Assembly: GCA_009781085.1 (NCBI GenBank)
Contig: WQYV01000005.1
Coordinates: 1 to 55,663, forward strand
DNA length: 55,663 bases
Origin: Betaproteobacteria bacterium
GTDB taxonomy: Bacteria; Pseudomonadota; Gammaproteobacteria; Burkholderiales; Rhodocyclaceae
Direction: 5' to 3'
Part shown: positions 1 to 55,663 of the stretch, one piece after another
Layout: each line of letters begins with the position of its first letter
Numbering within the stretch: position 1 is the stretch's first letter
The notes under the pieces: generated by a model
Databases searched by the model: none
What the model saw: only the letters and a program-made list of their open reading frames with translations
Told to the model about the DNA's origin: nothing
Program-made: the position numbers and the translations under genes

Positions 1-1040
<1,040 letters not shown>

Positions 1041-1055
1041 TCAAACGGGACGAGA

Positions 1056-1115
1056 TGCGATTAAATCGCACCTGCATGCAAGATGCCAAGCGCCCTTATT
1101 CACAGTCTGTATAAT
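1056..1115. promoter_or_regulatory. hemB-moeB divergent intergenic region: palindrome and candidate -10 box
   Basis: The gap between the divergent hemB and moeB genes carries a perfect 15-base palindrome, TGCGATTAAATCGCA, at 1056-1070, a possible operator facing either gene. A perfect -10 hexamer, TATAAT, lies at 1110-1115 on the plus strand, but I see no convincing -35 at 17 bases. If used, it gives a moeB leader of about 75 bases. Function is inferred only. Confidence 0.3.
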
Positions 1116-1197
1116 CCACCGCAACCTATTGCCCCACGTCAAGCCGGGGGTACCTTCATTCCATTATTTCACCATTCCACTGTTTCATCATCGCATC

Positions 1198-1959
1198 GTG
1201 GACGACTCCCAACTGTGCCGTTACAGCCGTCATATCCTGCTCGATGAACTGGGCATCGCGGGGCAGGAACGCATCCTGCAAAGCCACGCGCTCGTCATCG
1301 GTGCAGGCGGCTTGGGTTCGCCCGCCGCGCTGTACCTGGCTTCCGCCGGGGTAGGCACCCTGACGCTGGCTGATGGCGACACAGTTGACGCCACCAACCT
1401 GCAACGCCAGATCCTGCATACGGAAGCGCGGGTCGGCCAAGCCAAGGCTGCTTCCGGCGCGCAATCGCTGGGCGAGGTCAACGCAGCCGTGCGGGTCGTC
1501 CCGCTTCATGAACGTCTGGCAGGCGAAGCGCTGGAAGCACGCGTGGCAGCTGCTGATGTCGTGCTCGACTGTTCCGACAATTTCACGACGCGCTATGCGA
1601 TCAACCGCGCCTGCGTCCGGAGTCGGACGCCGTTCGTCTCCGGCGCGGCGATTCGTTTTGGCGGGCAAGTGAGCGTTTTCAATTTTTCGCATCCGGACTC
1701 CCCCTGTTACCACTGCCTATTCCCGGACGGGCAGCCTGTGTCGGAAGACCGTTGTTCCGTCACTGGCGTATTCGCGCCCCTCACCGGCATCGTTGGCAGC
1801 CTGCAAGCAGCGGAAGCCCTGAAACTGCTCGCCGGTATCGGTACGCTGCTCATCGGGCGGCTATTGCTAGTCGATGTCCTTTCCCAGACCTTCCGCACCG
1901 TCACCTTCGGCAAAGACCCGGCCTGCTCGGTCTGTAGCGGCAAAACCCCTAACGCCTGA
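1198..1959 (+). CDS. moeB: Molybdopterin-synthase adenylyltransferase, MoeB/ThiF family
   Basis: E1-like enzyme that adenylates the C-terminal Gly-Gly of MoaD so it can receive sulfur for molybdopterin synthesis. The 253-residue product has the Rossmann nucleotide loop GAGGLGSPAA, the NLQRQ arginine motif, the DCSDNFTTR segment and two zinc-binding cysteine pairs (CYHC and CSVC), as in MoeB (~250 residues). The frame is open upstream, but homology starts at DDSQLCRYSRHILL, so GTG at 1198 is chosen. No good ribosome site precedes it, so the start is uncertain. ThiF is so similar that sequence alone cannot exclude it, but no thiamine gene is nearby while the rest of the molybdenum cofactor pathway is. 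Confidence 0.85.
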   Translation: MDDSQLCRYSRHILLDELGIAGQERILQSHALVIGAGGLGSPAALYLASAGVGTLTLADGDTVDATNLQRQILHTEARVGQAKAASGAQSLGEVNAAVRVVPLHERLAGEALEARVAAADVVLDCSDNFTTRYAINRACVRSRTPFVSGAAIRFGGQVSVFNFSHPDSPCYHCLFPDGQPVSEDRCSVTGVFAPLTGIVGSLQAAEALKLLAGIGTLLIGRLLLVDVLSQTFRTVTFGKDPACSVCSGKTPNA

Positions 1960-2124
1960 CCGGAAACGGCTGGAAGCCGAAGCCCGCCACATTACTCTTT
2001 ATTGACCTTCGAGCTTGCGGACTGCCTTGTCGATAAGGTAGAAGAAAACTTTGCCAATTTAGAGTACTTCAACCGGAACTAGGGTTCCCCGATACGCTAA
2101 GGGAGACGCCAGGCTCACCCGATC

Positions 2125-3222
2125 ATGGACAATGGCAGGTTGGAACCGATGATGGTGGGACATTTCCACATCGACTATTCCGGCTTTACGCTGGATGTCG
2201 ATCTGCCCATGCCAGGAAAGGGCATCACGGCGCTATTCGGTCCGTCTGGTTCCGGCAAAACTACTATATTACGCTGCATGGCCGGGTTGGAACGCTCGCC
2301 GAAAGGTTTCCTATCCGTCGCAGGCGAGGTATGGCAGGACGAACAGCACGGAATTTTCCTGCCTACCCACAAACGCCCGCTGGGGCTAATTTTTCAGGAA
2401 GCAAGCCTTTTCCCGCACTTGTCCGTCCTAGGGAACCTCCAGTACGGAATGAAGCGGGCAGGCAATACAAAGGGCGAAGGGTTCGACACCATGCTCGACC
2501 TGCTTGGCATCCGCCCCCTTCTCAAACGCACCCCCGACAGCCTTTCCGGTGGCGAGCGGCAGCGGGTCACCATTGCACGTGCGCTTCTTACCCGCCCCCG
2601 GCTGCTGCTGATGGATGAGCCGCTTTCCGCACTCGACAGGAAGCGCAAGCTGGAAATCCTGCCTTACCTTGAAAGGTTGCATGACGAGCTTTCCATCCCT
2701 GTGCTTTACGTCAGCCACTCCCTGGATGAAGTGGCACGCCTTGCCGACCATCTCGTGCTCATCGAAAACGGGCGTGTCACGGAAAATGGTCCACTCGCAG
2801 ACATCTTGGCACGGCCTGACCTGGGTGCTGCCTTTGGCGGGGAAACGGGTGCAGTACTAGAAACGATGGTGGCTGCACACGAAGCGGACGGCCTCACCCG
2901 GCTGGAATTTCCCGGTGGCAAGCTCTACATCGCCGGAAACGCGCACGCGCCCGGCAGCCGCCTGCGCTGCCGCATCCACGCCAGCGATGTCAGCCTCGCC
3001 TTAAGCGCATACAAGGACACCAGCATCCTGAACACCCTGCCCGCCATCATTGCTGACGTCGCCGAAACCGACACGCCTGGCCATGTGCTCGTACAACTGC
3101 AACTCATGGGCGGGGAATCCTTGTTGCTGGCACGCATCACTGAACGGTCCCGGCAAACACTGGGCATCACGTCCGGACTCCCCGTCGTCGCACAGGTGAA
3201 ATCTGTAGCGATCCTTCGTTGA
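2125..3222 (+). CDS. modC: Molybdate ABC transporter ATP-binding protein
   Basis: ATPase of a molybdate importer. The 365-residue product has Walker A GPSGSGKTT, a Q-loop (FQEASLFPH), the signature LSGGERQR, Walker B LLLMDEP and a switch histidine in YVSHSLDE, followed by a C-terminal TOBE/Mop-like domain from about residue 290. The length is normal for ModC. The start is uncertain: ATG at 2125 lies about 19 bases after the purine-rich AAGGGAGA; ATG at 2152 (MVGHFHIDYSG) is also possible and closer to the family N-terminus. No modA or modB is adjacent, so substrate binding and membrane subunits must come from elsewhere. A link to the neighbouring cofactor and Nap genes is inferred from context. 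A related sulfate- or thiosulfate-type ATPase is less likely. Confidence 0.88.
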   Translation: MDNGRLEPMMVGHFHIDYSGFTLDVDLPMPGKGITALFGPSGSGKTTILRCMAGLERSPKGFLSVAGEVWQDEQHGIFLPTHKRPLGLIFQEASLFPHLSVLGNLQYGMKRAGNTKGEGFDTMLDLLGIRPLLKRTPDSLSGGERQRVTIARALLTRPRLLLMDEPLSALDRKRKLEILPYLERLHDELSIPVLYVSHSLDEVARLADHLVLIENGRVTENGPLADILARPDLGAAFGGETGAVLETMVAAHEADGLTRLEFPGGKLYIAGNAHAPGSRLRCRIHASDVSLALSAYKDTSILNTLPAIIADVAETDTPGHVLVQLQLMGGESLLLARITERSRQTLGITSGLPVVAQVKSVAILR

Positions 3223-3506
3223 CTTTTAGTCATGTACTTACGAAATCTCTTTACTTCCGGAATCGCTGGTAAGGAACGTTTCTGTCGAGTATTGTGGCTT
3301 TGTTCACACTGTTGCGTTTCTGCCCATACAATCCGTAATAGACCGACTTTACTTTTTCAAGGAGGAGGGTTCCGTACAAATGATAATAATAGTGGACAGA
3401 ACATAATGCCTGTGGTATAAAATGTTACCATCGGAGCTTCTGAACGAGAGAGGGAAGGTTATTCCTAATGTATTGAACATGCTACCTTTTCCAAGTGGGG
3501 CATAAA
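3223..3506. other. Intergenic region before the sensor kinase
   Basis: About 280 bases between modC and the kinase gene hold no convincing gene. A frame from 3232 to 3420 has no ribosome site and no recognisable composition. A very strong ribosome-site-like AAGGAGGAGGG (about 3358-3368) precedes an 8-codon frame at 3379 that stops at once. TATAAA near 3415 is a possible -10 for the kinase operon. No terminator-grade hairpin was seen. Confidence 0.4.
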
Positions 3507-5777
3507 ATGGAAGATAAACGCAGCATATTTTTCAGATATCGCAAGATCATCTTTGCAGTGGTTCTTTTCATGGTGGCAGATGCGGTCGTTATCGGCATCA
3601 ATTTCTACAATACTTTCAAAGCCGATGAATCCGCTGTGTCGATCAACCTGTCCGGACGGCAGAGGATGATGTCGCAACGCATGACTAAGGCACTCCTGAC
3701 AATGGATCGTAGCCTGGAAGCGGGAGATGAGGAAGGACTCAAAATCAGCCTGAAGGAATTGACACTGACTGCCAGGCGTTTCGACAGGACCCTGATGGGT
3801 TTCCGCGACGGTGCCATGGTAACCGGCGGCGACGACAACCCCACGTACCTGACCCAAGTTGAAACAGATGAATCCCGGAAGTTCGTAGCGGATGCCTACG
3901 AGATCTGGAACCCTTATATGAAACTGCTGAAGCCGTTAATGAACAGCGACAGGGAGTCCTTTCTGGACGAAGCGTTCAAAAAGAAGCTAGGCGACCCAAA
4001 GAAGTTAGAAGAAGTGAAAAACAAATTTAAGGCAGAAGAGGTTTTTACGGACGAAGAATTCAAAGCGAAGCTAGAACACGTAGATAACTTCCCTGAGAAG
4101 TTCCAGGCGGAACTCAAGGCGGCAGTCGCTTTCGCGCTTGAAAAAAACCCGACTCACGGAGAGCCGCAGAACAACCGGGCAATCCTGAAACTCATGAATG
4201 CCTTGACCACCGATCTGGAACACGTCGCTAGCAATCGAGCCGCCACTTTGCGGATCGTGCTGATCGTCGGCATCCTTTTTGCGCTCGTTAACTTTGGCTA
4301 TACTGTCGTCATTTCAATCCGGGATTTGATAAGGAGTGACCAGGAACTTGCCGAGGCTCGCAACGAGACGGTCGAAATTCTTACGACTGTGCGTGAAGGG
4401 CTGTTCTTGCTGGACAAGGACAAAAAAATTGGAACCCAGTTCTCAAAGTCCCTGCCCGACATCCTGAAAAGGGACATCGTCCCAGGTGCAGATTTCCTGC
4501 CCCACCTCGAAGCCATCGCCCCCAGGAACATTTACGAGACCGCCATGGACTACATCGAACTGCTTCTCGGCGATCGGGTAAAGGAATCCCTGGTAACGAG
4601 CCTCAACCCCCTCACGAACGTGCCCGTCCTTGTCACCGACCCACGTAACAACACCCAGACCCGTTACCTGTCCTTCTTCTTCAACAGGGTTGTCACAGAA
4701 GGCCGTATCTCGCACCTGTTAGTTACGGTACAGGATGTCACCGACAGGGTCGTGCTCACACAACAGGTCGAGCAAGCGAAGAACCAAGCAAAAGTCGAGG
4801 TCGAAACCTTGTTGCGGCTGGCGAGCAGCGATTTTGACGCACTGCAGCATCTCGTTAGCAGTGTTGGAGAGTCGCTATCGCAAATCAACGAAAAAATGAG
4901 CGCCCCCAATGATGACGCACGTGACCGCCTGCATACACTGAACTACGTCATGCGTATCGTGCACGGTATCAAGGGCGAAGCAGCGGTGCTTGGCATCGAC
5001 GTGTTGGAAAGCTACGCGCACGAATGCGAAAAGGAAATGGTGGCCATGCGCGAAGAGGATTCGTTCAGCGGTAACCAGATGCTGCGTGTGGCCGTGCTGC
5101 TGGAAGGCTTTTACCAGCGCCATTCCTCTCTCGCCCAGATCGTCTCCCGCCTTGGCAATGCGCTAGGCAAGACACAGACGACAGGCGGCACAGCCGAATG
5201 GGTTCCCCAGAAGCATCCATTCGAGGACCACATCACTGCGCTTGCGCACCGAATTGCCACAGACCATGGGAAACAGGTCGAAGTTTCCTGCCAATTTGAA
5301 AGGTTTTTCTCCTTGCCCAAAACCACGGAGAAAGAGTTGCAGGACATTTCCATCCAACTCGTGCGCAACGCCCTGACGCACGGCATCGAAGCACCTGACA
5401 AGCGGGTCGAGCGCAACAAGCCACGAACCGGCGCGCTGAGCCTCTGGTGCGAATATCTGGGTCACGGCCAATACACTTTCACAGTACGGGATGACGGATG
5501 CGGTATTGTCCCCGAGCGGCTGCGCGAGCATTTCGTGAAAAAACAATTTATGAGTGTCGAGGAGGCGAGTGCCTTGAGCGACCACGAGATAGCCAACCGC
5601 CTTTTCCAGCCTGGCGTCTCGACCGCAGAGATAGCCGACCAGGATTCTGGGCACGGCATCGGGTTGGATGCGGTATTAGAAAAAGTAAAGGAGATGGGTG
5701 GGCACATGCTGGTCAAGAGCCGTCCGGATCAGTTTACAGAGTTCAACATTCAGTTCAGCACGGTACAGGTTCATTGA
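3507..5777 (+). CDS. CheA-like sensor histidine kinase with PilJ/NarX-type N-terminal sensor, PAS, Hpt and ATPase domains
   Basis: Membrane kinase of 756 residues. A first membrane helix (about 13-33) is followed by a motif NLSGRQRMMSQRM (about 47-59), which matches the PilJ N-terminal domain and resembles the nitrate-binding P-box of NarX/NarQ; a periplasmic segment and a second helix (about 249-271) follow. Then come a PAS-like domain (about 290-415), an Hpt domain with the likely phospho-histidine in IVHGIKGE (His about 486), and a CheA-type ATPase domain with N-box LVRNALTHG and G-boxes DDGCGI and GHGIGL. No CheW-like domain is present. ATG 3507 is chosen over GTG 3495 because AAGTGGGG gives the better spacing to it. 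It forms an operon with a REC protein and a CheX-like protein, directly ahead of nap, so nitrate or nitrite is a plausible ligand; that is inference. Confidence 0.85.
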   Translation: MEDKRSIFFRYRKIIFAVVLFMVADAVVIGINFYNTFKADESAVSINLSGRQRMMSQRMTKALLTMDRSLEAGDEEGLKISLKELTLTARRFDRTLMGFRDGAMVTGGDDNPTYLTQVETDESRKFVADAYEIWNPYMKLLKPLMNSDRESFLDEAFKKKLGDPKKLEEVKNKFKAEEVFTDEEFKAKLEHVDNFPEKFQAELKAAVAFALEKNPTHGEPQNNRAILKLMNALTTDLEHVASNRAATLRIVLIVGILFALVNFGYTVVISIRDLIRSDQELAEARNETVEILTTVREGLFLLDKDKKIGTQFSKSLPDILKRDIVPGADFLPHLEAIAPRNIYETAMDYIELLLGDRVKESLVTSLNPLTNVPVLVTDPRNNTQTRYLSFFFNRVVTEGRISHLLVTVQDVTDRVVLTQQVEQAKNQAKVEVETLLRLASSDFDALQHLVSSVGESLSQINEKMSAPNDDARDRLHTLNYVMRIVHGIKGEAAVLGIDVLESYAHECEKEMVAMREEDSFSGNQMLRVAVLLEGFYQRHSSLAQIVSRLGNALGKTQTTGGTAEWVPQKHPFEDHITALAHRIATDHGKQVEVSCQFERFFSLPKTTEKELQDISIQLVRNALTHGIEAPDKRVERNKPRTGALSLWCEYLGHGQYTFTVRDDGCGIVPERLREHFVKKQFMSVEEASALSDHEIANRLFQPGVSTAEIADQDSGHGIGLDAVLEKVKEMGGHMLVKSRPDQFTEFNIQFSTVQVH

Positions 5778-5787
5778 GGCACCAGAG

Positions 5788-6156
5788 ATGAAACTCCTGA
5801 TCGTCGACGACTCCGCTCTCATTAGAAGCCGCGTTGCCCGCATCCTGAACGACCCGAGGCTTAAATCAGTCCAGCTTTTGGGCATGGCCAAGAACGGCAA
5901 GGAAGCCATTATGCTTTTCTTGCAACACATGCCCGATCTTGTAACGATGGATATCACCATGCCGGAAATGGATGGTATAGATTGCACTGAAAAGATGATC
6001 GAAATCCATCCTGACTGCAACATCCTTGTCATTTCCGCGTTGAGCGATAAAGCCACGGCTCTGAAAGCGTTGAAAAAAGGTGCCCGCGGATTTCTTTACA
6101 AACCATTTTCCGATGAAGACCTGATCGCGGCTTTTTTGGAGCTTACCAGTCCATGA
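5788..6156 (+). CDS. Single-domain response regulator, CheY-like
   Basis: Stand-alone receiver domain of 122 residues that presumably takes phosphate from the upstream Hpt/ATPase kinase. The acidic pair is in LIVDDSA (Asp7, Asp8), the phospho-acceptor is Asp55 in VTMDITMPEMDG, and the conserved Ser and Lys are in VISALSD and LYKPF. There is no DNA-binding or enzymatic output domain, so output must be by protein interaction. It starts 10 bases after the kinase stop, and its own stop overlaps the next start (ATGA). The MxxMDG helix and GARGFLYKP end are typical of CheY-type proteins. Its target, flagellar motor or something else, cannot be read from the sequence. Confidence 0.92.
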   Translation: MKLLIVDDSALIRSRVARILNDPRLKSVQLLGMAKNGKEAIMLFLQHMPDLVTMDITMPEMDGIDCTEKMIEIHPDCNILVISALSDKATALKALKKGARGFLYKPFSDEDLIAAFLELTSP

Positions 6157-6626
6157 ACGGCATCAACGAAAGAGACATCCATATCTTTGTAGACGCGGTC
6201 AGCAACTTTTTCTTCCATGTCACCGAGGAAAAAGTGGAGATAAAAACCGCGTACCTGCTGGAAAACGATGTCCCGTCCGCTACATACGACCTGACCAGCT
6301 ACATCACGCTGTCCGGGAATTTCACTGGGCGCATCTATTTCTCCGCACCACGCAGCATGCTGACCCATCTCCTTCTCATCATGGGTGAACAGGTTCGGGA
6401 CAACGATCGCCTGCTTGACACAGTCGGGGAAATCGCCAATACGATTTCCGGCAACGCACGCAAACACTTTGGCGAAACAATGGAAATCTCAGTGCCAATC
6501 TCGCAGGAAACGGAACCTGATTGGTTGAAAACCGTTGTTTCGCCCCATTCCTACATCATCCTCGTAAAATGGAAACAATATCGTGCATCTGTCGTCGTGG
6601 ATATCCAACGCGCCGGACAGACATGA
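6153..6626 (+). CDS. CheX-like phosphatase domain protein
   Basis: Protein of 157 residues of the CheC/CheX/FliY family, which in chemotaxis dephosphorylates CheY-P. The diagnostic E-x2-N phosphatase motif is present in VGEIANTISGN (Glu93, Asn96). The N-terminal half (HIFVDAVSNFF, YLLENDVPSA, LSGNFTGRIYFSA) fits CheX. It overlaps the receiver gene by 4 bases (ATGA), so the two are probably translationally coupled and act as substrate and phosphatase. This completes a three-gene kinase, REC and phosphatase relay. No chemoreceptor, CheW or methylation gene lies nearby. Confidence 0.85.
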   Translation: MNGINERDIHIFVDAVSNFFFHVTEEKVEIKTAYLLENDVPSATYDLTSYITLSGNFTGRIYFSAPRSMLTHLLLIMGEQVRDNDRLLDTVGEIANTISGNARKHFGETMEISVPISQETEPDWLKTVVSPHSYIILVKWKQYRASVVVDIQRAGQT

Positions 6627-6710
6627 AACACGGATCGAGCGAAAACCCCAGGCTGAAAGTAAGGCTATATCCCGATAGCCATCATGGCGCATATACGTAT
6701 TCCATTTTTT

Positions 6711-6751
6711 TTAACTTAGATCAAGGTTAGCTTTATTCCACGGGCTAGTAT
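6711..6751 (+). promoter_or_regulatory. FNR-type anaerobic promoter for the nap operon
   Basis: TTAAC-TTAG-ATCAA at 6711-6724 matches the FNR/Anr consensus TTGAT-N4-ATCAA with a perfect right half and 3 of 5 in the left. A -10 candidate, TAGTAT, lies at 6746-6751. With a start near 6758 the FNR site would be centred at about -41, the class II activator position. The napF ribosome site follows at 6783. The geometry supports oxygen-repressed, FNR-activated nap expression. Confidence 0.65.
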
Positions 6752-6800
6752 GGTGTCTGGGGTAATAGCTCCGTAGAATAACAGGAGGGGGTTTGTGGAT

Positions 6801-7364
6801 ATGGGTCGCCGCGCTTTCCTGCGCGGCCAGCGTTTGCGCGGGACAGTAGCGGTTCCGTGCCGTCCCCCTTGGGCGGTGGACGAAGCGCTTTTCACGCGTA
6901 TCTGCACCCGGTGCGGCGCTTGCATAGCGGCGTGCCCCACAGGGTTGCTTGCACAAGGTGCGGGAGGATTCCCAGAGGCCGACTTCCGGCGGGCATACTG
7001 TACGTTCTGCACGGATTGCGCTTGTGCCTGCACAAAAAACGCCCAGGAAAGCGTGCCCCACCAACCACCAGCCCTGACTTTTTCCCCCGACCTCCCGCCC
7101 TGGGAACTCCGTGCTGCGATTGGCACGGCCTGCCTGCCCCGCCAAAACGTGTTGTGCCGTTCCTGTGAAGACCATTGCGAGGAAGGTGCCATCCGTTTCA
7201 CCTTGCGCCAAGGTAGCCCCGCACAACCGGAGATTATGGAGTCGTGCTGTATCGGTTGCGGCGAGTGCGTAGCATCTTGCCCAGTTCGCGCCATTTCCAT
7301 GCAAAAAAACCCATCACCCAACCTGCACCCAATCCCCTTCCAAGAAAAAAGAACCACGCAATGA
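6801..7364 (+). CDS. napF: Ferredoxin-type protein NapF
   Basis: Iron-sulfur protein of the Nap system, thought to help cofactor insertion into NapA in the cytoplasm. The 187-residue product begins MGRRAFLRG, like NapF (RRxLLRG), and has several four-cysteine [4Fe-4S] motifs: CTRCGACIAACP near residue 36, CTFCTDCACAC near 70, a group around CRSCEDHC near 115, and CIGCGECVASCP near 150. AGGAGGGGG ends about 9 bases before ATG 6801, so that start is preferred over GTG 6795. It is the first gene after the FNR promoter, and its stop overlaps the napD start. Confidence 0.93.
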   Translation: MGRRAFLRGQRLRGTVAVPCRPPWAVDEALFTRICTRCGACIAACPTGLLAQGAGGFPEADFRRAYCTFCTDCACACTKNAQESVPHQPPALTFSPDLPPWELRAAIGTACLPRQNVLCRSCEDHCEEGAIRFTLRQGSPAQPEIMESCCIGCGECVASCPVRAISMQKNPSPNLHPIPFQEKRTTQ

Positions 7365-7612
7365 AAATCGTCAGCCTCGTCCTGAAGTTTATGCCAATGA
7401 ATGCCGAAGCCATAAAATCTGCCGTTGGAACCATACCTGGGGCCAGCGTAGCAGTCGACAGTGGCGACGGGCGCATGATCGTCCTATTGGAAGACGGTTC
7501 GGACTATGCCGTCTCCGATTCCATCCTCCAAGTCCACCATATCCCACAAGTGATGTCCGTAACCCTTTCCTACGAATATTCGGATGAAGCACACGCTCTC
7601 GAGGAGAACTGA
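7361..7612 (+). CDS. napD: NapA twin-arginine chaperone NapD
   Basis: Small cytosolic chaperone that binds the NapA Tat signal peptide and holds back export until the molybdenum cofactor is loaded. The 83-residue product begins [12 protein letters not shown] and has the family pattern [19 protein letters not shown] and a late [15 protein letters not shown]. The length is normal. ATG 7361 overlaps the napF stop (ATGA), and the stop is one base before the napA start, so the three are probably coupled. Confidence 0.93.
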
Positions 7613-7613
7613 A

Positions 7614-10154
7614 ATGACCAACCGTCGCGACTTCCTGAAAACCCAAGCCGTTGCCGCCGCCGCTGCAGCAGCCGGGATGACACTGCCCACCGGCGCTATC
7701 GCCCAGAGCGCTGACAAGGACATCCGCTGGGACAAGATTCCCTGCCGTTTCTGCGGTACAGGCTGCTCGGTGCTAGCGGGCGTACAGGGTGGCAGGCTGG
7801 TTGCCACGCAGGGTGACCCGGATTCAAGGGTGAATCGCGGGTTAAACTGCATTAAGGGATATTTCCTGTCCAAGATCATGTACGGCAAAGACAGGCTCAC
7901 TCAGCCCCTGCTACGGAAAAAAGGTGGCAAATACGACAAAAACGGTGAATTCACGCCCGTTTCGTGGAAAGAAGCCTTTGATATCATGGAAGAAAAATGG
8001 AAAGCGGCTCTGAAGGCAACCGGCCCGGCTTCCATCGCAATGTTCGGCTCGGGGCAATGGACGATCTGGGAAGGCTATGCCGCCGCAAAATTGTGGAAAG
8101 CGGGCTTCCGCTCCAACAACCTTGACCCGAACGCCCGTCACTGCATGGCGTCCGCTGTGGTCGGTTTCATGCGTACCTTCAACATGGATGAGCCGATGGG
8201 CTGTTACGATGACATCGAAAACGCCGATGCCTTCGTGTTGTGGGGCTCCAACATGGCGGAAATGCACCCGGTTCTGTGGTCACGCGTCACCGACCGCCGC
8301 CTGACCCACAAAGACTGCGAAGTCCACGTGCTTTCGACCTACGAACACCGTTCATATGAATTGGCCGACAACGCGATGACATTCCATCCGCAATCCGACC
8401 TAGCTATCCTGAACTACGTCGCCAACTACATCATTCAAAACAACAAGATCGATAAAACCTTCATCGACAAGTGCGTCAACTTCAAGAAGGGCGTCACCGA
8501 CATCGGCTATGGCCTGCGTCCAGGCCACGATCTCGAGAAAAACGCCACCGCCAACGGTTATCCAGATCCGAATAACGACAATAAACCCAAGGGCGACACG
8601 GGTGCGTCTGAACCCATGACTTTTGCGGATTATTCCAAATTCGTTTCCGAGTACACGCTGGAAAAAACCGTCGAACTCTCCGGTGTGCCCGCCAACCGGC
8701 TCAAGAAACTGGCTGAATTGTTTGCCGACCCAGCCAAAAAAGTGGTTTCTTTCTGGACAATGGGCGTCAACCAGCATGCGCGCGGTACCTGGGTCAACAA
8801 CCTGATCTACAACATCCACCTGCTCACCGGCAAGATTTCCAAGCCAGGCAGTGGCCCCTTCTCCCTGACTGGGCAACCTTCCGCTTGCGGCACGGCACGG
8901 GAAGTCGGCACTTTTGCACACCGGCTGCCTGCCGACATGGTAGTCGTCAACCCGGAACACCGGAAAGTAGCAGAAGCACAGTGGAAGCTGCCAGAAGGGA
9001 CGATTCCTGACAAAATCGGCTTGCACGCCGTAGCGCAAAGCCGTGCCTTGAAAGACGGCAAACTTAAGTGTTACTGGACGAGTACGACCAACAACATGCA
9101 GGCTGGGCCGAATATCAATGTCGAAGTCCTTCCTGGTTGGCGTAATCCCGACGCTTTTGTAGTGGTTTCCGATGCCTATCCTACGGTGTCCGCGCAAGCA
9201 GCCGACTTGATCCTTCCCTCTGCCATGTGGGCGGAAAAGGAAGGCGCTTTCGGCAATGCCGAACGGCGTACTCAATTCTGGCGGCAGCAGGTCAAGGCAC
9301 CAGGCGAGGCTCATTCCGACCTCTGGCAATACCTGGAATTCTCCAAGCGTTTCAAGGTGGAAGATGTCTGGCCAGCCGAGTTGGTCAACAAAAAGCCGGA
9401 ATACAAGGGTAAGACCCTGTATGACGTCCTCTATGCCAACGGCGCTGTCAACAAGTTCCCCAAGACCGATGTCGCTGCCGTCAACGCGCATGCCATCCAG
9501 GGCTACGCCAACGACGAATCCGAATACTTCGGTTTCTATGTGCAGAAGGGCCTGTTTGAAGAATACGCTGCCTTTGGTCGGGGCCATGGCCATGACTTGG
9601 CTGAGTTTGGTGAGTATCACAAGGCACGGGGCCTGCGCTGGCCTGTCGTGGATAACAAGGAAACCCTGTGGCGCTACAACGAAAAGTATGACCCCTATGT
9701 GAAGAAGGGCGAAGGTATCAGGTTCTACGGACAAAAAGACGGCAAAGCGATCATTTTCGCCCTGCCCTATCAGCCGCCTGCTGAAATGCCGGACAAGGAA
9801 TACGATCTCTGGATGTGTACAGGCCGCGTGCTGGAACACTGGCACACTGGCTCCATGACCCGCCGCGTGGAAGAGTTGCACCGCGCCGTACCGGAAGCGG
9901 TCGTTTTCATGCACCCGGATGATGCCAAGGATCGCAAACTGCAACGGGGTTCCAAGGTAAAAGTCGTTTCCCGCCGGGGTGAAATCATCCTGCAAGTCGA
10001 AACGAGAGGACGTAACAAACCGCCTCGCGGCTTGGTGTTCGTACCCTTCTTCGATGAGCAGAAACTCGTCAACAAGCTCGTCTTGGATGCCACCTGTCCG
10101 CTTTCCAAAGAAACGGACTTCAAGAAGACCGCAGTCAAGGTAGTGACTGCCTGA
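7614..10154 (+). CDS. napA: Periplasmic nitrate reductase catalytic subunit
   Basis: Molybdoenzyme that reduces nitrate to nitrite in the periplasm, using bis-MGD and one [4Fe-4S] cluster. The 846-residue precursor has a twin-arginine signal (NRRDFLK, an alanine-rich core, likely cut near AIAQ-S at about 31). Cluster cysteines are Cys44, Cys47, Cys51 and Cys79 (CRFCGTGC and CIKG), and the molybdenum ligand is Cys177 in [11 protein letters not shown]-terminal MGD-binding blocks include [16 protein letters not shown]. The length is close to the ~830 usual for NapA. GAGGAG precedes ATG 7614 at good spacing. The Cys ligand and the close fit to NapA separate it from formate dehydrogenases (Sec/Cys) and NarG (Asp). 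Antisense frames across it are shadows. Confidence 0.98.
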
Positions 10155-10186
10155 TTGTTCTTTGCTGAAAGCAAAAGCGCCAGACC

Positions 10187-11080
10187 ATGAATGCGGAAAA
10201 ACCCGCCGAACGCACCCGCTCCCCGGAGAAAACCACGGTTTCTCCGGGACGGAGGAAATTCCTCTCCGGAATGGCTGGGGCGGCGGGCGGCGGCTGCCTC
10301 ATGGCAATGGGCGTCGGTATCTATTCCCGCCAGGCCAGCGCGCTCCCCGCGCTGGCCCTGCGGCCTCCCGGCGCATTGCCGGAACCGGAATTCCTTGCGG
10401 CCTGCACGCGCTGCGGCCTATGTGTCCGGGACTGCCCTCCCGGCATCCTAAAGCTCGCCGCGCCGGGCAACCTCATACCGACCGGTACGCCGTACTTCAC
10501 GGCTCGCACTGGCCCATGCGTGATGTGCGAGAACATTCCCTGCATCAAAAATTGCCCCACGGGTGCACTCGACCCGAAACTGACCGACATCAACGACGCA
10601 CGCATGGGGCTGGCCGTCCTCATCGACCAGGAAACCTGTATTGCCTTCCTCGGGCTGCGCTGCGAAGCCTGCTATAACATCTGCCCAGTTGCCATCAAGA
10701 CCGACAATGACATCACGCACAGAGCCATCTCGCTGGAGAAACGCCACAACCCCCGATCCGACCGCCACGCCATGCTCCTGCCAACGGTGCATTCGGAATA
10801 CTGCACCGGATGCGGTCTATGTGAAAAAGCCTGCATCCTGAAAGAGTCGGCTATTAGGGTGTTGCCGCCCAAGTTGGCTCAGGGCAAGGGTGACGGGCAT
10901 TACCTCAAGGGATGGGAAGAACGGGAAAAACATGGCAGGTCACTGATCGGCGACCAACTGGAACTTCCTGTACGCGGGCTGGAAAACAAACCCCTCGGTG
11001 ATGTCCGCGTTTATGACGAACCGCCCTCCAATACCGACCCTGCCGACACCCACGGATCTGATCCGGAGGACAAGCAATGA
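10187..11080 (+). CDS. napG: MauM/NapG-type ferredoxin, quinol dehydrogenase subunit
   Basis: Periplasmic iron-sulfur protein that, with membrane NapH, passes quinol electrons toward NapB/NapA. The 297-residue product has a Tat-like signal (GRRKFLSGMAGAAGGG, about residues 21-36) and four cysteine-rich cluster motifs: CTRCGLCVRDCPPG, CVMCENIPCIKNCP, the CEACYNICPV region and CTGCGLCEKACI. The length fits NapG. The N-terminus is about 20 residues longer than many homologues before the RR pair, so the start could be later. The last codon and stop overlap the napH start (ATGA). Confidence 0.93.
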   Translation: MNAEKPAERTRSPEKTTVSPGRRKFLSGMAGAAGGGCLMAMGVGIYSRQASALPALALRPPGALPEPEFLAACTRCGLCVRDCPPGILKLAAPGNLIPTGTPYFTARTGPCVMCENIPCIKNCPTGALDPKLTDINDARMGLAVLIDQETCIAFLGLRCEACYNICPVAIKTDNDITHRAISLEKRHNPRSDRHAMLLPTVHSEYCTGCGLCEKACILKESAIRVLPPKLAQGKGDGHYLKGWEEREKHGRSLIGDQLELPVRGLENKPLGDVRVYDEPPSNTDPADTHGSDPEDKQ

Positions 11081-11949
11081 GCACCCGGGATCCGAACAAA
11101 CGTCTCGGACAGGATGCCATCGCGAACAAGGGGTGGCTTGTGGCCAATAAATGGCTGCTGCTGCGCCGCGTCAGCCAGTTGGGCATTTTGGCCCTATTTA
11201 TGGTTGGTTCATGGTTTGGCGTCTGGATCATCAAAGGCAACCTAACCTCCAGCCTCGTGCTGGGCGTTGTGCCCCTGACCGATCCCTACGCGTTCCTGCA
11301 GATGCTAGCAACGGGGTTTCTGCCCGCCAAAACCGCCATCATCGGTGCGCTCATTGTGGCTCTCTTTTATTTGCTCATCGGTGGGCGCGTGTTTTGTTCC
11401 TGGGTCTGTCCAGTCAACATGATTACCGATGCCGCCGCGTGGACGCGCCGACGCTTCAATATCAAATCCAACCACGCGCCCTCCGCCAACACCCGCTACT
11501 GGTTCATGGTCGGCACGTTCGTCGCTTCCGCACTCACCGGAACCTTGGCCATGGAATGGGTCAACCCGGTATCAATCGCCCATCGTGGACTGTTTTTCGG
11601 TATGGGCGCAGGGCTGTGGTTTCTCGCTGCACTGTTTATTTATGATTCGTTCGTCGCCACCCGTGGCTGGTGCGGCCACCTTTGCCCGATGGGTGCGTTC
11701 TACAGCCTACTCGGCAAAGCTGCCCTGTTGCGCGTCGCTGCTCCCCGGCGGGACGCCTGTGACGATTGCATGGACTGTTTCGGCATCTGCCCAGAACCCC
11801 AGGTGATCCGTCCAGCGCTCAAAAAAGCAGGGCAAGACAGCCCGGTCATTCTCGATTCCCGTTGTACAACCTGTGGGCGCTGCATAGATGTCTGCGGTAA
11901 ACAGGTTTTCAGATTAACCCATCGCTTCGACCAGAGGAGTTCATCATGA
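11077..11949 (+). CDS. napH: Quinol dehydrogenase membrane component NapH
   Basis: Polytopic inner-membrane protein of 290 residues with iron-sulfur clusters that oxidises quinol together with NapG. About four membrane helices are visible (near 34-52, 80-99, 141-160 and 170-190). Two CxxxCP motifs typical of NapH/NosR face the cytoplasm (CSWVCPVN and CGHLCPMGAF), followed by two C-terminal ferredoxin-like motifs (CDDCMDCFGICPEP and CTTCGRCIDVC). It overlaps napG upstream and napB downstream by 4 bases each. Having both NapGH and NapC implies two quinol entry routes to NapAB, as in several epsilon-, gamma- and betaproteobacteria. Confidence 0.94.
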   Translation: MSTRDPNKRLGQDAIANKGWLVANKWLLLRRVSQLGILALFMVGSWFGVWIIKGNLTSSLVLGVVPLTDPYAFLQMLATGFLPAKTAIIGALIVALFYLLIGGRVFCSWVCPVNMITDAAAWTRRRFNIKSNHAPSANTRYWFMVGTFVASALTGTLAMEWVNPVSIAHRGLFFGMGAGLWFLAALFIYDSFVATRGWCGHLCPMGAFYSLLGKAALLRVAAPRRDACDDCMDCFGICPEPQVIRPALKKAGQDSPVILDSRCTTCGRCIDVCGKQVFRLTHRFDQRSSS

Positions 11950-12401
11950 AAAAACGCTTCTTTGCCATTGTTCCCGCCACCGTGTTGGCAACAGGTTTAA
12001 TGTTGCTCACCGGCGTTTCCCAGGCCTCGGACGACGGCGGCCTTGCCACGTTGCGTGGTGCACCTGTTTCAGCATCGGAAAAGTCCCCCACCGGCGATGG
12101 GCTCAAGAAGGCAATCGAAACTGAACCGGTAGAGCGTAATTATCTAGATCAGCCGCCAGTAATTTCGCATGCGATAGATGACTATCGTATTACCAAGGAC
12201 GCCAACAAGTGCTTGGATTGCCACTCTGTGGAAAACTACAAGAAAGAAAAAGCCACCAGGGTTTCAAAAACCCACTTTGAAGCGTATGACGGAAAAACCT
12301 TAGCGAACGTCTCGTCCCGGCGTCAATTCTGTACGCAATGCCACATTCCCCAGACTGACGCTAAACCGCTGGTTCCCAATACTTTCCAACATGCGAAGTA
12401 A
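11946..12401 (+). CDS. napB: Di-haem cytochrome c, nitrate reductase electron-transfer subunit NapB
   Basis: Small periplasmic c-type cytochrome that donates electrons to NapA. The 151-residue precursor has a Sec signal (MKKRFFAIVPATVLATG, cut near SQA-SDD at about 27) and two haem motifs, CLDCH and CTQCH. The flanking pattern LRGAPVSASE and QPPVISHAIDDYRI matches NapB, including a candidate distal histidine ligand in ISHAI. The length is typical. ATG 11946 overlaps the napH stop. Confidence 0.95.
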   Translation: MKKRFFAIVPATVLATGLMLLTGVSQASDDGGLATLRGAPVSASEKSPTGDGLKKAIETEPVERNYLDQPPVISHAIDDYRITKDANKCLDCHSVENYKKEKATRVSKTHFEAYDGKTLANVSSRRQFCTQCHIPQTDAKPLVPNTFQHAK

Positions 12402-12447
12402 CATCTGCTGACCAAAACTAACTACTACATAACTGTGAGGAGCATCA

Positions 12448-13146
12448 ATGGGTACCGACCCCTCTGTCAAAGTTTCCGCTTCCGACCGACCAGGAAAACG
12501 CCGGGGGGAGCGGAAACGCATTATTTCGATTTCCGTCATGGTGACTTTCGTCCTCGGCATCGTGTTCGCGGGCGTTTTCAACGTGGCGCTGGATTGGACG
12601 AATCAAGAAGAGTTCTGCCTCTTCTGTCACGAGATGAAGGACAACGTATACCGGGAATATCAAACGACCATCCATTACACCAACCGTACTGGTGTGCGGG
12701 CAGTTTGTGCGGACTGCCATGTACCAAGGGAGTTTGTCCCCAAACTCATTCGTAAGGTCAAGGCCGCCAAAGAAGTTTGGCACAAGATATTGGGTACCAT
12801 CGACACGCCTGAGAAATTTGCGGAATACCGCCCGGTAATAGCGCAAAACGAGTGGAAGCGCATGAAAGACAACAACTCGCAGGAATGCCGTAATTGTCAC
12901 GACCCCAAATTCTTCGACTTCAGCCAGCAAGGTTACCGTTCCGTCAATCAGCACCAGGTCGGGCTGTTGGCGAAAGGCCAGGCTTGCATCGATTGCCACA
13001 AGGGTGTTGCGCATCGCCTACCGAGACTCGATCAGGGGGTCAACTTAGCAGACCCGACGGGTATCTCTCTGGAGATTTTCCGGCCGCCTGTTCCTGCGAA
13101 AGAAACTCCTCTTACGGGGGAAACCACCACCGAAAGCGCAAAATAA
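12448..13146 (+). CDS. napC: Tetrahaem cytochrome c quinol dehydrogenase NapC
   Basis: Membrane-anchored NapC/NirT-family cytochrome that moves electrons from quinol to NapB. The 232-residue product has a basic N-terminus, one uncleaved membrane helix (about 25-46), and four CxxCH haem motifs: CLFCHEM, CADCH, CRNCH and CIDCH. Separation of the motifs (two close pairs around a long linker) is the NapC pattern and differs from the NrfH-like protein at 18155. A GTGAGGAGC ribosome site precedes ATG 12448. It is the last nap gene, and moaA follows after 35 bases, probably on the same transcript. Confidence 0.95.
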   Translation: MGTDPSVKVSASDRPGKRRGERKRIISISVMVTFVLGIVFAGVFNVALDWTNQEEFCLFCHEMKDNVYREYQTTIHYTNRTGVRAVCADCHVPREFVPKLIRKVKAAKEVWHKILGTIDTPEKFAEYRPVIAQNEWKRMKDNNSQECRNCHDPKFFDFSQQGYRSVNQHQVGLLAKGQACIDCHKGVAHRLPRLDQGVNLADPTGISLEIFRPPVPAKETPLTGETTTESAK

Positions 13147-13181
13147 TCGGCCTTGTAAAAATCCATTCGCAGGGTGATGTG

Positions 13182-14237
13182 ATGCACAATCTGCACAGAG
13201 TGGTGTCTTGCCTCGACAATTTGCAGCGCCCTCTGTGCGATTTGCGGATTTCTGTGACGGATCGTTGCAACCTACGTTGCACGTATTGCATGCCGGGTGA
13301 GGCTTTCGGACGGGATTTCGTTTTTCTGCGTCACGCCGAGCTCCTAAGTTTCGAGGAAATCGTCTGTGTCGCCCAGCAATGTGTCGCGTTGGGCGCACGC
13401 AAGATCCGCCTCTCGGGTGGAGAACCGTTGCTGCGGCACGGCGTCGAACGGTTGGTCGAGATGCTGGCCGGGCTGCATGGCGACGATGGCAAACCCATCG
13501 AACTCGCCATGACAAGCAATGGCACGTTGTTGGCGAAAAAAGCTCGTTCCCTGAAAGATGCGGGTCTGATGCGGTTAAATATCAGCCTTGATGCATTGGA
13601 TGAAAACATTTTCCACCGCATGAGCGGCAGCAGCGTCCCACCTGGAACCGTGCTCGAAGGCATTGCCGCCGCGCAGTCAGTGGGGCTGACGCCAGTCAAA
13701 GTCAACGCAGTTGTTAAACGTGGTATCAACGAAGGTGAAATCCTGCCGCTAGTTCGTCATTTCCGCCATAGCGGCGTCATCATGCGTTTCATTGAATATA
13801 TGGATGTTGGTAACACCAACGGTTGGCGACTTGACGACGTGGTGACATCCAGTGAAACCCTGGCACGGATTAATCGCGAATACCCCCTGACGCCCATCGA
13901 ACCTCACGCCACAAATGAGGTGGCCCAGCGATGGGCATTCCAGGACGGTAGTGGTGAAATCGGCGTCATTTCTTCGGTCACGCGGGCGTTCTGCCACACA
14001 TGCAGCCGCCTGCGGCTTTCCACGGATGGCAAGCTCTACACCTGCCTCTTCGCCACCGAGGGCGTCGACCTGCGTGCCCTCCTGCGCACAAAATTCACCC
14101 ACTCCGATGACGATGCGGCATTACGGCAACGCATCGCCGCCACCTGGCATTGCCGCACTGATCGCTACTCCCAACTGCGCCACGAAATGACCGAAAAACC
14201 ACCCGGAAGAATAGAAATGTCGTATATCGGGGGTTAG
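13182..14237 (+). CDS. moaA: GTP 3',8-cyclase, first enzyme of molybdenum cofactor synthesis
   Basis: Radical-SAM enzyme that, with MoaC, converts GTP to cyclic pyranopterin monophosphate. The 351-residue product has the radical-SAM cysteines Cys29, Cys33 and Cys36 (CNLRCTYC), the LSGGEPLLR motif, a second C-terminal cluster site (CHTCSRLRL with a later cysteine in LYTCLF), and the required C-terminal Gly-Gly (MSYIGG). The frame is open upstream, but ATG 13182 with AGGGTGA in front begins the homologous part. The stop codon TAG coincides with the left tip of a repeat element. Confidence 0.96.
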   Translation: MHNLHRVVSCLDNLQRPLCDLRISVTDRCNLRCTYCMPGEAFGRDFVFLRHAELLSFEEIVCVAQQCVALGARKIRLSGGEPLLRHGVERLVEMLAGLHGDDGKPIELAMTSNGTLLAKKARSLKDAGLMRLNISLDALDENIFHRMSGSSVPPGTVLEGIAAAQSVGLTPVKVNAVVKRGINEGEILPLVRHFRHSGVIMRFIEYMDVGNTNGWRLDDVVTSSETLARINREYPLTPIEPHATNEVAQRWAFQDGSGEIGVISSVTRAFCHTCSRLRLSTDGKLYTCLFATEGVDLRALLRTKFTHSDDDAALRQRIAATWHCRTDRYSQLRHEMTEKPPGRIEMSYIGG

Positions 14238-14358
14238 GGCGGTTTCGATTCATGTTTGGACACTCTTTTCCTCTCTTCCCCTACCCCTCTCCCCTTGCGG
14301 GAGAGGGTGGCACGTAGCGCCGGGAGAGGGGAAAACCGTTCGATGAAAAACGCGCCCC
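14234..14358. repeat. Degenerate MITE-like repeat between moaA and moaC
   Basis: TTAGGGCGGTTTCGATTCA at 14234 resembles the left terminal repeat of the intact element at 24849 (TTAGAGCGGTTTCGGTTTA). Like that element it contains a C/T-rich stretch with a hairpin around CTCCCCTTGCGGGAGAGG and a second GGGAGAGGGG block. The right end near 14340-14358 is worn. The first TAG is the stop codon of moaA. The hairpin could also dampen read-through within the mo operon. Confidence 0.55.
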
Positions 14359-14380
14359 CTTCTTCAAGAAAGGAACTCCC

Positions 14381-14908
14381 TTGAACGAACCTGACAGCTT
14401 GAGCCACTTTTCCGCCACGGGCCGCGCCCGCATGGTCGATGTTTCCGCCAAACCGGACGGCAAACGCTCCGCAACTGCAAGCGGTATCCTGCGCATGCGC
14501 CCAGCAACCTTGGAACGTATCCATGCGGGCACGCTCGCCAAGGGCAACGTGCTTTCCGTCGCCGATGTCGCGGCAGTCATGGCTGCCAAGCACACCCCCG
14601 GCCTAATCCCGATGTGCCATCCCCTGCCGCTGTCTGCCGTCGAAGTCGAATTCAGCGAAATCCTTGCGGCAGACGCCGAAGGTTGCGTGGGCATCCAAGT
14701 CAGGGCCACAACCCGCTGCACCGGCCCAACCGGGGTCGAAATGGAGGCTCTCACTGCCGCTGCTGGCGCATTACTGACCATTTACGATATGTGTAAGGCT
14801 ATCGACCGGGGCATGCGCATCGAAAACATCCAACTGGAAGAAAAAAGTGGGGGCAAGAGCGGTACATGGCAGCGCAACGCCCCTACCAGGGAAACGTCAT
14901 ATGATTAA
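14381..14908 (+). CDS. moaC: Cyclic pyranopterin monophosphate synthase MoaC
   Basis: Acts after MoaA to form cyclic pyranopterin monophosphate. The 175-residue product begins with the family pattern LSHFSATGRARMVDVS and has GNVLSVADVAAVMAAKHTP, PMCHPLPLS and the catalytic EMEALTAAAGALLTIYDMCK region with its Asp-Met and Lys. No ATG suits the N-terminus; TTG at 14381 stands 6-7 bases after AAAGGAA and is the best start. The C-terminus overlaps moaD by 8 bases. The last ~20 residues are more polar than usual but not abnormal. Confidence 0.93.
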   Translation: MNEPDSLSHFSATGRARMVDVSAKPDGKRSATASGILRMRPATLERIHAGTLAKGNVLSVADVAAVMAAKHTPGLIPMCHPLPLSAVEVEFSEILAADAEGCVGIQVRATTRCTGPTGVEMEALTAAAGALLTIYDMCKAIDRGMRIENIQLEEKSGGKSGTWQRNAPTRETSYD

Positions 14909-15143
14909 CGTGCTCTTTTTCGGCCCAGTTGCTGAACGCACCGGGGCGCGCCAGATTGTGCTGAATTTCCGGGAAGGTTTACGCTGGCAAGACGTGCGCG
15001 ACACTCTGCGGGCACGCCACCCTGAAGCCTTCAAGATCGTTTCCATCGTGGCGGTCAATGGGCAACGCGTCGGCGAACAGGACACGGTTCCGCTTGCCGA
15101 CGGCGCTGAAATTGTTTTCATGTCAGCCTTCTCTGGGGGATGA
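14901..15143 (+). CDS. moaD: Molybdopterin synthase small subunit MoaD
   Basis: Ubiquitin-like sulfur carrier of molybdopterin synthase. The 80-residue product has the beta-grasp pattern INVLFFGPVAERTG at the start and ends in the required Gly-Gly (SAFSGG), which is adenylated by MoeB and thiocarboxylated. NGQRV and PLADGAEIVF are family positions. It overlaps moaC by 8 bases and moaE by 4, giving a tightly coupled moaCDE group. Confidence 0.94.
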   Translation: MINVLFFGPVAERTGARQIVLNFREGLRWQDVRDTLRARHPEAFKIVSIVAVNGQRVGEQDTVPLADGAEIVFMSAFSGG

Positions 15144-15577
15144 GGATTTTGATGAACGATGCAGTCCGTCTGCAACTGGAAGATTTTTCCCTTGACGTAG
15201 AGGTCGGCGCCATGCGCGCACGCTCGAAACGCATTGGTGGCATCGCTGCTTTCCTTGGCTGTGCGCGCGATTTTTCCGGGGAACACGAAGTCTGTGAAAT
15301 CGCGTTTGATGCCTATCACAACATGGCGCTTGCCGAGCTGTCGAGTCTACGCGATGAGGCCATCGCACAGTTCGGCCTTATCGATGCATGTATCGTCCAC
15401 CGCCTAGGCATTGTGCACGCAGGAGAAAATATCGTCCTCATCGTTACAGGTGCAGAGCACCGTTCCCCCGCTTTCGATGCCTGCCGTTGGCTGATCGACG
15501 AACTCAAGGCACGCGCCCCAATTTGGAAAAAAGAAATCACCCCCCAGGGTGAATCCTGGGTAACACCACATCCCTGA
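15140..15577 (+). CDS. moaE: Molybdopterin synthase catalytic subunit MoaE
   Basis: Large subunit of molybdopterin synthase; transfers sulfur from MoaD thiocarboxylate to the precursor. The product of up to 145 residues shows IGGIAAFLGCARDF, EIAFDAYHNMALAELS, VHRLGIVHAGENIVLI, the EHRSPAFDACRWLIDELKAR block and the catalytic lysine in PIWKKE. Two starts fit: ATG 15140, which overlaps the moaD stop, and ATG 15152 with GAGG in front. Confidence 0.95.
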   Translation: MRILMNDAVRLQLEDFSLDVEVGAMRARSKRIGGIAAFLGCARDFSGEHEVCEIAFDAYHNMALAELSSLRDEAIAQFGLIDACIVHRLGIVHAGENIVLIVTGAEHRSPAFDACRWLIDELKARAPIWKKEITPQGESWVTPHP

Positions 15578-15590
15578 ACCCCAAAAAAAT

Positions 15591-16094
15591 ATGATCCCTC
15601 CCGTTTTCATCTTCGTCGGCCATTCCAATTCCGGCAAAACCACCTTCATCGAACAGCTCATCCCGGAGTTGACCCGCCGAGGGTTGCGCGTAGCTACCAT
15701 CAAGCACGCTCATCACAAAATTCAGCTCGATACCGAAGGCAAGGATAGTTGGCGCTACAAGAACGCGGGGGCTGCCCTCAGCGTGCTCGTCACCACGAAC
15801 GCGCTGCAACTAGTGGCAGATACCAACGCGCAACGCGAACCCGCGCAACTGGCCAAACGCTTCCTGGGTGAAGCCGACATCGTGCTGGCTGAGGGGTTTT
15901 CGCACGCGCCTGGCCCAAAAATCGAAATCCTGCGCCATGCGCTTGGCAAACCGCCGCGCTGCGAAATCGGCGACGGCCTGATTGCTATTGCCACCGATTG
16001 CCCCGAGGTTTACCCGGAACTGCCGCACTTCACGCTCGACGACCACGAACCACTGGCCAATTTCCTTCTTCAGTACACTGCTGTCCGGACATGA
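15591..16094 (+). CDS. mobB: Molybdopterin-guanine dinucleotide biosynthesis GTPase MobB
   Basis: GTP-binding accessory of MobA in bis-MGD assembly, which NapA needs. The 167-residue product has a P-loop (GHSNSGKTTF, about 10-19), a family motif IKHAHHKIQLDTEGKDS, and DIVLAEGFSHAPGPKIEI near the G3/G4 region. The length fits. It starts 13 bases after moaE and overlaps mobA by 4 bases. Confidence 0.93.
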   Translation: MIPPVFIFVGHSNSGKTTFIEQLIPELTRRGLRVATIKHAHHKIQLDTEGKDSWRYKNAGAALSVLVTTNALQLVADTNAQREPAQLAKRFLGEADIVLAEGFSHAPGPKIEILRHALGKPPRCEIGDGLIAIATDCPEVYPELPHFTLDDHEPLANFLLQYTAVRT

Positions 16095-16681
16095 TTGCGA
16101 ACTGTACGGCGCTGGTTTTCGCGGGAGGCAGTTCCCGCCGGATGGGGTGCGAAAAGCTTTCCCTGCAATTCGGCGGGCAAAGCCTGCTCCAACGCGCACT
16201 TGTCCTGGCGCGAACGCTTTTCCCATCGGTGCTGGTCAGCGTCCAGCATCCCCGCGGTGATATCGACGTGCCACAAGTGTGCGACGAAATCCCCGAAGCC
16301 GGACCGCTTGCCGGGCTTTGTGCAGGGCTGCAATGCGCCACAACTTCCTGGGTCTTCGCCGTGGCGGCGGATATGCCTTACCTACTGCCGGAAGTCATCG
16401 AACGGTTAGCTGCCAAACGCCCTGGGTACCAAGCCGTCATGCCCGTCATCAGCGGGCAGCCCTACCCACTCACGGCATTCTATGCCGTCTCAGCACTGCC
16501 CACGCTACGCGGCGTACTAGCCCGCCCTGGGAAACCCGGCTTGCTCGCGGCGCTCCCGGAACTGGACACTTGCCGCATCGACGAACACCACCTAACCGAT
16601 ATTGACAGGGAACTTCTTAGTTTTGTCGACCTCGATACTCCTGAAGACGTAGCAAGGGCACTACAACATTTTGAAAATTGA
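16091..16681 (+). CDS. mobA: Molybdenum cofactor guanylyltransferase MobA
   Basis: Transfers GMP from GTP to Mo-molybdopterin, making the MGD cofactor. The 196-residue product has the nucleotide-binding loop LVFAGGSSRRMGCEK, slightly altered from the usual LAGGxSxRMGxDK, then DEIPEAGPLAGLCAGL and VAADMPYL. A C-terminal FVDLDTPEDV is typical. ATG 16091 overlaps the mobB stop (ATGA). Homology begins at this ATG, so the longer upstream reading is not used. Confidence 0.94.
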   Translation: MIANCTALVFAGGSSRRMGCEKLSLQFGGQSLLQRALVLARTLFPSVLVSVQHPRGDIDVPQVCDEIPEAGPLAGLCAGLQCATTSWVFAVAADMPYLLPEVIERLAAKRPGYQAVMPVISGQPYPLTAFYAVSALPTLRGVLARPGKPGLLAALPELDTCRIDEHHLTDIDRELLSFVDLDTPEDVARALQHFEN

Positions 16682-16688
16682 AACCTCC

Positions 16689-17963
16689 ATGAACCCACCC
16701 ATCGAAACCCCTATGGCCATCGGTTTGTCCGTCTCGGAAGCGCAAACCTGCATCCTCGACAGGATTGTCCCCCTGGAAACGGAAGAAATCGGACTTGCGC
16801 AGGCGCTTGGCCGAGCGCTTGCTGAAGAAGTCTACGCCAACCGCGACTTACCACCCTACAACGTTTCCGCGATGGATGGCTTTGCCGTGCGTGCCGCCGA
16901 CCTTTTCGAAGTCCCCCGGACACTGCAAATTATCGAAGACATCAAAGCGGGCGATACCCCCCGCCTTACCCTCCAACCCGGCCAGTGCGCCAAAATCATG
17001 ACGGGCGCACCGTTGCCCCCCGGCGCAGATACCGTCGTCCGCGTAGAGGACACCCGCCCACTGGAAAACGACAAAGCCGAATTTCCCATCTCCGTCAAAC
17101 TGGGAACGGACATCCGCCTGCGCGGCGAAAACATGCGTCAAAGCGATGTCGTACTACAAGCGGGCGAAGAGATCACCCCCGCCGCAATCAGTGTGTTGGC
17201 CACAGTCAAGCGAGCCAAAGTAAAAGTGGCCCGCAAACCGCGCGTCGCCATCCTGTCGAACGGCGATGAACTCGAAGCCCTCGACGAGCCGCTCGACCTC
17301 CGCAAAATTCCCGATTCCAACAGCCATGCACTCATGGCGCAAGTACAGAACTTGGGCATCGAACCCGCCCTTCTCGGAATCGCCCGCGACAAACCGGACG
17401 AACTGACCAGTTTCCTCAAGCGTGGGCTCGAATACGACATACTGCTTATCTCTGGCGGAACCTCCGTCGGTGACCACGATTACGTGCGCCCCACACTCGC
17501 AGCCCTTAATGTCGTCATGCATTTCTGGCGCGTCGAAATGCGTCCCGGCCACCCCATAGCGTTCGGTACTTTGGGCAACGCCTTCGTGTTCTGCCTACCC
17601 GGCAATCCCGTTTCCAGTATGGTTTGCTTCGAACAATTCGTCTCGCCCGCGCTACGCCGCCTCATGGGGCATCGCCGTCTGTTCCGCCGCACGATCCCTG
17701 TTCGTCTGGCGCAAGCGGCCAAATCCAGGCAAGGCCGCATCGAATTTGTCCGCGCAACCCTTTCACGCGATACATCGGGGGACTACATAGCAACGCCTGA
17801 CGCATCGCAGAGCAGTGGCGACATTCTTTCCATGACGCGCGCCGATGCCCTGCTCGCAGTTCCAAGCGAACATAATGGCCTTGCCATGGGCGAAACAGCG
17901 CAGGCACAGCTTCTGGAAACCGCCATGTGGCAACATAGCCCTAATATAGAAAAAATATTGTAA
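16689..17963 (+). CDS. moeA: Molybdopterin molybdenumtransferase MoeA
   Basis: Inserts molybdate into adenylated molybdopterin. The 424-residue product has the N-terminal SAMDGFAV motif, KIMTGAPLPPGADTVVRVED, RLRGENM, the LSNGDEL motif, DILLISGGTSVGDHDYV and the LPGNPVSSMVCFEQFV block. The length is usual for MoeA. ATG 16689 lies just after the mobA stop; a TTG at 16671 would extend into mobA and has no advantage. It closes the moa-mob-moe run before the nrf promoter. Confidence 0.96.
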   Translation: MNPPIETPMAIGLSVSEAQTCILDRIVPLETEEIGLAQALGRALAEEVYANRDLPPYNVSAMDGFAVRAADLFEVPRTLQIIEDIKAGDTPRLTLQPGQCAKIMTGAPLPPGADTVVRVEDTRPLENDKAEFPISVKLGTDIRLRGENMRQSDVVLQAGEEITPAAISVLATVKRAKVKVARKPRVAILSNGDELEALDEPLDLRKIPDSNSHALMAQVQNLGIEPALLGIARDKPDELTSFLKRGLEYDILLISGGTSVGDHDYVRPTLAALNVVMHFWRVEMRPGHPIAFGTLGNAFVFCLPGNPVSSMVCFEQFVSPALRRLMGHRRLFRRTIPVRLAQAAKSRQGRIEFVRATLSRDTSGDYIATPDASQSSGDILSMTRADALLAVPSEHNGLAMGETAQAQLLETAMWQHSPNIEKIL

Positions 17964-18154
17964 AAATTTAGCGTGACGGCTTGCACATTCACAAACAAGG
18001 GAATAGGCTCATTCACAATACTTGACACGCTTCGGCAGCGCCTGTAAGACAGCAGAACATCTGCTTTGTTCCCGATGTTCGGCGTTTTTTCGGTGTTTTT
18101 ATTGCAGTTTTTGCCAGGATACCAATAGCGCGCCAGTCATAAAGGGAGATACAC
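17964..18154 (+). promoter_or_regulatory. Upstream region of nrfHA
   Basis: About 190 bases between moeA and nrfH. A perfect -35 hexamer TTGACA is at 18022-18027 with a weak TAAGAC at 17-base spacing (18045-18050). A palindrome AGCAGA-ACA-TCTGCT follows at 18051-18065 and could be an operator or a weak hairpin; it is followed by TTTGTT. No FNR box with two good halves was found. AAAGGGAGA precedes the nrfH ATG. Confidence 0.4.
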
Positions 18155-18760
18155 ATGTCCGAACAATCGTCCGGTGGTTTCTTCAAAGGTATTATCAATG
18201 CCTTACCAAACGGGCTCATCGTCCCACTGTTTGTGTTTGGCGGAGTTGCGTTGGGGTTTTTCTTTTTAAACATAGGCGCGTCACGGCTATGGACGTACCT
18301 TGGGAATGACGCCGCTACTTGTAACAACTGCCACATCATGTCTGCTGCCTACAAGTCATGGGAAAGGGACGCACACTCAAAGTGGACTACGTGCAAGGAT
18401 TGCCATACCCCACAAAACAGCAAATTGGCCGAGTTGCTGTTTGATGCGCAGGACGGGATCCACCATGCCTCTGTGCTCCTCAGGAATAAACAGCCGGATG
18501 CCCCGCGCCCCCTTATGCCTGCCACAAAAGTCATCCAACAAAACTGTGTCCGCTGCCATACCCAGCTCACCACGGAATTCGTGAAAGCGGGCAAAGCGAC
18601 ATCCGAGGATATCGAACATGGCAATCAGCGGGTTTGTTGGGATTGCCACAGGCATGTGCCGCATACCAAAATCAGTGGGTTAAATTCAGCCCCGAACGCC
18701 ATCGTACCCCATCCGCCTGCCACAATTGCGCCAAATTGGCTCAAAAACTTATTGCAGTAA
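18155..18760 (+). CDS. nrfH: Cytochrome c nitrite reductase small subunit NrfH (NapC/NirT family)
   Basis: Membrane quinol dehydrogenase that docks NrfA to the periplasmic face and feeds it electrons. The 201-residue product has one N-terminal membrane helix (about 21-41) and four haem motifs: CNNCH followed by IM (the methionine after the first haem motif is a NrfH trait), CKDCH, CVRCH and CWDCH. Its short length and immediate position before nrfA separate it from napC. The start has AAAGGGAGA at good spacing. Confidence 0.95.
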   Translation: MSEQSSGGFFKGIINALPNGLIVPLFVFGGVALGFFFLNIGASRLWTYLGNDAATCNNCHIMSAAYKSWERDAHSKWTTCKDCHTPQNSKLAELLFDAQDGIHHASVLLRNKQPDAPRPLMPATKVIQQNCVRCHTQLTTEFVKAGKATSEDIEHGNQRVCWDCHRHVPHTKISGLNSAPNAIVPHPPATIAPNWLKNLLQ

Positions 18761-18815
18761 AAACTAACTAACGCGTTAAAACGGTAGAACCCTTCGACTC
18801 AATGGGAGCATTGTC

Positions 18816-20555
18816 ATGAGTAATCTCGCCGAGACCATCAAGCGCAACCCAGCAGTTGGTTGGCTTATTCTTCTCCTTGTAATGGCCATCGTTATCTTAG
18901 CTGCGCTCATCTTCTCTGGCATCACGGAGAAGAGCGCGCAAACCGCTTCCCTCTTCAATAATGTAAGGAAGCCAATCGAAAGTATCGCCCCCTCTTTCAC
19001 CAATGCCCAAGCTCCGTCCAAAGAATACGAGAGGAAGAAGGTGGAGATCGTCAAAACCACCCCTGCTATCAATGCACATAACGACGAGTGGGGAGTCAAT
19101 TTCCCACGGGAATACGACACCTGGAAAAAAACACGGGAAACCGACTTCAAGAGCAAGCATCTTGGCAATGCGCCGGACGACGTGCTCAAAGATCGTCCCA
19201 ATATGGTCGTGCTCTGGGCCGGATACGCCTTCTCCCGTGATTACTCAGCTCCGCGTGGTCACTGGTACACCCTCTACGATATGCGCGCAACGTTGCGTGT
19301 AGGTGCTCCTGGTGTCGAAAAAACCAATGAACTACAGCCTGGAACCTGCTGGACCTGTAAGAGCCCGGACGTACCGCGCATCATGCAGGAAAAAACTCCT
19401 GGCGTGTATTACAGTGCCCATTGGAGCGAGTGGGGACCCGAGATTGTGAACCCCTTGGGTTGCGCGGACTGCCACGACCCCAAGACGATGAACCTCAACA
19501 TCTCTCGTCCAGCACTGGCCGAAGCTTTCAGGCGGGCGCCTGAGTATAATAAGGCCATGGAAGAAGATAATCCGAACCTCGTCCAGTTCCTCAAGAGGAT
19601 CAGGGAAGCTGGTAACGATGTCAACAAGGCCACCCCAAACGACAAACGCACCCTTGTCTGTGCCCAGTGCCACGTCGAATACTATTTTGGTGAAGGTAAG
19701 GGCAAATACCTGACCTTCCCGTGGGACAGGGGACTTACCGTCGAAGATGCGGAAAGGTACTATGACAATCCTATCTTCACCTCTGTCACTCCCAGTAGCA
19801 AAGGCGAGCTAGTGGACAACCAGCCGTTCTCCGACTGGATACATGGAATGAGCAAAGCGCCGATGCTGAAGGCTCAGCATCCGGACTTTGAGATTTTCAT
19901 GTTGGGTACACACGGCAAGCGTGGTGTTTCGTGCGCCGACTGCCATTTGCCCTACAAGGCTGAGGGTGGCATCAAGTACACTGACCACCAGATCATGAGC
20001 CCGCTCAAGAACATCGCTGGAACCTGCCAAAACTGCCACCGCGACAGTGAAGAAAGGCTCAGAAGCTATGTCTATGACAATCAGGACAAGGTTCTTGAGA
20101 TCCGTGACCGCGTCGAGAAAGAGCTTGCCAAAGCACACATTATGACGAAAGCGCTGCTGGATAGCGGGAAAGTCACGGTAGAGAGTGACGAAATCAAGCC
20201 TGTGCATAAGTTGCTCCGCGAAGCCAGCTGGCGTTGGGACTATGGTGTTGCCTCTCACGGTGGTTCCTTCCACGCACCGGTGGAAATAGCGCGTATCCTC
20301 TCGCACGCTCTCGACAAGAGCCTGCTCGCGCAGATTGAAGTGCAAAAGCTGCTTACCAAGCACGATGTCGCGGTAACGTTCCCTGACCTCGATCATTGGA
20401 CGAAGGAAGACGCGCAGAAGTACGTCGGTCTCAACATGGAAAAACTCAATGCCGAAAAACAAGAGTTCCTGAAGACGGTCGTTCCAGGTTGGATCAAAGA
20501 CGCCGCGGACAAAGGCAAGTTGACAGACCCTGAGTTGGTGAATCAATACAAGTGA
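18816..20555 (+). CDS. nrfA: Ammonia-forming pentahaem cytochrome c nitrite reductase
   Basis: Reduces nitrite by six electrons to ammonium in the periplasm. The 579-residue product has an N-terminal hydrophobic helix (about 15-34) that may be an uncleaved anchor, the active-site haem motif CWTCK with lysine ligand Lys182, and four CxxCH motifs (CADCH, CAQCH, CADCH, CQNCH). It is longer than the ~480 residues of the E. coli enzyme but close to epsilon- and deltaproteobacterial NrfA that pair with NrfH. KGELVDNQPFSDWIHGMSKAPMLKAQHPDFE spans residues about 329-359 and holds the family calcium/active-site Gln-Pro-His elements. It lies 55 bases after nrfH and is followed by a strong terminator. 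Confidence 0.97.
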   Translation: MSNLAETIKRNPAVGWLILLLVMAIVILAALIFSGITEKSAQTASLFNNVRKPIESIAPSFTNAQAPSKEYERKKVEIVKTTPAINAHNDEWGVNFPREYDTWKKTRETDFKSKHLGNAPDDVLKDRPNMVVLWAGYAFSRDYSAPRGHWYTLYDMRATLRVGAPGVEKTNELQPGTCWTCKSPDVPRIMQEKTPGVYYSAHWSEWGPEIVNPLGCADCHDPKTMNLNISRPALAEAFRRAPEYNKAMEEDNPNLVQFLKRIREAGNDVNKATPNDKRTLVCAQCHVEYYFGEGKGKYLTFPWDRGLTVEDAERYYDNPIFTSVTPSSKGELVDNQPFSDWIHGMSKAPMLKAQHPDFEIFMLGTHGKRGVSCADCHLPYKAEGGIKYTDHQIMSPLKNIAGTCQNCHRDSEERLRSYVYDNQDKVLEIRDRVEKELAKAHIMTKALLDSGKVTVESDEIKPVHKLLREASWRWDYGVASHGGSFHAPVEIARILSHALDKSLLAQIEVQKLLTKHDVAVTFPDLDHWTKEDAQKYVGLNMEKLNAEKQEFLKTVVPGWIKDAADKGKLTDPELVNQYK

Positions 20556-20609
20556 CAGTATCCGTTGCGCCTAAGCGCGGCGGATTACACTTCCTTGATA
20601 AACGGGCAT

Positions 20610-20640
20610 GAATACCCGCCGAAAGGCGGGTATTCTTTTA
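20610..20640 (+). terminator. Rho-independent terminator after nrfA
   Basis: An 11-base perfect stem, GAATACCCGCC and GGCGGGTATTC, around a GAAA tetraloop is followed by TTTTA. It lies 54 bases after nrfA, before resB. It should end most nrfHA transcripts and set resB-resC apart as a lower-expressed or read-through unit. Confidence 0.9.
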
Positions 20641-20653
20641 TCCCTATAAAAAC

Positions 20654-21967
20654 ATGTCTCTCCCCCTCTCCTTGTTCTCGCACGCTCATCCCATGACAAG
20701 AAAACTCTGGCAATACCCATGGGGGTATCCGGAAGCTGCCCTGTTCGTTGCGGGTATTGCCTTAACCGGTTTCCTGCTGCAACTGACCGTCGGCCATTTC
20801 GATTTCGCTCTCCTGCACCACCCGGCAAATTTCATCGCCCTCGCGGTTCTGGTCGGATTAATCACCCTTGGTATCCGCTTTCAAAGTAATCTGCTTGTGC
20901 GCTGGATTGCGGGCATTCCGCTGGCCGTCACGCTCATCGTGGCACTCCTCCTTTTTGGTTTCTACATGGAACTGACCCCGCAGCTCCCCCGGCTTCCACC
21001 GCAAACACCTGATATCGTTTCCCGCCTTGGATTCAGGATGGTCACCTCCTCGTGGCCCTTTGTGCTCCTTTACGGCATGACGCTCATCTCTTTGGGTATT
21101 ACCACTTTCAAGCGGTTTCTGCGCTTTTCCCGACGCGACATCACCTTTCTCTGCAACCACCTGGGATTATGGATACTCCTCGTCTCGGCTGGATTTGGCG
21201 CAGCAGATATGGTGCGTGTCGTCATGCACGTCAACGTCGGAGAGACCGAGTGGCGCGTCTTCAACAAGGACGGCGAAGCCCTGGAACTTCCCATCGCCAT
21301 TACCCTGAAAAAATTTACGATGGAAGAATACCCACCAAATTTGACAATCATTGACCGTCAGGCTGTTCCTCAGACCCAACCTGGAGGCAAGGATGAGGGC
21401 AAAAACGAACCCAAACCCAAACAGAAATTCTTCCAGATCGATCCCAAACGTCCTGACGGGCAACTCGGCGACTGGGCTATCACGCTCGATAAATATTTGC
21501 ACACCGCCGTGCGCATTGGAGGCGAATATCGCGCCAACCCGATGCCCGAATCCACCCCTGCCGCAAAAATCACCGCTCGAAACCTCATCACTGGAGAAAC
21601 CAAAACAGGCTGGGTTTCCTCCGGTGGCAATATTCCTGAATTCTTTTCGTCTCTTCCCCTGGACGACGGCCATATCCTCACCATGGCGCAGCCGGAACCC
21701 AAACGCTATGCTTCGGACGTCACTATCCTCCCGAAAGGCGGCACGAGTATCAACACCACCCTGGAAGTCAACAAACCCGTTTCGGTTGGCAATTGGATGA
21801 TCTACCAGTATGACTATGACACCACCCTTGGAAAAATGTCGAACTGGAGCGGAATGGAACTAGTCTTTGACCCCTGGTTGCGACCCGCCCAAATCGGCAT
21901 GGGGATTATGGCAATCGGGGCATTCCTGCTGGTATGGAATGGTACGGGCAGGCGGAGGAGCATCTGA
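20654..21967 (+). CDS. System II cytochrome c biogenesis protein ResB (CcsB)
   Basis: Membrane component of a haem-attachment machine. The 437-residue product has three N-terminal helices (about 30-48, 58-75 and 85-105), a fourth near 135-152, another near 170-190, a large periplasmic domain (about 190-400) and a last helix near 410-430. A charged insert rich in Lys/Glu/Pro sits near residue 250. It overlaps resC by one base (TGATG). Position after nrfHA and the presence of a CxxCK haem site in NrfA suggest a role like the fused NrfI protein of Wolinella, split here into two genes; that is inference. A general cytochrome c role is the alternative. ATG 20693 is a possible later start. Confidence 0.88.
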   Translation: MSLPLSLFSHAHPMTRKLWQYPWGYPEAALFVAGIALTGFLLQLTVGHFDFALLHHPANFIALAVLVGLITLGIRFQSNLLVRWIAGIPLAVTLIVALLLFGFYMELTPQLPRLPPQTPDIVSRLGFRMVTSSWPFVLLYGMTLISLGITTFKRFLRFSRRDITFLCNHLGLWILLVSAGFGAADMVRVVMHVNVGETEWRVFNKDGEALELPIAITLKKFTMEEYPPNLTIIDRQAVPQTQPGGKDEGKNEPKPKQKFFQIDPKRPDGQLGDWAITLDKYLHTAVRIGGEYRANPMPESTPAAKITARNLITGETKTGWVSSGGNIPEFFSSLPLDDGHILTMAQPEPKRYASDVTILPKGGTSINTTLEVNKPVSVGNWMIYQYDYDTTLGKMSNWSGMELVFDPWLRPAQIGMGIMAIGAFLLVWNGTGRRRSI

Positions 21968-22767
21968 TGAGCTTGAGTTGGAACGAATTCCCCTTCATTG
22001 CCCTTCCGGCGACCCTATGTTGGCTTACAGCCGGCCTGCTCGCCTGCCGCCGTGCCCGCTCGCCCCAATCTGTATACGCGGTTGACGCGCTGTCACTCGT
22101 CGGAATCATTCTCTTCACTACCTTCATCGCAGCGTTTTGGAACGCCCTTTCGCGCCCGCCACTACGCACGATGGGCGAAACCCGGCTCTGGTACGCCCTC
22201 TTCCTGTTCCTCGCTGGATACATCACCTACCGCCGCTGGAACTATCCGTGGTTACTGCTCCTGTCGGCTATTGCGGCAGCTGCATTTACCGGCGTCAACT
22301 TACTGAAGCCGGAAATCCATTCCATCGCGATGAAACCTGCCCTGCAAAGCTTCCTTTTCATCCCCCACGTCATCATCTACATCATCGCCTACGCCCTCTT
22401 TGGTGTCGCCACGCTTGCCGCCTGCGTACTACTCGTCCGACGTAGGCAAAATGGCAACAACCACGAACTGTTATCCTTTATCGACAACCTTATCCACATC
22501 GGCTTTGGTTTTCTCGCGTTTGGGCTGTTGCTCGGCGCAGTCTGGGCCAAGGAAGCGTGGGGCCATTATTGGGCGTGGGACCCCAAAGAGACGATCGCCT
22601 TCATTACCGGCGCGGCCTACCTCGTCTACATTCACCTGCGGCATCAAGGCCGGGAAGACAACACCATCATTTGGACGCTCCTCGTTGCCTTCCTCCTGTT
22701 GTTGCTGGGTTGGTTCGGTACGACCCTCTTCGCTGACGCCGACCGCAGCGTGCACCTCTATTACTGA
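21967..22767 (+). CDS. System II haem lyase ResC (CcsA), WWD-domain protein
   Basis: Partner of ResB; exports and presents haem for attachment. The 266-residue product is polytopic (about eight helices) and has the WWD signature WGHYWAWDPKE near residue 200, with candidate haem-ligand histidines in LFIPHVIIY and LIHIGFG. Its start overlaps the resB stop. The late FADADRSVHLYY is a usual CcsA ending. Together the pair should mature NrfA, and perhaps NapB, NapC and NrfH. Confidence 0.92.
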   Translation: MSLSWNEFPFIALPATLCWLTAGLLACRRARSPQSVYAVDALSLVGIILFTTFIAAFWNALSRPPLRTMGETRLWYALFLFLAGYITYRRWNYPWLLLLSAIAAAAFTGVNLLKPEIHSIAMKPALQSFLFIPHVIIYIIAYALFGVATLAACVLLVRRRQNGNNHELLSFIDNLIHIGFGFLAFGLLLGAVWAKEAWGHYWAWDPKETIAFITGAAYLVYIHLRHQGREDNTIIWTLLVAFLLLLLGWFGTTLFADADRSVHLYY

Positions 22768-22782
22768 CGGGTGATTTTCGAT

Positions 22783-23337
22783 ATGAACGACAACACCATA
22801 TGTATCGGCATCCTCACCGTCTCTGACCGAGCCAGTTCGGGTGAATACGAAGACAAGGGAGGGCCTGCCATCCATGACTGGCTTACCCAGGCGGTCAAAG
22901 GCCATTGGGAAACCGTCGCCCGCGTCATCCCCGACGACGAAGTGCTGATTGAAGCCACGCTACGGGAGCTCAGCGACCGCGAAGGCTGCTGCCTCATTGT
23001 CACCACCGGCGGAACCGGCCCGTCTCCCCGTGACGTGACGCCAGAAGCCACCGAAAATGTCTGTTCCAAGATGCTGCCTGGCTTCGGGGAACTGATGCGT
23101 TCGGCCTCGCTCGCCTCCGTCCCCACAGCGATCCTCTCCCGGCAGACTGCCGGTATCCGTGGTCAGAGCCTCATCATCAACCTGCCCGGCAAACCGGCGG
23201 CCATTGCCGAATGCCTTCAAGCCGTCTTCCCTGCCGTGCCTTACTGCATCGACCTCATTGGCGGCGCGTACATCGAAACCCACCCGGATTTCTGCGCCGC
23301 CTTCCGACCGGCTGGCGCAAGGCGCGGGGGAAACTAG
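22783..23337 (+). CDS. mogA: Molybdopterin adenylyltransferase MogA
   Basis: Adenylates molybdopterin before metal insertion by MoeA. The 184-residue product has GILTVSDRASSGEYEDKGG, the LIVTTGGTGPSPRDVTPEAT motif, the acidic active-site Asp in that loop, and the INLPGKPAA block. Length and motifs fit MogA rather than MoaB. ATG 22783 starts 15 bases after resC; the upstream GTG 22771 is possible but poorer. The stop codon TAG at 23335 coincides with the left tip of a repeat related to the element at 24849. Confidence 0.94.
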   Translation: MNDNTICIGILTVSDRASSGEYEDKGGPAIHDWLTQAVKGHWETVARVIPDDEVLIEATLRELSDREGCCLIVTTGGTGPSPRDVTPEATENVCSKMLPGFGELMRSASLASVPTAILSRQTAGIRGQSLIINLPGKPAAIAECLQAVFPAVPYCIDLIGGAYIETHPDFCAAFRPAGARRGGN

Positions 23338-23420
23338 AGCGTTTTCGTTCAATCCTGTACACAACTGGATTGCTTCGCTACGCTTGATCAGTGAGTTGAG
23401 AAGCTCGTTTCAATAAGTCA
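23335..23420. repeat. Truncated MITE-like repeat joined to a second repeat fragment
   Basis: TAGAGCGTTTTCGTTCAATC at 23335, then CTGTACA, matches the left end of the element at 24849 with few changes. It then passes into ACTGGATTGCTTCGCTACGC, whose first part is the reverse complement of the repeat at 25048-25060 (CGAAGCAATCCAG). No right terminal repeat is visible. The first three bases are the mogA stop codon. Confidence 0.5.
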
Positions 23421-23427
23421 TTTTTTG

Positions 23428-23456
23428 TTGCGTCGCGTATCGTTACGCGATACAAT
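23428..23456 (+). promoter_or_regulatory. higBA promoter with overlapping operator
   Basis: TTGCGT (23428-23433) and TACAAT (23451-23456) are spaced 17 bases. Between and over them lie nested inverted repeats: TCGCGTA-TCGT-TACGCGA (23433-23450) and GTATCG-TTACG-CGATAC (23437-23453). Binding of the HigA antitoxin there would block RNA polymerase, the usual autoregulation. The -10 ends only 7 bases before the higB ATG, so the leader is very short or absent. Confidence 0.6.
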
Positions 23457-23463
23457 CAAAGGC

Positions 23464-23742
23464 ATGATTATCAGCTTTCGCCACAAGGGTCTTGAAACCT
23501 TCTATCGCACTGGCTCAGTGCGAGGCATACAGGCTGCTCATGCAACAAAACTCGGCCGCATTCTTGGCCTGCTGGATGTGGCAACAGATACTGAAGACCT
23601 GAGTATTCCGGCGTTCAGGCTGCATCCTCTCAAGGGTGACCTGCAAGGGCATTGGGCGGTGTGGGTTAACGGAAACTGGCGTGTCACGTTCCGGTTTGTC
23701 GGAACTGGTGTCGAGTTGGTTGATTATCAGGATTACCACTGA
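23464..23742 (+). CDS. higB: HigB/RelE-like toxin
   Basis: Ribosome-dependent mRNA endonuclease of the HigB family, 92 residues. The N-terminus IISFRHKGLETFYRTG, the middle LHPLKGDLQGHWAVWVNGNWRVTF and the C-terminal VDYQDYH are typical of this family, in which the toxin gene comes first. It lies 11 bases before the antitoxin gene. The upstream palindrome supports a complete, autoregulated unit. No frameshift is seen, so it is probably active. Confidence 0.9.
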   Translation: MIISFRHKGLETFYRTGSVRGIQAAHATKLGRILGLLDVATDTEDLSIPAFRLHPLKGDLQGHWAVWVNGNWRVTFRFVGTGVELVDYQDYH

Positions 23743-23753
23743 GGGAACGAACC

Positions 23754-24035
23754 ATGATGAAGAACCCACCCCATCCCGGTGAATTGTTGCGCGAGGACGT
23801 GCTTGCTCCGTTGGGTCTGTCTGTGAAGGAAACTGCCGAACGCCTTGGCATGTCTCGGGTGGCGTTATCGCGTGTTCTCAACGGCCGTGCGGCGATCAGT
23901 CCGGATTTGGCGGTACGGCTGGAAATGGCTGGTGTCAGCACGGCACGGGCGTGGCTGTCGATGCAGGCGAACTACGATCTGGCGCAGGCGATGAAGCATG
24001 AGCAGCCCCCAGTAAGGGCGTTGGCGACGGCCTGA
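23754..24035 (+). CDS. higA: HigA antitoxin, XRE-type DNA-binding protein
   Basis: Antitoxin and repressor of 93 residues. It begins with the HigA pattern KNPPHPGELLREDVL and carries a helix-turn-helix at about 25-55 (KETAERLGMSRVALSRVLNG) followed by AISPDLAVRLEMAG and W at STARAWLSMQANYDL. ATG 23754 or 23757 may be used. It neutralises HigB and probably binds the inverted repeats at 23433-23453. Confidence 0.92.
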   Translation: MMKNPPHPGELLREDVLAPLGLSVKETAERLGMSRVALSRVLNGRAAISPDLAVRLEMAGVSTARAWLSMQANYDLAQAMKHEQPPVRALATA

Positions 24036-24075
24036 TTGCTGGGCAAGGTAAACTAAGGCATCCAAGGAATAAATC

Positions 24076-24852
24076 ATGGAAAACAAAAACTCTTCAATTT
24101 TCGATTTCGAATTAAAGTTAATTTATGAATATTTCTCAAATTTTGAACGTCAAGGGGTTGGAAGCCCTGAAATGACTATTAAGGCATTAAGCTTTATTGA
24201 TAACCATACACAAGAGTCAAAAATTTTAGATATTGGCTGCGGAACGGGCGGCCAAACGATGACAATCGCACAAAATACAAAAGGAAATATTACAGGGATT
24301 GAAATTTTTCCCAACTTTATAGATATATTTAATAATAATGCAAAAAAACGTGGTCTCCAAAACAGGGTGAACGGCATTGTTGGATCAATGGATAACCTTC
24401 CATTTCATAATGAAGAATTTGACATCATTTGGTGTGAGGGTGCAATATATAATATTGGTTTTGAACGCGGATTAAGTGAATGGCGTAAATATTTAAAAAA
24501 AGACGGGTATATAGCAGTAACAGATACAACATGGTTTACAGAAAAACGCCCAACTGAAATTGAAGACTATTGGAAAGTGCATTATCCGGGAATAACAACA
24601 ATTTCTAACAATGTAAATACGATGCAAAAAGCAGGCTATATTCCAGTCGCTGTATTCACTTTGCCAGAAAACTGTTGGATTGAGAATTACTTTACACCAC
24701 AAGCCTCTGTTCAGGAAAATTTTCTAAGGAAGTATAGTGACAATAAAAGCGTTGAAGAATTTATTAAAAACCATTGCCGTTATGAAGAAGAAATGTATCA
24801 TAAATACAAAGAATATTATGGGTATGTGTTTTATGTTGGGAAAAAATATTAG
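24076..24852 (+). CDS. Class I SAM-dependent methyltransferase, probably horizontally acquired
   Basis: Protein of 258 residues with a Rossmann methyltransferase fold: motif I LDIGCGTGGQT (about 51-61), an acidic residue in GIEIFP, NLPFHNEEFDIIWCEGAIY (motif IV region) and LKKDGYIAVTD. Substrate is unknown; such stand-alone enzymes act on small molecules or cofactors. It is strikingly A+T-rich, with codon use unlike its neighbours, and looks imported, perhaps from a low-GC bacterium. AAGGAA precedes the ATG. It sits between a toxin-antitoxin pair and a MITE-like element, whose left end supplies its TAG stop. Confidence 0.85.
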   Translation: MENKNSSIFDFELKLIYEYFSNFERQGVGSPEMTIKALSFIDNHTQESKILDIGCGTGGQTMTIAQNTKGNITGIEIFPNFIDIFNNNAKKRGLQNRVNGIVGSMDNLPFHNEEFDIIWCEGAIYNIGFERGLSEWRKYLKKDGYIAVTDTTWFTEKRPTEIEDYWKVHYPGITTISNNVNTMQKAGYIPVAVFTLPENCWIENYFTPQASVQENFLRKYSDNKSVEEFIKNHCRYEEEMYHKYKEYYGYVFYVGKKY

Positions 24853-24966
24853 AGCGGTTTCGGTTTAAATCTGTACATTCGTTCCCCTCTCCCGCTTGCG
24901 GGAGAGGGTGCCCCGAAGGGGTGGGAGAGAGGAGTTTTGTATCCACTTAAACCGAAAACGCTCTAA
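24849..24966. mobile_element. MITE-like element with 20-bp terminal inverted repeats
   Basis: A 118-base element without a coding frame. The left end TTAGAGCGGTTTCGGTTTAA (24849-24868) and the reverse complement of the right end (24947-24966) differ at one base in 20. Inside are CTCTCCCGCTTGCGGGAGAG and CCCCGAAGGGG hairpins. TA at both outer edges would fit insertion at TA by an IS630/mariner-type transposase, but no transposase is in the window. Related, damaged copies lie at 14234 and 23335. Confidence 0.7.
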
Positions 24967-24987
24967 TAAAAGTCAGGCTCTGCATAA

Positions 24988-25060
24988 CCCCCTTCGCTTC
25001 GCTCGCAATAACGACTATCCACTCCGTCATTGCGAGGAGCTTTACTCCGAAGCAATCCAG
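24988..25060. repeat. Palindromic intergenic repeat downstream of htpG
   Basis: The pair CTTCGCTTCGCTCGCAATA and, inverted, CATTGCGAGGAGCTTTACTC is followed by CGAAGCAATCCAG. This resembles the dispersed ATTGCGAG...GCAATCC repeats common in many bacterial genomes. Part of it (CTGGATTGCTTCG on the other strand) recurs at 23374. It may act as a bidirectional barrier between the element at 24849 and the htpG 3' end. Confidence 0.5.
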
Positions 25061-25084
25061 AAAATCAAAAACGCCCTATGACGT

Positions 25085-27007
25085 TTACGCACCGCTCACC
25101 GCCAGCATCAACTGGTTGATCCTTTTCACGAAGCTCGCCGGGTCGTCGAGCGTGCCGCCTTCGGCAAGCAACGCTTGATCGAAGAGCACCGCCGCCCAGT
25201 CGTCGAACTGTTTTTCTTCGGTCTTGAGCCGCTGCACTGCCGGATGATGCGGGTTGATTTCAAGGATGGGCTTGGAGTCCGGGGCGTCTTGTCCGGCAGC
25301 CTTGAGGATGCGCCCCAGGTTCATGCCGAGGTCGTGCTCGTCGGCCACAAGGCAGGCCGGGGATTCGGTGAGGCGCAGCGTGACGCGCACTTCCTTTACC
25401 CGCTCGCCAAGGCTAGCCTTTACTTTTTCGAGCAACGGTTTGTATTCGTCGGCAGCCTGTTCGGTTTCCTTCTTCTCCGCTTCGTCTTCGAGCTTGCCGA
25501 GGTCGAGCCCGCCACGTGCGACCGAGACGAGCGGTTTGCCGTCGAACTCGGTGAGGTTGCCCGTCACCCATTCATCGACACGGTCTGAAAGCAGCAGGAC
25601 TTCGATGCCTTTCTTGCGGAAAATTTCGAGGTGCGGGCTGTTGCGTGCGGCATTGAAACTCTCGGCGGTGACGTAATAAATCTTCTCCTGCCCTTCTTTC
25701 ATCCGCCCGATGTAGTCCTTGAGCGAAACGGTTTCATCCGCCGTATCGGCATGGGTGGTCGCAAACCGCAGCAGGGATGCGATTTTTTCCTTGTTGGCGA
25801 AGTCCTCGCCCACGCCTTCCTTGAGGGCACGCCCGAATTCTTTCCAGAAAGCAGCGTACTTTTCCTTGTCCGCCGCTTCCTCGCTGTCGGCGAGGCCCTC
25901 CAACAAACCAAGGACTTTCTTGGTACAACCCTGGCGGATGGCGTCGATGTCTTTCGACTCCTGGAGGATTTCGCGTGAGATATTCAGGGGAAGATCGGCA
26001 GAATCGACCACCCCGCGTACGAAACGCAGGTAGAGCGGCATGAGCTTTTCGGCGTCATCCATGATGAAGACGCGCCGCACGTAAAGCTTGATGCCGTGAC
26101 GGGCGTGACGATCCCAGAGGTCGAACGGGGCGTGCGAGGGAATGTAGAGCAGTTGCGTGTATTCCTGCCGCCCTTCGACTTTCGCGTGCGTCCAGGCCAG
26201 CGGCTCGTCGTAGTCGTGCCCGACATGCTTGTAGAACGCCTTGTATTCGTCATCGCTGATTTCATTGCGGGGGCGCGCCCAGAGGGCGTTGGCCTGGTTG
26301 ACGGTTTCCTCTTCGTCGGTCAGGACTTGCGCCTTTTTCTCTTCGTCCCATTTTTCCTTCTTCATCAGGATGGGCTGGACGATATGGTCGGAATACTTGC
26401 GGATAAGGCTTTTCAACTGCCAACTGGAAAGCAGGTCTTCCTGGTCTTCGCGCAGGTGGAGGGTGATCTCGGTTCCGCGTGCGGCACGCTCAGCCGCTTC
26501 CACCGTGTACGCACCCGCCGTGTTGCCGCTCATCGTGCATTCCCAGCGCACCGCGTCCGTGGCAGGCAACCCGGCACGGCGGGTAACGACGGTCACCTTG
26601 TCAGCAACGATGAAAGAGGAGTAGAAGCCGACGCCAAACTGGCCGATCAGGTGCGCGTCTTTCTGCTTATCACCGGTAAGACTGCCGAAAAATTCGCGTG
26701 TACCGGATTTGGCGATGGTTCCCAGATTGGTGATGGCTTCCTCGCGGCTCATGCCAATGCCGTTGTCGGTAATGGTGACGGTCTTGGCTTCGGCGTCGAA
26801 AGCCGCGCGGATTTTCAGTTCGCTGTCGCCTTCAAACAGTTCGGGCCGGTCGATGGCTTCAAAGCGCAGCTTGTCGCAGGCGTCCGACGCGTTCGAGATG
26901 AGCTCGCGCAGGAAAATCTCGCGGTTGGAGTACAGCGAGTGAATCATCAGGTGAAGCAGTTGCTTCACTTCGGCCTGGAAATTGAGGGTTTCTGCGCTCT
27001 GGGTCAT
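25085..27007 (-). CDS. htpG: Molecular chaperone HtpG (Hsp90 family)
   Basis: ATP-dependent cytosolic chaperone of 640 residues. The N-terminal ATPase domain shows [18 protein letters not shown] (about 25-42), [21 protein letters not shown] and the [11 protein letters not shown] lid motif; the middle domain has [11 protein letters not shown] with the catalytic Arg; the C-terminal dimerisation domain ends [13 protein letters not shown]. Normal length and intact. GGAG stands 7 bases before the ATG, and a sigma-32 type promoter lies upstream. A long plus-strand frame over the gene is a shadow. Confidence 0.97.
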
Positions 27008-27048
27008 GGGTTTGCTCCGTAAGGTTGCAGGGATTCATGTGCGTGGGA

Positions 27049-27077
27049 ATGTGGGGGTGCTGGGTGGGGGTTTCAAG
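27049..27077 (-). promoter_or_regulatory. Sigma-32 heat-shock promoter of htpG
   Basis: Reading the minus strand, CTTGAAA (27077-27071) is a perfect RpoH -35 element. After 14 bases comes CCCCACAT (27056-27049), one base from the CCCCATnT -10 type. The start would be near 27042, giving a leader of about 35 bases. This is the expected control of an Hsp90 gene. Confidence 0.75.
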
Positions 27078-27121
27078 CCCAATACCTTGTCGGAGTGAAC
27101 GACTCCCGGCAATTTGAGTCA

Positions 27122-27217
27122 CCTCGGCCTGAATGCCGAGGATTCCTCGATACGGTTTAGGGGAGCCTTCGGCTCCGTAAACGAAAAGTCTTGCTTACCC
27201 CGTCATCAATGACGGGG
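27122..27217. repeat. Three successive hairpins between htpG promoter and the tacT 3' end
   Basis: Perfect stems are CCTCGGC/GCCGAGG (27122-27141), GGAGCC-TTC-GGCTCC (27162-27176, extendable by GTTTA/TAAAC pairs) and CCCCGTCAT-CA-ATGACGGGG (27198-27217). None is followed by a strong T-run, but the last lies 19 bases beyond the tacT stop and may terminate or stabilise that minus-strand transcript. Stacked hairpins in one gap are unusual and may be repeat remnants. Confidence 0.5.
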
Positions 27218-27235
27218 ATTGCGCTCGACGCGTGT

Positions 27236-27748
27236 TCAAGCACGGATAAGGTTTTCGGCTTGCTTGCGGGTGATCCATAACGAATGCCGTGCGTGATGAA
27301 AGCGCAGAAAGCGGAACTTTTCGTAGAAAGCGGCTGCACGTTCATTTTTCGCATCCACCAGAAAAACAGCCCAGGCGATCTCACTGGCACAAGCACGCTT
27401 GAGTGCGTCAAAGAGCAAAAGGGGACCAATGCGGCGGTTCTGCATGGGCAGTGCTACAGCCAGCCTACCCAAAAGTATGGCCGGGACATTCTGGTAGCGA
27501 GGCATTTTTCCGGCAATTTCCACCGGTAAAGAGACAATAGGGATAGAAGCCGCTGAAAAGGCGTAGTAACCGAGGATAGCGGCAGGGTCATCCACAGCAC
27601 AGGCAAGAACGACGGTAGCGAAACCACGCGCAACATCCTGACCGGCCTGCCGGTGCAGATAGGCATCCAGTTCTGGCGAGCCACAGGCGAAGCCCTGCCT
27701 GTCAGATTTCCCTGTTTTCTCAGACAAGAGCGAAAAACGCAGATTCAT
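27236..27748 (-). CDS. GNAT acetyltransferase toxin, TacT-like
   Basis: Toxin of 170 residues that, by family, acetylates the amino group of aminoacyl-tRNA and stops translation. It shows FACGSPELDAYLHRQAGQD near the N-terminus, the acetyl-CoA binding loop NRRIGPLLL, and AAAFYEKFRF with the catalytic tyrosine. It overlaps the DUF1778-type antitoxin gene by 4 bases, with antitoxin first, the standard TacA-TacT order. The product appears intact. Confidence 0.92.
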   Translation of the reverse strand: MNLRFSLLSEKTGKSDRQGFACGSPELDAYLHRQAGQDVARGFATVVLACAVDDPAAILGYYAFSAASIPIVSLPVEIAGKMPRYQNVPAILLGRLAVALPMQNRRIGPLLLFDALKRACASEIAWAVFLVDAKNERAAAFYEKFRFLRFHHARHSLWITRKQAENLIRA

Positions 27749-28035
27749 TCGCTGACGACCCTGCCAGCGTACTCCCGTGCAATGTCCTCAACATACTGCG
27801 GCACCTCTTCCGCCCGATCTTCCAGCAGCGACCTGACGAGCAAGTCCTGATCCTGCATGGTCAGGCGGATTACCTTTCGCCGTTCAATGACCTGCTCTGC
27901 CCTTTCCAGGGCAGCCGCAATGACAAAATCCGTGCGCGTCCGCCCCTCCATGGATGCGGCACGATCGATGATGTCCCTTACTTCCTGCGGAACGCGTAGA
28001 TCCATACGCGATGGTTGTACGGCGTGCTGAGCCAT
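27745..28035 (-). CDS. DUF1778 ribbon-helix-helix antitoxin, TacA-like
   Basis: Antitoxin of 96 residues. The N-terminal ribbon-helix-helix (RMDLRVPQEVRDIIDRAASMEGRTRTDFV, about residues 10-38) binds DNA; the C-terminal tail (DQDLLVRSLLEDRAE to the end) wraps the toxin. The start at 28035 (MAQHAVQPSR) has GGAGG at 5-6 bases. A longer reading to 28131 would run through the promoter and is rejected. Its operator is probably the TGTACG direct repeat. Confidence 0.92.
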   Translation of the reverse strand: MAQHAVQPSRMDLRVPQEVRDIIDRAASMEGRTRTDFVIAAALERAEQVIERRKVIRLTMQDQDLLVRSLLEDRAEEVPQYVEDIAREYAGRVVSE

Positions 28036-28053
28036 AATGTCCTCCATGCCGTG

Positions 28054-28082
28054 AATGTACGGATTATTTCTGTACGCGTCAA
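28054..28082 (-). promoter_or_regulatory. Promoter and operator of the tacA-tacT pair
   Basis: On the minus strand TTGACG (28082-28077) and TACATT (28059-28054) are 17 bases apart, a good sigma-70 promoter. On the plus strand TGTACG occurs at 28056-28061 and 28071-28076, in direct repeat 15 bases apart, one copy over the -10 and one in the spacer next to the -35. Repressor sites so placed fit autoregulation by the antitoxin. The start would be near 28047, just ahead of the GGAGG. Confidence 0.65.
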
Positions 28083-28226
28083 GAAACTGTATGCAACGTA
28101 TCTCACTTCCTGCGAACTGCACCCGTTCCAAGCCAAGTTTGGTCTTAAATTAATTTTTATAAAATACCTTGTAATTTTTATATATATAACCCACATTAAT
28201 AATGTAAATTTTTTTGGAGTCCTAAA

Positions 28227-28502
28227 ATGCGTAAACGCCATGAAAACCGTTTGTACGATCTTTTTGACCATGTCCAATACGATGGGTACGCCGTTGCCAA
28301 GTGTTGGAAACTCTTAGTCTGGTTTGGTTATGAGAGATATACTGTTGGCATACGTCGTGACATTCAAAATTATTGGACTGAGTGGGAGGACAGAGATAAA
28401 AACACTGACGAAGAGTTGGTTTTCCTCCGACCCAAAGGCAGCGCTGGCTCAGATGTAATTATTATGCAAAAAAGGTATTTTGTTGCCGAAGACAGCGAGT
28501 AG
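28227..28502 (+). CDS. Small hypothetical protein
   Basis: Not recognised. The 91-residue product has many aromatic and charged residues (KLLVWFGYERYTVG, DIQNYWTEWED) and neither signal nor membrane helix. GGAG lies about 8 bases before the ATG, and an A+T-rich segment with TATATATAA (about 28180) is upstream, a possible promoter. The A+T richness of its promoter and its place between a toxin-antitoxin pair and mnmC suggest an accessory gene. It may be an orphan regulator or phage-type protein; no function is proposed. Confidence 0.55.
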   Translation: MRKRHENRLYDLFDHVQYDGYAVAKCWKLLVWFGYERYTVGIRRDIQNYWTEWEDRDKNTDEELVFLRPKGSAGSDVIIMQKRYFVAEDSE

Positions 28503-28540
28503 CGCACTCTTAACCTTTTCTCGACCTCGGTACGCATTCC

Positions 28541-30436
28541 ATGCTCATCCAGCCCGCCACGCTCCAGTTCGCCCCGGACGGCACACCCTACTCAGGTCTG
28601 TTCGACGATGTCTATCACTCCGCCGACGGAGGGCTTGGGCAGGCGCGGCATGTTTTTCTGGGCGGAAACGACCTGCCGGAACGCTGGCGCGGGCGGGATC
28701 GTTTCGTCATCGTGGAAACGGGGTTCGGGCTTGGGCTGAATTTTTTGGCTACCTGGGCGGCCTGGCGGGAAGACGCTGCCCGTTCGCGGGTGCTGCATTT
28801 CATTTCCTGCGAGTTGCACCCGTTCCGCGTCGACGATCTGGCGCGGCTCCACGCCAACTGGCCGGAGCTTGCGCCGCTTGCCGCGCAGTTGCGTGCCCAA
28901 TGGCCCGTGCCCGCAAGCGGGATGCACCGCCTGCATCTGGACGAGGGGCGGGTGTGCCTGACCCTGTATTTTGGTGACGTCCGCGAGGGGCTGGCGCAGG
29001 TCGACGCTTCAGCCGACGCCTTTTTTCTGGACGGCTTTTCCCCTGCCAAAAACCCGGTCATGTGGTCGGCGCGAGTCTTTCATCTGCTCTCGCGACTGGC
29101 CACCCCAGGGGCGACCCTGTCGACGTGGTCGGTTGCGGGAGAAGTGCGCGAAGGTTTGCGCCGTGCACGGTTCATCGTGGAAAAAGCACCCGGTTTCGGC
29201 GGCAAGCGGCAGATGCTGCGCGGTGCGATTCATCCAGAGGCACGTGCCCGCCAGCCATCCCCACCCCCGGCCTTGCGTCAGGCGGTCATCATCGGCGCAG
29301 GCGCGGCGGGGACGGCAGTTTGCGAGCGTTTGTGCGCACGCGGTTGGGATCTCGACATCATCGATTCCGCCGATGGCACAGGCCGGGGGGCTTCCGGCAA
29401 CCATGCCGGGGTGTTGCGCCCACAGCCCAGTTTCGACGACAACCGGATGAGCCGCATCACACGCGCCGGGGCGCTGTATGCCTGGCAACGCATCAATGAA
29501 GCCCTCGCTTCGGGTGCGAAACTCCGGGCGGCGGCTTGCGGGGTTTTCCATCTCGCACGCGACGCGGAACAGGAAATGAAGATGCGGGCCGTGGTCGAAC
29601 GCCTCGCCCTGCCCGAAGAATTGCTTCGGCAGGCCGACGGCACCGAGGCGAGCGACATCATCGGCTGGCGCGTTCCTTACGGCGGCTGGCATTTTCCGGG
29701 TTGCGGATGGGTGCAGCCCCCAAGCCTTTGCGCGGCCAACCTCGCCAAGTTCCCGGAACGTGTCCGCATGCACTGGTCGTGCCTCGTCGCGGGGATCGAG
29801 CGCCGTGGGGAGTGCTGGCATGCGCTCGCCGCCGATGGCCGCACCATTGCCAGCGCACCGGTCATGATCCTCGCCGCCGGAACCGGGCTGCCCGGTTTTG
29901 CGCAGGCCAAGGATGTGCCGGTGTTCAGCGCACGCGGACAGGTCAGTGTGTTGCCCGCCGTAACAGGCAGCGCCCCGCGTGCGGTCGTCTGCCAGGGCGG
30001 CTACGTGACGCCCGAAGTCGACGGCTTGCGCTGCGCGGGATCGAGCTTCGATGTCGGCGACCCCGACCCTGCCCCGCGCCTGACTGACCAGCAGGCCAAC
30101 CTCGCCAAGCTGGAAAGCATCCTGCCCGGCTACACCAAAGGGCTGGATGCCGTCACGCTTGGCGCACGGGTCGGTTTCCGCCCGGTTTCACCAGACCGCC
30201 TGCCACTGGTTGGACCTGTACCCATCGACGCCCAATCCTGTCATCCGGGGCTGTATGTCCTCTCCGGCTTCGGTGCACGCGGGTTGGCTTGGGCGGCACT
30301 CACGGGTGAATTGCTGGCGTCACGGATAGAAGGCGAACCGCTACCGCTGGAGCGTGAGCTTGCTGACGCCATGGATCCCAAACGGTTTTTCATACATCGA
30401 AACCGGAAACGTATCACGGATAAAACAATTATCTGA
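28541..30436 (+). CDS. mnmC: Bifunctional tRNA wobble-uridine modification enzyme MnmC
   Basis: Completes mnm5s2U34 in tRNA: the C-terminal FAD oxidase removes the carboxymethyl group, then the N-terminal methyltransferase adds methyl. The 631-residue product has the methyltransferase half (SAM loop ETGFGLGLNF at 59-68, DGFSPAKNP at 164-172) and the FAD half starting at VIIGAGAAGTAV (GxGxxG at 252-257), with late GARVGFRPVSPDRLPLVGP and GFGARGLAWA. The length is normal for a fused MnmC. It starts 38 bases after the small unknown gene. Confidence 0.95.
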   Translation: MLIQPATLQFAPDGTPYSGLFDDVYHSADGGLGQARHVFLGGNDLPERWRGRDRFVIVETGFGLGLNFLATWAAWREDAARSRVLHFISCELHPFRVDDLARLHANWPELAPLAAQLRAQWPVPASGMHRLHLDEGRVCLTLYFGDVREGLAQVDASADAFFLDGFSPAKNPVMWSARVFHLLSRLATPGATLSTWSVAGEVREGLRRARFIVEKAPGFGGKRQMLRGAIHPEARARQPSPPPALRQAVIIGAGAAGTAVCERLCARGWDLDIIDSADGTGRGASGNHAGVLRPQPSFDDNRMSRITRAGALYAWQRINEALASGAKLRAAACGVFHLARDAEQEMKMRAVVERLALPEELLRQADGTEASDIIGWRVPYGGWHFPGCGWVQPPSLCAANLAKFPERVRMHWSCLVAGIERRGECWHALAADGRTIASAPVMILAAGTGLPGFAQAKDVPVFSARGQVSVLPAVTGSAPRAVVCQGGYVTPEVDGLRCAGSSFDVGDPDPAPRLTDQQANLAKLESILPGYTKGLDAVTLGARVGFRPVSPDRLPLVGPVPIDAQSCHPGLYVLSGFGARGLAWAALTGELLASRIEGEPLPLERELADAMDPKRFFIHRNRKRITDKTII

Positions 30437-30517
30437 ACTGACGGCGTGAAGAAAAACCAGTGTCAACTTTCACTTTCGTAATATACAGTCTAGATAAATT
30501 TCCAACCATATACTTTT

Positions 30518-32569
30518 ATGCCCTACAGGCTCTCCATCTTATTGAGCAGTCTTGCGCTTGCCACTGTTTTCGCAGCCATCGGCTGGGACTTGTATGGGCA
30601 GGCTGACAAATATTTTGAAATCGCCCTTGTCAGCAGCAGTGCTAGGATTCGCAGTGTTTATGCCGCCCAGAACGAAGCGCTGGCGCAGCGTGCGCAAACC
30701 CTGGCTTACAGCATTGCCTCCAATGCCGAAATCCAACGCCTGCTTGACGAAGCCAACGAAACCGTGCACGCCGGGCGCGGACACAATAAAAATGATGATG
30801 ATATGCGAACAGCACACGTGCGGCACGCCTTTCAGGAACAAGTGGAGTACCAATGGGACAAACTGCATACCCGCTACGAGGTTCAGCATCTGCAATTCCT
30901 GCTTCCTGATGGTACATCCTTCCTACGCATGAACGCGCCAACCTGTTTTGGCGATACCTCTACTGCGGTTCGCCCCATGCTGGCTAGCATCGTGCTGCAA
31001 AAACGCGGCTCGCTTAGCGGTTTCGAGATCGAGCGCGCCTATGCCGGCGTACTCGGTATCGCGGCAGCCGAACGTACCTTGCCTGATGGCAGCGAACGCC
31101 ATGTTGGTATCGTGGAAGTCGGTTTCGACATGGGCGCACTTCTGAACAGCCTCGACAAACAGCTTGATACAGGCATTGCCCTGCTGCTCGATAGCAAACG
31201 GGTTTCCGATGTCATGCTAGAGAGTTACTGGCCCACGATAGGAACCCAGCAGCGTTTCATCCTCGCAGCAAACCGTCCGGAAGCGAAAGACTGGCTCAAG
31301 GCCGGATTATTGCCCGAAAACGGAAACTCGCCACAAGGCCACCTATTCACCTGGAAAGGACATAACTTCCACCTCATCGCTTTCGCGCTCAACGATTACC
31401 AGAGCCTGTCCGATCCCCAGTTCAGTCCGCCGGGAACCGTGCTGATCTGGCGCGATATCACTGACCAGGCCAAACTCCTGCAAGAAAACCATAAGACCGT
31501 GATAGTCAATACGCTGGTTGCCTGGGTAGTCGCCCAAATTTTCCTGCTCGTACTACTGTACGCGCTACGCCGCGAATGGGAACGCCAACTGAAGCAAAAC
31601 ACGGCCACCATCAAAAACCTCCTGCAACACAACGCCCTGCTCCTTGATACTGCCGCCGATGGTATTTGTGGTGTTGATAAGTATGGTTGCATCACCTTCA
31701 TCAACCGCGCTGCGCTTACTATGCACGGTTTTCAGCTAAAAGAAGTCATGGGCAAGGATCCAAACGAGCTTTTCTATCATCATGGTTCCGACGACCACCC
31801 TGGTTCGGCGAAAGTTTGCCCGGTCACGCAAACCTTGGAAGATGGCAAGCCACGCGAATCGGAAGAGTGGCTTTTCCGGCGCGACGGTAGCAGCTTCCCT
31901 GCGAAAGTGGCGATTACGCCCATCTTTGAACAGGGACAGAGGAATGGTGCGGTAATCGTCTTTCACGACATTACCGAACAACGTAACCGTCAAGAAGCCC
32001 TGCTGCACTTAGCCACCACCGATTCGCTTACCGGGGTCAGCAACCGCCGTCATTTCCTCCACCAACTCGACGCCGAACTGGCACGTCAGCGTCGTCATGG
32101 CGGAAAGGCATCAATCCTGATGACCGACCTCGATTTCTTCAAGCGTATCAATGACGAATACGGGCACGCCACCGGAGATGCCGTGTTGAGCCACTTCGTA
32201 CATATCGTCCGTCAAACCGTGCGGCGCAGCGACATCATCGGCCGCCTGGGTGGCGAGGAATTCGCCGTCCTGCTACCCGGCGACGGCACGGACGGTGCGC
32301 GCGAACTCGCCGAGCGGTTGCGGCACGCTTTCGAGAACAATTCAACCAAGGTCGACGGTACAGCTATTGCATGCACGGTCAGCATTGGCATCTCGGATTT
32401 ACTCACTGATGACGTAAGCGCCGACGAGCCGCTACATCGGGCTGACAAGGCTCTCTACGCCGCAAAGGCGGCAGGGCGTAACCGCACTGAACTCTACGAT
32501 CCGGCCTGGCAACGACCCGACCCTGAAGATGGAAGCAAGGGCATGGACGAACGCAGGTGCGAACGTTGA
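30518..32569 (+). CDS. Membrane diguanylate cyclase with periplasmic sensor, PAS and GGDEF domains
   Basis: Makes cyclic di-GMP from GTP. The 683-residue product has a first helix (about 4-24), a large periplasmic Cache-like region (about 25-325, with LQFLLPDGTSFLRMN), a second helix (about 327-347), a PAS domain (about 365-490) and a GGDEF domain from about 500. The active site is an intact GGEEF (578-582), and the inhibitory site RRSD (569-572) lies 5 residues before it, so product inhibition is expected. No EAL domain. The stop abuts the stop of the converging gltX gene. Being close to an exopolysaccharide locus, it may control matrix production; that is inference. Confidence 0.92.
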   Translation: MPYRLSILLSSLALATVFAAIGWDLYGQADKYFEIALVSSSARIRSVYAAQNEALAQRAQTLAYSIASNAEIQRLLDEANETVHAGRGHNKNDDDMRTAHVRHAFQEQVEYQWDKLHTRYEVQHLQFLLPDGTSFLRMNAPTCFGDTSTAVRPMLASIVLQKRGSLSGFEIERAYAGVLGIAAAERTLPDGSERHVGIVEVGFDMGALLNSLDKQLDTGIALLLDSKRVSDVMLESYWPTIGTQQRFILAANRPEAKDWLKAGLLPENGNSPQGHLFTWKGHNFHLIAFALNDYQSLSDPQFSPPGTVLIWRDITDQAKLLQENHKTVIVNTLVAWVVAQIFLLVLLYALRREWERQLKQNTATIKNLLQHNALLLDTAADGICGVDKYGCITFINRAALTMHGFQLKEVMGKDPNELFYHHGSDDHPGSAKVCPVTQTLEDGKPRESEEWLFRRDGSSFPAKVAITPIFEQGQRNGAVIVFHDITEQRNRQEALLHLATTDSLTGVSNRRHFLHQLDAELARQRRHGGKASILMTDLDFFKRINDEYGHATGDAVLSHFVHIVRQTVRRSDIIGRLGGEEFAVLLPGDGTDGARELAERLRHAFENNSTKVDGTAIACTVSIGISDLLTDDVSADEPLHRADKALYAAKAAGRNRTELYDPAWQRPDPEDGSKGMDERRCER

Positions 32570-33964
32570 TCAGCGCAGCCGCGTCAGCCTTTGCAGTGTC
32601 CGTTCGCGCCCAAGCACTTCCAGGACAGCATCGATCGACGGCGTATGTTCCACGCCAAGCAAGGCTACCCGCAGGGGAATGGCGATTTGCGGCATTTTCA
32701 GGCTGCATTCTTTCATCACGTCTTTGATCGCCTGGTTGATTGCGCCCTTTTCCCACTCCAGCAACGCTGCAAGCCGCGTTTTGAGAACCACGAGTGCCTC
32801 CCGTGCTGGGGCGGTGAGATGCTTATCGGCAAGGTCAGCGGGAATTTCATCTAATTGGCAGAACGGTGCAGCGGCATCTGCCAGTTCGACGAGGCTGCCT
32901 GCACGTTCTCTGTAGAGCGCCACGACGGCGGCGAGGCCGGGGCTGGCTTGCGGGTTGATGCCGCGCTTGAGCAATCGGACGGCGACGTCTTCCACAAGGC
33001 GGTTCACATCCGCCGCCTTAATGTAATGCGCATCGAGCCAGATCAGTTTGTCCATGTCGAAGCGCGCTGCCGAAGGTGTGATGTGATCAAGACCGAACCA
33101 TTCGACGAACTGTTCACGGCTGAAAAGTTCATCGTCGCCGTGGCTCCAACCCAGGCGCGCAAGGTAATTGACGACCGCCTCCGGCAAAAAACCGTCTTCG
33201 TGATACTGCATCACGCTCACCGCGCCATGGCGCTTGGAGAGTTTCGTCCCGTCGCCGCCGAGGATCATCGACAAGTGTGCGTACTGCGGCAACGGCGCGC
33301 CAAGTGCAGTTAGCACGTTGATCTGGCGCGGCGTGTTATTGACGTGGTCGTCCCCTCGGATGACATGGGTGATACCCATGTCCCAATCGTCGACCACCAC
33401 GCAGAAGTTATAGGTTGGTGACCCATCTGCACGGGCAATGATGAAATCGTCCAACTCGGCATTGCCGATCTGGATTGGCCCTTTGACCAAGTCATCCCAG
33501 GCCACCAAACCGTCAATCGGGTTCCGGAAACGCACCACTGGTTCCACACCCTCTGGCGGGGGCGGCAGCATCCTGCCAGGCTCAGGTCGCCAGCGCCCAT
33601 CGTAACGTGGCTTTTCATTACGCGATTCCTGCGTAGCGCGTAGGGCATCGAGTTCTTCTTTCGAGGTGTAACAGTAATAAGCCGTACCGGCAGCAAGCAT
33701 CTGCCGGATCACTTCCCTGTAACGTTCCATGCGCCGCGTCTGATAGAACGGCCCTTCATCGTGTTCCAGCCCAAGCCATGCCATGCCGTCGAAAATGGCC
33801 TGCACGGCCTCTGGCGTAGAGCGCACGAGGTCGGTATCTTCGATACGCAGGATGAAACTGCCACCGTGGTGGCGGGCATATGCCCACGAAAACAGCGCGG
33901 TACGCGCCCCTCCAATATGCAGGTAGCCAGTTGGGCTGGGAGCAAAGCGGGTACGGACAGTCAT
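32570..33964 (-). CDS. gltX: Glutamyl-tRNA synthetase
   Basis: Charges tRNA-Glu in translation; glutamyl-tRNA also feeds tetrapyrrole synthesis. The 464-residue product has the class I signatures ([11 protein letters not shown] near residue 12 and KLSKRHG near 240), [12 protein letters not shown] and a C-terminal anticodon-binding domain. Length is normal. It is last after manC on the minus strand with a 111-base gap, so it probably has its own promoter too. Its stop directly abuts that of the cyclase gene, leaving no room for a terminator between them. Confidence 0.97.
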
Positions 33965-34075
33965 GATTGTATTCCGGATTCAGCGGCAAAATGCAGGCGC
34001 GAAAGCTTACCGCACTCAACCGGGAACAAAAACAGGTGTGTTACGAAATGAAATGCTTACGACGCATTTATTCCA

Positions 34076-35524
34076 TTATTGCATACGCCCGTAAACGTCC
34101 TCGAAACGGACAATGTCGTCTTCGCCCAAGTAACTGCCGGACTGCACTTCGATGATTTCAAGCGGCACGCACCCTGGATTGCTTAGGCGATGACGGACAC
34201 CCAGCGGGATATAGGTCGATTCATTCTCGCTGAGCAGGAAGGTCTCCTCACCACATTGCACCTCGGCCGTCCCCCGCACCACGATCCAGTGCTCGGCACG
34301 ATGGTGGTGCATTTGTAGGGACAGGCTCGCCCCCGGATTGACCACGATGCGCTTGACCTGGAAGCGGTCCCCGCTGTCGATGGAGTCGTACCACCCCCAG
34401 GGACGGAACACCTTGCGGTGATGATGGCCGTGGCTACGCCCTTCCGCTTTGAGGCGCTCAACCACTTTCTTGACATTCTGGGCGTTGTTTTTTGAAGTTA
34501 CCAGTACAGCATCAGCAGTTTCCACCACTACCATGTCTTCACATCCCACTGCCGCCACCAGTCGATGGCTAGCGTAGACGAGCGTCCCGTGGCTGCCGTG
34601 CAGAAGCACATCGCCCCGCACCACGTTACCGTCGACATCATGCGGCAAAACCGTCCAGAGCGCGTCCCACGCCCCCACGTCTGACCAACCTGCAGCCAGC
34701 GGCACCACCACGCCCTGCCCCAATTGCGGCGCACTACGCAGTTTTTCCATCACTGCATAGTCGATGGAGTCGGGAGGGCATGCCTCAAAAGCAGCGCGCC
34801 CCACGCGCAGGAAATCGGCGTCTTTCGCACGCCCGGTATAGGCATCGCGACACGCTTGGTCAATGTCAGGCCGAAAATGTGTAAGCGCGGCCAGCCATAC
34901 CGAGGCACGGAACATGAAAATGCCGCTGTTCCAGAAATATGCGCCGCTAGCGACGTAACGTGTAGCGGTTTCAGCATTGGGTTTTTCGACGAATTCAGCC
35001 AGTTCCCGCGCCACGTTCCCGGAAACGATAGTGCCTGCGCGGATATAACCATAGCCGGTTTCTGCATGTTCAGGCACAACGCCGAAGCATACCAGCGCAC
35101 CTGCCTCCGCCTGGCGTGCGCCTTCGGCAACGGCTTGCTGAAAAATAGCGCGGTCATTGATGACGTGATCAGCCGGCATGACCAGCAACACGGGGTCTTC
35201 ACCAGCAACGACCGCCTCTAGCGCCGCCAAGGTCAAGGCAGGCGCAGTATTGCGCCCCATGGGTTCAAGCAGGATGCACGCCTCTTTTACACCGATCTGG
35301 CGAAATTGTTCGGCAATGATGAAGCGGTATTCTTCGTTGCTCACTACCAGCAGGCGTGGATCGATTTTGTCCTCACCGCCAAAGCCTTCAAGCCTCGCCA
35401 CCGTTTCCTGAAGCATAGAATGCTCGCCAATCAGCGGCAAGAGTTGCTTGGGATAAGCCTCGCGCGAAGCTGGCCATAACCGGGTTCCCGAACCACCGGA
35501 AAGGATGACTGTTCTGATTGTCAT
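34076..35524 (-). CDS. manC: Mannose-1-phosphate guanylyltransferase / mannose-6-phosphate isomerase
   Basis: Makes GDP-mannose, and by its C-terminal cupin may isomerise fructose-6-phosphate to mannose-6-phosphate. The 482-residue product has the nucleotidyl loop LSGGSGTRLWPASREAYPKQ at the start, FVEKPNAET, and the cupin block FRPWGWYDSIDSGDRFQVKR with metal ligands in QMHHHRAEHW. It is the fifth gene of the rfbBDAC group, 34 bases after rfbC, so rhamnose and mannose precursors appear to be made together. Other names in use are algA, cpsB and xanB. Confidence 0.93.
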   Translation of the reverse strand: MTIRTVILSGGSGTRLWPASREAYPKQLLPLIGEHSMLQETVARLEGFGGEDKIDPRLLVVSNEEYRFIIAEQFRQIGVKEACILLEPMGRNTAPALTLAALEAVVAGEDPVLLVMPADHVINDRAIFQQAVAEGARQAEAGALVCFGVVPEHAETGYGYIRAGTIVSGNVARELAEFVEKPNAETATRYVASGAYFWNSGIFMFRASVWLAALTHFRPDIDQACRDAYTGRAKDADFLRVGRAAFEACPPDSIDYAVMEKLRSAPQLGQGVVVPLAAGWSDVGAWDALWTVLPHDVDGNVVRGDVLLHGSHGTLVYASHRLVAAVGCEDMVVVETADAVLVTSKNNAQNVKKVVERLKAEGRSHGHHHRKVFRPWGWYDSIDSGDRFQVKRIVVNPGASLSLQMHHHRAEHWIVVRGTAEVQCGEETFLLSENESTYIPLGVRHRLSNPGCVPLEIIEVQSGSYLGEDDIVRFEDVYGRMQ

Positions 35525-35558
35525 TTGTTATTTCTCTGCGCCTGCCCAGGCAGGAACC

Positions 35559-36113
35559 TCACAAATCGCAGGCTTCCGCGTCTTTCAACCGTCGCCCTAC
35601 CCTATCTTTTTCGGATAGCAAGGGTTCACCCAATCCCGCCAGTGGCCATTCGATGCTGATGTCCGGATCGTTCCAGAGGATACACCGCTCATATTCCGGT
35701 GCGTAGTAATCGGTGGCCTTGTACAAGAAATCGGCGCTTCCGCTCAAAACAATGAACGCATGCGCAAAGCCGGGTGGAATCCAGAACATGCGATGTGTGT
35801 CCCCGTCAAGCTCGACTCCAGCCCAACGCCCGAAATGTGGGGAACCCCGGCGCACATCCACCGCCACATCGAACACTCGCCCCTGCGTCACCCTGACGAG
35901 CTTGCCTTGCGCTTGCCGGACTTGATAATGCAGCCCCCGCAACACGCCGCGTGTCGAGCGCGAATGGTTGTCCTGCACGAAAACAGGGTTAAGCCCGGTT
36001 GCCTCATGAAATACGCGCGCGTTGTAGCTCTCAAGAAAAAAGCCGCGTGCATCGCCAAACACTTTCGGTTCAAGAACCAGCACGCCCGGCAACGAAGTGG
36101 GAATGACATTCAT
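35559..36113 (-). CDS. rfbC: dTDP-4-dehydrorhamnose 3,5-epimerase
   Basis: Third step of dTDP-L-rhamnose synthesis. The 184-residue product shows IPTSLPGVLVLEPKVFGDARG, the FVQDNHSRSTRGVLRGLHYQ motif with the catalytic His, VDVRRGSPHFG, and GFAHAFIVLSG. ATG 36113 overlaps the rfbA stop by one base; the TTG just before it is not needed. Confidence 0.96.
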   Translation of the reverse strand: MNVIPTSLPGVLVLEPKVFGDARGFFLESYNARVFHEATGLNPVFVQDNHSRSTRGVLRGLHYQVRQAQGKLVRVTQGRVFDVAVDVRRGSPHFGRWAGVELDGDTHRMFWIPPGFAHAFIVLSGSADFLYKATDYYAPEYERCILWNDPDISIEWPLAGLGEPLLSEKDRVGRRLKDAEACDL

Positions 36114-36997
36114 CAAAATACCTGGTCTTCAAGCAAACGTTGCAGATAGCGCCCATAGTCATTCTTTGCCAGCGCAACCGCCTGGCGCATAAGCGCCTCA
36201 TCATCGATCCATCCCGCCCGCCAAGCAATTTCTTCCGGACAAGACACCTTGAGCCCCTGGCGCTTTTCGATGGTCTGGATGAAAAGCCCCGCCTCCAGCA
36301 AGCTCTCATGAGTCCCAGTATCGAGCCAGGCGTGGCCGCGTCCCATTACCTGTACATCAAGTTCCCCCCAAACCAGGTATTGAGAGTTGACATCAGTGAT
36401 TTCCAGTTCCCCGCGTGCACTGGGCTTCAAACCAGCGGCAACATCGGCCACCCGGTTATCGTAAAAATAAAGCCCTGTTACCGCGTAACGGCTTCTGGGC
36501 TTTGCCGGTTTCTCTTCCAGGCTCACGGCATGACCGGCAGAATCAAACTCGACCACGCCGTAACGTTCGGGGTCGTTGACCGGATAAGCGAACACCGTCG
36601 CACCTGATGGCTGTGCGTTGGCGCGAAGCAGGTCATTGCCCAGGTCATGACCGTAAAAAAGGTTGTCGCCCAACACCAGCGCTGATGGGGCATCGCCAAC
36701 AAAGTCCCTGCCGATGATGAAAGCCTGCGCCAACCCATCCGGACTCGGCTGTACCGCGTAGGAAATATTGATTCCCCACTGCCCGCCGCTACCGAGCAAT
36801 TGCTCGAAACGTGGGGTGTCCTGCGGCGTGGAGATGACGAGAACATCTCGGATACTGGCAAGCATCAGCGTCGAAAGCGGGTAATAAACCATTGGCTTAT
36901 CATAGACCGGCAGCAATTGCTTGGACACGGCCAGCGTGGCCGGGTGTAGCCGGGTTCCAGAACCGCCGGCAAGGAGGATACCTTTGCGTGTTTTCAT
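36113..36997 (-). CDS. rfbA: Glucose-1-phosphate thymidylyltransferase
   Basis: First step of dTDP-L-rhamnose synthesis: joins glucose-1-phosphate and dTTP. The 294-residue product has the loop [50 protein letters not shown] and [10 protein letters not shown]. Normal length. It starts 4 bases after rfbD and overlaps rfbC by one base. Confidence 0.97.
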
Positions 36998-37001
36998 TTT
37001 T

Positions 37002-37910
37002 TTATGATAGTACGGAATCCAATATCACATCCAACAGCCGCATCACTCCAAATTGCCAGTCTGGCAAACGGAGACCAAAATCGACCCGTAGTTTCGTCGT
37101 ATCAAGGCGCGAATTCAGGGGACGCGTAGCGGGCGATGGCCAATCGGCCGAGCGAATTGGTGCAATTTCCTTTACTTTGAGCGCCAAACCCCGGCGACGT
37201 GCTTCTCCAATGACAAAGCTGGCATAAGCATGCCAATTCGTTTCCCCCGCTGCGACGAGGTGGTACAGCCCACCTGGATGACTCATTGTCCCAGCCAAGA
37301 TGCTGCGTACAAGATGGGCAGTCACATCAGCAATCAGATCGGCCCCAGTCGGTGCCCCTACCTGATCGCTGATCACAGTCAGACGGTCACGTTCCGCCGC
37401 CAACTTCAGCATGGTGCGTACAAAGTTGCCACCGCGCGCACCATAGACCCATGAAGTACGCAAAATTAAATGACGGCAACCGCTTGCCCGGATTGCCTCC
37501 TCGCCTGCAAGCTTAGTTTTGGCATAGACTGAGAGTGGCCCAGTGGGATCATCCTCGCGCCATGGGCGTTCGCCGCTGCCGTCAAATACGTAATCGGTTG
37601 AGTAGTGCACAAGCCAGATACCGCGCGCGGCCGCCTCCCCGGCAAGTACCCCAAGCGCAGCAGCATTGATACGGTGTACAAGTTCAGGTTCGCTCTCGGC
37701 GCGGTCGACGGCGGTATAGGCAGCAGCATTGACGATTACGTCAGGCGAAACCGCTGTCACCGTGGTACGTAGACCCGTTTCGTCAGCCAGGTCGCCAACG
37801 AGCCCTTCCCCGCCGTCCAGATCCAACGCCACTACCTCGCCGAGCGGCGCAAGCGTGCGTTGCAATTCCCAGCCAACCTGCCCATTTTTGCCCAAAAGCA
37901 AAACTTTCAT
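37002..37910 (-). CDS. rfbD: dTDP-4-dehydrorhamnose reductase
   Basis: Last step, NAD(P)H reduction to dTDP-L-rhamnose. The 302-residue product starts with the Rossmann motif [14 protein letters not shown], and has [10 protein letters not shown], the YSTDYVFDG motif, [10 protein letters not shown] with the catalytic Tyr-x3-Lys, and [14 protein letters not shown]. An intact short-chain family fold. It lies between rfbB (81-base gap) and rfbA (4-base gap). Confidence 0.96.
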
Positions 37911-37991
37911 TTTTTATTCCATAGGCTCCCAGAGATCATGTCGACAGGTAACGTAACCAGAGGAAAAACCCCTTTCGGCTCCCTCTCCCCA

Positions 37992-39065
37992 TTACGCCCC
38001 GTCTTCAGTCATTCCGTATTGCACAGCCAACCAGTTGCGGTATGCCCCACTCTGTACATCGGCGACCCAGCGAGGATGCGCAAGATACCATTGCACCGTC
38101 TTGCGTAAACCCGTCTCGAAAGTTTCCTCCGGACGCCAACCAAGTTCACATTCGATCTTCCGTGCATCAATTGCGTAGCGGCGGTCATGCCCAGGGCGAT
38201 CTGCCACGAAAGTAATAAGCTGGTCACGGCGCCCCACTGCGTCATCCGGCCAGAGTTCATCGAGCAACGCGCAAACCATCCGCACAATGTCGATATTGGT
38301 TCTCTCGTTCCCGCCCCCGATGTTGTACGTCTGGCCTGGTTGCCCCTGCTCAAGCACGGTGCGCAACGCACGGCAATGATCGCCTACATAAAGCCAGTCC
38401 CGCACATTCAGGCCATCCCCGTATACCGGCAGAGGTTTCCCTGTAAATGCATTGGTAATAACGAGCGGGATCAACTTTTCCGGAAATTGGTACGGGCCGT
38501 AGTTGTTCGAGCAATTCGTCGTCACCACCGGCATCCCGTAGGTATGAAACCAGGCTCGCGCAAGATGGTCTGACGATGCCTTGCTTGCGGCATAGGGACT
38601 GTTGGGTTGATACGGGTTTTCTTCGGTAAACGGCGCATCATCTGCCTGCAAGGAACCAAACACTTCATCCGTACTCACATGCAGGAAGCGGAAAGATTCA
38701 CGCTCCGTCCCTCCCAGCGTGCCCCAGTAAACACGTGCCGCTTCGAGCAGGGCAAACGTACCTTCGATATTGGTATGGATAAATTCGCCTGGCCCATGAA
38801 TCGAACGGTCGACATGGCTCTCAGCGGCAAAGTGCACAATCGCCCGGGGTTCATATTTGTCCAGTATCCCGTCAAGCAGGTTGCGGTCACAGATGTTGCC
38901 CTGCACGAACACATGGCGTGGATCCTCCATCACCGCCTCCAGCGTCTCCAGATTACCCGCGTAGGTCAGCGCATCTAGATTGAGTACTGGTTCCCCGTTT
39001 CCTGCCAACCAGTCAAGAACAAAGTTGCCCCCGATGAAACCTGCACCGCCTGTCACCAGAATCAT
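37992..39065 (-). CDS. rfbB: dTDP-glucose 4,6-dehydratase
   Basis: Second step of dTDP-L-rhamnose synthesis. The 357-residue product starts [16 protein letters not shown] (NAD-binding GxxGxxG) and has [31 protein letters not shown], the [11 protein letters not shown] catalytic motif and [17 protein letters not shown] 39065 begins the Rossmann fold; an upstream TTG frame has no support. First gene of the minus-strand sugar operon, divergent from epsI. Confidence 0.97.
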
Positions 39066-39107
39066 GAAAACACCCCACCACAAACAAATAATGCAGAGAA
39101 GAGCACG

Positions 39108-39137
39108 ATACTAGCGCATTGAATGAAGCTGCGCCAA
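39108..39137 (-). promoter_or_regulatory. Candidate promoter of the rfbBDAC-manC operon
   Basis: On the minus strand TTGGCG (39137-39132) and TAGTAT (39113-39108) are 18 bases apart, giving a start near 39101 and a leader of about 36 bases before rfbB. The remaining gap up to epsI (39138-39327) shows no plus-strand promoter I trust; GAGTA-N10-TACTC near 39213 is a weak inverted repeat. Confidence 0.45.
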
Positions 39138-39327
39138 CGTATAGAATCAGCCCTTGTGCACTTGTGCATTATTTTCTCAGGGAGTGCCCTGCCTCACGGT
39201 AAAATTTGGTTTGAGTAGGATTTAGTGTACTCTCAATTTTTAGAAGTCAGCTTGTCCCCTCGGCAAGATGATGGCTTCTTGAAAAGTTTTATTCGGTATC
39301 ATCAACAGTCCTCACTCCGCAGCTCGC

Positions 39328-40035
39328 ATGACACCCTTTGCCCGTCGCGCTACCCTCCTTGCAGTGCTCATGTTGGGCGCATCCGTGTTGTCGGTCGCGC
39401 TCACACCGACCCGATATATAGCGGTCGAGACTACACGACCTGATCTTGAAATCATCATTCCCCGCCAGTTCGGCGACTGGCAGATGGATGACCAGATCGT
39501 CCAAGCTGTCGTCAACCCACAAAAACAGGCATTCATAGACTTAGTTTACTCACAAACCCTATCGCGTACCTACGTCAACAGTAAAGGCCGCCGCATCATG
39601 CTGTCGCTAGCCTACGGCAAAAACCAGTCGGATAGCAGCAGAATGCATATCCCGGAGGTTTGCTATCCGGCACAAGGATTTCAAATAATCAATAAATGGA
39701 AAGATGTCGTTTCTGTTGATTCAATGAAGATTCCGGCCATGCGTATTACGACACAGCTCGGAAATCGTCACGAACCTGTAACCTATTGGATGCGAGTGGG
39801 AAATTCAGTAGTACGCGGAATGGTTGAACAAAGTTTTGCTCGGATCGGTTACGGGCTTACAGGAGATATTCCGGACGGTATTCTTTTTCGTACTTCCGAA
39901 ATCAATCCAGAAACCCAAAACTCATTTATTCTTCAAGATCAATTTATTCGTACATTGTTGTCGTCGCTGGCACCGATTGATCGTCAAGTCTTAGTTGGCT
40001 CAATTGCATCGAAAAATGATAGTAATGTAAAATAA
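39328..40035 (+). CDS. epsI: Exosortase-associated protein EpsI
   Basis: Protein of 235 residues of the EpsI family, encoded next to exosortases in exopolysaccharide loci. An N-terminal hydrophobic segment (about 7-26) acts as signal or anchor, so the rest is periplasmic. Family features visible are PRQFGDWQMDD, QTLSRTYVNSKGRRIMLSLAYG, the MHIPEVCYPAQGFQI block and VTYWMRVGNSV. Exact role is unknown; it is thought to act with the exosortase or polymer export. No clear ribosome site precedes ATG 39328. The stop overlaps the next mini-gene (TAATG). Confidence 0.9.
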   Translation: MTPFARRATLLAVLMLGASVLSVALTPTRYIAVETTRPDLEIIIPRQFGDWQMDDQIVQAVVNPQKQAFIDLVYSQTLSRTYVNSKGRRIMLSLAYGKNQSDSSRMHIPEVCYPAQGFQIINKWKDVVSVDSMKIPAMRITTQLGNRHEPVTYWMRVGNSVVRGMVEQSFARIGYGLTGDIPDGILFRTSEINPETQNSFILQDQFIRTLLSSLAPIDRQVLVGSIASKNDSNVK

Positions 40036-40133
40036 TGTTACTTTTTTCGTTTTCTTCTCTATTAATTCTGCTTTATGGTATTCATATTTTTACCATTAAT
40101 CAGAATATACGTTCACGAGAGAATTCGTTATGA
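40035..40133 (+). CDS. 32-residue hydrophobic mini-gene coupled to epsI and the polymerase gene
   Basis: Short frame encoding MLLFSFSSLLILLYGIHIF followed by a basic/polar tail to a total of 32 residues. Its ATG overlaps the epsI stop (TAATG), and its TGA overlaps the ATG of the next gene (ATGA), so it fills the gap exactly. Residues 2-19 could form one membrane helix with the charged tail in the cytoplasm or periplasm. The double stop-start overlap is what real coupled genes look like. There is no homology I recognise; it may instead be a leader that couples translation of the polymerase. Confidence 0.5.
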   Translation: MLLFSFSSLLILLYGIHIFTINQNIRSRENSL

Positions 40134-41425
40134 ATACACAATATACAAAATTTTTAGCAAAATTTAGTCTTGTCGCGTTAATTACTGCTTCAATGATCCT
40201 ACCTTCGGGCGTCCTTGTAGGGATTCCTGTAAAATATTTGCTGTATATTTTTTGTGTTGTAATGCTTTTTGCTCACTGGCTTAGGGGTGCAAAAATAGAC
40301 AGTGCGTATCTTTTTTTATTCGTAGCAGTTTTACTGTTTGTTGCTTTTTTTGCGCTTGTAGGGTCTTTACACGCAGCCGTCCCTTTTTACTATGTATTTT
40401 CCGAAGGGATGATCTTTGTTTCTACCACAACTGTCACGTTACTTTATCTAATTGGTAACTCATGTAAAGCAATAGAAGATGAAGAAATTGTTTTATCCGT
40501 ATTTTATGGAGTACTTATTTTTTCGTTATGGAAATTTATCGCACTTATGTTGGTAGTTTTTCATATAATACCATTCGAAAAATTAATCTACTATCTTGAA
40601 AAATATGCGCAATGTAGCCCAGTTACCGCCGATATGCCAGGAGGGTTTCATAGGATAGCCCTTACGGGTCAAGATTTTGTGTGTGCCTTCTTTTTATACT
40701 TGATACCTGTGTATCCAAAATTATTATCAAAAATATCTCTTTTTCTTCGTATCGTATTTATGGTAACCGGAACATTTGCTGTCGTTTCTTCATATTCTCG
40801 ATATATTTTCGGTTTTCTTGCTGCACTTTGGCTTTACGCTTTTTTGTTTAAATTTTCTTTCAAAAAACGCGTTATCGCTTGCGTTATAGTTGCTGTGATA
40901 TTATTGCTATCACTTCCATGGCTTATAGAAACATTTGAAGCGAGATTTACGTCTCTAACAGCAGAACAAAGCGATTCTATCCGATATCTACAAATTTCAG
41001 CTTTACTCGATGCATGGCAAGAGTTACCAATTTTAGGTGGTGGGCTTGGTTACAATGCAGGTAATTTTACTAGAGATGCATACATTTATGAAGTACAGTG
41101 GGTAAGTTTCTTAGCTAAATTCGGTTTAATCGGTATTTCTTTTCTTATTTTTCTTTTGCTTCTTCTTTTTTATAAAATTTTAGCTGGGAAAAGGTCTAAT
41201 GATCACTATATTTTAGCTTTCGCTCTTTTGTGTTATGTTTTATGCGGTTTCACGAATCCTATTCTTCTTAGTTATATTTCCTCTATCCCTTATGTACTTC
41301 CTTTGATACTCGCTTCAATTTTTCGAAAAGAATTGCTTGAATCGCTACAATCTGAAAAATTGGAATTTCCATCAACCCAAAATAGATTTTTCACCCCGAC
41401 AGGTAAAGCTGTAGGCGCTCAATGA
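40130..41425 (+). CDS. O-antigen/exopolysaccharide polymerase, Wzy-like
   Basis: Integral membrane protein of 431 residues with about twelve helices and a longer loop near residues 160-185 and 275-310. It belongs by topology to the O-antigen ligase/polymerase families; sequence identity in such proteins is low, and the assignment rests on topology, the GGGLGYNAGNF loop (a Wzy_C-like feature) and position between epsI and glycosyltransferases. Clearly A+T-rich relative to rfb genes. A GAGAG ribosome site precedes ATG 40130. Confidence 0.8.
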   Translation: MNTQYTKFLAKFSLVALITASMILPSGVLVGIPVKYLLYIFCVVMLFAHWLRGAKIDSAYLFLFVAVLLFVAFFALVGSLHAAVPFYYVFSEGMIFVSTTTVTLLYLIGNSCKAIEDEEIVLSVFYGVLIFSLWKFIALMLVVFHIIPFEKLIYYLEKYAQCSPVTADMPGGFHRIALTGQDFVCAFFLYLIPVYPKLLSKISLFLRIVFMVTGTFAVVSSYSRYIFGFLAALWLYAFLFKFSFKKRVIACVIVAVILLLSLPWLIETFEARFTSLTAEQSDSIRYLQISALLDAWQELPILGGGLGYNAGNFTRDAYIYEVQWVSFLAKFGLIGISFLIFLLLLLFYKILAGKRSNDHYILAFALLCYVLCGFTNPILLSYISSIPYVLPLILASIFRKELLESLQSEKLEFPSTQNRFFTPTGKAVGAQ

Positions 41426-41495
41426 CCTCCATCATGCTAGCGCCCAACCTGATATCAGCGGATCAATTGCAGCAACCGCTATAAGGAAATAACAC

Positions 41496-42476
41496 ATGCA
41501 CTGCATGGTCATCCTGGTAAATTGGAAAAGAACACTCGATACCTGTGCCTGTATTACCAGCCTCGAACGAACCATTGGTATTGAATGGTCTGCAGTGGTG
41601 TGTGAGAACGGTTCGCCAGATGGCTCTGCTGCCGGGTTGCAAAACTTTTTCGCCGAAAAGTACACCGAGCGTATACGGTCAACCGCAACGCCGCAGGTTT
41701 TTGACTACTACACTGAAAATACCGACGTACCGCGCATTACGCTCGTGCTGAGCCCATCCAACCTGGGGTTCGCAGGAGGTAACAATCTTGCCTACCGGCA
41801 CGTGCCTGTTGACGTAAAGGCAGAATTCATATGGTTTCTCAATAACGACACGGAGGTTGAGCCTGATACTTTGCCTCAAATGATCGAACGGATGAGGCAA
41901 GACCCGTCTATTGGTATCTGTGGAAACACCATTATCTATGCGCATGATAGAAAAACCGTACAGGCTTTTGGTGGGGCTTTTTATCATCCTTGGTCTGGCT
42001 TAATACGCGAAATCGGCCAAGGGAAAACTTGGCCATGCGCTGTAGATATCAATGCGGTAGAGGCACGCATGCGTTACGTATCTGGCGCTTCGATGCTGGT
42101 CACGCACGAATTCATCAACCGCGTTGGATTGATGTGTGAGGATTATTTTCTCTATTATGAGGAAATTGATTGGGCCGAACGAGGACGCAAAGTTGGTTTC
42201 CGACTTGGATACGCGCCGCAAGCGGTTATTTTTCACAAGGAGGGCGCGGCACTCGGTTCGGGCAAAAGTACACGCCGCAGCATGTTGTCGGAATACTATG
42301 GTATTTTGGGAAAACTCACCGTAACCCGCCGTTTTTTCCCTTGGGCCCTACCTACCGTCTACTTGTTTTGTTTGCTCCAGATACTGCGTCGTTACATACA
42401 GGGATACCGGGTACGCGCACGCATGATGGCTGAGGTTTTGCTGGGGTTCCGATGCACTCCGCCGGAGGAAGAATAA
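41496..42476 (+). CDS. Family 2 glycosyltransferase
   Basis: Cytosolic or membrane-associated GT-A enzyme of 326 residues that adds a sugar to the lipid-linked repeat unit. It begins VILVNWKRTLDTCACI, has VVCENGSPDGSA, NLGFAGGNNLAYR (typical of rhamnosyl-transferase-like GT2 proteins), the metal-binding LNNDTEV and a later EEIDWAERGRKVGF. A hydrophobic segment lies near 285-303. AAGGAA precedes the ATG. Rhamnose as donor fits the rfb genes but is inference. The stop overlaps the next start (TAATG). Confidence 0.88.
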   Translation: MHCMVILVNWKRTLDTCACITSLERTIGIEWSAVVCENGSPDGSAAGLQNFFAEKYTERIRSTATPQVFDYYTENTDVPRITLVLSPSNLGFAGGNNLAYRHVPVDVKAEFIWFLNNDTEVEPDTLPQMIERMRQDPSIGICGNTIIYAHDRKTVQAFGGAFYHPWSGLIREIGQGKTWPCAVDINAVEARMRYVSGASMLVTHEFINRVGLMCEDYFLYYEEIDWAERGRKVGFRLGYAPQAVIFHKEGAALGSGKSTRRSMLSEYYGILGKLTVTRRFFPWALPTVYLFCLLQILRRYIQGYRVRARMMAEVLLGFRCTPPEEE

Positions 42477-45268
42477 TGAAGCTACGTTCCCTTTTCGCCT
42501 TGTTTAACGCTATTGTCTTAATACAGGTTGCAGCACCTGCAATGGCGCTGCAATGCACAAACCAATCCATCGACCTCATCGCGAAGGCTATCCCCGCACA
42601 GGCTGTGGAATCAAATGTATTTGACTGTATACTTGAAGGCGAAGCGGCAGTTCATCTGACAGGGAAATTGGTTTCATCCCTGGTACTGGCTCGGGGCTAC
42701 GCTGGGATCCGCTTCCTCGACCAACAGGGAAAACAACTCTGGATGCCCCGAAGCGGCCCTTGGATGGGGACTTTTTCCGGTTTCGTGTTTGATGAATCCT
42801 TTGCAGTGCCTCCAAATGCCACTCGCATACATATCGTGGCGCAAATCGAAACTGGCAGCAAAGAAGCAGCGGGCGAATGGCGTATCGCTGGACTCATGGC
42901 ATCTCCAGGAACAGTTGTAACGGGAGATGCTGCGGAAGGCTCTGTGATCTCGGCCACGCAGGCAGCACGCTGGCGCTTTTCCACCGTGCCAGCAGGGGCA
43001 CAGGGGACATTCCAAGCGGAATTGCGCGACCTGGCTGGACAGATAAAGGGAACACGGTCTATTCTGAAAACGGGAACACAAACTGAGGTCGACTTCGGGA
43101 AACTGCCCACCGGCTATTACCAGATGCACGTAAGGTTTACTCCGGAGCACGCGGACGCAGGTACATGGACAAGCACGTTAGTTGTGTTGCCTAACGGCGA
43201 CCCTCCCAATGAGCCGCGATTCGGTATAGATGGTGCTCTGAGTTGGTATCTTGGAGGCAAGGCTGAAACGGTAATGCAGTCAGTAAAAATGATGCGCCAA
43301 GCTGGAGTTGGTTCTGTGCGTGACCGTATGTCATGGAGCGAAGTTCAACCAACGCGCCAACGCTTGGAGTGGGGGCGTTTCGGGAAAACTGCCGAGATTA
43401 TTGCGCAAGCAGGAATGGAGACAGTGCAGGTATTCGTTGATTCCCCTGTTTGGACACGTCCTGGCGGTAGCCCTCAAACAACCTTCCAAGTGCCGCTTGA
43501 CGATAACGCAGTTTTTGAATTTGGGCAGATTTACGCAAAAGGGCTTGGCAAGACGGTTCGTAATGTCGAGTACTGGAATGAGCAAAACGCCGGTTTTTTC
43601 CCAGGTTACCCATTTCAATATGCCAATGGTTTGAAATCTTTTTTTGCAGGAATCAAATCGGTCGACCCGGGTATCCGCGTTCTGATCGGCGCTGCCGCCA
43701 GCGTACCCGGACAGTTCTTCGAAGAAATCTACAACAATGGCGCTGCCGGTTTTTTCGATACGCGCAACTTGCATTACTACGCAGAAATCAACGGATTGGA
43801 TAAATTTCTTGACGCTCATCTAGCATCAATGGAGCGCAATGCCAGTGTCGCTGGCAGACCCGGCTGGATAACCGAGACAGGCTATTCGTTACGAAGGGAC
43901 GCACATGGCGACTGGGGAACTGCCGAACGCGAACAAGCGGAATATCTGGTCAAAACCTACATGAGCGGTTTTGCCGCTGGTTACGAACGGGTTTTTTTCT
44001 TCTTTTGGGGTGAAATGGTTGAAAACGATCTCCACACGTGGGGCATTTTACGTAAGGACTTCTCCCCCCGTCCAGCCTATCTCACCCTTGCCCTTCTCAC
44101 CCGACATCTGGCGGGAGCTTCCTTGGTCGCCTCTGAACGCCACGGCGCAGGACATACCATTTATTTTCGCCGAAATGACGGCAGTTTGGTCGCAGTGACT
44201 TGGGGTGGCGGCGCACCGATCAACCGCCTTGGAGTCAAGGTGGAAGTCCGCGATATCTTCGGGCAACAACTGGACAGCGCTTCAGCCGGTTCATCACCAC
44301 TTTTATTGTCGCAGATCGACAAACTGCCTGAACAAGCCAAGAGCGTGAATCTCCCACCGGAACAACTTCGCGGCCCACCCCCCTTGTGGTTGAGCGCCAG
44401 GGTATTGATCAACGGCAAGAACTTGGAATATCGCGGTAATGAGAAACACCTAGCAAGAGTCAGTGAGAGGGCAACAATAGAAATTGCCGCTCGCGCTTTC
44501 CTGATTGACCCAAAAACTGAAAAAATAACCGCCGACTGCGTTCCAGGGCCGGGACTTACGGTGATTTCTCCGGCACAATTTACAATCGAACACCCTAAGC
44601 CAAGTGGAGAAGCATTTACCTGCCGTTTTCAAACTAACAACTTGGTAGCAGTGGGTAAAAGTTATGCCACGGTTCGGGCTAGAAGTGGGAATTCCGATGA
44701 CACCGTACGGATTGCGTTGATTCCGGATACAGCCTCCGCCGGAGCGACGAAGAACATTGCGACTCGCCCGCTGATGCCGAACGGCGCATGTCCAGGTTGG
44801 ATACCGCGTCATTCGCCCAATATCGTCCTAGCGATCGAGCCTGCACGTAACACACAGGGAATCTGCCCAGTAAGCGTAACAGGCCATGTCAACCAGTCCA
44901 GGAATAATACATGGGCATCCCCTTCCATTCCGCTCCCAGCAAATGAACTCAATGCCGCGCTTGGTTTACGCCTACAGATATCCCAAATACCCGGATACTC
45001 TTTCCCCCCGCTCCCTCTGCGGCTTCAGTTGTATGAAAAAAATGGAGGGATATGGATTACAGAACTACAAAGCGACGATGGCGGTAGAGTATACTCCGCG
45101 CTGTTTAACCTTGCCCGTCCAGCCCCTTGGGCGCGTAACAGCAATGGTCGGCTGGATCTCGGCAATGTTCAGCAAATCCTGGTCGGATGGGGCGGACACA
45201 GCGCTGTCGCTGGTCAACGGTATGGCTTCATGATCGAAGCAACGGATTTACTCCTGAAACCAGAATGA
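42476..45268 (+). CDS. Secreted clan GH-A glycoside hydrolase of the exopolysaccharide locus
   Basis: Protein of 930 residues with a signal peptide (about 1-25, ending PAMA). After a beta-rich N-terminal part (about 30-255) comes a TIM-barrel-like region with two candidate catalytic acids: Glu369 in YWNEQNAG, which fits the Asn-Glu acid/base motif, and Glu467 in ITETGYS, the nucleophile position. The spacing and motifs resemble GH39/GH5-type enzymes. A C-terminal part (about 570-930) may be carbohydrate-binding. Substrate is unknown; cleaving its own polymer during export or release is a reasonable guess. GGAGGAAG precedes ATG 42476; its stop overlaps the next gene by 4 bases. No PEP-CTERM tail is present. 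Confidence 0.8.
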   Translation: MKLRSLFALFNAIVLIQVAAPAMALQCTNQSIDLIAKAIPAQAVESNVFDCILEGEAAVHLTGKLVSSLVLARGYAGIRFLDQQGKQLWMPRSGPWMGTFSGFVFDESFAVPPNATRIHIVAQIETGSKEAAGEWRIAGLMASPGTVVTGDAAEGSVISATQAARWRFSTVPAGAQGTFQAELRDLAGQIKGTRSILKTGTQTEVDFGKLPTGYYQMHVRFTPEHADAGTWTSTLVVLPNGDPPNEPRFGIDGALSWYLGGKAETVMQSVKMMRQAGVGSVRDRMSWSEVQPTRQRLEWGRFGKTAEIIAQAGMETVQVFVDSPVWTRPGGSPQTTFQVPLDDNAVFEFGQIYAKGLGKTVRNVEYWNEQNAGFFPGYPFQYANGLKSFFAGIKSVDPGIRVLIGAAASVPGQFFEEIYNNGAAGFFDTRNLHYYAEINGLDKFLDAHLASMERNASVAGRPGWITETGYSLRRDAHGDWGTAEREQAEYLVKTYMSGFAAGYERVFFFFWGEMVENDLHTWGILRKDFSPRPAYLTLALLTRHLAGASLVASERHGAGHTIYFRRNDGSLVAVTWGGGAPINRLGVKVEVRDIFGQQLDSASAGSSPLLLSQIDKLPEQAKSVNLPPEQLRGPPPLWLSARVLINGKNLEYRGNEKHLARVSERATIEIAARAFLIDPKTEKITADCVPGPGLTVISPAQFTIEHPKPSGEAFTCRFQTNNLVAVGKSYATVRARSGNSDDTVRIALIPDTASAGATKNIATRPLMPNGACPGWIPRHSPNIVLAIEPARNTQGICPVSVTGHVNQSRNNTWASPSIPLPANELNAALGLRLQISQIPGYSFPPLPLRLQLYEKNGGIWITELQSDDGGRVYSALFNLARPAPWARNSNGRLDLGNVQQILVGWGGHSAVAGQRYGFMIEATDLLLKPE

Positions 45269-46356
45269 AACTGATTTGCAACCTTTCCATGCTCGGTCCC
45301 CAGCCTACAGGTTTGGGCATTTATTCGGAGAACTGCATTGCAGGCTTAGCCGAACGATTTGACCTCGATTTCATTGTGGGAAGCGGAAAGTTGCCCCGCG
45401 GCAATGTGTTGGCCAAGGCACCTGAATCAGTTGCCATCGATAAGGGGAAATTCGTCGGGTTGCGGCGCTACCTATGGGCGCGCTCATTGCGTTTCAGCTC
45501 TGATAGGTTGGTGTATTCACCGACTCACCACGGACTGCCCAACCAGCCTGGACAGATCATCACCGTGCACGATCTCATCCATTTGCACTTCCCTGGTCAA
45601 CACCCACAAATTTACGTCTATTTCCGTTTTCTGCTTCCGCGTCTCATGAAAAAATGCCGTGCGGTTTTTACCGTTTCCCAAGCAACGCGGCAAGACATCT
45701 TCAAATCATACGGCTATCCCCTGGAGCAGATTTACGTCATACCCAATGGTGTCGACACCACCGCTTTCAGCCCGAACCCCTCCATACGCGCTGTTAGCGA
45801 CCCCTTCTTGTTGATGGTCGGGGGACGGCATCCACACAAAAATGTAGTTGAAACACTCGACATGTCTCATTACTGGAAAAAAAACTATCGGCTTGTTATT
45901 GTTTCTTGCAACCAGGGTTCATATCGACGAATGCTAGAGCAAAAAGTACTCGACCTTAATCTGACCGACCGGGTCGAATTCAAGGATTACCTTACACATG
46001 CCGAGTTGCTGCACCTCTATCAGGGAGCAACCGCTCTACTGTACCCATCGCGCATCGAAGGTTTCGGTATTCCGCCGCTCGAAGCACTTGCCTGCGGGAC
46101 ACCGGTGATTGTTTCCGACATTCCGGTATTTCGAGAAGTGTTGGGCGAAGCAGCCCAATTTGTAAAACTGGGTAACCGCCCTAGCTGGGACGAAGCTATC
46201 CAATCGCTCGCCACCCCATCTATTGTCAAAGAACGTTTAGCTGCGGGGCAAGCGCTTTTGTCAAAATTAACTTGGAATAATGCGGTAAACGCGCTTGAAA
46301 ACGCTCTGTTGAGTGTCGATCCACGCCTTGAAGAAACAAGACGGTACAGCATATGA
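45265..46356 (+). CDS. Family 4 glycosyltransferase
   Basis: GT-B retaining glycosyltransferase of 363 residues. It shows the N-terminal loop PQPTGLGIYSENC, VHDLIHLHFPG, a TVSQATRQDIFKSYG acceptor-side motif, VIPNGVDTTAF, LLMVGGRHPHKN, and the nucleotide-binding EGFGIPPLEALACGTPVIVS block. The E-x7-E type motif is intact. It overlaps the glycosidase gene (ATGA) and the next transferase gene (ATGA), a tightly coupled run. Donor sugar unknown; GDP-mannose is a common donor in this family and is made by manC nearby. Confidence 0.92.
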   Translation: MKLICNLSMLGPQPTGLGIYSENCIAGLAERFDLDFIVGSGKLPRGNVLAKAPESVAIDKGKFVGLRRYLWARSLRFSSDRLVYSPTHHGLPNQPGQIITVHDLIHLHFPGQHPQIYVYFRFLLPRLMKKCRAVFTVSQATRQDIFKSYGYPLEQIYVIPNGVDTTAFSPNPSIRAVSDPFLLMVGGRHPHKNVVETLDMSHYWKKNYRLVIVSCNQGSYRRMLEQKVLDLNLTDRVEFKDYLTHAELLHLYQGATALLYPSRIEGFGIPPLEALACGTPVIVSDIPVFREVLGEAAQFVKLGNRPSWDEAIQSLATPSIVKERLAAGQALLSKLTWNNAVNALENALLSVDPRLEETRRYSI

Positions 46357-47183
46357 ATGCTATCCAAAAAAAATTAAGTGTAGTTATTGTCAATTACTGT
46401 ACACCTGATTTAGTCAAAACATGCGTTCAATCGCTCCGTCAATGGCAGATTGCAAAAGACGATCAAATTATTGTGGTCGATAATGCCTCGCCGGATGGGT
46501 CTTTTACCCGTTTGTGTAAAGAACTTGATGGAATAAAAATTCTAAACTCCGGACGTAATGGAGGTCTCTCCTACGGAATCAATATCGGAGCCAAGGAAGC
46601 AAGTTGTGAATACTTATTGATTCTTAATCCAGACACTTACTTTATCGACAACAGTATCGGGTTTGCTTTTGAATTTTTTGACAAAAACCCTGATGTTGGA
46701 TTGATCGGTCTTGATTTAATTTATCCTGACGGACGCCGTCAACTTTCTGCACGACGTTTTTATAGCGTCATTGATATTTTTGCCCGACGGTTACCAATCG
46801 GGCGCTATTGGTTATTCAAGAGAAGGTTGGATAAACACATGATGCTTTCGGATTGGGAAAAAGGTATCCCGTTTAACGCAGACTGGGTAATGGGAACCGG
46901 ATTTATTATTCGTCGCAATCTGTTTCAAAATATTGGCGGTATGAATGAATCTTATTTCATATATATGGAAGATGTAGATTTATGCACACGAATATGGCTT
47001 TCAGGGTCACGCGTAGTATGTGTACCAAACGCACGGTTGGTTCACCATCATCAACGTTCAAGCGCATCTGGAATATTCAGTTGGGCGGGGCGAACGCACA
47101 TTAAAAGTCTTTTAACATATTCACGAAAATACAGAGTTCCCTTGCTCACCTCACCAACTGTAGATACAATCAAGCGGTTTTGA
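46353..47183 (+). CDS. Family 2 glycosyltransferase
   Basis: GT-A enzyme of 276 residues with LSVVIVNYCTPDLV, VVDNASPDGS, NGGLSYGINIGAKEA, LILNPDTYF (metal site) and MEDVDLCTRIWLSG. It resembles rhamnosyl-transferase-type GT2 proteins and differs from the transferase at 41496, so both may act on one repeat unit. It becomes markedly A+T-rich. It is followed by a 71-base gap before the exosortase gene. Confidence 0.9.
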   Translation: MNAIQKKLSVVIVNYCTPDLVKTCVQSLRQWQIAKDDQIIVVDNASPDGSFTRLCKELDGIKILNSGRNGGLSYGINIGAKEASCEYLLILNPDTYFIDNSIGFAFEFFDKNPDVGLIGLDLIYPDGRRQLSARRFYSVIDIFARRLPIGRYWLFKRRLDKHMMLSDWEKGIPFNADWVMGTGFIIRRNLFQNIGGMNESYFIYMEDVDLCTRIWLSGSRVVCVPNARLVHHHQRSSASGIFSWAGRTHIKSLLTYSRKYRVPLLTSPTVDTIKRF

Positions 47184-47254
47184 AAATCATGTTTTTTCAG
47201 GGTTTGCAAAATTGAGGAAAATAACATTTCTTTGTATTTCAACAGGATAACGCA

Positions 47255-48160
47255 ATGTCTACCACATCTCTTACCGACAGTAACGATTTTATCTACGGCA
47301 AAGCGAAAGCGCTGCTTCCGTGGTTCATTGTTTTGGTCGGATTGTGCTTCATGTACATTCCCACTTTTATCAACCTATTTCTTCAAGGCGTTTGGGGTTC
47401 AACCGAGCAAGCCCATGGTCCCATTGTGTTTGCTATTTCGCTGTGGTTAATTTATCGTAAATGGCCTGAGATTCTTGCAGCAAGGGTCGAACAAAAAAAA
47501 ACAGTCGTTGGTTGGTTCATTCTGGTTGTTGGGTTGTTATTTTATATCGTTGGGCGCTCACAAAACGTATATCTACTCGAAGTCAGTTCACTAATCTGGT
47601 TGCTACTCTCCATTGGGCTCATCCTGCTTGGAACACGGTCTGTCAAAGTGGCGTGGTTTCCATTATTCTTCATGTTATTCATGATTCCGTTGCCTGGTAT
47701 AATCGTCGATGCGATCACGATGCCGATGAAGATAGCCGTCTCTTATGTAGCGGAACAGGTACTCTACGGAATAGGTTATCCGATTGCCCGTAGTGGTGTC
47801 ATCCTTCAGATCGGGCAATATCAATTGCTCGTTGCCGATGCTTGCGCTGGTCTACACACTTTGTTTACTTTGGAATCTCTAGGACTGCTTTATCTCAACC
47901 TAGTTCGACACGAATCATTCAACCGCAATCTCGTTCTAGCAATTCTGATCGTACCTATCTCTTTTTCAGCCAACGTTATCCGCGTAATGGTGTTGACTTT
48001 AATCACTTACTACTTCGGCGATGCGGCAGGTCAAGGTTTTTTGCACGGATTTGCAGGTATGGTGTTATTTTTGAGTGCTCTTTTACTGATTATCGCCGCT
48101 GATGCGTTGGTTCGTGTGCTATTTACCCGGAAAAGTATCACCAAACAACCGCCCTGCTAA
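47255..48160 (+). CDS. xrtB: Exosortase B
   Basis: Multi-pass membrane transpeptidase-like protease of 301 residues that processes PEP-CTERM proteins for surface display. The catalytic triad is complete: Cys197 in VADACAGL, Arg243 in NVIRVM and His264 in FLHGFAG. The block after the cysteine (HTLFTLESLGLLYLNLVRH) is of the exosortase B type found in betaproteobacteria, where EpsI and exopolysaccharide genes accompany it. About eight helices. No PEP-CTERM substrate gene lies in the window. AGGATAA precedes the ATG. Confidence 0.93.
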   Translation: MSTTSLTDSNDFIYGKAKALLPWFIVLVGLCFMYIPTFINLFLQGVWGSTEQAHGPIVFAISLWLIYRKWPEILAARVEQKKTVVGWFILVVGLLFYIVGRSQNVYLLEVSSLIWLLLSIGLILLGTRSVKVAWFPLFFMLFMIPLPGIIVDAITMPMKIAVSYVAEQVLYGIGYPIARSGVILQIGQYQLLVADACAGLHTLFTLESLGLLYLNLVRHESFNRNLVLAILIVPISFSANVIRVMVLTLITYYFGDAAGQGFLHGFAGMVLFLSALLLIIAADALVRVLFTRKSITKQPPC

Positions 48161-48170
48161 AGATCGACGC

Positions 48171-49433
48171 ATGTTTCGCAATATTTTCTGGATGGGATTA
48201 AGTAGTGCAGTACGGCTGTGTACGGGTCTCATTTTATTCGTTCTGATTGCCCGTCACCTCGGACCGGAAGAATTCGGGCATTACATGTTTTGGTATGGAA
48301 GCACATTTCTTTGTGCACTGTTAGCAAACTATGGGTTGAGCAATATGCTTCTCAAGGAAATTGCACAGCATCCGGAGAATATTGCAGATGTGTTAAGCGA
48401 ATCCCTGAGTTTACGGTTCACGCTCTCAGCAGTTATCCTCTTGTGTGCTATGGTAAGTTCAGTGATGGTAGATCGCCCAGAACTTCTTCTTGCACTTTTG
48501 CTTGCCCATCTTATTGAAAATATTTCTGATACATTTTATGTCACATATCGGGCAGCGGGTTACTATGCACGCGAATCCCAGCTTGCCGCGTCCGTGGCTA
48601 TCGTACAACTCGCTTTTGTCGTTGTGGCAGTGTTAACAAATCAAAACGCTGCTGTAATTGCCATCTCTCATCTAGCAGGAAAAGTTGCACAGCTTGCATT
48701 AATTCTACCGCTATCAAGGCGAGTATTCGGTGTTTTCTCATTACAACCTGTCTATACATCATTCAGGTTAGCAATCCGCACCAAATCTTATGCAATTGAT
48801 TATTTTTTGGGTAGTTTATTTGGAAATATCGACAGTGTGATACTTAGAGCATATGCTGGTATAGACGCCGTTGGGATTTATCAATCTGGAATGCGCATAT
48901 TTCAAGGAGGAAATCAGTTTGCACCGATTTTGTCAAATGTTTTTTTACCCGAAATAGCTAAACAAACAGTTTACGAGAAAAAAAATTCTCGTATAACTTT
49001 TACCTTACAAGTTTCTTTTTTAATATACGGTTTATTTTTTGGCCTCGCTTTGGCTTATTTTTCAGATAGAATTGTTAATTTTGCTTTCGGTGAAAATTAT
49101 AAACAATTAATTTCTTTATTCCCATTTTTCGGGCTACTCTTTTTTATTCGATTATTTGCTGCTGCATGGGGTGTAATTTTGACTGCAACAGGTCACCAAA
49201 GGTATCGAGCAAAGTCAACAGCCATTCACCTGGTATTTGCACTATCAGTAGGAAGCTATTTCACCTACATTATGCAAGCAAAGGGTTGGTTAATTGCACT
49301 TATTTTGGCAAATATATTGCTTGGCATACTTTATATGATTCGTGTAGTGCAATCAGATACAAAAGTATCTGCCACTTTAGGGGTGGTTACGATGATTGTA
49401 GGGGTACTACTCTTTGTTCCTCAATTATTTTGA
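48171..49433 (+). CDS. Polysaccharide flippase, Wzx/MATE-like
   Basis: Integral membrane transporter of 420 residues that flips lipid-linked repeat units to the periplasm. It begins MFRNIFWMGLSSAVRLCTGL, has about twelve helices, RHLGPEEFGHYMFW after the first, and SKRIF-like loops; a conserved SVILRAYAGIDAVGIYQSG is typical. The length fits Wzx. ATG 48171 is used because the upstream reading would overlap the exosortase. The low GC content matches its neighbours. Confidence 0.9.
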   Translation: MFRNIFWMGLSSAVRLCTGLILFVLIARHLGPEEFGHYMFWYGSTFLCALLANYGLSNMLLKEIAQHPENIADVLSESLSLRFTLSAVILLCAMVSSVMVDRPELLLALLLAHLIENISDTFYVTYRAAGYYARESQLAASVAIVQLAFVVVAVLTNQNAAVIAISHLAGKVAQLALILPLSRRVFGVFSLQPVYTSFRLAIRTKSYAIDYFLGSLFGNIDSVILRAYAGIDAVGIYQSGMRIFQGGNQFAPILSNVFLPEIAKQTVYEKKNSRITFTLQVSFLIYGLFFGLALAYFSDRIVNFAFGENYKQLISLFPFFGLLFFIRLFAAAWGVILTATGHQRYRAKSTAIHLVFALSVGSYFTYIMQAKGWLIALILANILLGILYMIRVVQSDTKVSATLGVVTMIVGVLLFVPQLF

Positions 49434-49448
49434 TTGGAGATCGTTTCC

Positions 49449-50660
49449 ATGAATAAAACAGTAAACAACGTCATAACCAGGAATCTCTGTATTGGTTGCA
49501 GCATTTGCTCAGAAATGTTTGAACAACCCGCAGTTAAGATGAAATTCTCTCAGAATGGTTTTCTTCGCCCACAATCAATTAGAAAATTCAATCACTCAGA
49601 AATCGAATTATTCAACAGCGTTTGTCCAGGAATTAACGTTTCCCATGTTCAGCGTGACAACTCTTTTACCCCTACATGGGGGCCTGTGTTAGAAGTTTCA
49701 ACAGGCCATGCAATGGATGGTGAGGTTAGACATAAAGGATCGTCAGGAGGTATTGTGAGTGCACTAGCCATACATCTACTTGAAAGTAGGCAGGTGCAAG
49801 GTGTACTTCACATTGTTCCTTCGGATCATGACCCATTTGAAAATATTGCACAAATCAGCCGTACCCGTGAGGATGTCCTGCGTGGCGCAGGATCACGTTA
49901 TGCCCCCGCTGCACCTTTGTCACGCCTTTCGGACTGTTTAAGCCAAGAAGGAATATTTGCTTTTATTGGAAAACCTTGTGATGTTGCAGCTTTAAGATCG
50001 CTTATGTGCTCACGTTCTGAGATTAAAAAGAAATTTTTATTTTTAATTGCATTCATGTGTGCAGGAACTCCGGGTTTACAAGGAACAAAAGAGGTTGTAC
50101 GTGTGATGGGGTTTGATCCCTCTGAAATTTCAAAATTCAGATATCGCGGAAATGGTTGGCCAGGTATGGCTCGTGCAGAAACAATAGATGGGCGTTCAGC
50201 TGAAATGGATTATGATACCTCGTGGGGTCGTATTCTAGGTCGTTACCAACAATATCGATGCAAAATTTGCCCCGATGGAACGGGAGAATTTGCAGACATA
50301 AGCTGTGCTGATGCTTGGAATACAAACGAAAAAGGTTATCCACTTTTTTCTGAAGATGCTGGGCGCAGTTTAGTGATCGTACGCAGTAATGCAGGTCTTC
50401 AGCTTATAAAAGAGGTCGTAACAAAAAAGAAAATATTTCTTGTTACAAGCTCTCTGATCGATGCAGAAAAAATGCAACCTTATCAAGTTCAGCGCAAACG
50501 TACTTTACTTGCCCGTTTGCTCGGTTTTACATTGGCATTTAAAACAACACCTAATTATAAAAACATGGGGCTTATTGCTTCAATGAGAGAAAATCCTTTC
50601 ACCAAACAACTCAGGGCATTCGCAGGCTCTTGGTTACGCGGGTTGAAAGGAAATTTTTAA
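49449..50660 (+). CDS. FrhB-like Coenzyme F420 hydrogenase/dehydrogenase beta-subunit family protein
   Basis: Iron-sulfur/flavin-type protein of 403 residues. It has an N-terminal CIGCSICSEMF motif, KGSSGGIVSALAI, GKPCDVAALR and a CKICPDGTGEFADISCADAWN motif. In polysaccharide loci such proteins commonly accompany a pyruvyl-transferase-like protein, as here (53319). They have no proven role in F420 metabolism there; a function in sugar redox modification is possible. GGAGA stands 8 bases before ATG 49449. The last 50 bases overlap the converging acyltransferase gene. Confidence 0.85.
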   Translation: MNKTVNNVITRNLCIGCSICSEMFEQPAVKMKFSQNGFLRPQSIRKFNHSEIELFNSVCPGINVSHVQRDNSFTPTWGPVLEVSTGHAMDGEVRHKGSSGGIVSALAIHLLESRQVQGVLHIVPSDHDPFENIAQISRTREDVLRGAGSRYAPAAPLSRLSDCLSQEGIFAFIGKPCDVAALRSLMCSRSEIKKKFLFLIAFMCAGTPGLQGTKEVVRVMGFDPSEISKFRYRGNGWPGMARAETIDGRSAEMDYDTSWGRILGRYQQYRCKICPDGTGEFADISCADAWNTNEKGYPLFSEDAGRSLVIVRSNAGLQLIKEVVTKKKIFLVTSSLIDAEKMQPYQVQRKRTLLARLLGFTLAFKTTPNYKNMGLIASMRENPFTKQLRAFAGSWLRGLKGNF

Positions 50661-51639
50661 TCCATTCAGTGAATTTGTTCTCTATCAACCACCACGAAAC
50701 CCAAGCTACAAAAATAGTAGTTGGAATGATTACGAATATCACCAAAACCACACCAATGAGTGAATAGCTATCTGTACTGTAAACGAGGCGATTAAAACCC
50801 TGTAGTACAAATAAATGTGTCAAATACAACGAATAGCTGATATTTCCCAAAATAATCAATGGACGCGGCACTGAGTGTTCTTCCAGAGCCTTAAATACAA
50901 GCAGGAAAAACACAAATGTAGCTGGACCATATTTTACGAGCTCAATTATCCCAGTAGTTTGTGGAATATACTTTAACGCAAACAAACTCACCCAAATAAA
51001 TGAAGCTATGAACAGAGCAATAATCGAAGCTGATCTACTCCATTTTTTTGCATTTGATCTAGTCAGTAATTTATAAGCGAAAATCCCTAATGAAAATTCC
51101 AGCAAAGTTGGAACACAATAAAAACGAATAAATGTATTATCTGATTTAACTGTTAAACCAATAATATTCATAACTACAAAAATTCCAGTAACAATGTAAT
51201 GTCTGTTTTTATGATTAATTTTCATAGAAATAAAAAACAATAAATAAAAGAAAACCTCCATAACCAATGTCCAACCGACTGGAAGTATCGAATTAATCGG
51301 CTGCTCATTTAATCTATGATAATAATATGGGGTAAACAGCATGGATTTAATAAAATACTCCAATGTTAATATGGATGTTTTGAAAAGATCCGGTTTAAAA
51401 AACATTACAACTGAAACAACGATCGTAGTAAACCAGTAAAGCGGAATAATTCTTATTGCTCTTTTTTTCAGAAATTGGTGAGCACTCCTTTCCGTTACAT
51501 GCATCATGATGAAACCGCTGATGCAAAAAAATAGATCCACACCAAAGGCACCGTTCCCTATCATTCCGATGTGCACACCTATAACACTGAAAGCCGCTAT
51601 ACCGCGCATCATTTGGATACTGTCAAATTTCGTCTGCAT
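50611..51639 (-). CDS. Membrane acyltransferase, OafA/NodC-neighbour type (acyltransferase family 3)
   Basis: Ten-helix membrane acyltransferase of 342 residues that probably adds acetyl groups to the polymer. It begins TKFDSIQMMRGIAAFSVIGVH, with the family Arg/His pair, GVDLFFCISGFIM, and a later SYSLYLTHLFVLQG. ATG 51639 is preferred over ATG 51645 because AGGTGA sits 7 bases before it. The gene converges on the FrhB-like gene and shares 50 bases with it, so one or both C-termini are unusually placed. It is low in GC. Confidence 0.88.
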   Translation of the reverse strand: MQTKFDSIQMMRGIAAFSVIGVHIGMIGNGAFGVDLFFCISGFIMMHVTERSAHQFLKKRAIRIIPLYWFTTIVVSVVMFFKPDLFKTSILTLEYFIKSMLFTPYYYHRLNEQPINSILPVGWTLVMEVFFYLLFFISMKINHKNRHYIVTGIFVVMNIIGLTVKSDNTFIRFYCVPTLLEFSLGIFAYKLLTRSNAKKWSRSASIIALFIASFIWVSLFALKYIPQTTGIIELVKYGPATFVFFLLVFKALEEHSVPRPLIILGNISYSLYLTHLFVLQGFNRLVYSTDSYSLIGVVLVIFVIIPTTIFVAWVSWWLIENKFTEWIKNFLSTRVTKSLRMP

Positions 51640-52086
51640 AAACATTCACCTGAATCACTAACTCACTCCCAAATAAGTACCGTAAACCAACCGTAAAATC
51701 AAACGTTGAACATATCCGCGGTTTGTTCCTTCAGTTGACTTGTGCCCTACGCTAGATCCTCCGCCAAATGTACCCTGCATTGGATGCGCAATTGGCAAAC
51801 AATCTCGCGGAAAGCAAAACCGCTGATCCCTTTCACGTTCTACCCGGTGATTGCATCAGCTTCACTGACTGTGGTGTCCGAAGTTGATGATTCTCCATGC
51901 TCGAGCTGAAACGGTTCCGTGCTTCGAAAATGCGTTGCCCCGGATAACATGATGCCATGGTGAAGAAATTTACAGAAGAATATTTATATTTTAACGTATC
52001 TTTTTGCGAAAACAGTATTTTTTCCTTTATCGATTATATTTAATTTATTTAAAAAAATGAAAATCCATTTTGAAAAAATCAAATAC
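51640..52086. other. 447-base gap with GC-rich block, possibly a gene remnant
   Basis: Between two A+T-rich genes lies a block (about 51700-51960) of noticeably higher GC. One frame from ATG 51768 to TGA 51887 (39 residues, MYPALDAQLANNLAESKTAD and so on) lacks a ribosome site and matches nothing I know. The remainder (51961-52086) is A+T-rich and may hold the promoter of neither gene, since both are on the minus strand and the upstream gene ends at 52087. I see no intact gene, terminal repeat or tRNA. Confidence 0.4.
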
Positions 52087-53271
52087 CTACTTTAATTGAG
52101 ATTGAATTTTTAACACCCCTTTAAATCTTTCTGCCCAAGATTTCCAACTAAGCTTTTCTTTATATAATTGCTGTCCTCCTTTTTTTAATTTTAATAATTC
52201 ATTTTGATTAATACATTCAATGATTTTATGAGCAAACGCATCACCTTTTTCAGATAATGGAAGGCGATATCCATTGCAACCATTAATAACATAATTAGCT
52301 ATTCCACCGGTATCATATGTAAAAATAGGAAGCCCAAACGCTGAAGACTCACAGAATACAATACCAGCACATTCTATTTTTGTTGGGAGTAAGAAAAGAT
52401 GAGATTGTTTGATTATAGAAATATATTTCTCATATTGCTGCACTATATTTTTGTTGAGAAACCCCACGTATTCAATGAATGATATATTTCTGAATTTTTC
52501 AGGAACCGTATTTACCCCCACTATAATTAGTTTAGTTTTAATATTTTTTTTATTTAAAAAGTCGACGGTATCTATTGCTATTTCAGCTCCTTTTCTTTCC
52601 CAATTGGTACCTGAGAAGAGTATTTTTAATTCTCTATTTGTAGTGTATGTTTCGGAATCTTCTATATCATTATCATCTAAATTTGCACCAAATTCTAAAA
52701 TGTGACATTTTGTTTTTGAAGTTTTATAAAAATCAATTGCTGAGGTATTTGCCCATTTGCTAGCATGAATTACAATGCTAGATTTAACAAGAGCCGTTCT
52801 CTCTATTGCATGCCCTTGTTTAATGTTCCATGAGGCAAGATTACGCCAATGATAATTTACCGTTAAATCAAAGGTTGCGTCAGAATAGTAAATTATAGGT
52901 TTTTCTGTTTTCAAATTAGATAAGAGTAAACTTTGTCCACTAAAAAAAAGATAATCACATTTATGGAAATTTCTTTTATCTACTGTGAACGATTGAAGTT
53001 TTCCAATGATTTTTACATGATCCAACGATATATTTTTCTTAAATAATTTTGCGTATGTTTTCAAGATAACTTTAACGAACAAGATTGGAAGAGAATTTTT
53101 TTTGTAAGGAATCCAAATTACTTTACAACCAGATAATTCTATAGCCTCTCTAACTTTAAAGATAGTTCCACTCCAATCTTTTCTATCTTTGAAAGGATTT
53201 GAATAGGAAACATAACCAATTGTAGTAATTCGATTACTGCACTGGTTACAAATTATAGGAGGTTGAGTCAT
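52087..53271 (-). CDS. Family 4 glycosyltransferase, strongly A+T-rich
   Basis: GT-B type enzyme of 394 residues. Its C-terminal half has KILFSGTNWERKGAEIAIDT, LIIVGVN, FLLPTKIECAGIVFCESSAF and DTGGIANYV, the nucleotide-sugar-binding region; the N-terminal half is diverged, beginning with an odd TQPPIICNQCSNR containing two cysteines. GGAGTAAGC precedes the ATG. It is the most A+T-rich gene of the window, with many AAA/AAT/ATT codons, and probably was acquired separately from the rest of the locus. It lies 47 bases after the pyruvyl-transferase-like gene. Confidence 0.88.
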   Translation of the reverse strand: MTQPPIICNQCSNRITTIGYVSYSNPFKDRKDWSGTIFKVREAIELSGCKVIWIPYKKNSLPILFVKVILKTYAKLFKKNISLDHVKIIGKLQSFTVDKRNFHKCDYLFFSGQSLLLSNLKTEKPIIYYSDATFDLTVNYHWRNLASWNIKQGHAIERTALVKSSIVIHASKWANTSAIDFYKTSKTKCHILEFGANLDDNDIEDSETYTTNRELKILFSGTNWERKGAEIAIDTVDFLNKKNIKTKLIIVGVNTVPEKFRNISFIEYVGFLNKNIVQQYEKYISIIKQSHLFLLPTKIECAGIVFCESSAFGLPIFTYDTGGIANYVINGCNGYRLPLSEKGDAFAHKIIECINQNELLKLKKGGQQLYKEKLSWKSWAERFKGVLKIQSQLK

Positions 53272-53318
53272 ACTGCTTACTCCGAATTGTTATTCACCAA
53301 AAGAATGAAGATTTTTTC

Positions 53319-54503
53319 TCATATTGGCAACAGAGAACTGACTTGTTCGGTATATGTTTCCAACTTGATATGCGCTATTTTATTCCCAACTTCTATCTCA
53401 TTAGCTAGCTGTTCTCTATTTTCAAAAGCTTGGATAAGTTTTTGCATGGCACTAGAGGTATCAAGAGTTAAACAGTCGAGTATATGAGGATAGTTTAAAG
53501 AACCAAAAAGTCCGTTGAATTTGCGGCTGTATGCCATTGGTAGCACTGGTACACCGCTGGAGAATGCGGCAATACATGCATGCATGCGCGCTCCTGTAAA
53601 AAAATCCATCCCAGAAATAAAGCTTTTCGCTTCACTCGGAGTACGAAAAATTGGAGCAATCCGTAATTTTGGGTAACGCTTCTGCAATTGCATATTAACA
53701 TGCAGGTCATTTTCAGGGTGAACCTGGGGTATATCCGCAAACACGTGATGGACGAGATAAACTTCTATGTCAGGTTGTACAAGAAAGTATCTACAAACCT
53801 CTTCGATCAGCGCAGGATAATCAACTGTAAGCTCAAATTCATTACGCCCACTGTAACCTTTATTATAAAGCAAACCTGATACATTTATTCCAATCCGCAT
53901 AGATGTGTTACTATCGCGAGACGGGCGTTCGAAGGGTAACGCAAAAGCAACATCAATGACTTCCTCTGATTTGTTTTGAAATTTTGCTTGAAGCAAATAT
54001 TGCATGGATAGATTATCTCGTGCGTAAATACGAGTGGCAACAGAAAGTCCAATTTTACCGAGTTGTTTTCCTAAAAAAGACTTAAAAGGACCAATAGTTT
54101 GAGGTGACACCACTAACGGTTTTCGGTATAAGCGAGCCAGTATGTTTGCGATAACCTGCATCGCTAATCGTTTATTACCATAAATATCTGAAAAACTATC
54201 TCCCGCTCCTATATTAAAAATAATATCACACTGCTTTAATAAAGTAACAGCTTCAAAGCGGCCTTCCATGAAAGCGCGTCGAGAAAATTCCGCCCTATGT
54301 ATGATTTCAAAATCTTCGGCTAAACCCGATTTTTCCTCAACAGGACTAAGTATGATGAAACGAACCTGCACGTTGCGTCGCCGTCCGGCCTCAGCAATAA
54401 TTTTCATCTGACTTAATGTCAGTGCTACTGCGCCAAAATTTTCAGATGCGATCGTGTGCCATAGCAAACCTATCGTAAGAGAATGTTTTAGTGATTCAGC
54501 CAT
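53319..54503 (-). CDS. Polysaccharide pyruvyl transferase family protein, WcaK-like
   Basis: Protein of 394 residues related to WcaK/CsaB enzymes that attach ketal pyruvate to polymer sugars. It shows IGLLWHTIASENFGAVALT at the start, DIIFNIGAGDSFSDIYG, LVVSPQTIGPF, GINVSGLLYNKG and FFTGARMHACIAAFSSGVPVLPMAYSRKF near the C-terminus. ATG 54503 has GGGAGACAAG in front and is preferred over ATG 54518, whose upstream sequence is poor. The pairing with an FrhB-like protein recurs in other polysaccharide loci. Some members are not true transferases, so activity is uncertain. Confidence 0.87.
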   Translation of the reverse strand: MAESLKHSLTIGLLWHTIASENFGAVALTLSQMKIIAEAGRRRNVQVRFIILSPVEEKSGLAEDFEIIHRAEFSRRAFMEGRFEAVTLLKQCDIIFNIGAGDSFSDIYGNKRLAMQVIANILARLYRKPLVVSPQTIGPFKSFLGKQLGKIGLSVATRIYARDNLSMQYLLQAKFQNKSEEVIDVAFALPFERPSRDSNTSMRIGINVSGLLYNKGYSGRNEFELTVDYPALIEEVCRYFLVQPDIEVYLVHHVFADIPQVHPENDLHVNMQLQKRYPKLRIAPIFRTPSEAKSFISGMDFFTGARMHACIAAFSSGVPVLPMAYSRKFNGLFGSLNYPHILDCLTLDTSSAMQKLIQAFENREQLANEIEVGNKIAHIKLETYTEQVSSLLPI

Positions 54504-54532
54504 TACCTTGTCTCCCATTTTTGTTTCAACGC

Positions 54533-55249
54533 TTAAATAAAGGGCACTGGTTGATCTTTGAAGACGTAATTAATATTCCTATTTCTCTCACCTATTTTTC
54601 TTGCAGGAATACCAGCATTGATTGAAAACGGTTCAATATCTTTGGTGACAACCGACCCAGCTCCAACAACAGCTCCCTCTCCAATCGTACAACCTGGCAA
54701 AACGATAACCCTAGGACCAAGCCATACTCTGTCGTAAATTGTTATTTTCTTTTCTTTTGCAGATTCACAACCAAAATCCGGATCATTATGATTATGTTGT
54801 TCTGTCCACAACCAAACACCGTGGCTAAAATTCACATTTTCCCCAATTTCAATAAAATTACGTGCATCTAAAACACTATAATGGCCAATTATAGACCCTT
54901 TACCAATAGTTAGTTTATTAGGGCTTCGTATTTCTGCTTCAGAATAGATAATTACATTTTTCTCTATATTTGCTTTATAAAAATGGCGATAAATAAAATT
55001 CCGTATAGTATGAAATGGAATTTTACCTGTTTTTAATAGCGAATAAAACACAAACCCATTGGCATAGCGTCCCAATAATTGCCTTGCTTTTTCTTTAAAC
55101 AAACCATCGTTTTCATTCACTTGAGAAGTAGGTGCTATTTTATTTTTTACATAACGAAAATAAATAATACTGACAATGTATGAACAAAAAACAAACGCCG
55201 ACTTTAGCAAAAGAATAAGCAGAATAAAAAAAAGAATTCCGGAAACCAC
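54533..55249 (-). CDS. Hexapeptide-repeat acyltransferase (LbetaH)
   Basis: Likely O-acetyltransferase for the polymer, 238 residues. An N-terminal hydrophobic helix (about 3-30) anchors it. The left-handed beta-helix region has IGKGSIIGHYSVLDARNFIEIGENV near 115-140 (listed by position), WTEQHNHND with the catalytic-type His, IYDRVWLGPRVIVLPGCTIG and VVGAGSVVTKDIEP, then GIPARKIG. The start is GTG 55249, six bases after AAGGAGG, the best ribosome site of the operon. It opens the minus-strand run of three sugar genes. Confidence 0.9.
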   Translation of the reverse strand: MVSGILFFILLILLLKSAFVFCSYIVSIIYFRYVKNKIAPTSQVNENDGLFKEKARQLLGRYANGFVFYSLLKTGKIPFHTIRNFIYRHFYKANIEKNVIIYSEAEIRSPNKLTIGKGSIIGHYSVLDARNFIEIGENVNFSHGVWLWTEQHNHNDPDFGCESAKEKKITIYDRVWLGPRVIVLPGCTIGEGAVVGAGSVVTKDIEPFSINAGIPARKIGERNRNINYVFKDQPVPFI

Positions 55250-55479
55250 GGCATGCCTCCTTCATGGCAAGCAAATTTTCGTAACTGCTATCTTACCATA
55301 ACCGCGCAAATTTGTTGTGCAACATCGAGCTGCACCCCCGCTTACGCACCGATAAATTGACTTGCCTGTGGAATACTTGTCATGCTTGTGGTTGTTTTCC
55401 ACCCACCTGTTTAAGCCAACTTTGAGAGCAACTGTAACTCATAGTGCGGCGTCGACGTCTGTGGATGGATCGTTCCTAG
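55250..55479. other. Intergenic region before the window end
   Basis: About 230 bases without a convincing gene. The left side carries the AAGGAGG of the minus-strand acyltransferase and presumably its promoter; the composition then changes from A+T-rich to mixed. Nothing else recognisable was found. Confidence 0.4.
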
Positions 55480-55663
55480 GGATTCTCTGAACAACCAGTG
55501 AGTTGTTGACATGAAATTGTTTTAGCATCCCCAAAACAGCAAAATGGGCCGATATTCGGCCTTTTATGCGTAAACCCGAAGGCTTTTCCCCTTGTTTTTC
55601 CTCTCATGGACGCACCTGTCCTGTCAGGGCCAATAAATGCCTCCGCGTCATCCACAGATTCGA
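55480..55663. mobile_element. Possible left end of an IS5-type insertion sequence, truncated by the window
   Basis: GGATTCTCTGAACAACC at 55480 directly follows CTAG (55476-55479), which fits the YTAR target of IS5-family elements; terminal repeats with GG-n-CTCTGAA are common in that family. The next ~120 bases are non-coding and contain a hairpin GGGCCGATATTCGGCCT. Short open frames continue to the window edge on both strands (one from ATG 55606), but none shows a recognisable transposase motif, so this rests on the end sequence alone. Confidence 0.35.

Follow-up and report, generated by a model that had tools for sequence, protein, structure and literature searches.

A membrane sensor kinase, a free CheY-like receiver and a CheX phosphatase are encoded side by side in the window (the whole 55,663-nucleotide stretch of DNA analysed), and the three genes are a conserved, co-inherited unit, beyond chance adjacency. 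Our reading is that the trio forms an autonomous chemosensory-type relay: one protein serves as both receptor and kinase, a small anion is the input, and the output is contact with a partner protein, probably not at the flagellar motor; we give this reading a probability of about 0.45. In such a relay, a periplasmic PilJ-type helical sensor, probably dimeric, would bind a small anion at its P-box, with the R53 residues of both chains at the dimer axis; in the window's clade the likeliest anion would be nitrate. The signal would then cross the second transmembrane helix (TM2) and run along the PAS-like domain and a helix until it reaches the CheA-type ATPase. This ATPase would phosphorylate His486 in Hpt, and from there the phosphate would pass to D55 of the receiver. 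The phosphorylated receiver would act by contact with a partner protein encoded elsewhere, and CheX would strip the phosphate and set the lifetime of the signal. CheW, an MCP array and adaptation enzymes would not be needed. If this is true, a chemotaxis phosphorelay needs no receptor arrays and can consist of three proteins with an exchangeable sensor, and the trio is a clear gene set for testing it.

Table 1. Features of the trio and its flanks (window positions)
Feature	Position	Strand	Remarks
modC, molybdate transporter ATPase	2125..3222	+	upstream neighbour, above TIGR02142 cut-off; context, outside the unit
Membrane sensor kinase, 756 aa	3507..5777	+	ATG at 3507, stop ending at 5777; TM1, PilJ-type helical sensor, TM2, PAS-like, Hpt, CheA-type ATPase
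P-box / N-box-like motif INLSGRQRMMSQ	3642..3677	+	residues 46-57 (I46 to Q57); G50 and R53 aligned to McpN G58 and R61
PAS-like domain	4398..4736	+	residues 298-410; predicted fold only in the window protein
Hpt domain	4839..5051	+	expected phospho-acceptor His486 (nt 4962-4964) in HGIKGE
CheA-type ATPase (P4)	5352..5756	+	N621, D662, glycines 715, 717, 719
Stand-alone CheY-like receiver, 122 aa	5788..6156	+	Response_reg, Pfam, E 9.5e-27; phospho-acceptor D55 (nt 5950-5952)
CheX phosphatase family, 157 aa	6153..6626	+	PF13690, E 9.9e-16, above cut-off; ExxN at E93 (nt 6429-6431) and N96 (nt 6438-6440)
FNR-like site TTAACTTAGATCAA before napF	6711..6724	+	two mismatches; context
nap operon	6795..13146	+	downstream; context, outside the unit

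Conservation of the three-gene unit

The receiver gene follows the kinase gene on the same strand in all 54 further kinase loci compared (32 genus labels), beginning 3-128 bp beyond the kinase match, and cheX follows in 53/54, being absent at L047. In the window, 10 bp separate kinase and receiver, and the receiver and cheX overlap by 4 bp. Not among the 54 are the window itself; L037, L049 and L131, which lie at contig ends; L004-L006 and L013-L015, which are truncated or belong to the same clade; L103 and L123, each of which has the trio; L109 and L110, treated as duplicates of L003 and L007 because their contigs are equally long; a second trio in L140; short loci repeating longer stretches; and L146 and L147, two second-tier kinases of 26-27% identity that have neither receiver nor CheX. 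Genus labels number 36 in total and stand for 32 genera, extra copies in three genera being labelled separately; seven loci were pooled with the window as one genus, which was checked for L003 and L007 only (via G862 and G811).

Clustering of the neighbouring genes revealed no family besides the trio that recurs at similar frequency. Two further large clusters, with 31 and 19 labels, contain nothing but opposite-strand frames, the majority of which overlie the trio, and are therefore taken as shadow frames; next in size, at 9 and 7 labels, come loose sets of GGDEF/EAL-like proteins and ABC ATPases at scattered distances. A search for plasmid copies gave no match at E<=1e-20. The receiver subfamily has 14 matches at E<=1.9e-43 among 321 genomes, all adjoining a kinase of the same family, and the next-best match lies at 8.5e-31; the open frames of the 14 matches span 121-186 aa, with no fusions seen. 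The kinase profile (alignment A3) also picks up true CheA at a cut-off of 1e-40; members counted at E<=1e-120 number 12/369 in the class draw and 27/150 in the family draw, including three that are broken or partial (G554, G866 and G895). In G811 a TAA lies inside the kinase match, and the ATG-started frame at the same locus (L007) is open.

Domain architecture and known systems

In the window kinase, PilJ (residues 34-108, E 7.7e-9), Hpt (445-515, E 8.7e-7) and HATPase_c (616-750, E 2.9e-13) all score above their Pfam cut-offs and are the only domains matched at E<=1, a search that detected no CheW, H-kinase_dim or PAS and no HAMP, GAF-like or DHp domain before the ATPase. Hpt and HATPase_c are found in 17/17 scanned homologues, and CheW and H-kinase_dim in 0/17 (Pfam, E<=0.01). 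The AlphaFold2 model (11 sequences, mean pLDDT 70, pTM 0.33) predicts a helical sensor, a helical Hpt and an ATPase, and at residues 298-410 its strands and helices follow the order of a PAS fold; PAS_4 is matched in 3/17 homologues. A PAS domain is thus supported by the predicted fold and weakly by sequence. Foldseek with this model ranked a WalK-YycH model first at a low TM-score (0.15/0.18), followed by CheA chains at ranks 2-31 and then by LOV-histidine kinases and phytochromes matched over a longer stretch. The sequence-only reading had proposed this layout (PilJ/NarX-type P-box, PAS, Hpt and CheA-type ATPase, no CheW domain, a receiver lacking an output domain and an ExxN-containing CheX), and its domain calls are confirmed, for PAS by fold only. 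It also knew of no named system so arranged; our targeted literature search found no description of the trio and no named system with its layout.

His486, N621, D662, G715, G717 and G719 are kept in 54/55 kinase rows, the other row, L145, being cut there. The receiver has the acidic pair, phospho-Asp, Ser/Thr and Lys (D7, D8, D55, S83 and K105, numbered from the ATG) in 55/55 rows and no output domain in the window, and CheX E93 and N96 are present in 54/54.

The trio can be compared with the CheA-CheY-CheX chemosensory pathways of the Thermotoga and Borrelia type. Common to both are Hpt plus a CheA-type ATPase, a single-domain receiver and a CheX with ExxN; the trio differs in its own membrane sensor, in that no P3 or P5/CheW was found, and in lacking genes for an MCP or for adaptation. 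The Pil-Chp system (PilJ, ChpA, PilG/PilH) likewise combines a PilJ-family sensor domain with an Hpt/CheA-type kinase feeding free receivers, whereas the trio has a single kinase bearing a single Hpt, lacks CheW and includes CheX. Elsewhere, the source genome encodes a separate PilJ protein adjoining CheW, plus a 1278-aa CheW-bearing frame.

In the survey by Berry et al. (PMC10782961), all CheA proteins have P1, P3, P4 and P5. Judged by that definition, the 17 homologues have P1 (Hpt) and P4 (ATPase), and no P3 (dimerisation) or P5 (CheW) was detected in them by Pfam. CheA also has no sensor domain of its own, whereas this kinase carries a PilJ sensor between two transmembrane helices. The NarX/NarQ nitrate kinases are described in PMC8199190 as having a periplasmic helical sensor between two transmembrane helices and a G-x-x-R P-box, and to that extent the window kinase is alike. 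It differs from them in the absence of HAMP, GAF and DHp by Pfam, in predicted phosphotransfer through Hpt, and in that the unit has no NarL/NarP-type regulator. McpN, the nitrate chemoreceptor of Pseudomonas aeruginosa, shares the PilJ domain, and its G58, R61 and M62 (PMC6381276) align with G50, R53 and M54; here the kinase replaces the MCP signalling domain.

The sensor and its candidate ligand

The nitrate-type P-box noted from the sequence alone is present, with its G-x-x-R at G50-R-Q-R53. Against the strict McpN N-box, [IVL][ND]xAGxQRML[ST]Q, the window copy fits 10/12 positions (A is replaced by S, and L by M), and McpN contact A59 corresponds to R51; the strict form is matched in full by 12/55 kinase-family rows. 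With a mean entropy of 1.55 bits, the P-box varies less than any other sensor stretch in the comparison (TM1 1.82, TM2 1.86, remaining helices 2.4-2.65 bits). Midpoint rooting of a tree built without the sensor leaves the GxQR form in both halves, at a weakly supported split (63/84). The sensor profile aligned with McpN-LBD around the nitrate-binding R61, as a weak match (E 0.067). A NarX search of the source genome returned one kinase, in which no P-box was found. Nitrate is a plausible ligand of the window sensor, and, if it is the ligand, the trio would contain a nitrate sensor working through protein contact rather than transcription.

A credible, if tentative, alternative is that conservation of the P-box reflects structural needs or a different ligand, and that the relay senses redox state, some other small molecule or a binding-protein partner instead of nitrate. 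Conservation at Q57 and K61 equals that at G50 and R53, so the P-box stretch may be retained for structural reasons. P. aeruginosa PilJ does not bind nitrate, according to PMC6381276. The motif is also changed or lost in some members: R53 is kept in 43/55 rows and G-x-x-R in 40/55, and the absence of R53 from 12/55 rows (2 of them gapped at the site) suggests that the relay also serves other signals. Two of the loci without R53 have solute-binding neighbours: L047 is preceded by a Peripla_BP_4 protein, and L046 is followed by a GlnH-like protein that scores under the NCBIfam cut-off. A sulfate-binding protein, above cut-off, follows the trio in all three g434 loci. On the other side, G50 and R53 are among the best-conserved sensor positions and match the nitrate contacts of McpN and NarX/NarQ (PMC6381276, PMC8199190), and no other P-box kinase was found in the source genome.

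The 150 family genomes do not support the idea that the kinase tracks nitrate reductases. Nap or Nar is present in 20/27 kinase carriers and 93/123 others (p=1), and NarG is rarer with the kinase (2/27 against 44/123, p=0.003), both uncorrected for relatedness.

Output and gene neighbourhood

In the PDB, the receiver matches CheY chains best, presumably those of Pyrococcus and Thermotoga, and it could be a second CheY acting on the flagellar motor in nitrate taxis without an MCP. The source genome has CheW genes, and Flagellin_N is matched in 9/9 clade genomes tested (weakly in G905). Outside the clade, however, 10/14 carriers tested have no flagellin match and 3/16 carriers have no CheW, with kinase and receiver retained, indicating that the target is not generally the flagellar motor and leaving motor control improbable. 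Type IV pilus-type ATPases occur in 16/16 carriers and are uninformative on the target, because the family is also matched in 14/14 control genomes. No fusions or conserved neighbours naming the receiver's target were found at the trio loci. In our view, a target in cell behaviour (type IV pili, c-di-GMP or an envelope function) is more likely than nap transcription or the flagellar motor. More broadly, the trio may represent a relay class undescribed in the literature searched: a one-protein sensor-CheA-type kinase with dedicated CheY and CheX, in many genera, including genomes that lack flagellin or CheW matches, with an ancestral small-oxyanion input through paired arginines (nitrate beside nap/mod, perhaps sulfate beside the sulfate-binding gene) and a non-flagellar output, for example pili or c-di-GMP. 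We consider this extension somewhat unlikely as a whole.

One option in the earlier proposal was that the trio is a nitrate sensor controlling the adjacent molybdenum and nap genes through protein contact. In its favour are the position between modC and nap, found in the window and close relatives, and the P-box in the trio kinase in a genome where no P-box NarX-type kinase was found. The downstream operon is indeed nap: napF, from 6795, is recognised by its sequence and Fer4 matches, NapA, NapG and NapH score above their NCBIfam cut-offs, and NapB and NapC have matches below theirs. However, nap adjoins the trio in only 7/12 genomes of the window's clade, and no nap or nar was found beside it outside the clade in the stretches examined (up to 19.8 kb, some ending at contig ends). 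A reading of its function from the position ahead of nap is not supported. L005 and L010 retain modC before the kinase and have other genes after cheX, and the L012 genome has the unit with an intact kinase P-box and no NapA match. Because the trio recurs in many bacteria, its place beside nap is a local arrangement and not a defining trait; on gene context across loci, nap control is rejected as its general function.

An FNR-type site before nap, in line with the FNR control also proposed, is supported. Taken alone the window copy is no better than chance, with 33 two-mismatch FNR-like sites observed in the window against 27.9 expected, but an FNR-type site occupies the same place in 7/7 aligned cheX-napF gaps and is perfect (TTGATATAAATCAA) only in L003. 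The site before napF points to separate control of nap; together with the gene context and a receiver that lacks an output domain, this makes control of the molybdenum and nap genes by the trio very improbable. Finally, a chance position beside nap of a worn-out remnant, for which a variable neighbourhood and nothing further speaks, can be virtually dismissed: the three frames are open, the catalytic residues are kept, and the kinase is 59-84% identical to those of 10 related loci.

Composition and inheritance of the three-gene unit

The observation of a three-gene unit was confirmed: three forward genes fill positions 3507-6626, and their Pfam domains bear out the layout of kinase, receiver and CheX without CheW that the sequence-only reading had described. 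The source genome, in which the window belongs to contig C5, is 2.65 Mb in size and estimated to be 98% complete. The predicted structure of the kinase (mean pLDDT 70, pTM 0.33) is usable at the domain level only; it contains a helical sensor flanked by long helices at both ends, strands and helices in PAS-type order at residues 298-410, His486 within a helical Hpt, and an ATPase. In a Foldseek search with this model, a WalK-YycH model ranked first with a low TM-score, and CheA chains occupied ranks 2-31. In the excerpted text of a survey (PMC10782961), every CheA surveyed has P1, P3, P4 and P5 and no sensor of its own, whereas the window kinase has a PilJ sensor and showed neither CheW nor a dimerisation domain in the Pfam scan; by that excerpt's definition it is not a CheA. 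That reading knew of no named system with this layout, and no description of the trio was found in the literature either, where the search covered open-licence papers only, so the absence is not proof.

Scanning named genomes brought up 13 related loci with 55-86% identity in the best segment, all of them from MAGs whose titles read Betaproteobacteria, Proteobacteria, Azoarcus or Zoogloeaceae and whose isolate codes resemble those of termite-gut series. Receiver and CheX were present in all 11 of these loci that include the kinase 3' end. Among 399 genomes from the window's order, 16 carried the kinase; with matches at E<=1e-120, it was found in 27/150 genomes of its family and 12/369 of its class (Gammaproteobacteria in GTDB). 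Among 54 further kinase loci (32 genus labels), the receiver always started 3-128 bp past the kinase match, and CheX came next in 53, the exception being L047. Only kinase, receiver and CheX recurred widely as gene families near the unit, once opposite-strand frames, most of which overlie the trio, were set aside. In 321 genomes, all strong receiver matches (14, in 11 genomes) adjoin such a kinase. The trio is a co-inherited unit.

Key residues are strongly conserved across the window and the 54 loci. In the kinase, His486, N621, D662 and the three glycines at 715, 717 and 719 are present in 54/55 rows, the remaining row (locus L145) being cut; the receiver acidic pair, D55, S83 and K105 in 55/55; and CheX E93 and N96 in 54/54. 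The receiver also carries a family signature, TMDxTMP plus SALxD, invariant or almost so in the 55 rows, and its position near the output face suggests a single kind of partner. The trio is best read as a conserved relay of receptor-kinase, CheY and CheX that would act on a protein target.

Positions of features in the window and in loci of other genomes
Feature	Position	Strand	Basis or remark
Kinase, 756 aa	window 3507-5777	+	PilJ, Hpt, HATPase_c over Pfam cut-offs
Receiver, 122 aa	window 5788-6156, 10 bp after kinase	+	Response_reg over Pfam cut-off
CheX, 157 aa	window 6153-6626, 4-bp overlap with receiver	+	CheX family over Pfam cut-off
modC	directly upstream of kinase
napF	first downstream, after cheX		recognised from sequence
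NapA, NapG, NapH	downstream		over NCBIfam cut-offs
NapB, NapC	downstream		clear matches, below NCBIfam cut-offs
NrfH, NrfA	farther downstream, within window 18155-22767		matches just below cut-off
CcsB	window 18155-22767, same region as nap		match below cut-off
Exosortase B (XrtB)	window 47255-48160		over its cut-off
Kinase and receiver, CheX absent	L047:246-3803		sensor without P-box; sugar-type periplasmic binding protein ends ~20 bp upstream of kinase frame
Tandem pair of kinase-receiver-CheX units	L140:5154-12711		extra CheX-like match in between
Second cheX 3' end, then napF and napA	L008:17684-21415		behind first nap genes
Ras-like small GTPase	L041:6360-6944		PF03029, PF00071; ends 35 bp before kinase match
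Sulfate-binding protein genes, g434 loci	L128:7095-8030, L129:11753-12688, L130:12193-13128		just 3' of cheX in 3/3 loci

The P-box and nitrate as a possible ligand

The excerpted text of PMC6381276 states that McpN binds nitrate on the dimer axis via R61, with contacts to G58, A59 and M62, that its N-box was put forward as a predictor, and that PilJ itself does not bind nitrate; G-x-x-R is common to NarX and NarQ (PMC8199190, in excerpt). The window kinase has the G-x-x-R core, as G50-R-Q-R53-M, but deviates from the strict N-box at two positions. A sensor profile searched against the PDB found McpN at E 0.067, second behind an unrelated protein, with the alignment around R61. Of the 55 rows, 43 retain R53, 40 have G-x-x-R and 12 match the strict N-box; the P-box is the least variable of the sensor stretches compared, but Q57 and K61 are conserved to the same degree as G50 and R53. 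On a midpoint-rooted tree of the output part of the kinase, the GxQR form lies on both sides of the root, a weakly supported split (63/84), and loss of R53 clusters in a few groups.

The G-x-x-R motif favours nitrate, as do two negative results in the window's genome: the NarX search found no NarX-like kinase with a P-box, and the other PilJ protein lacks the motif. That search (E<=1e-12) gave no match in 5/9 clade relatives; five genomes, the window's included, had one, and none of the frames read (L164, L166, L167) has a P-box. In the window genome's only such match, a kinase (L164, on G000:C53), the sensor contains the c-type heme motif ECLDCH. Against nitrate stand counts in 150 family genomes, whose statistics ignore kinship: Nap or Nar occurs in 20/27 genomes with the kinase vs 93/123 without (p 1), and NarG is rarer with it (2/27 vs 44/123, p 0.003); Nap alone occurs in 20/27 vs 69/123 (p 0.13). 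The genome of L012, which keeps the P-box, had no NapA match and also counts against nitrate, but it is a MAG, so this absence is unsure. The P-box members of the relay are probably anion-sensing.

Genomic neighbourhood and possible targets

With nap and NrfH/NrfA as neighbours, the unit sits within a region for nitrate reduction to ammonium, probably formed by nap together with 18155-22767; Mo-cofactor genes nearby were recognised from their sequences. The FNR-type site proposed before nap is present at the same place in 7/7 aligned cheX-napF gaps, perfect in L003 only, and an alignment of eight stretches 5' of the kinase showed no conserved block. Nap follows the unit in 7/12 clade genomes (the window, L003, L004, L007, L008, L009 and L013). 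L005 and L010 have other genes there, L011 has 519 bp without a napF match up to the contig end, and the contig of L006 ends directly after the unit. Outside the clade, nap/nar was near the unit in none of the stretches read, nar queries having been applied to only part of them; L133 has a molybdopterin oxidoreductase (30% identity) at ~7 kb. In the stretches read, the place beside nap was confined to part of the clade, and a nap-linked system is too narrow a reading; the place beside nap looks recent and local. The repeat in L008 has the appearance of a tandem duplication spanning the junction of cheX and nap. The surroundings of XrtB look like an exopolysaccharide gene region.

A flagellin match was present in 9/9 genomes tested within the clade and absent in 10/14 carriers tested outside it, and CheW was absent in 3/16 carriers tested; the unit is therefore independent of flagella and CheW. 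Some neighbours are hints to a target, not proof: EAL-like proteins, judged by eye, beside the unit in g4, a GGDEF-EAL protein ahead of it in L120, solute-binding proteins adjoining it in L046 and L047, the small GTPase of L041, and the sulfate-binding proteins of g434. The L041 genome had no CheW or flagellin matches. In the g434 loci, the P-box is altered to AGQHR or AGTHS.
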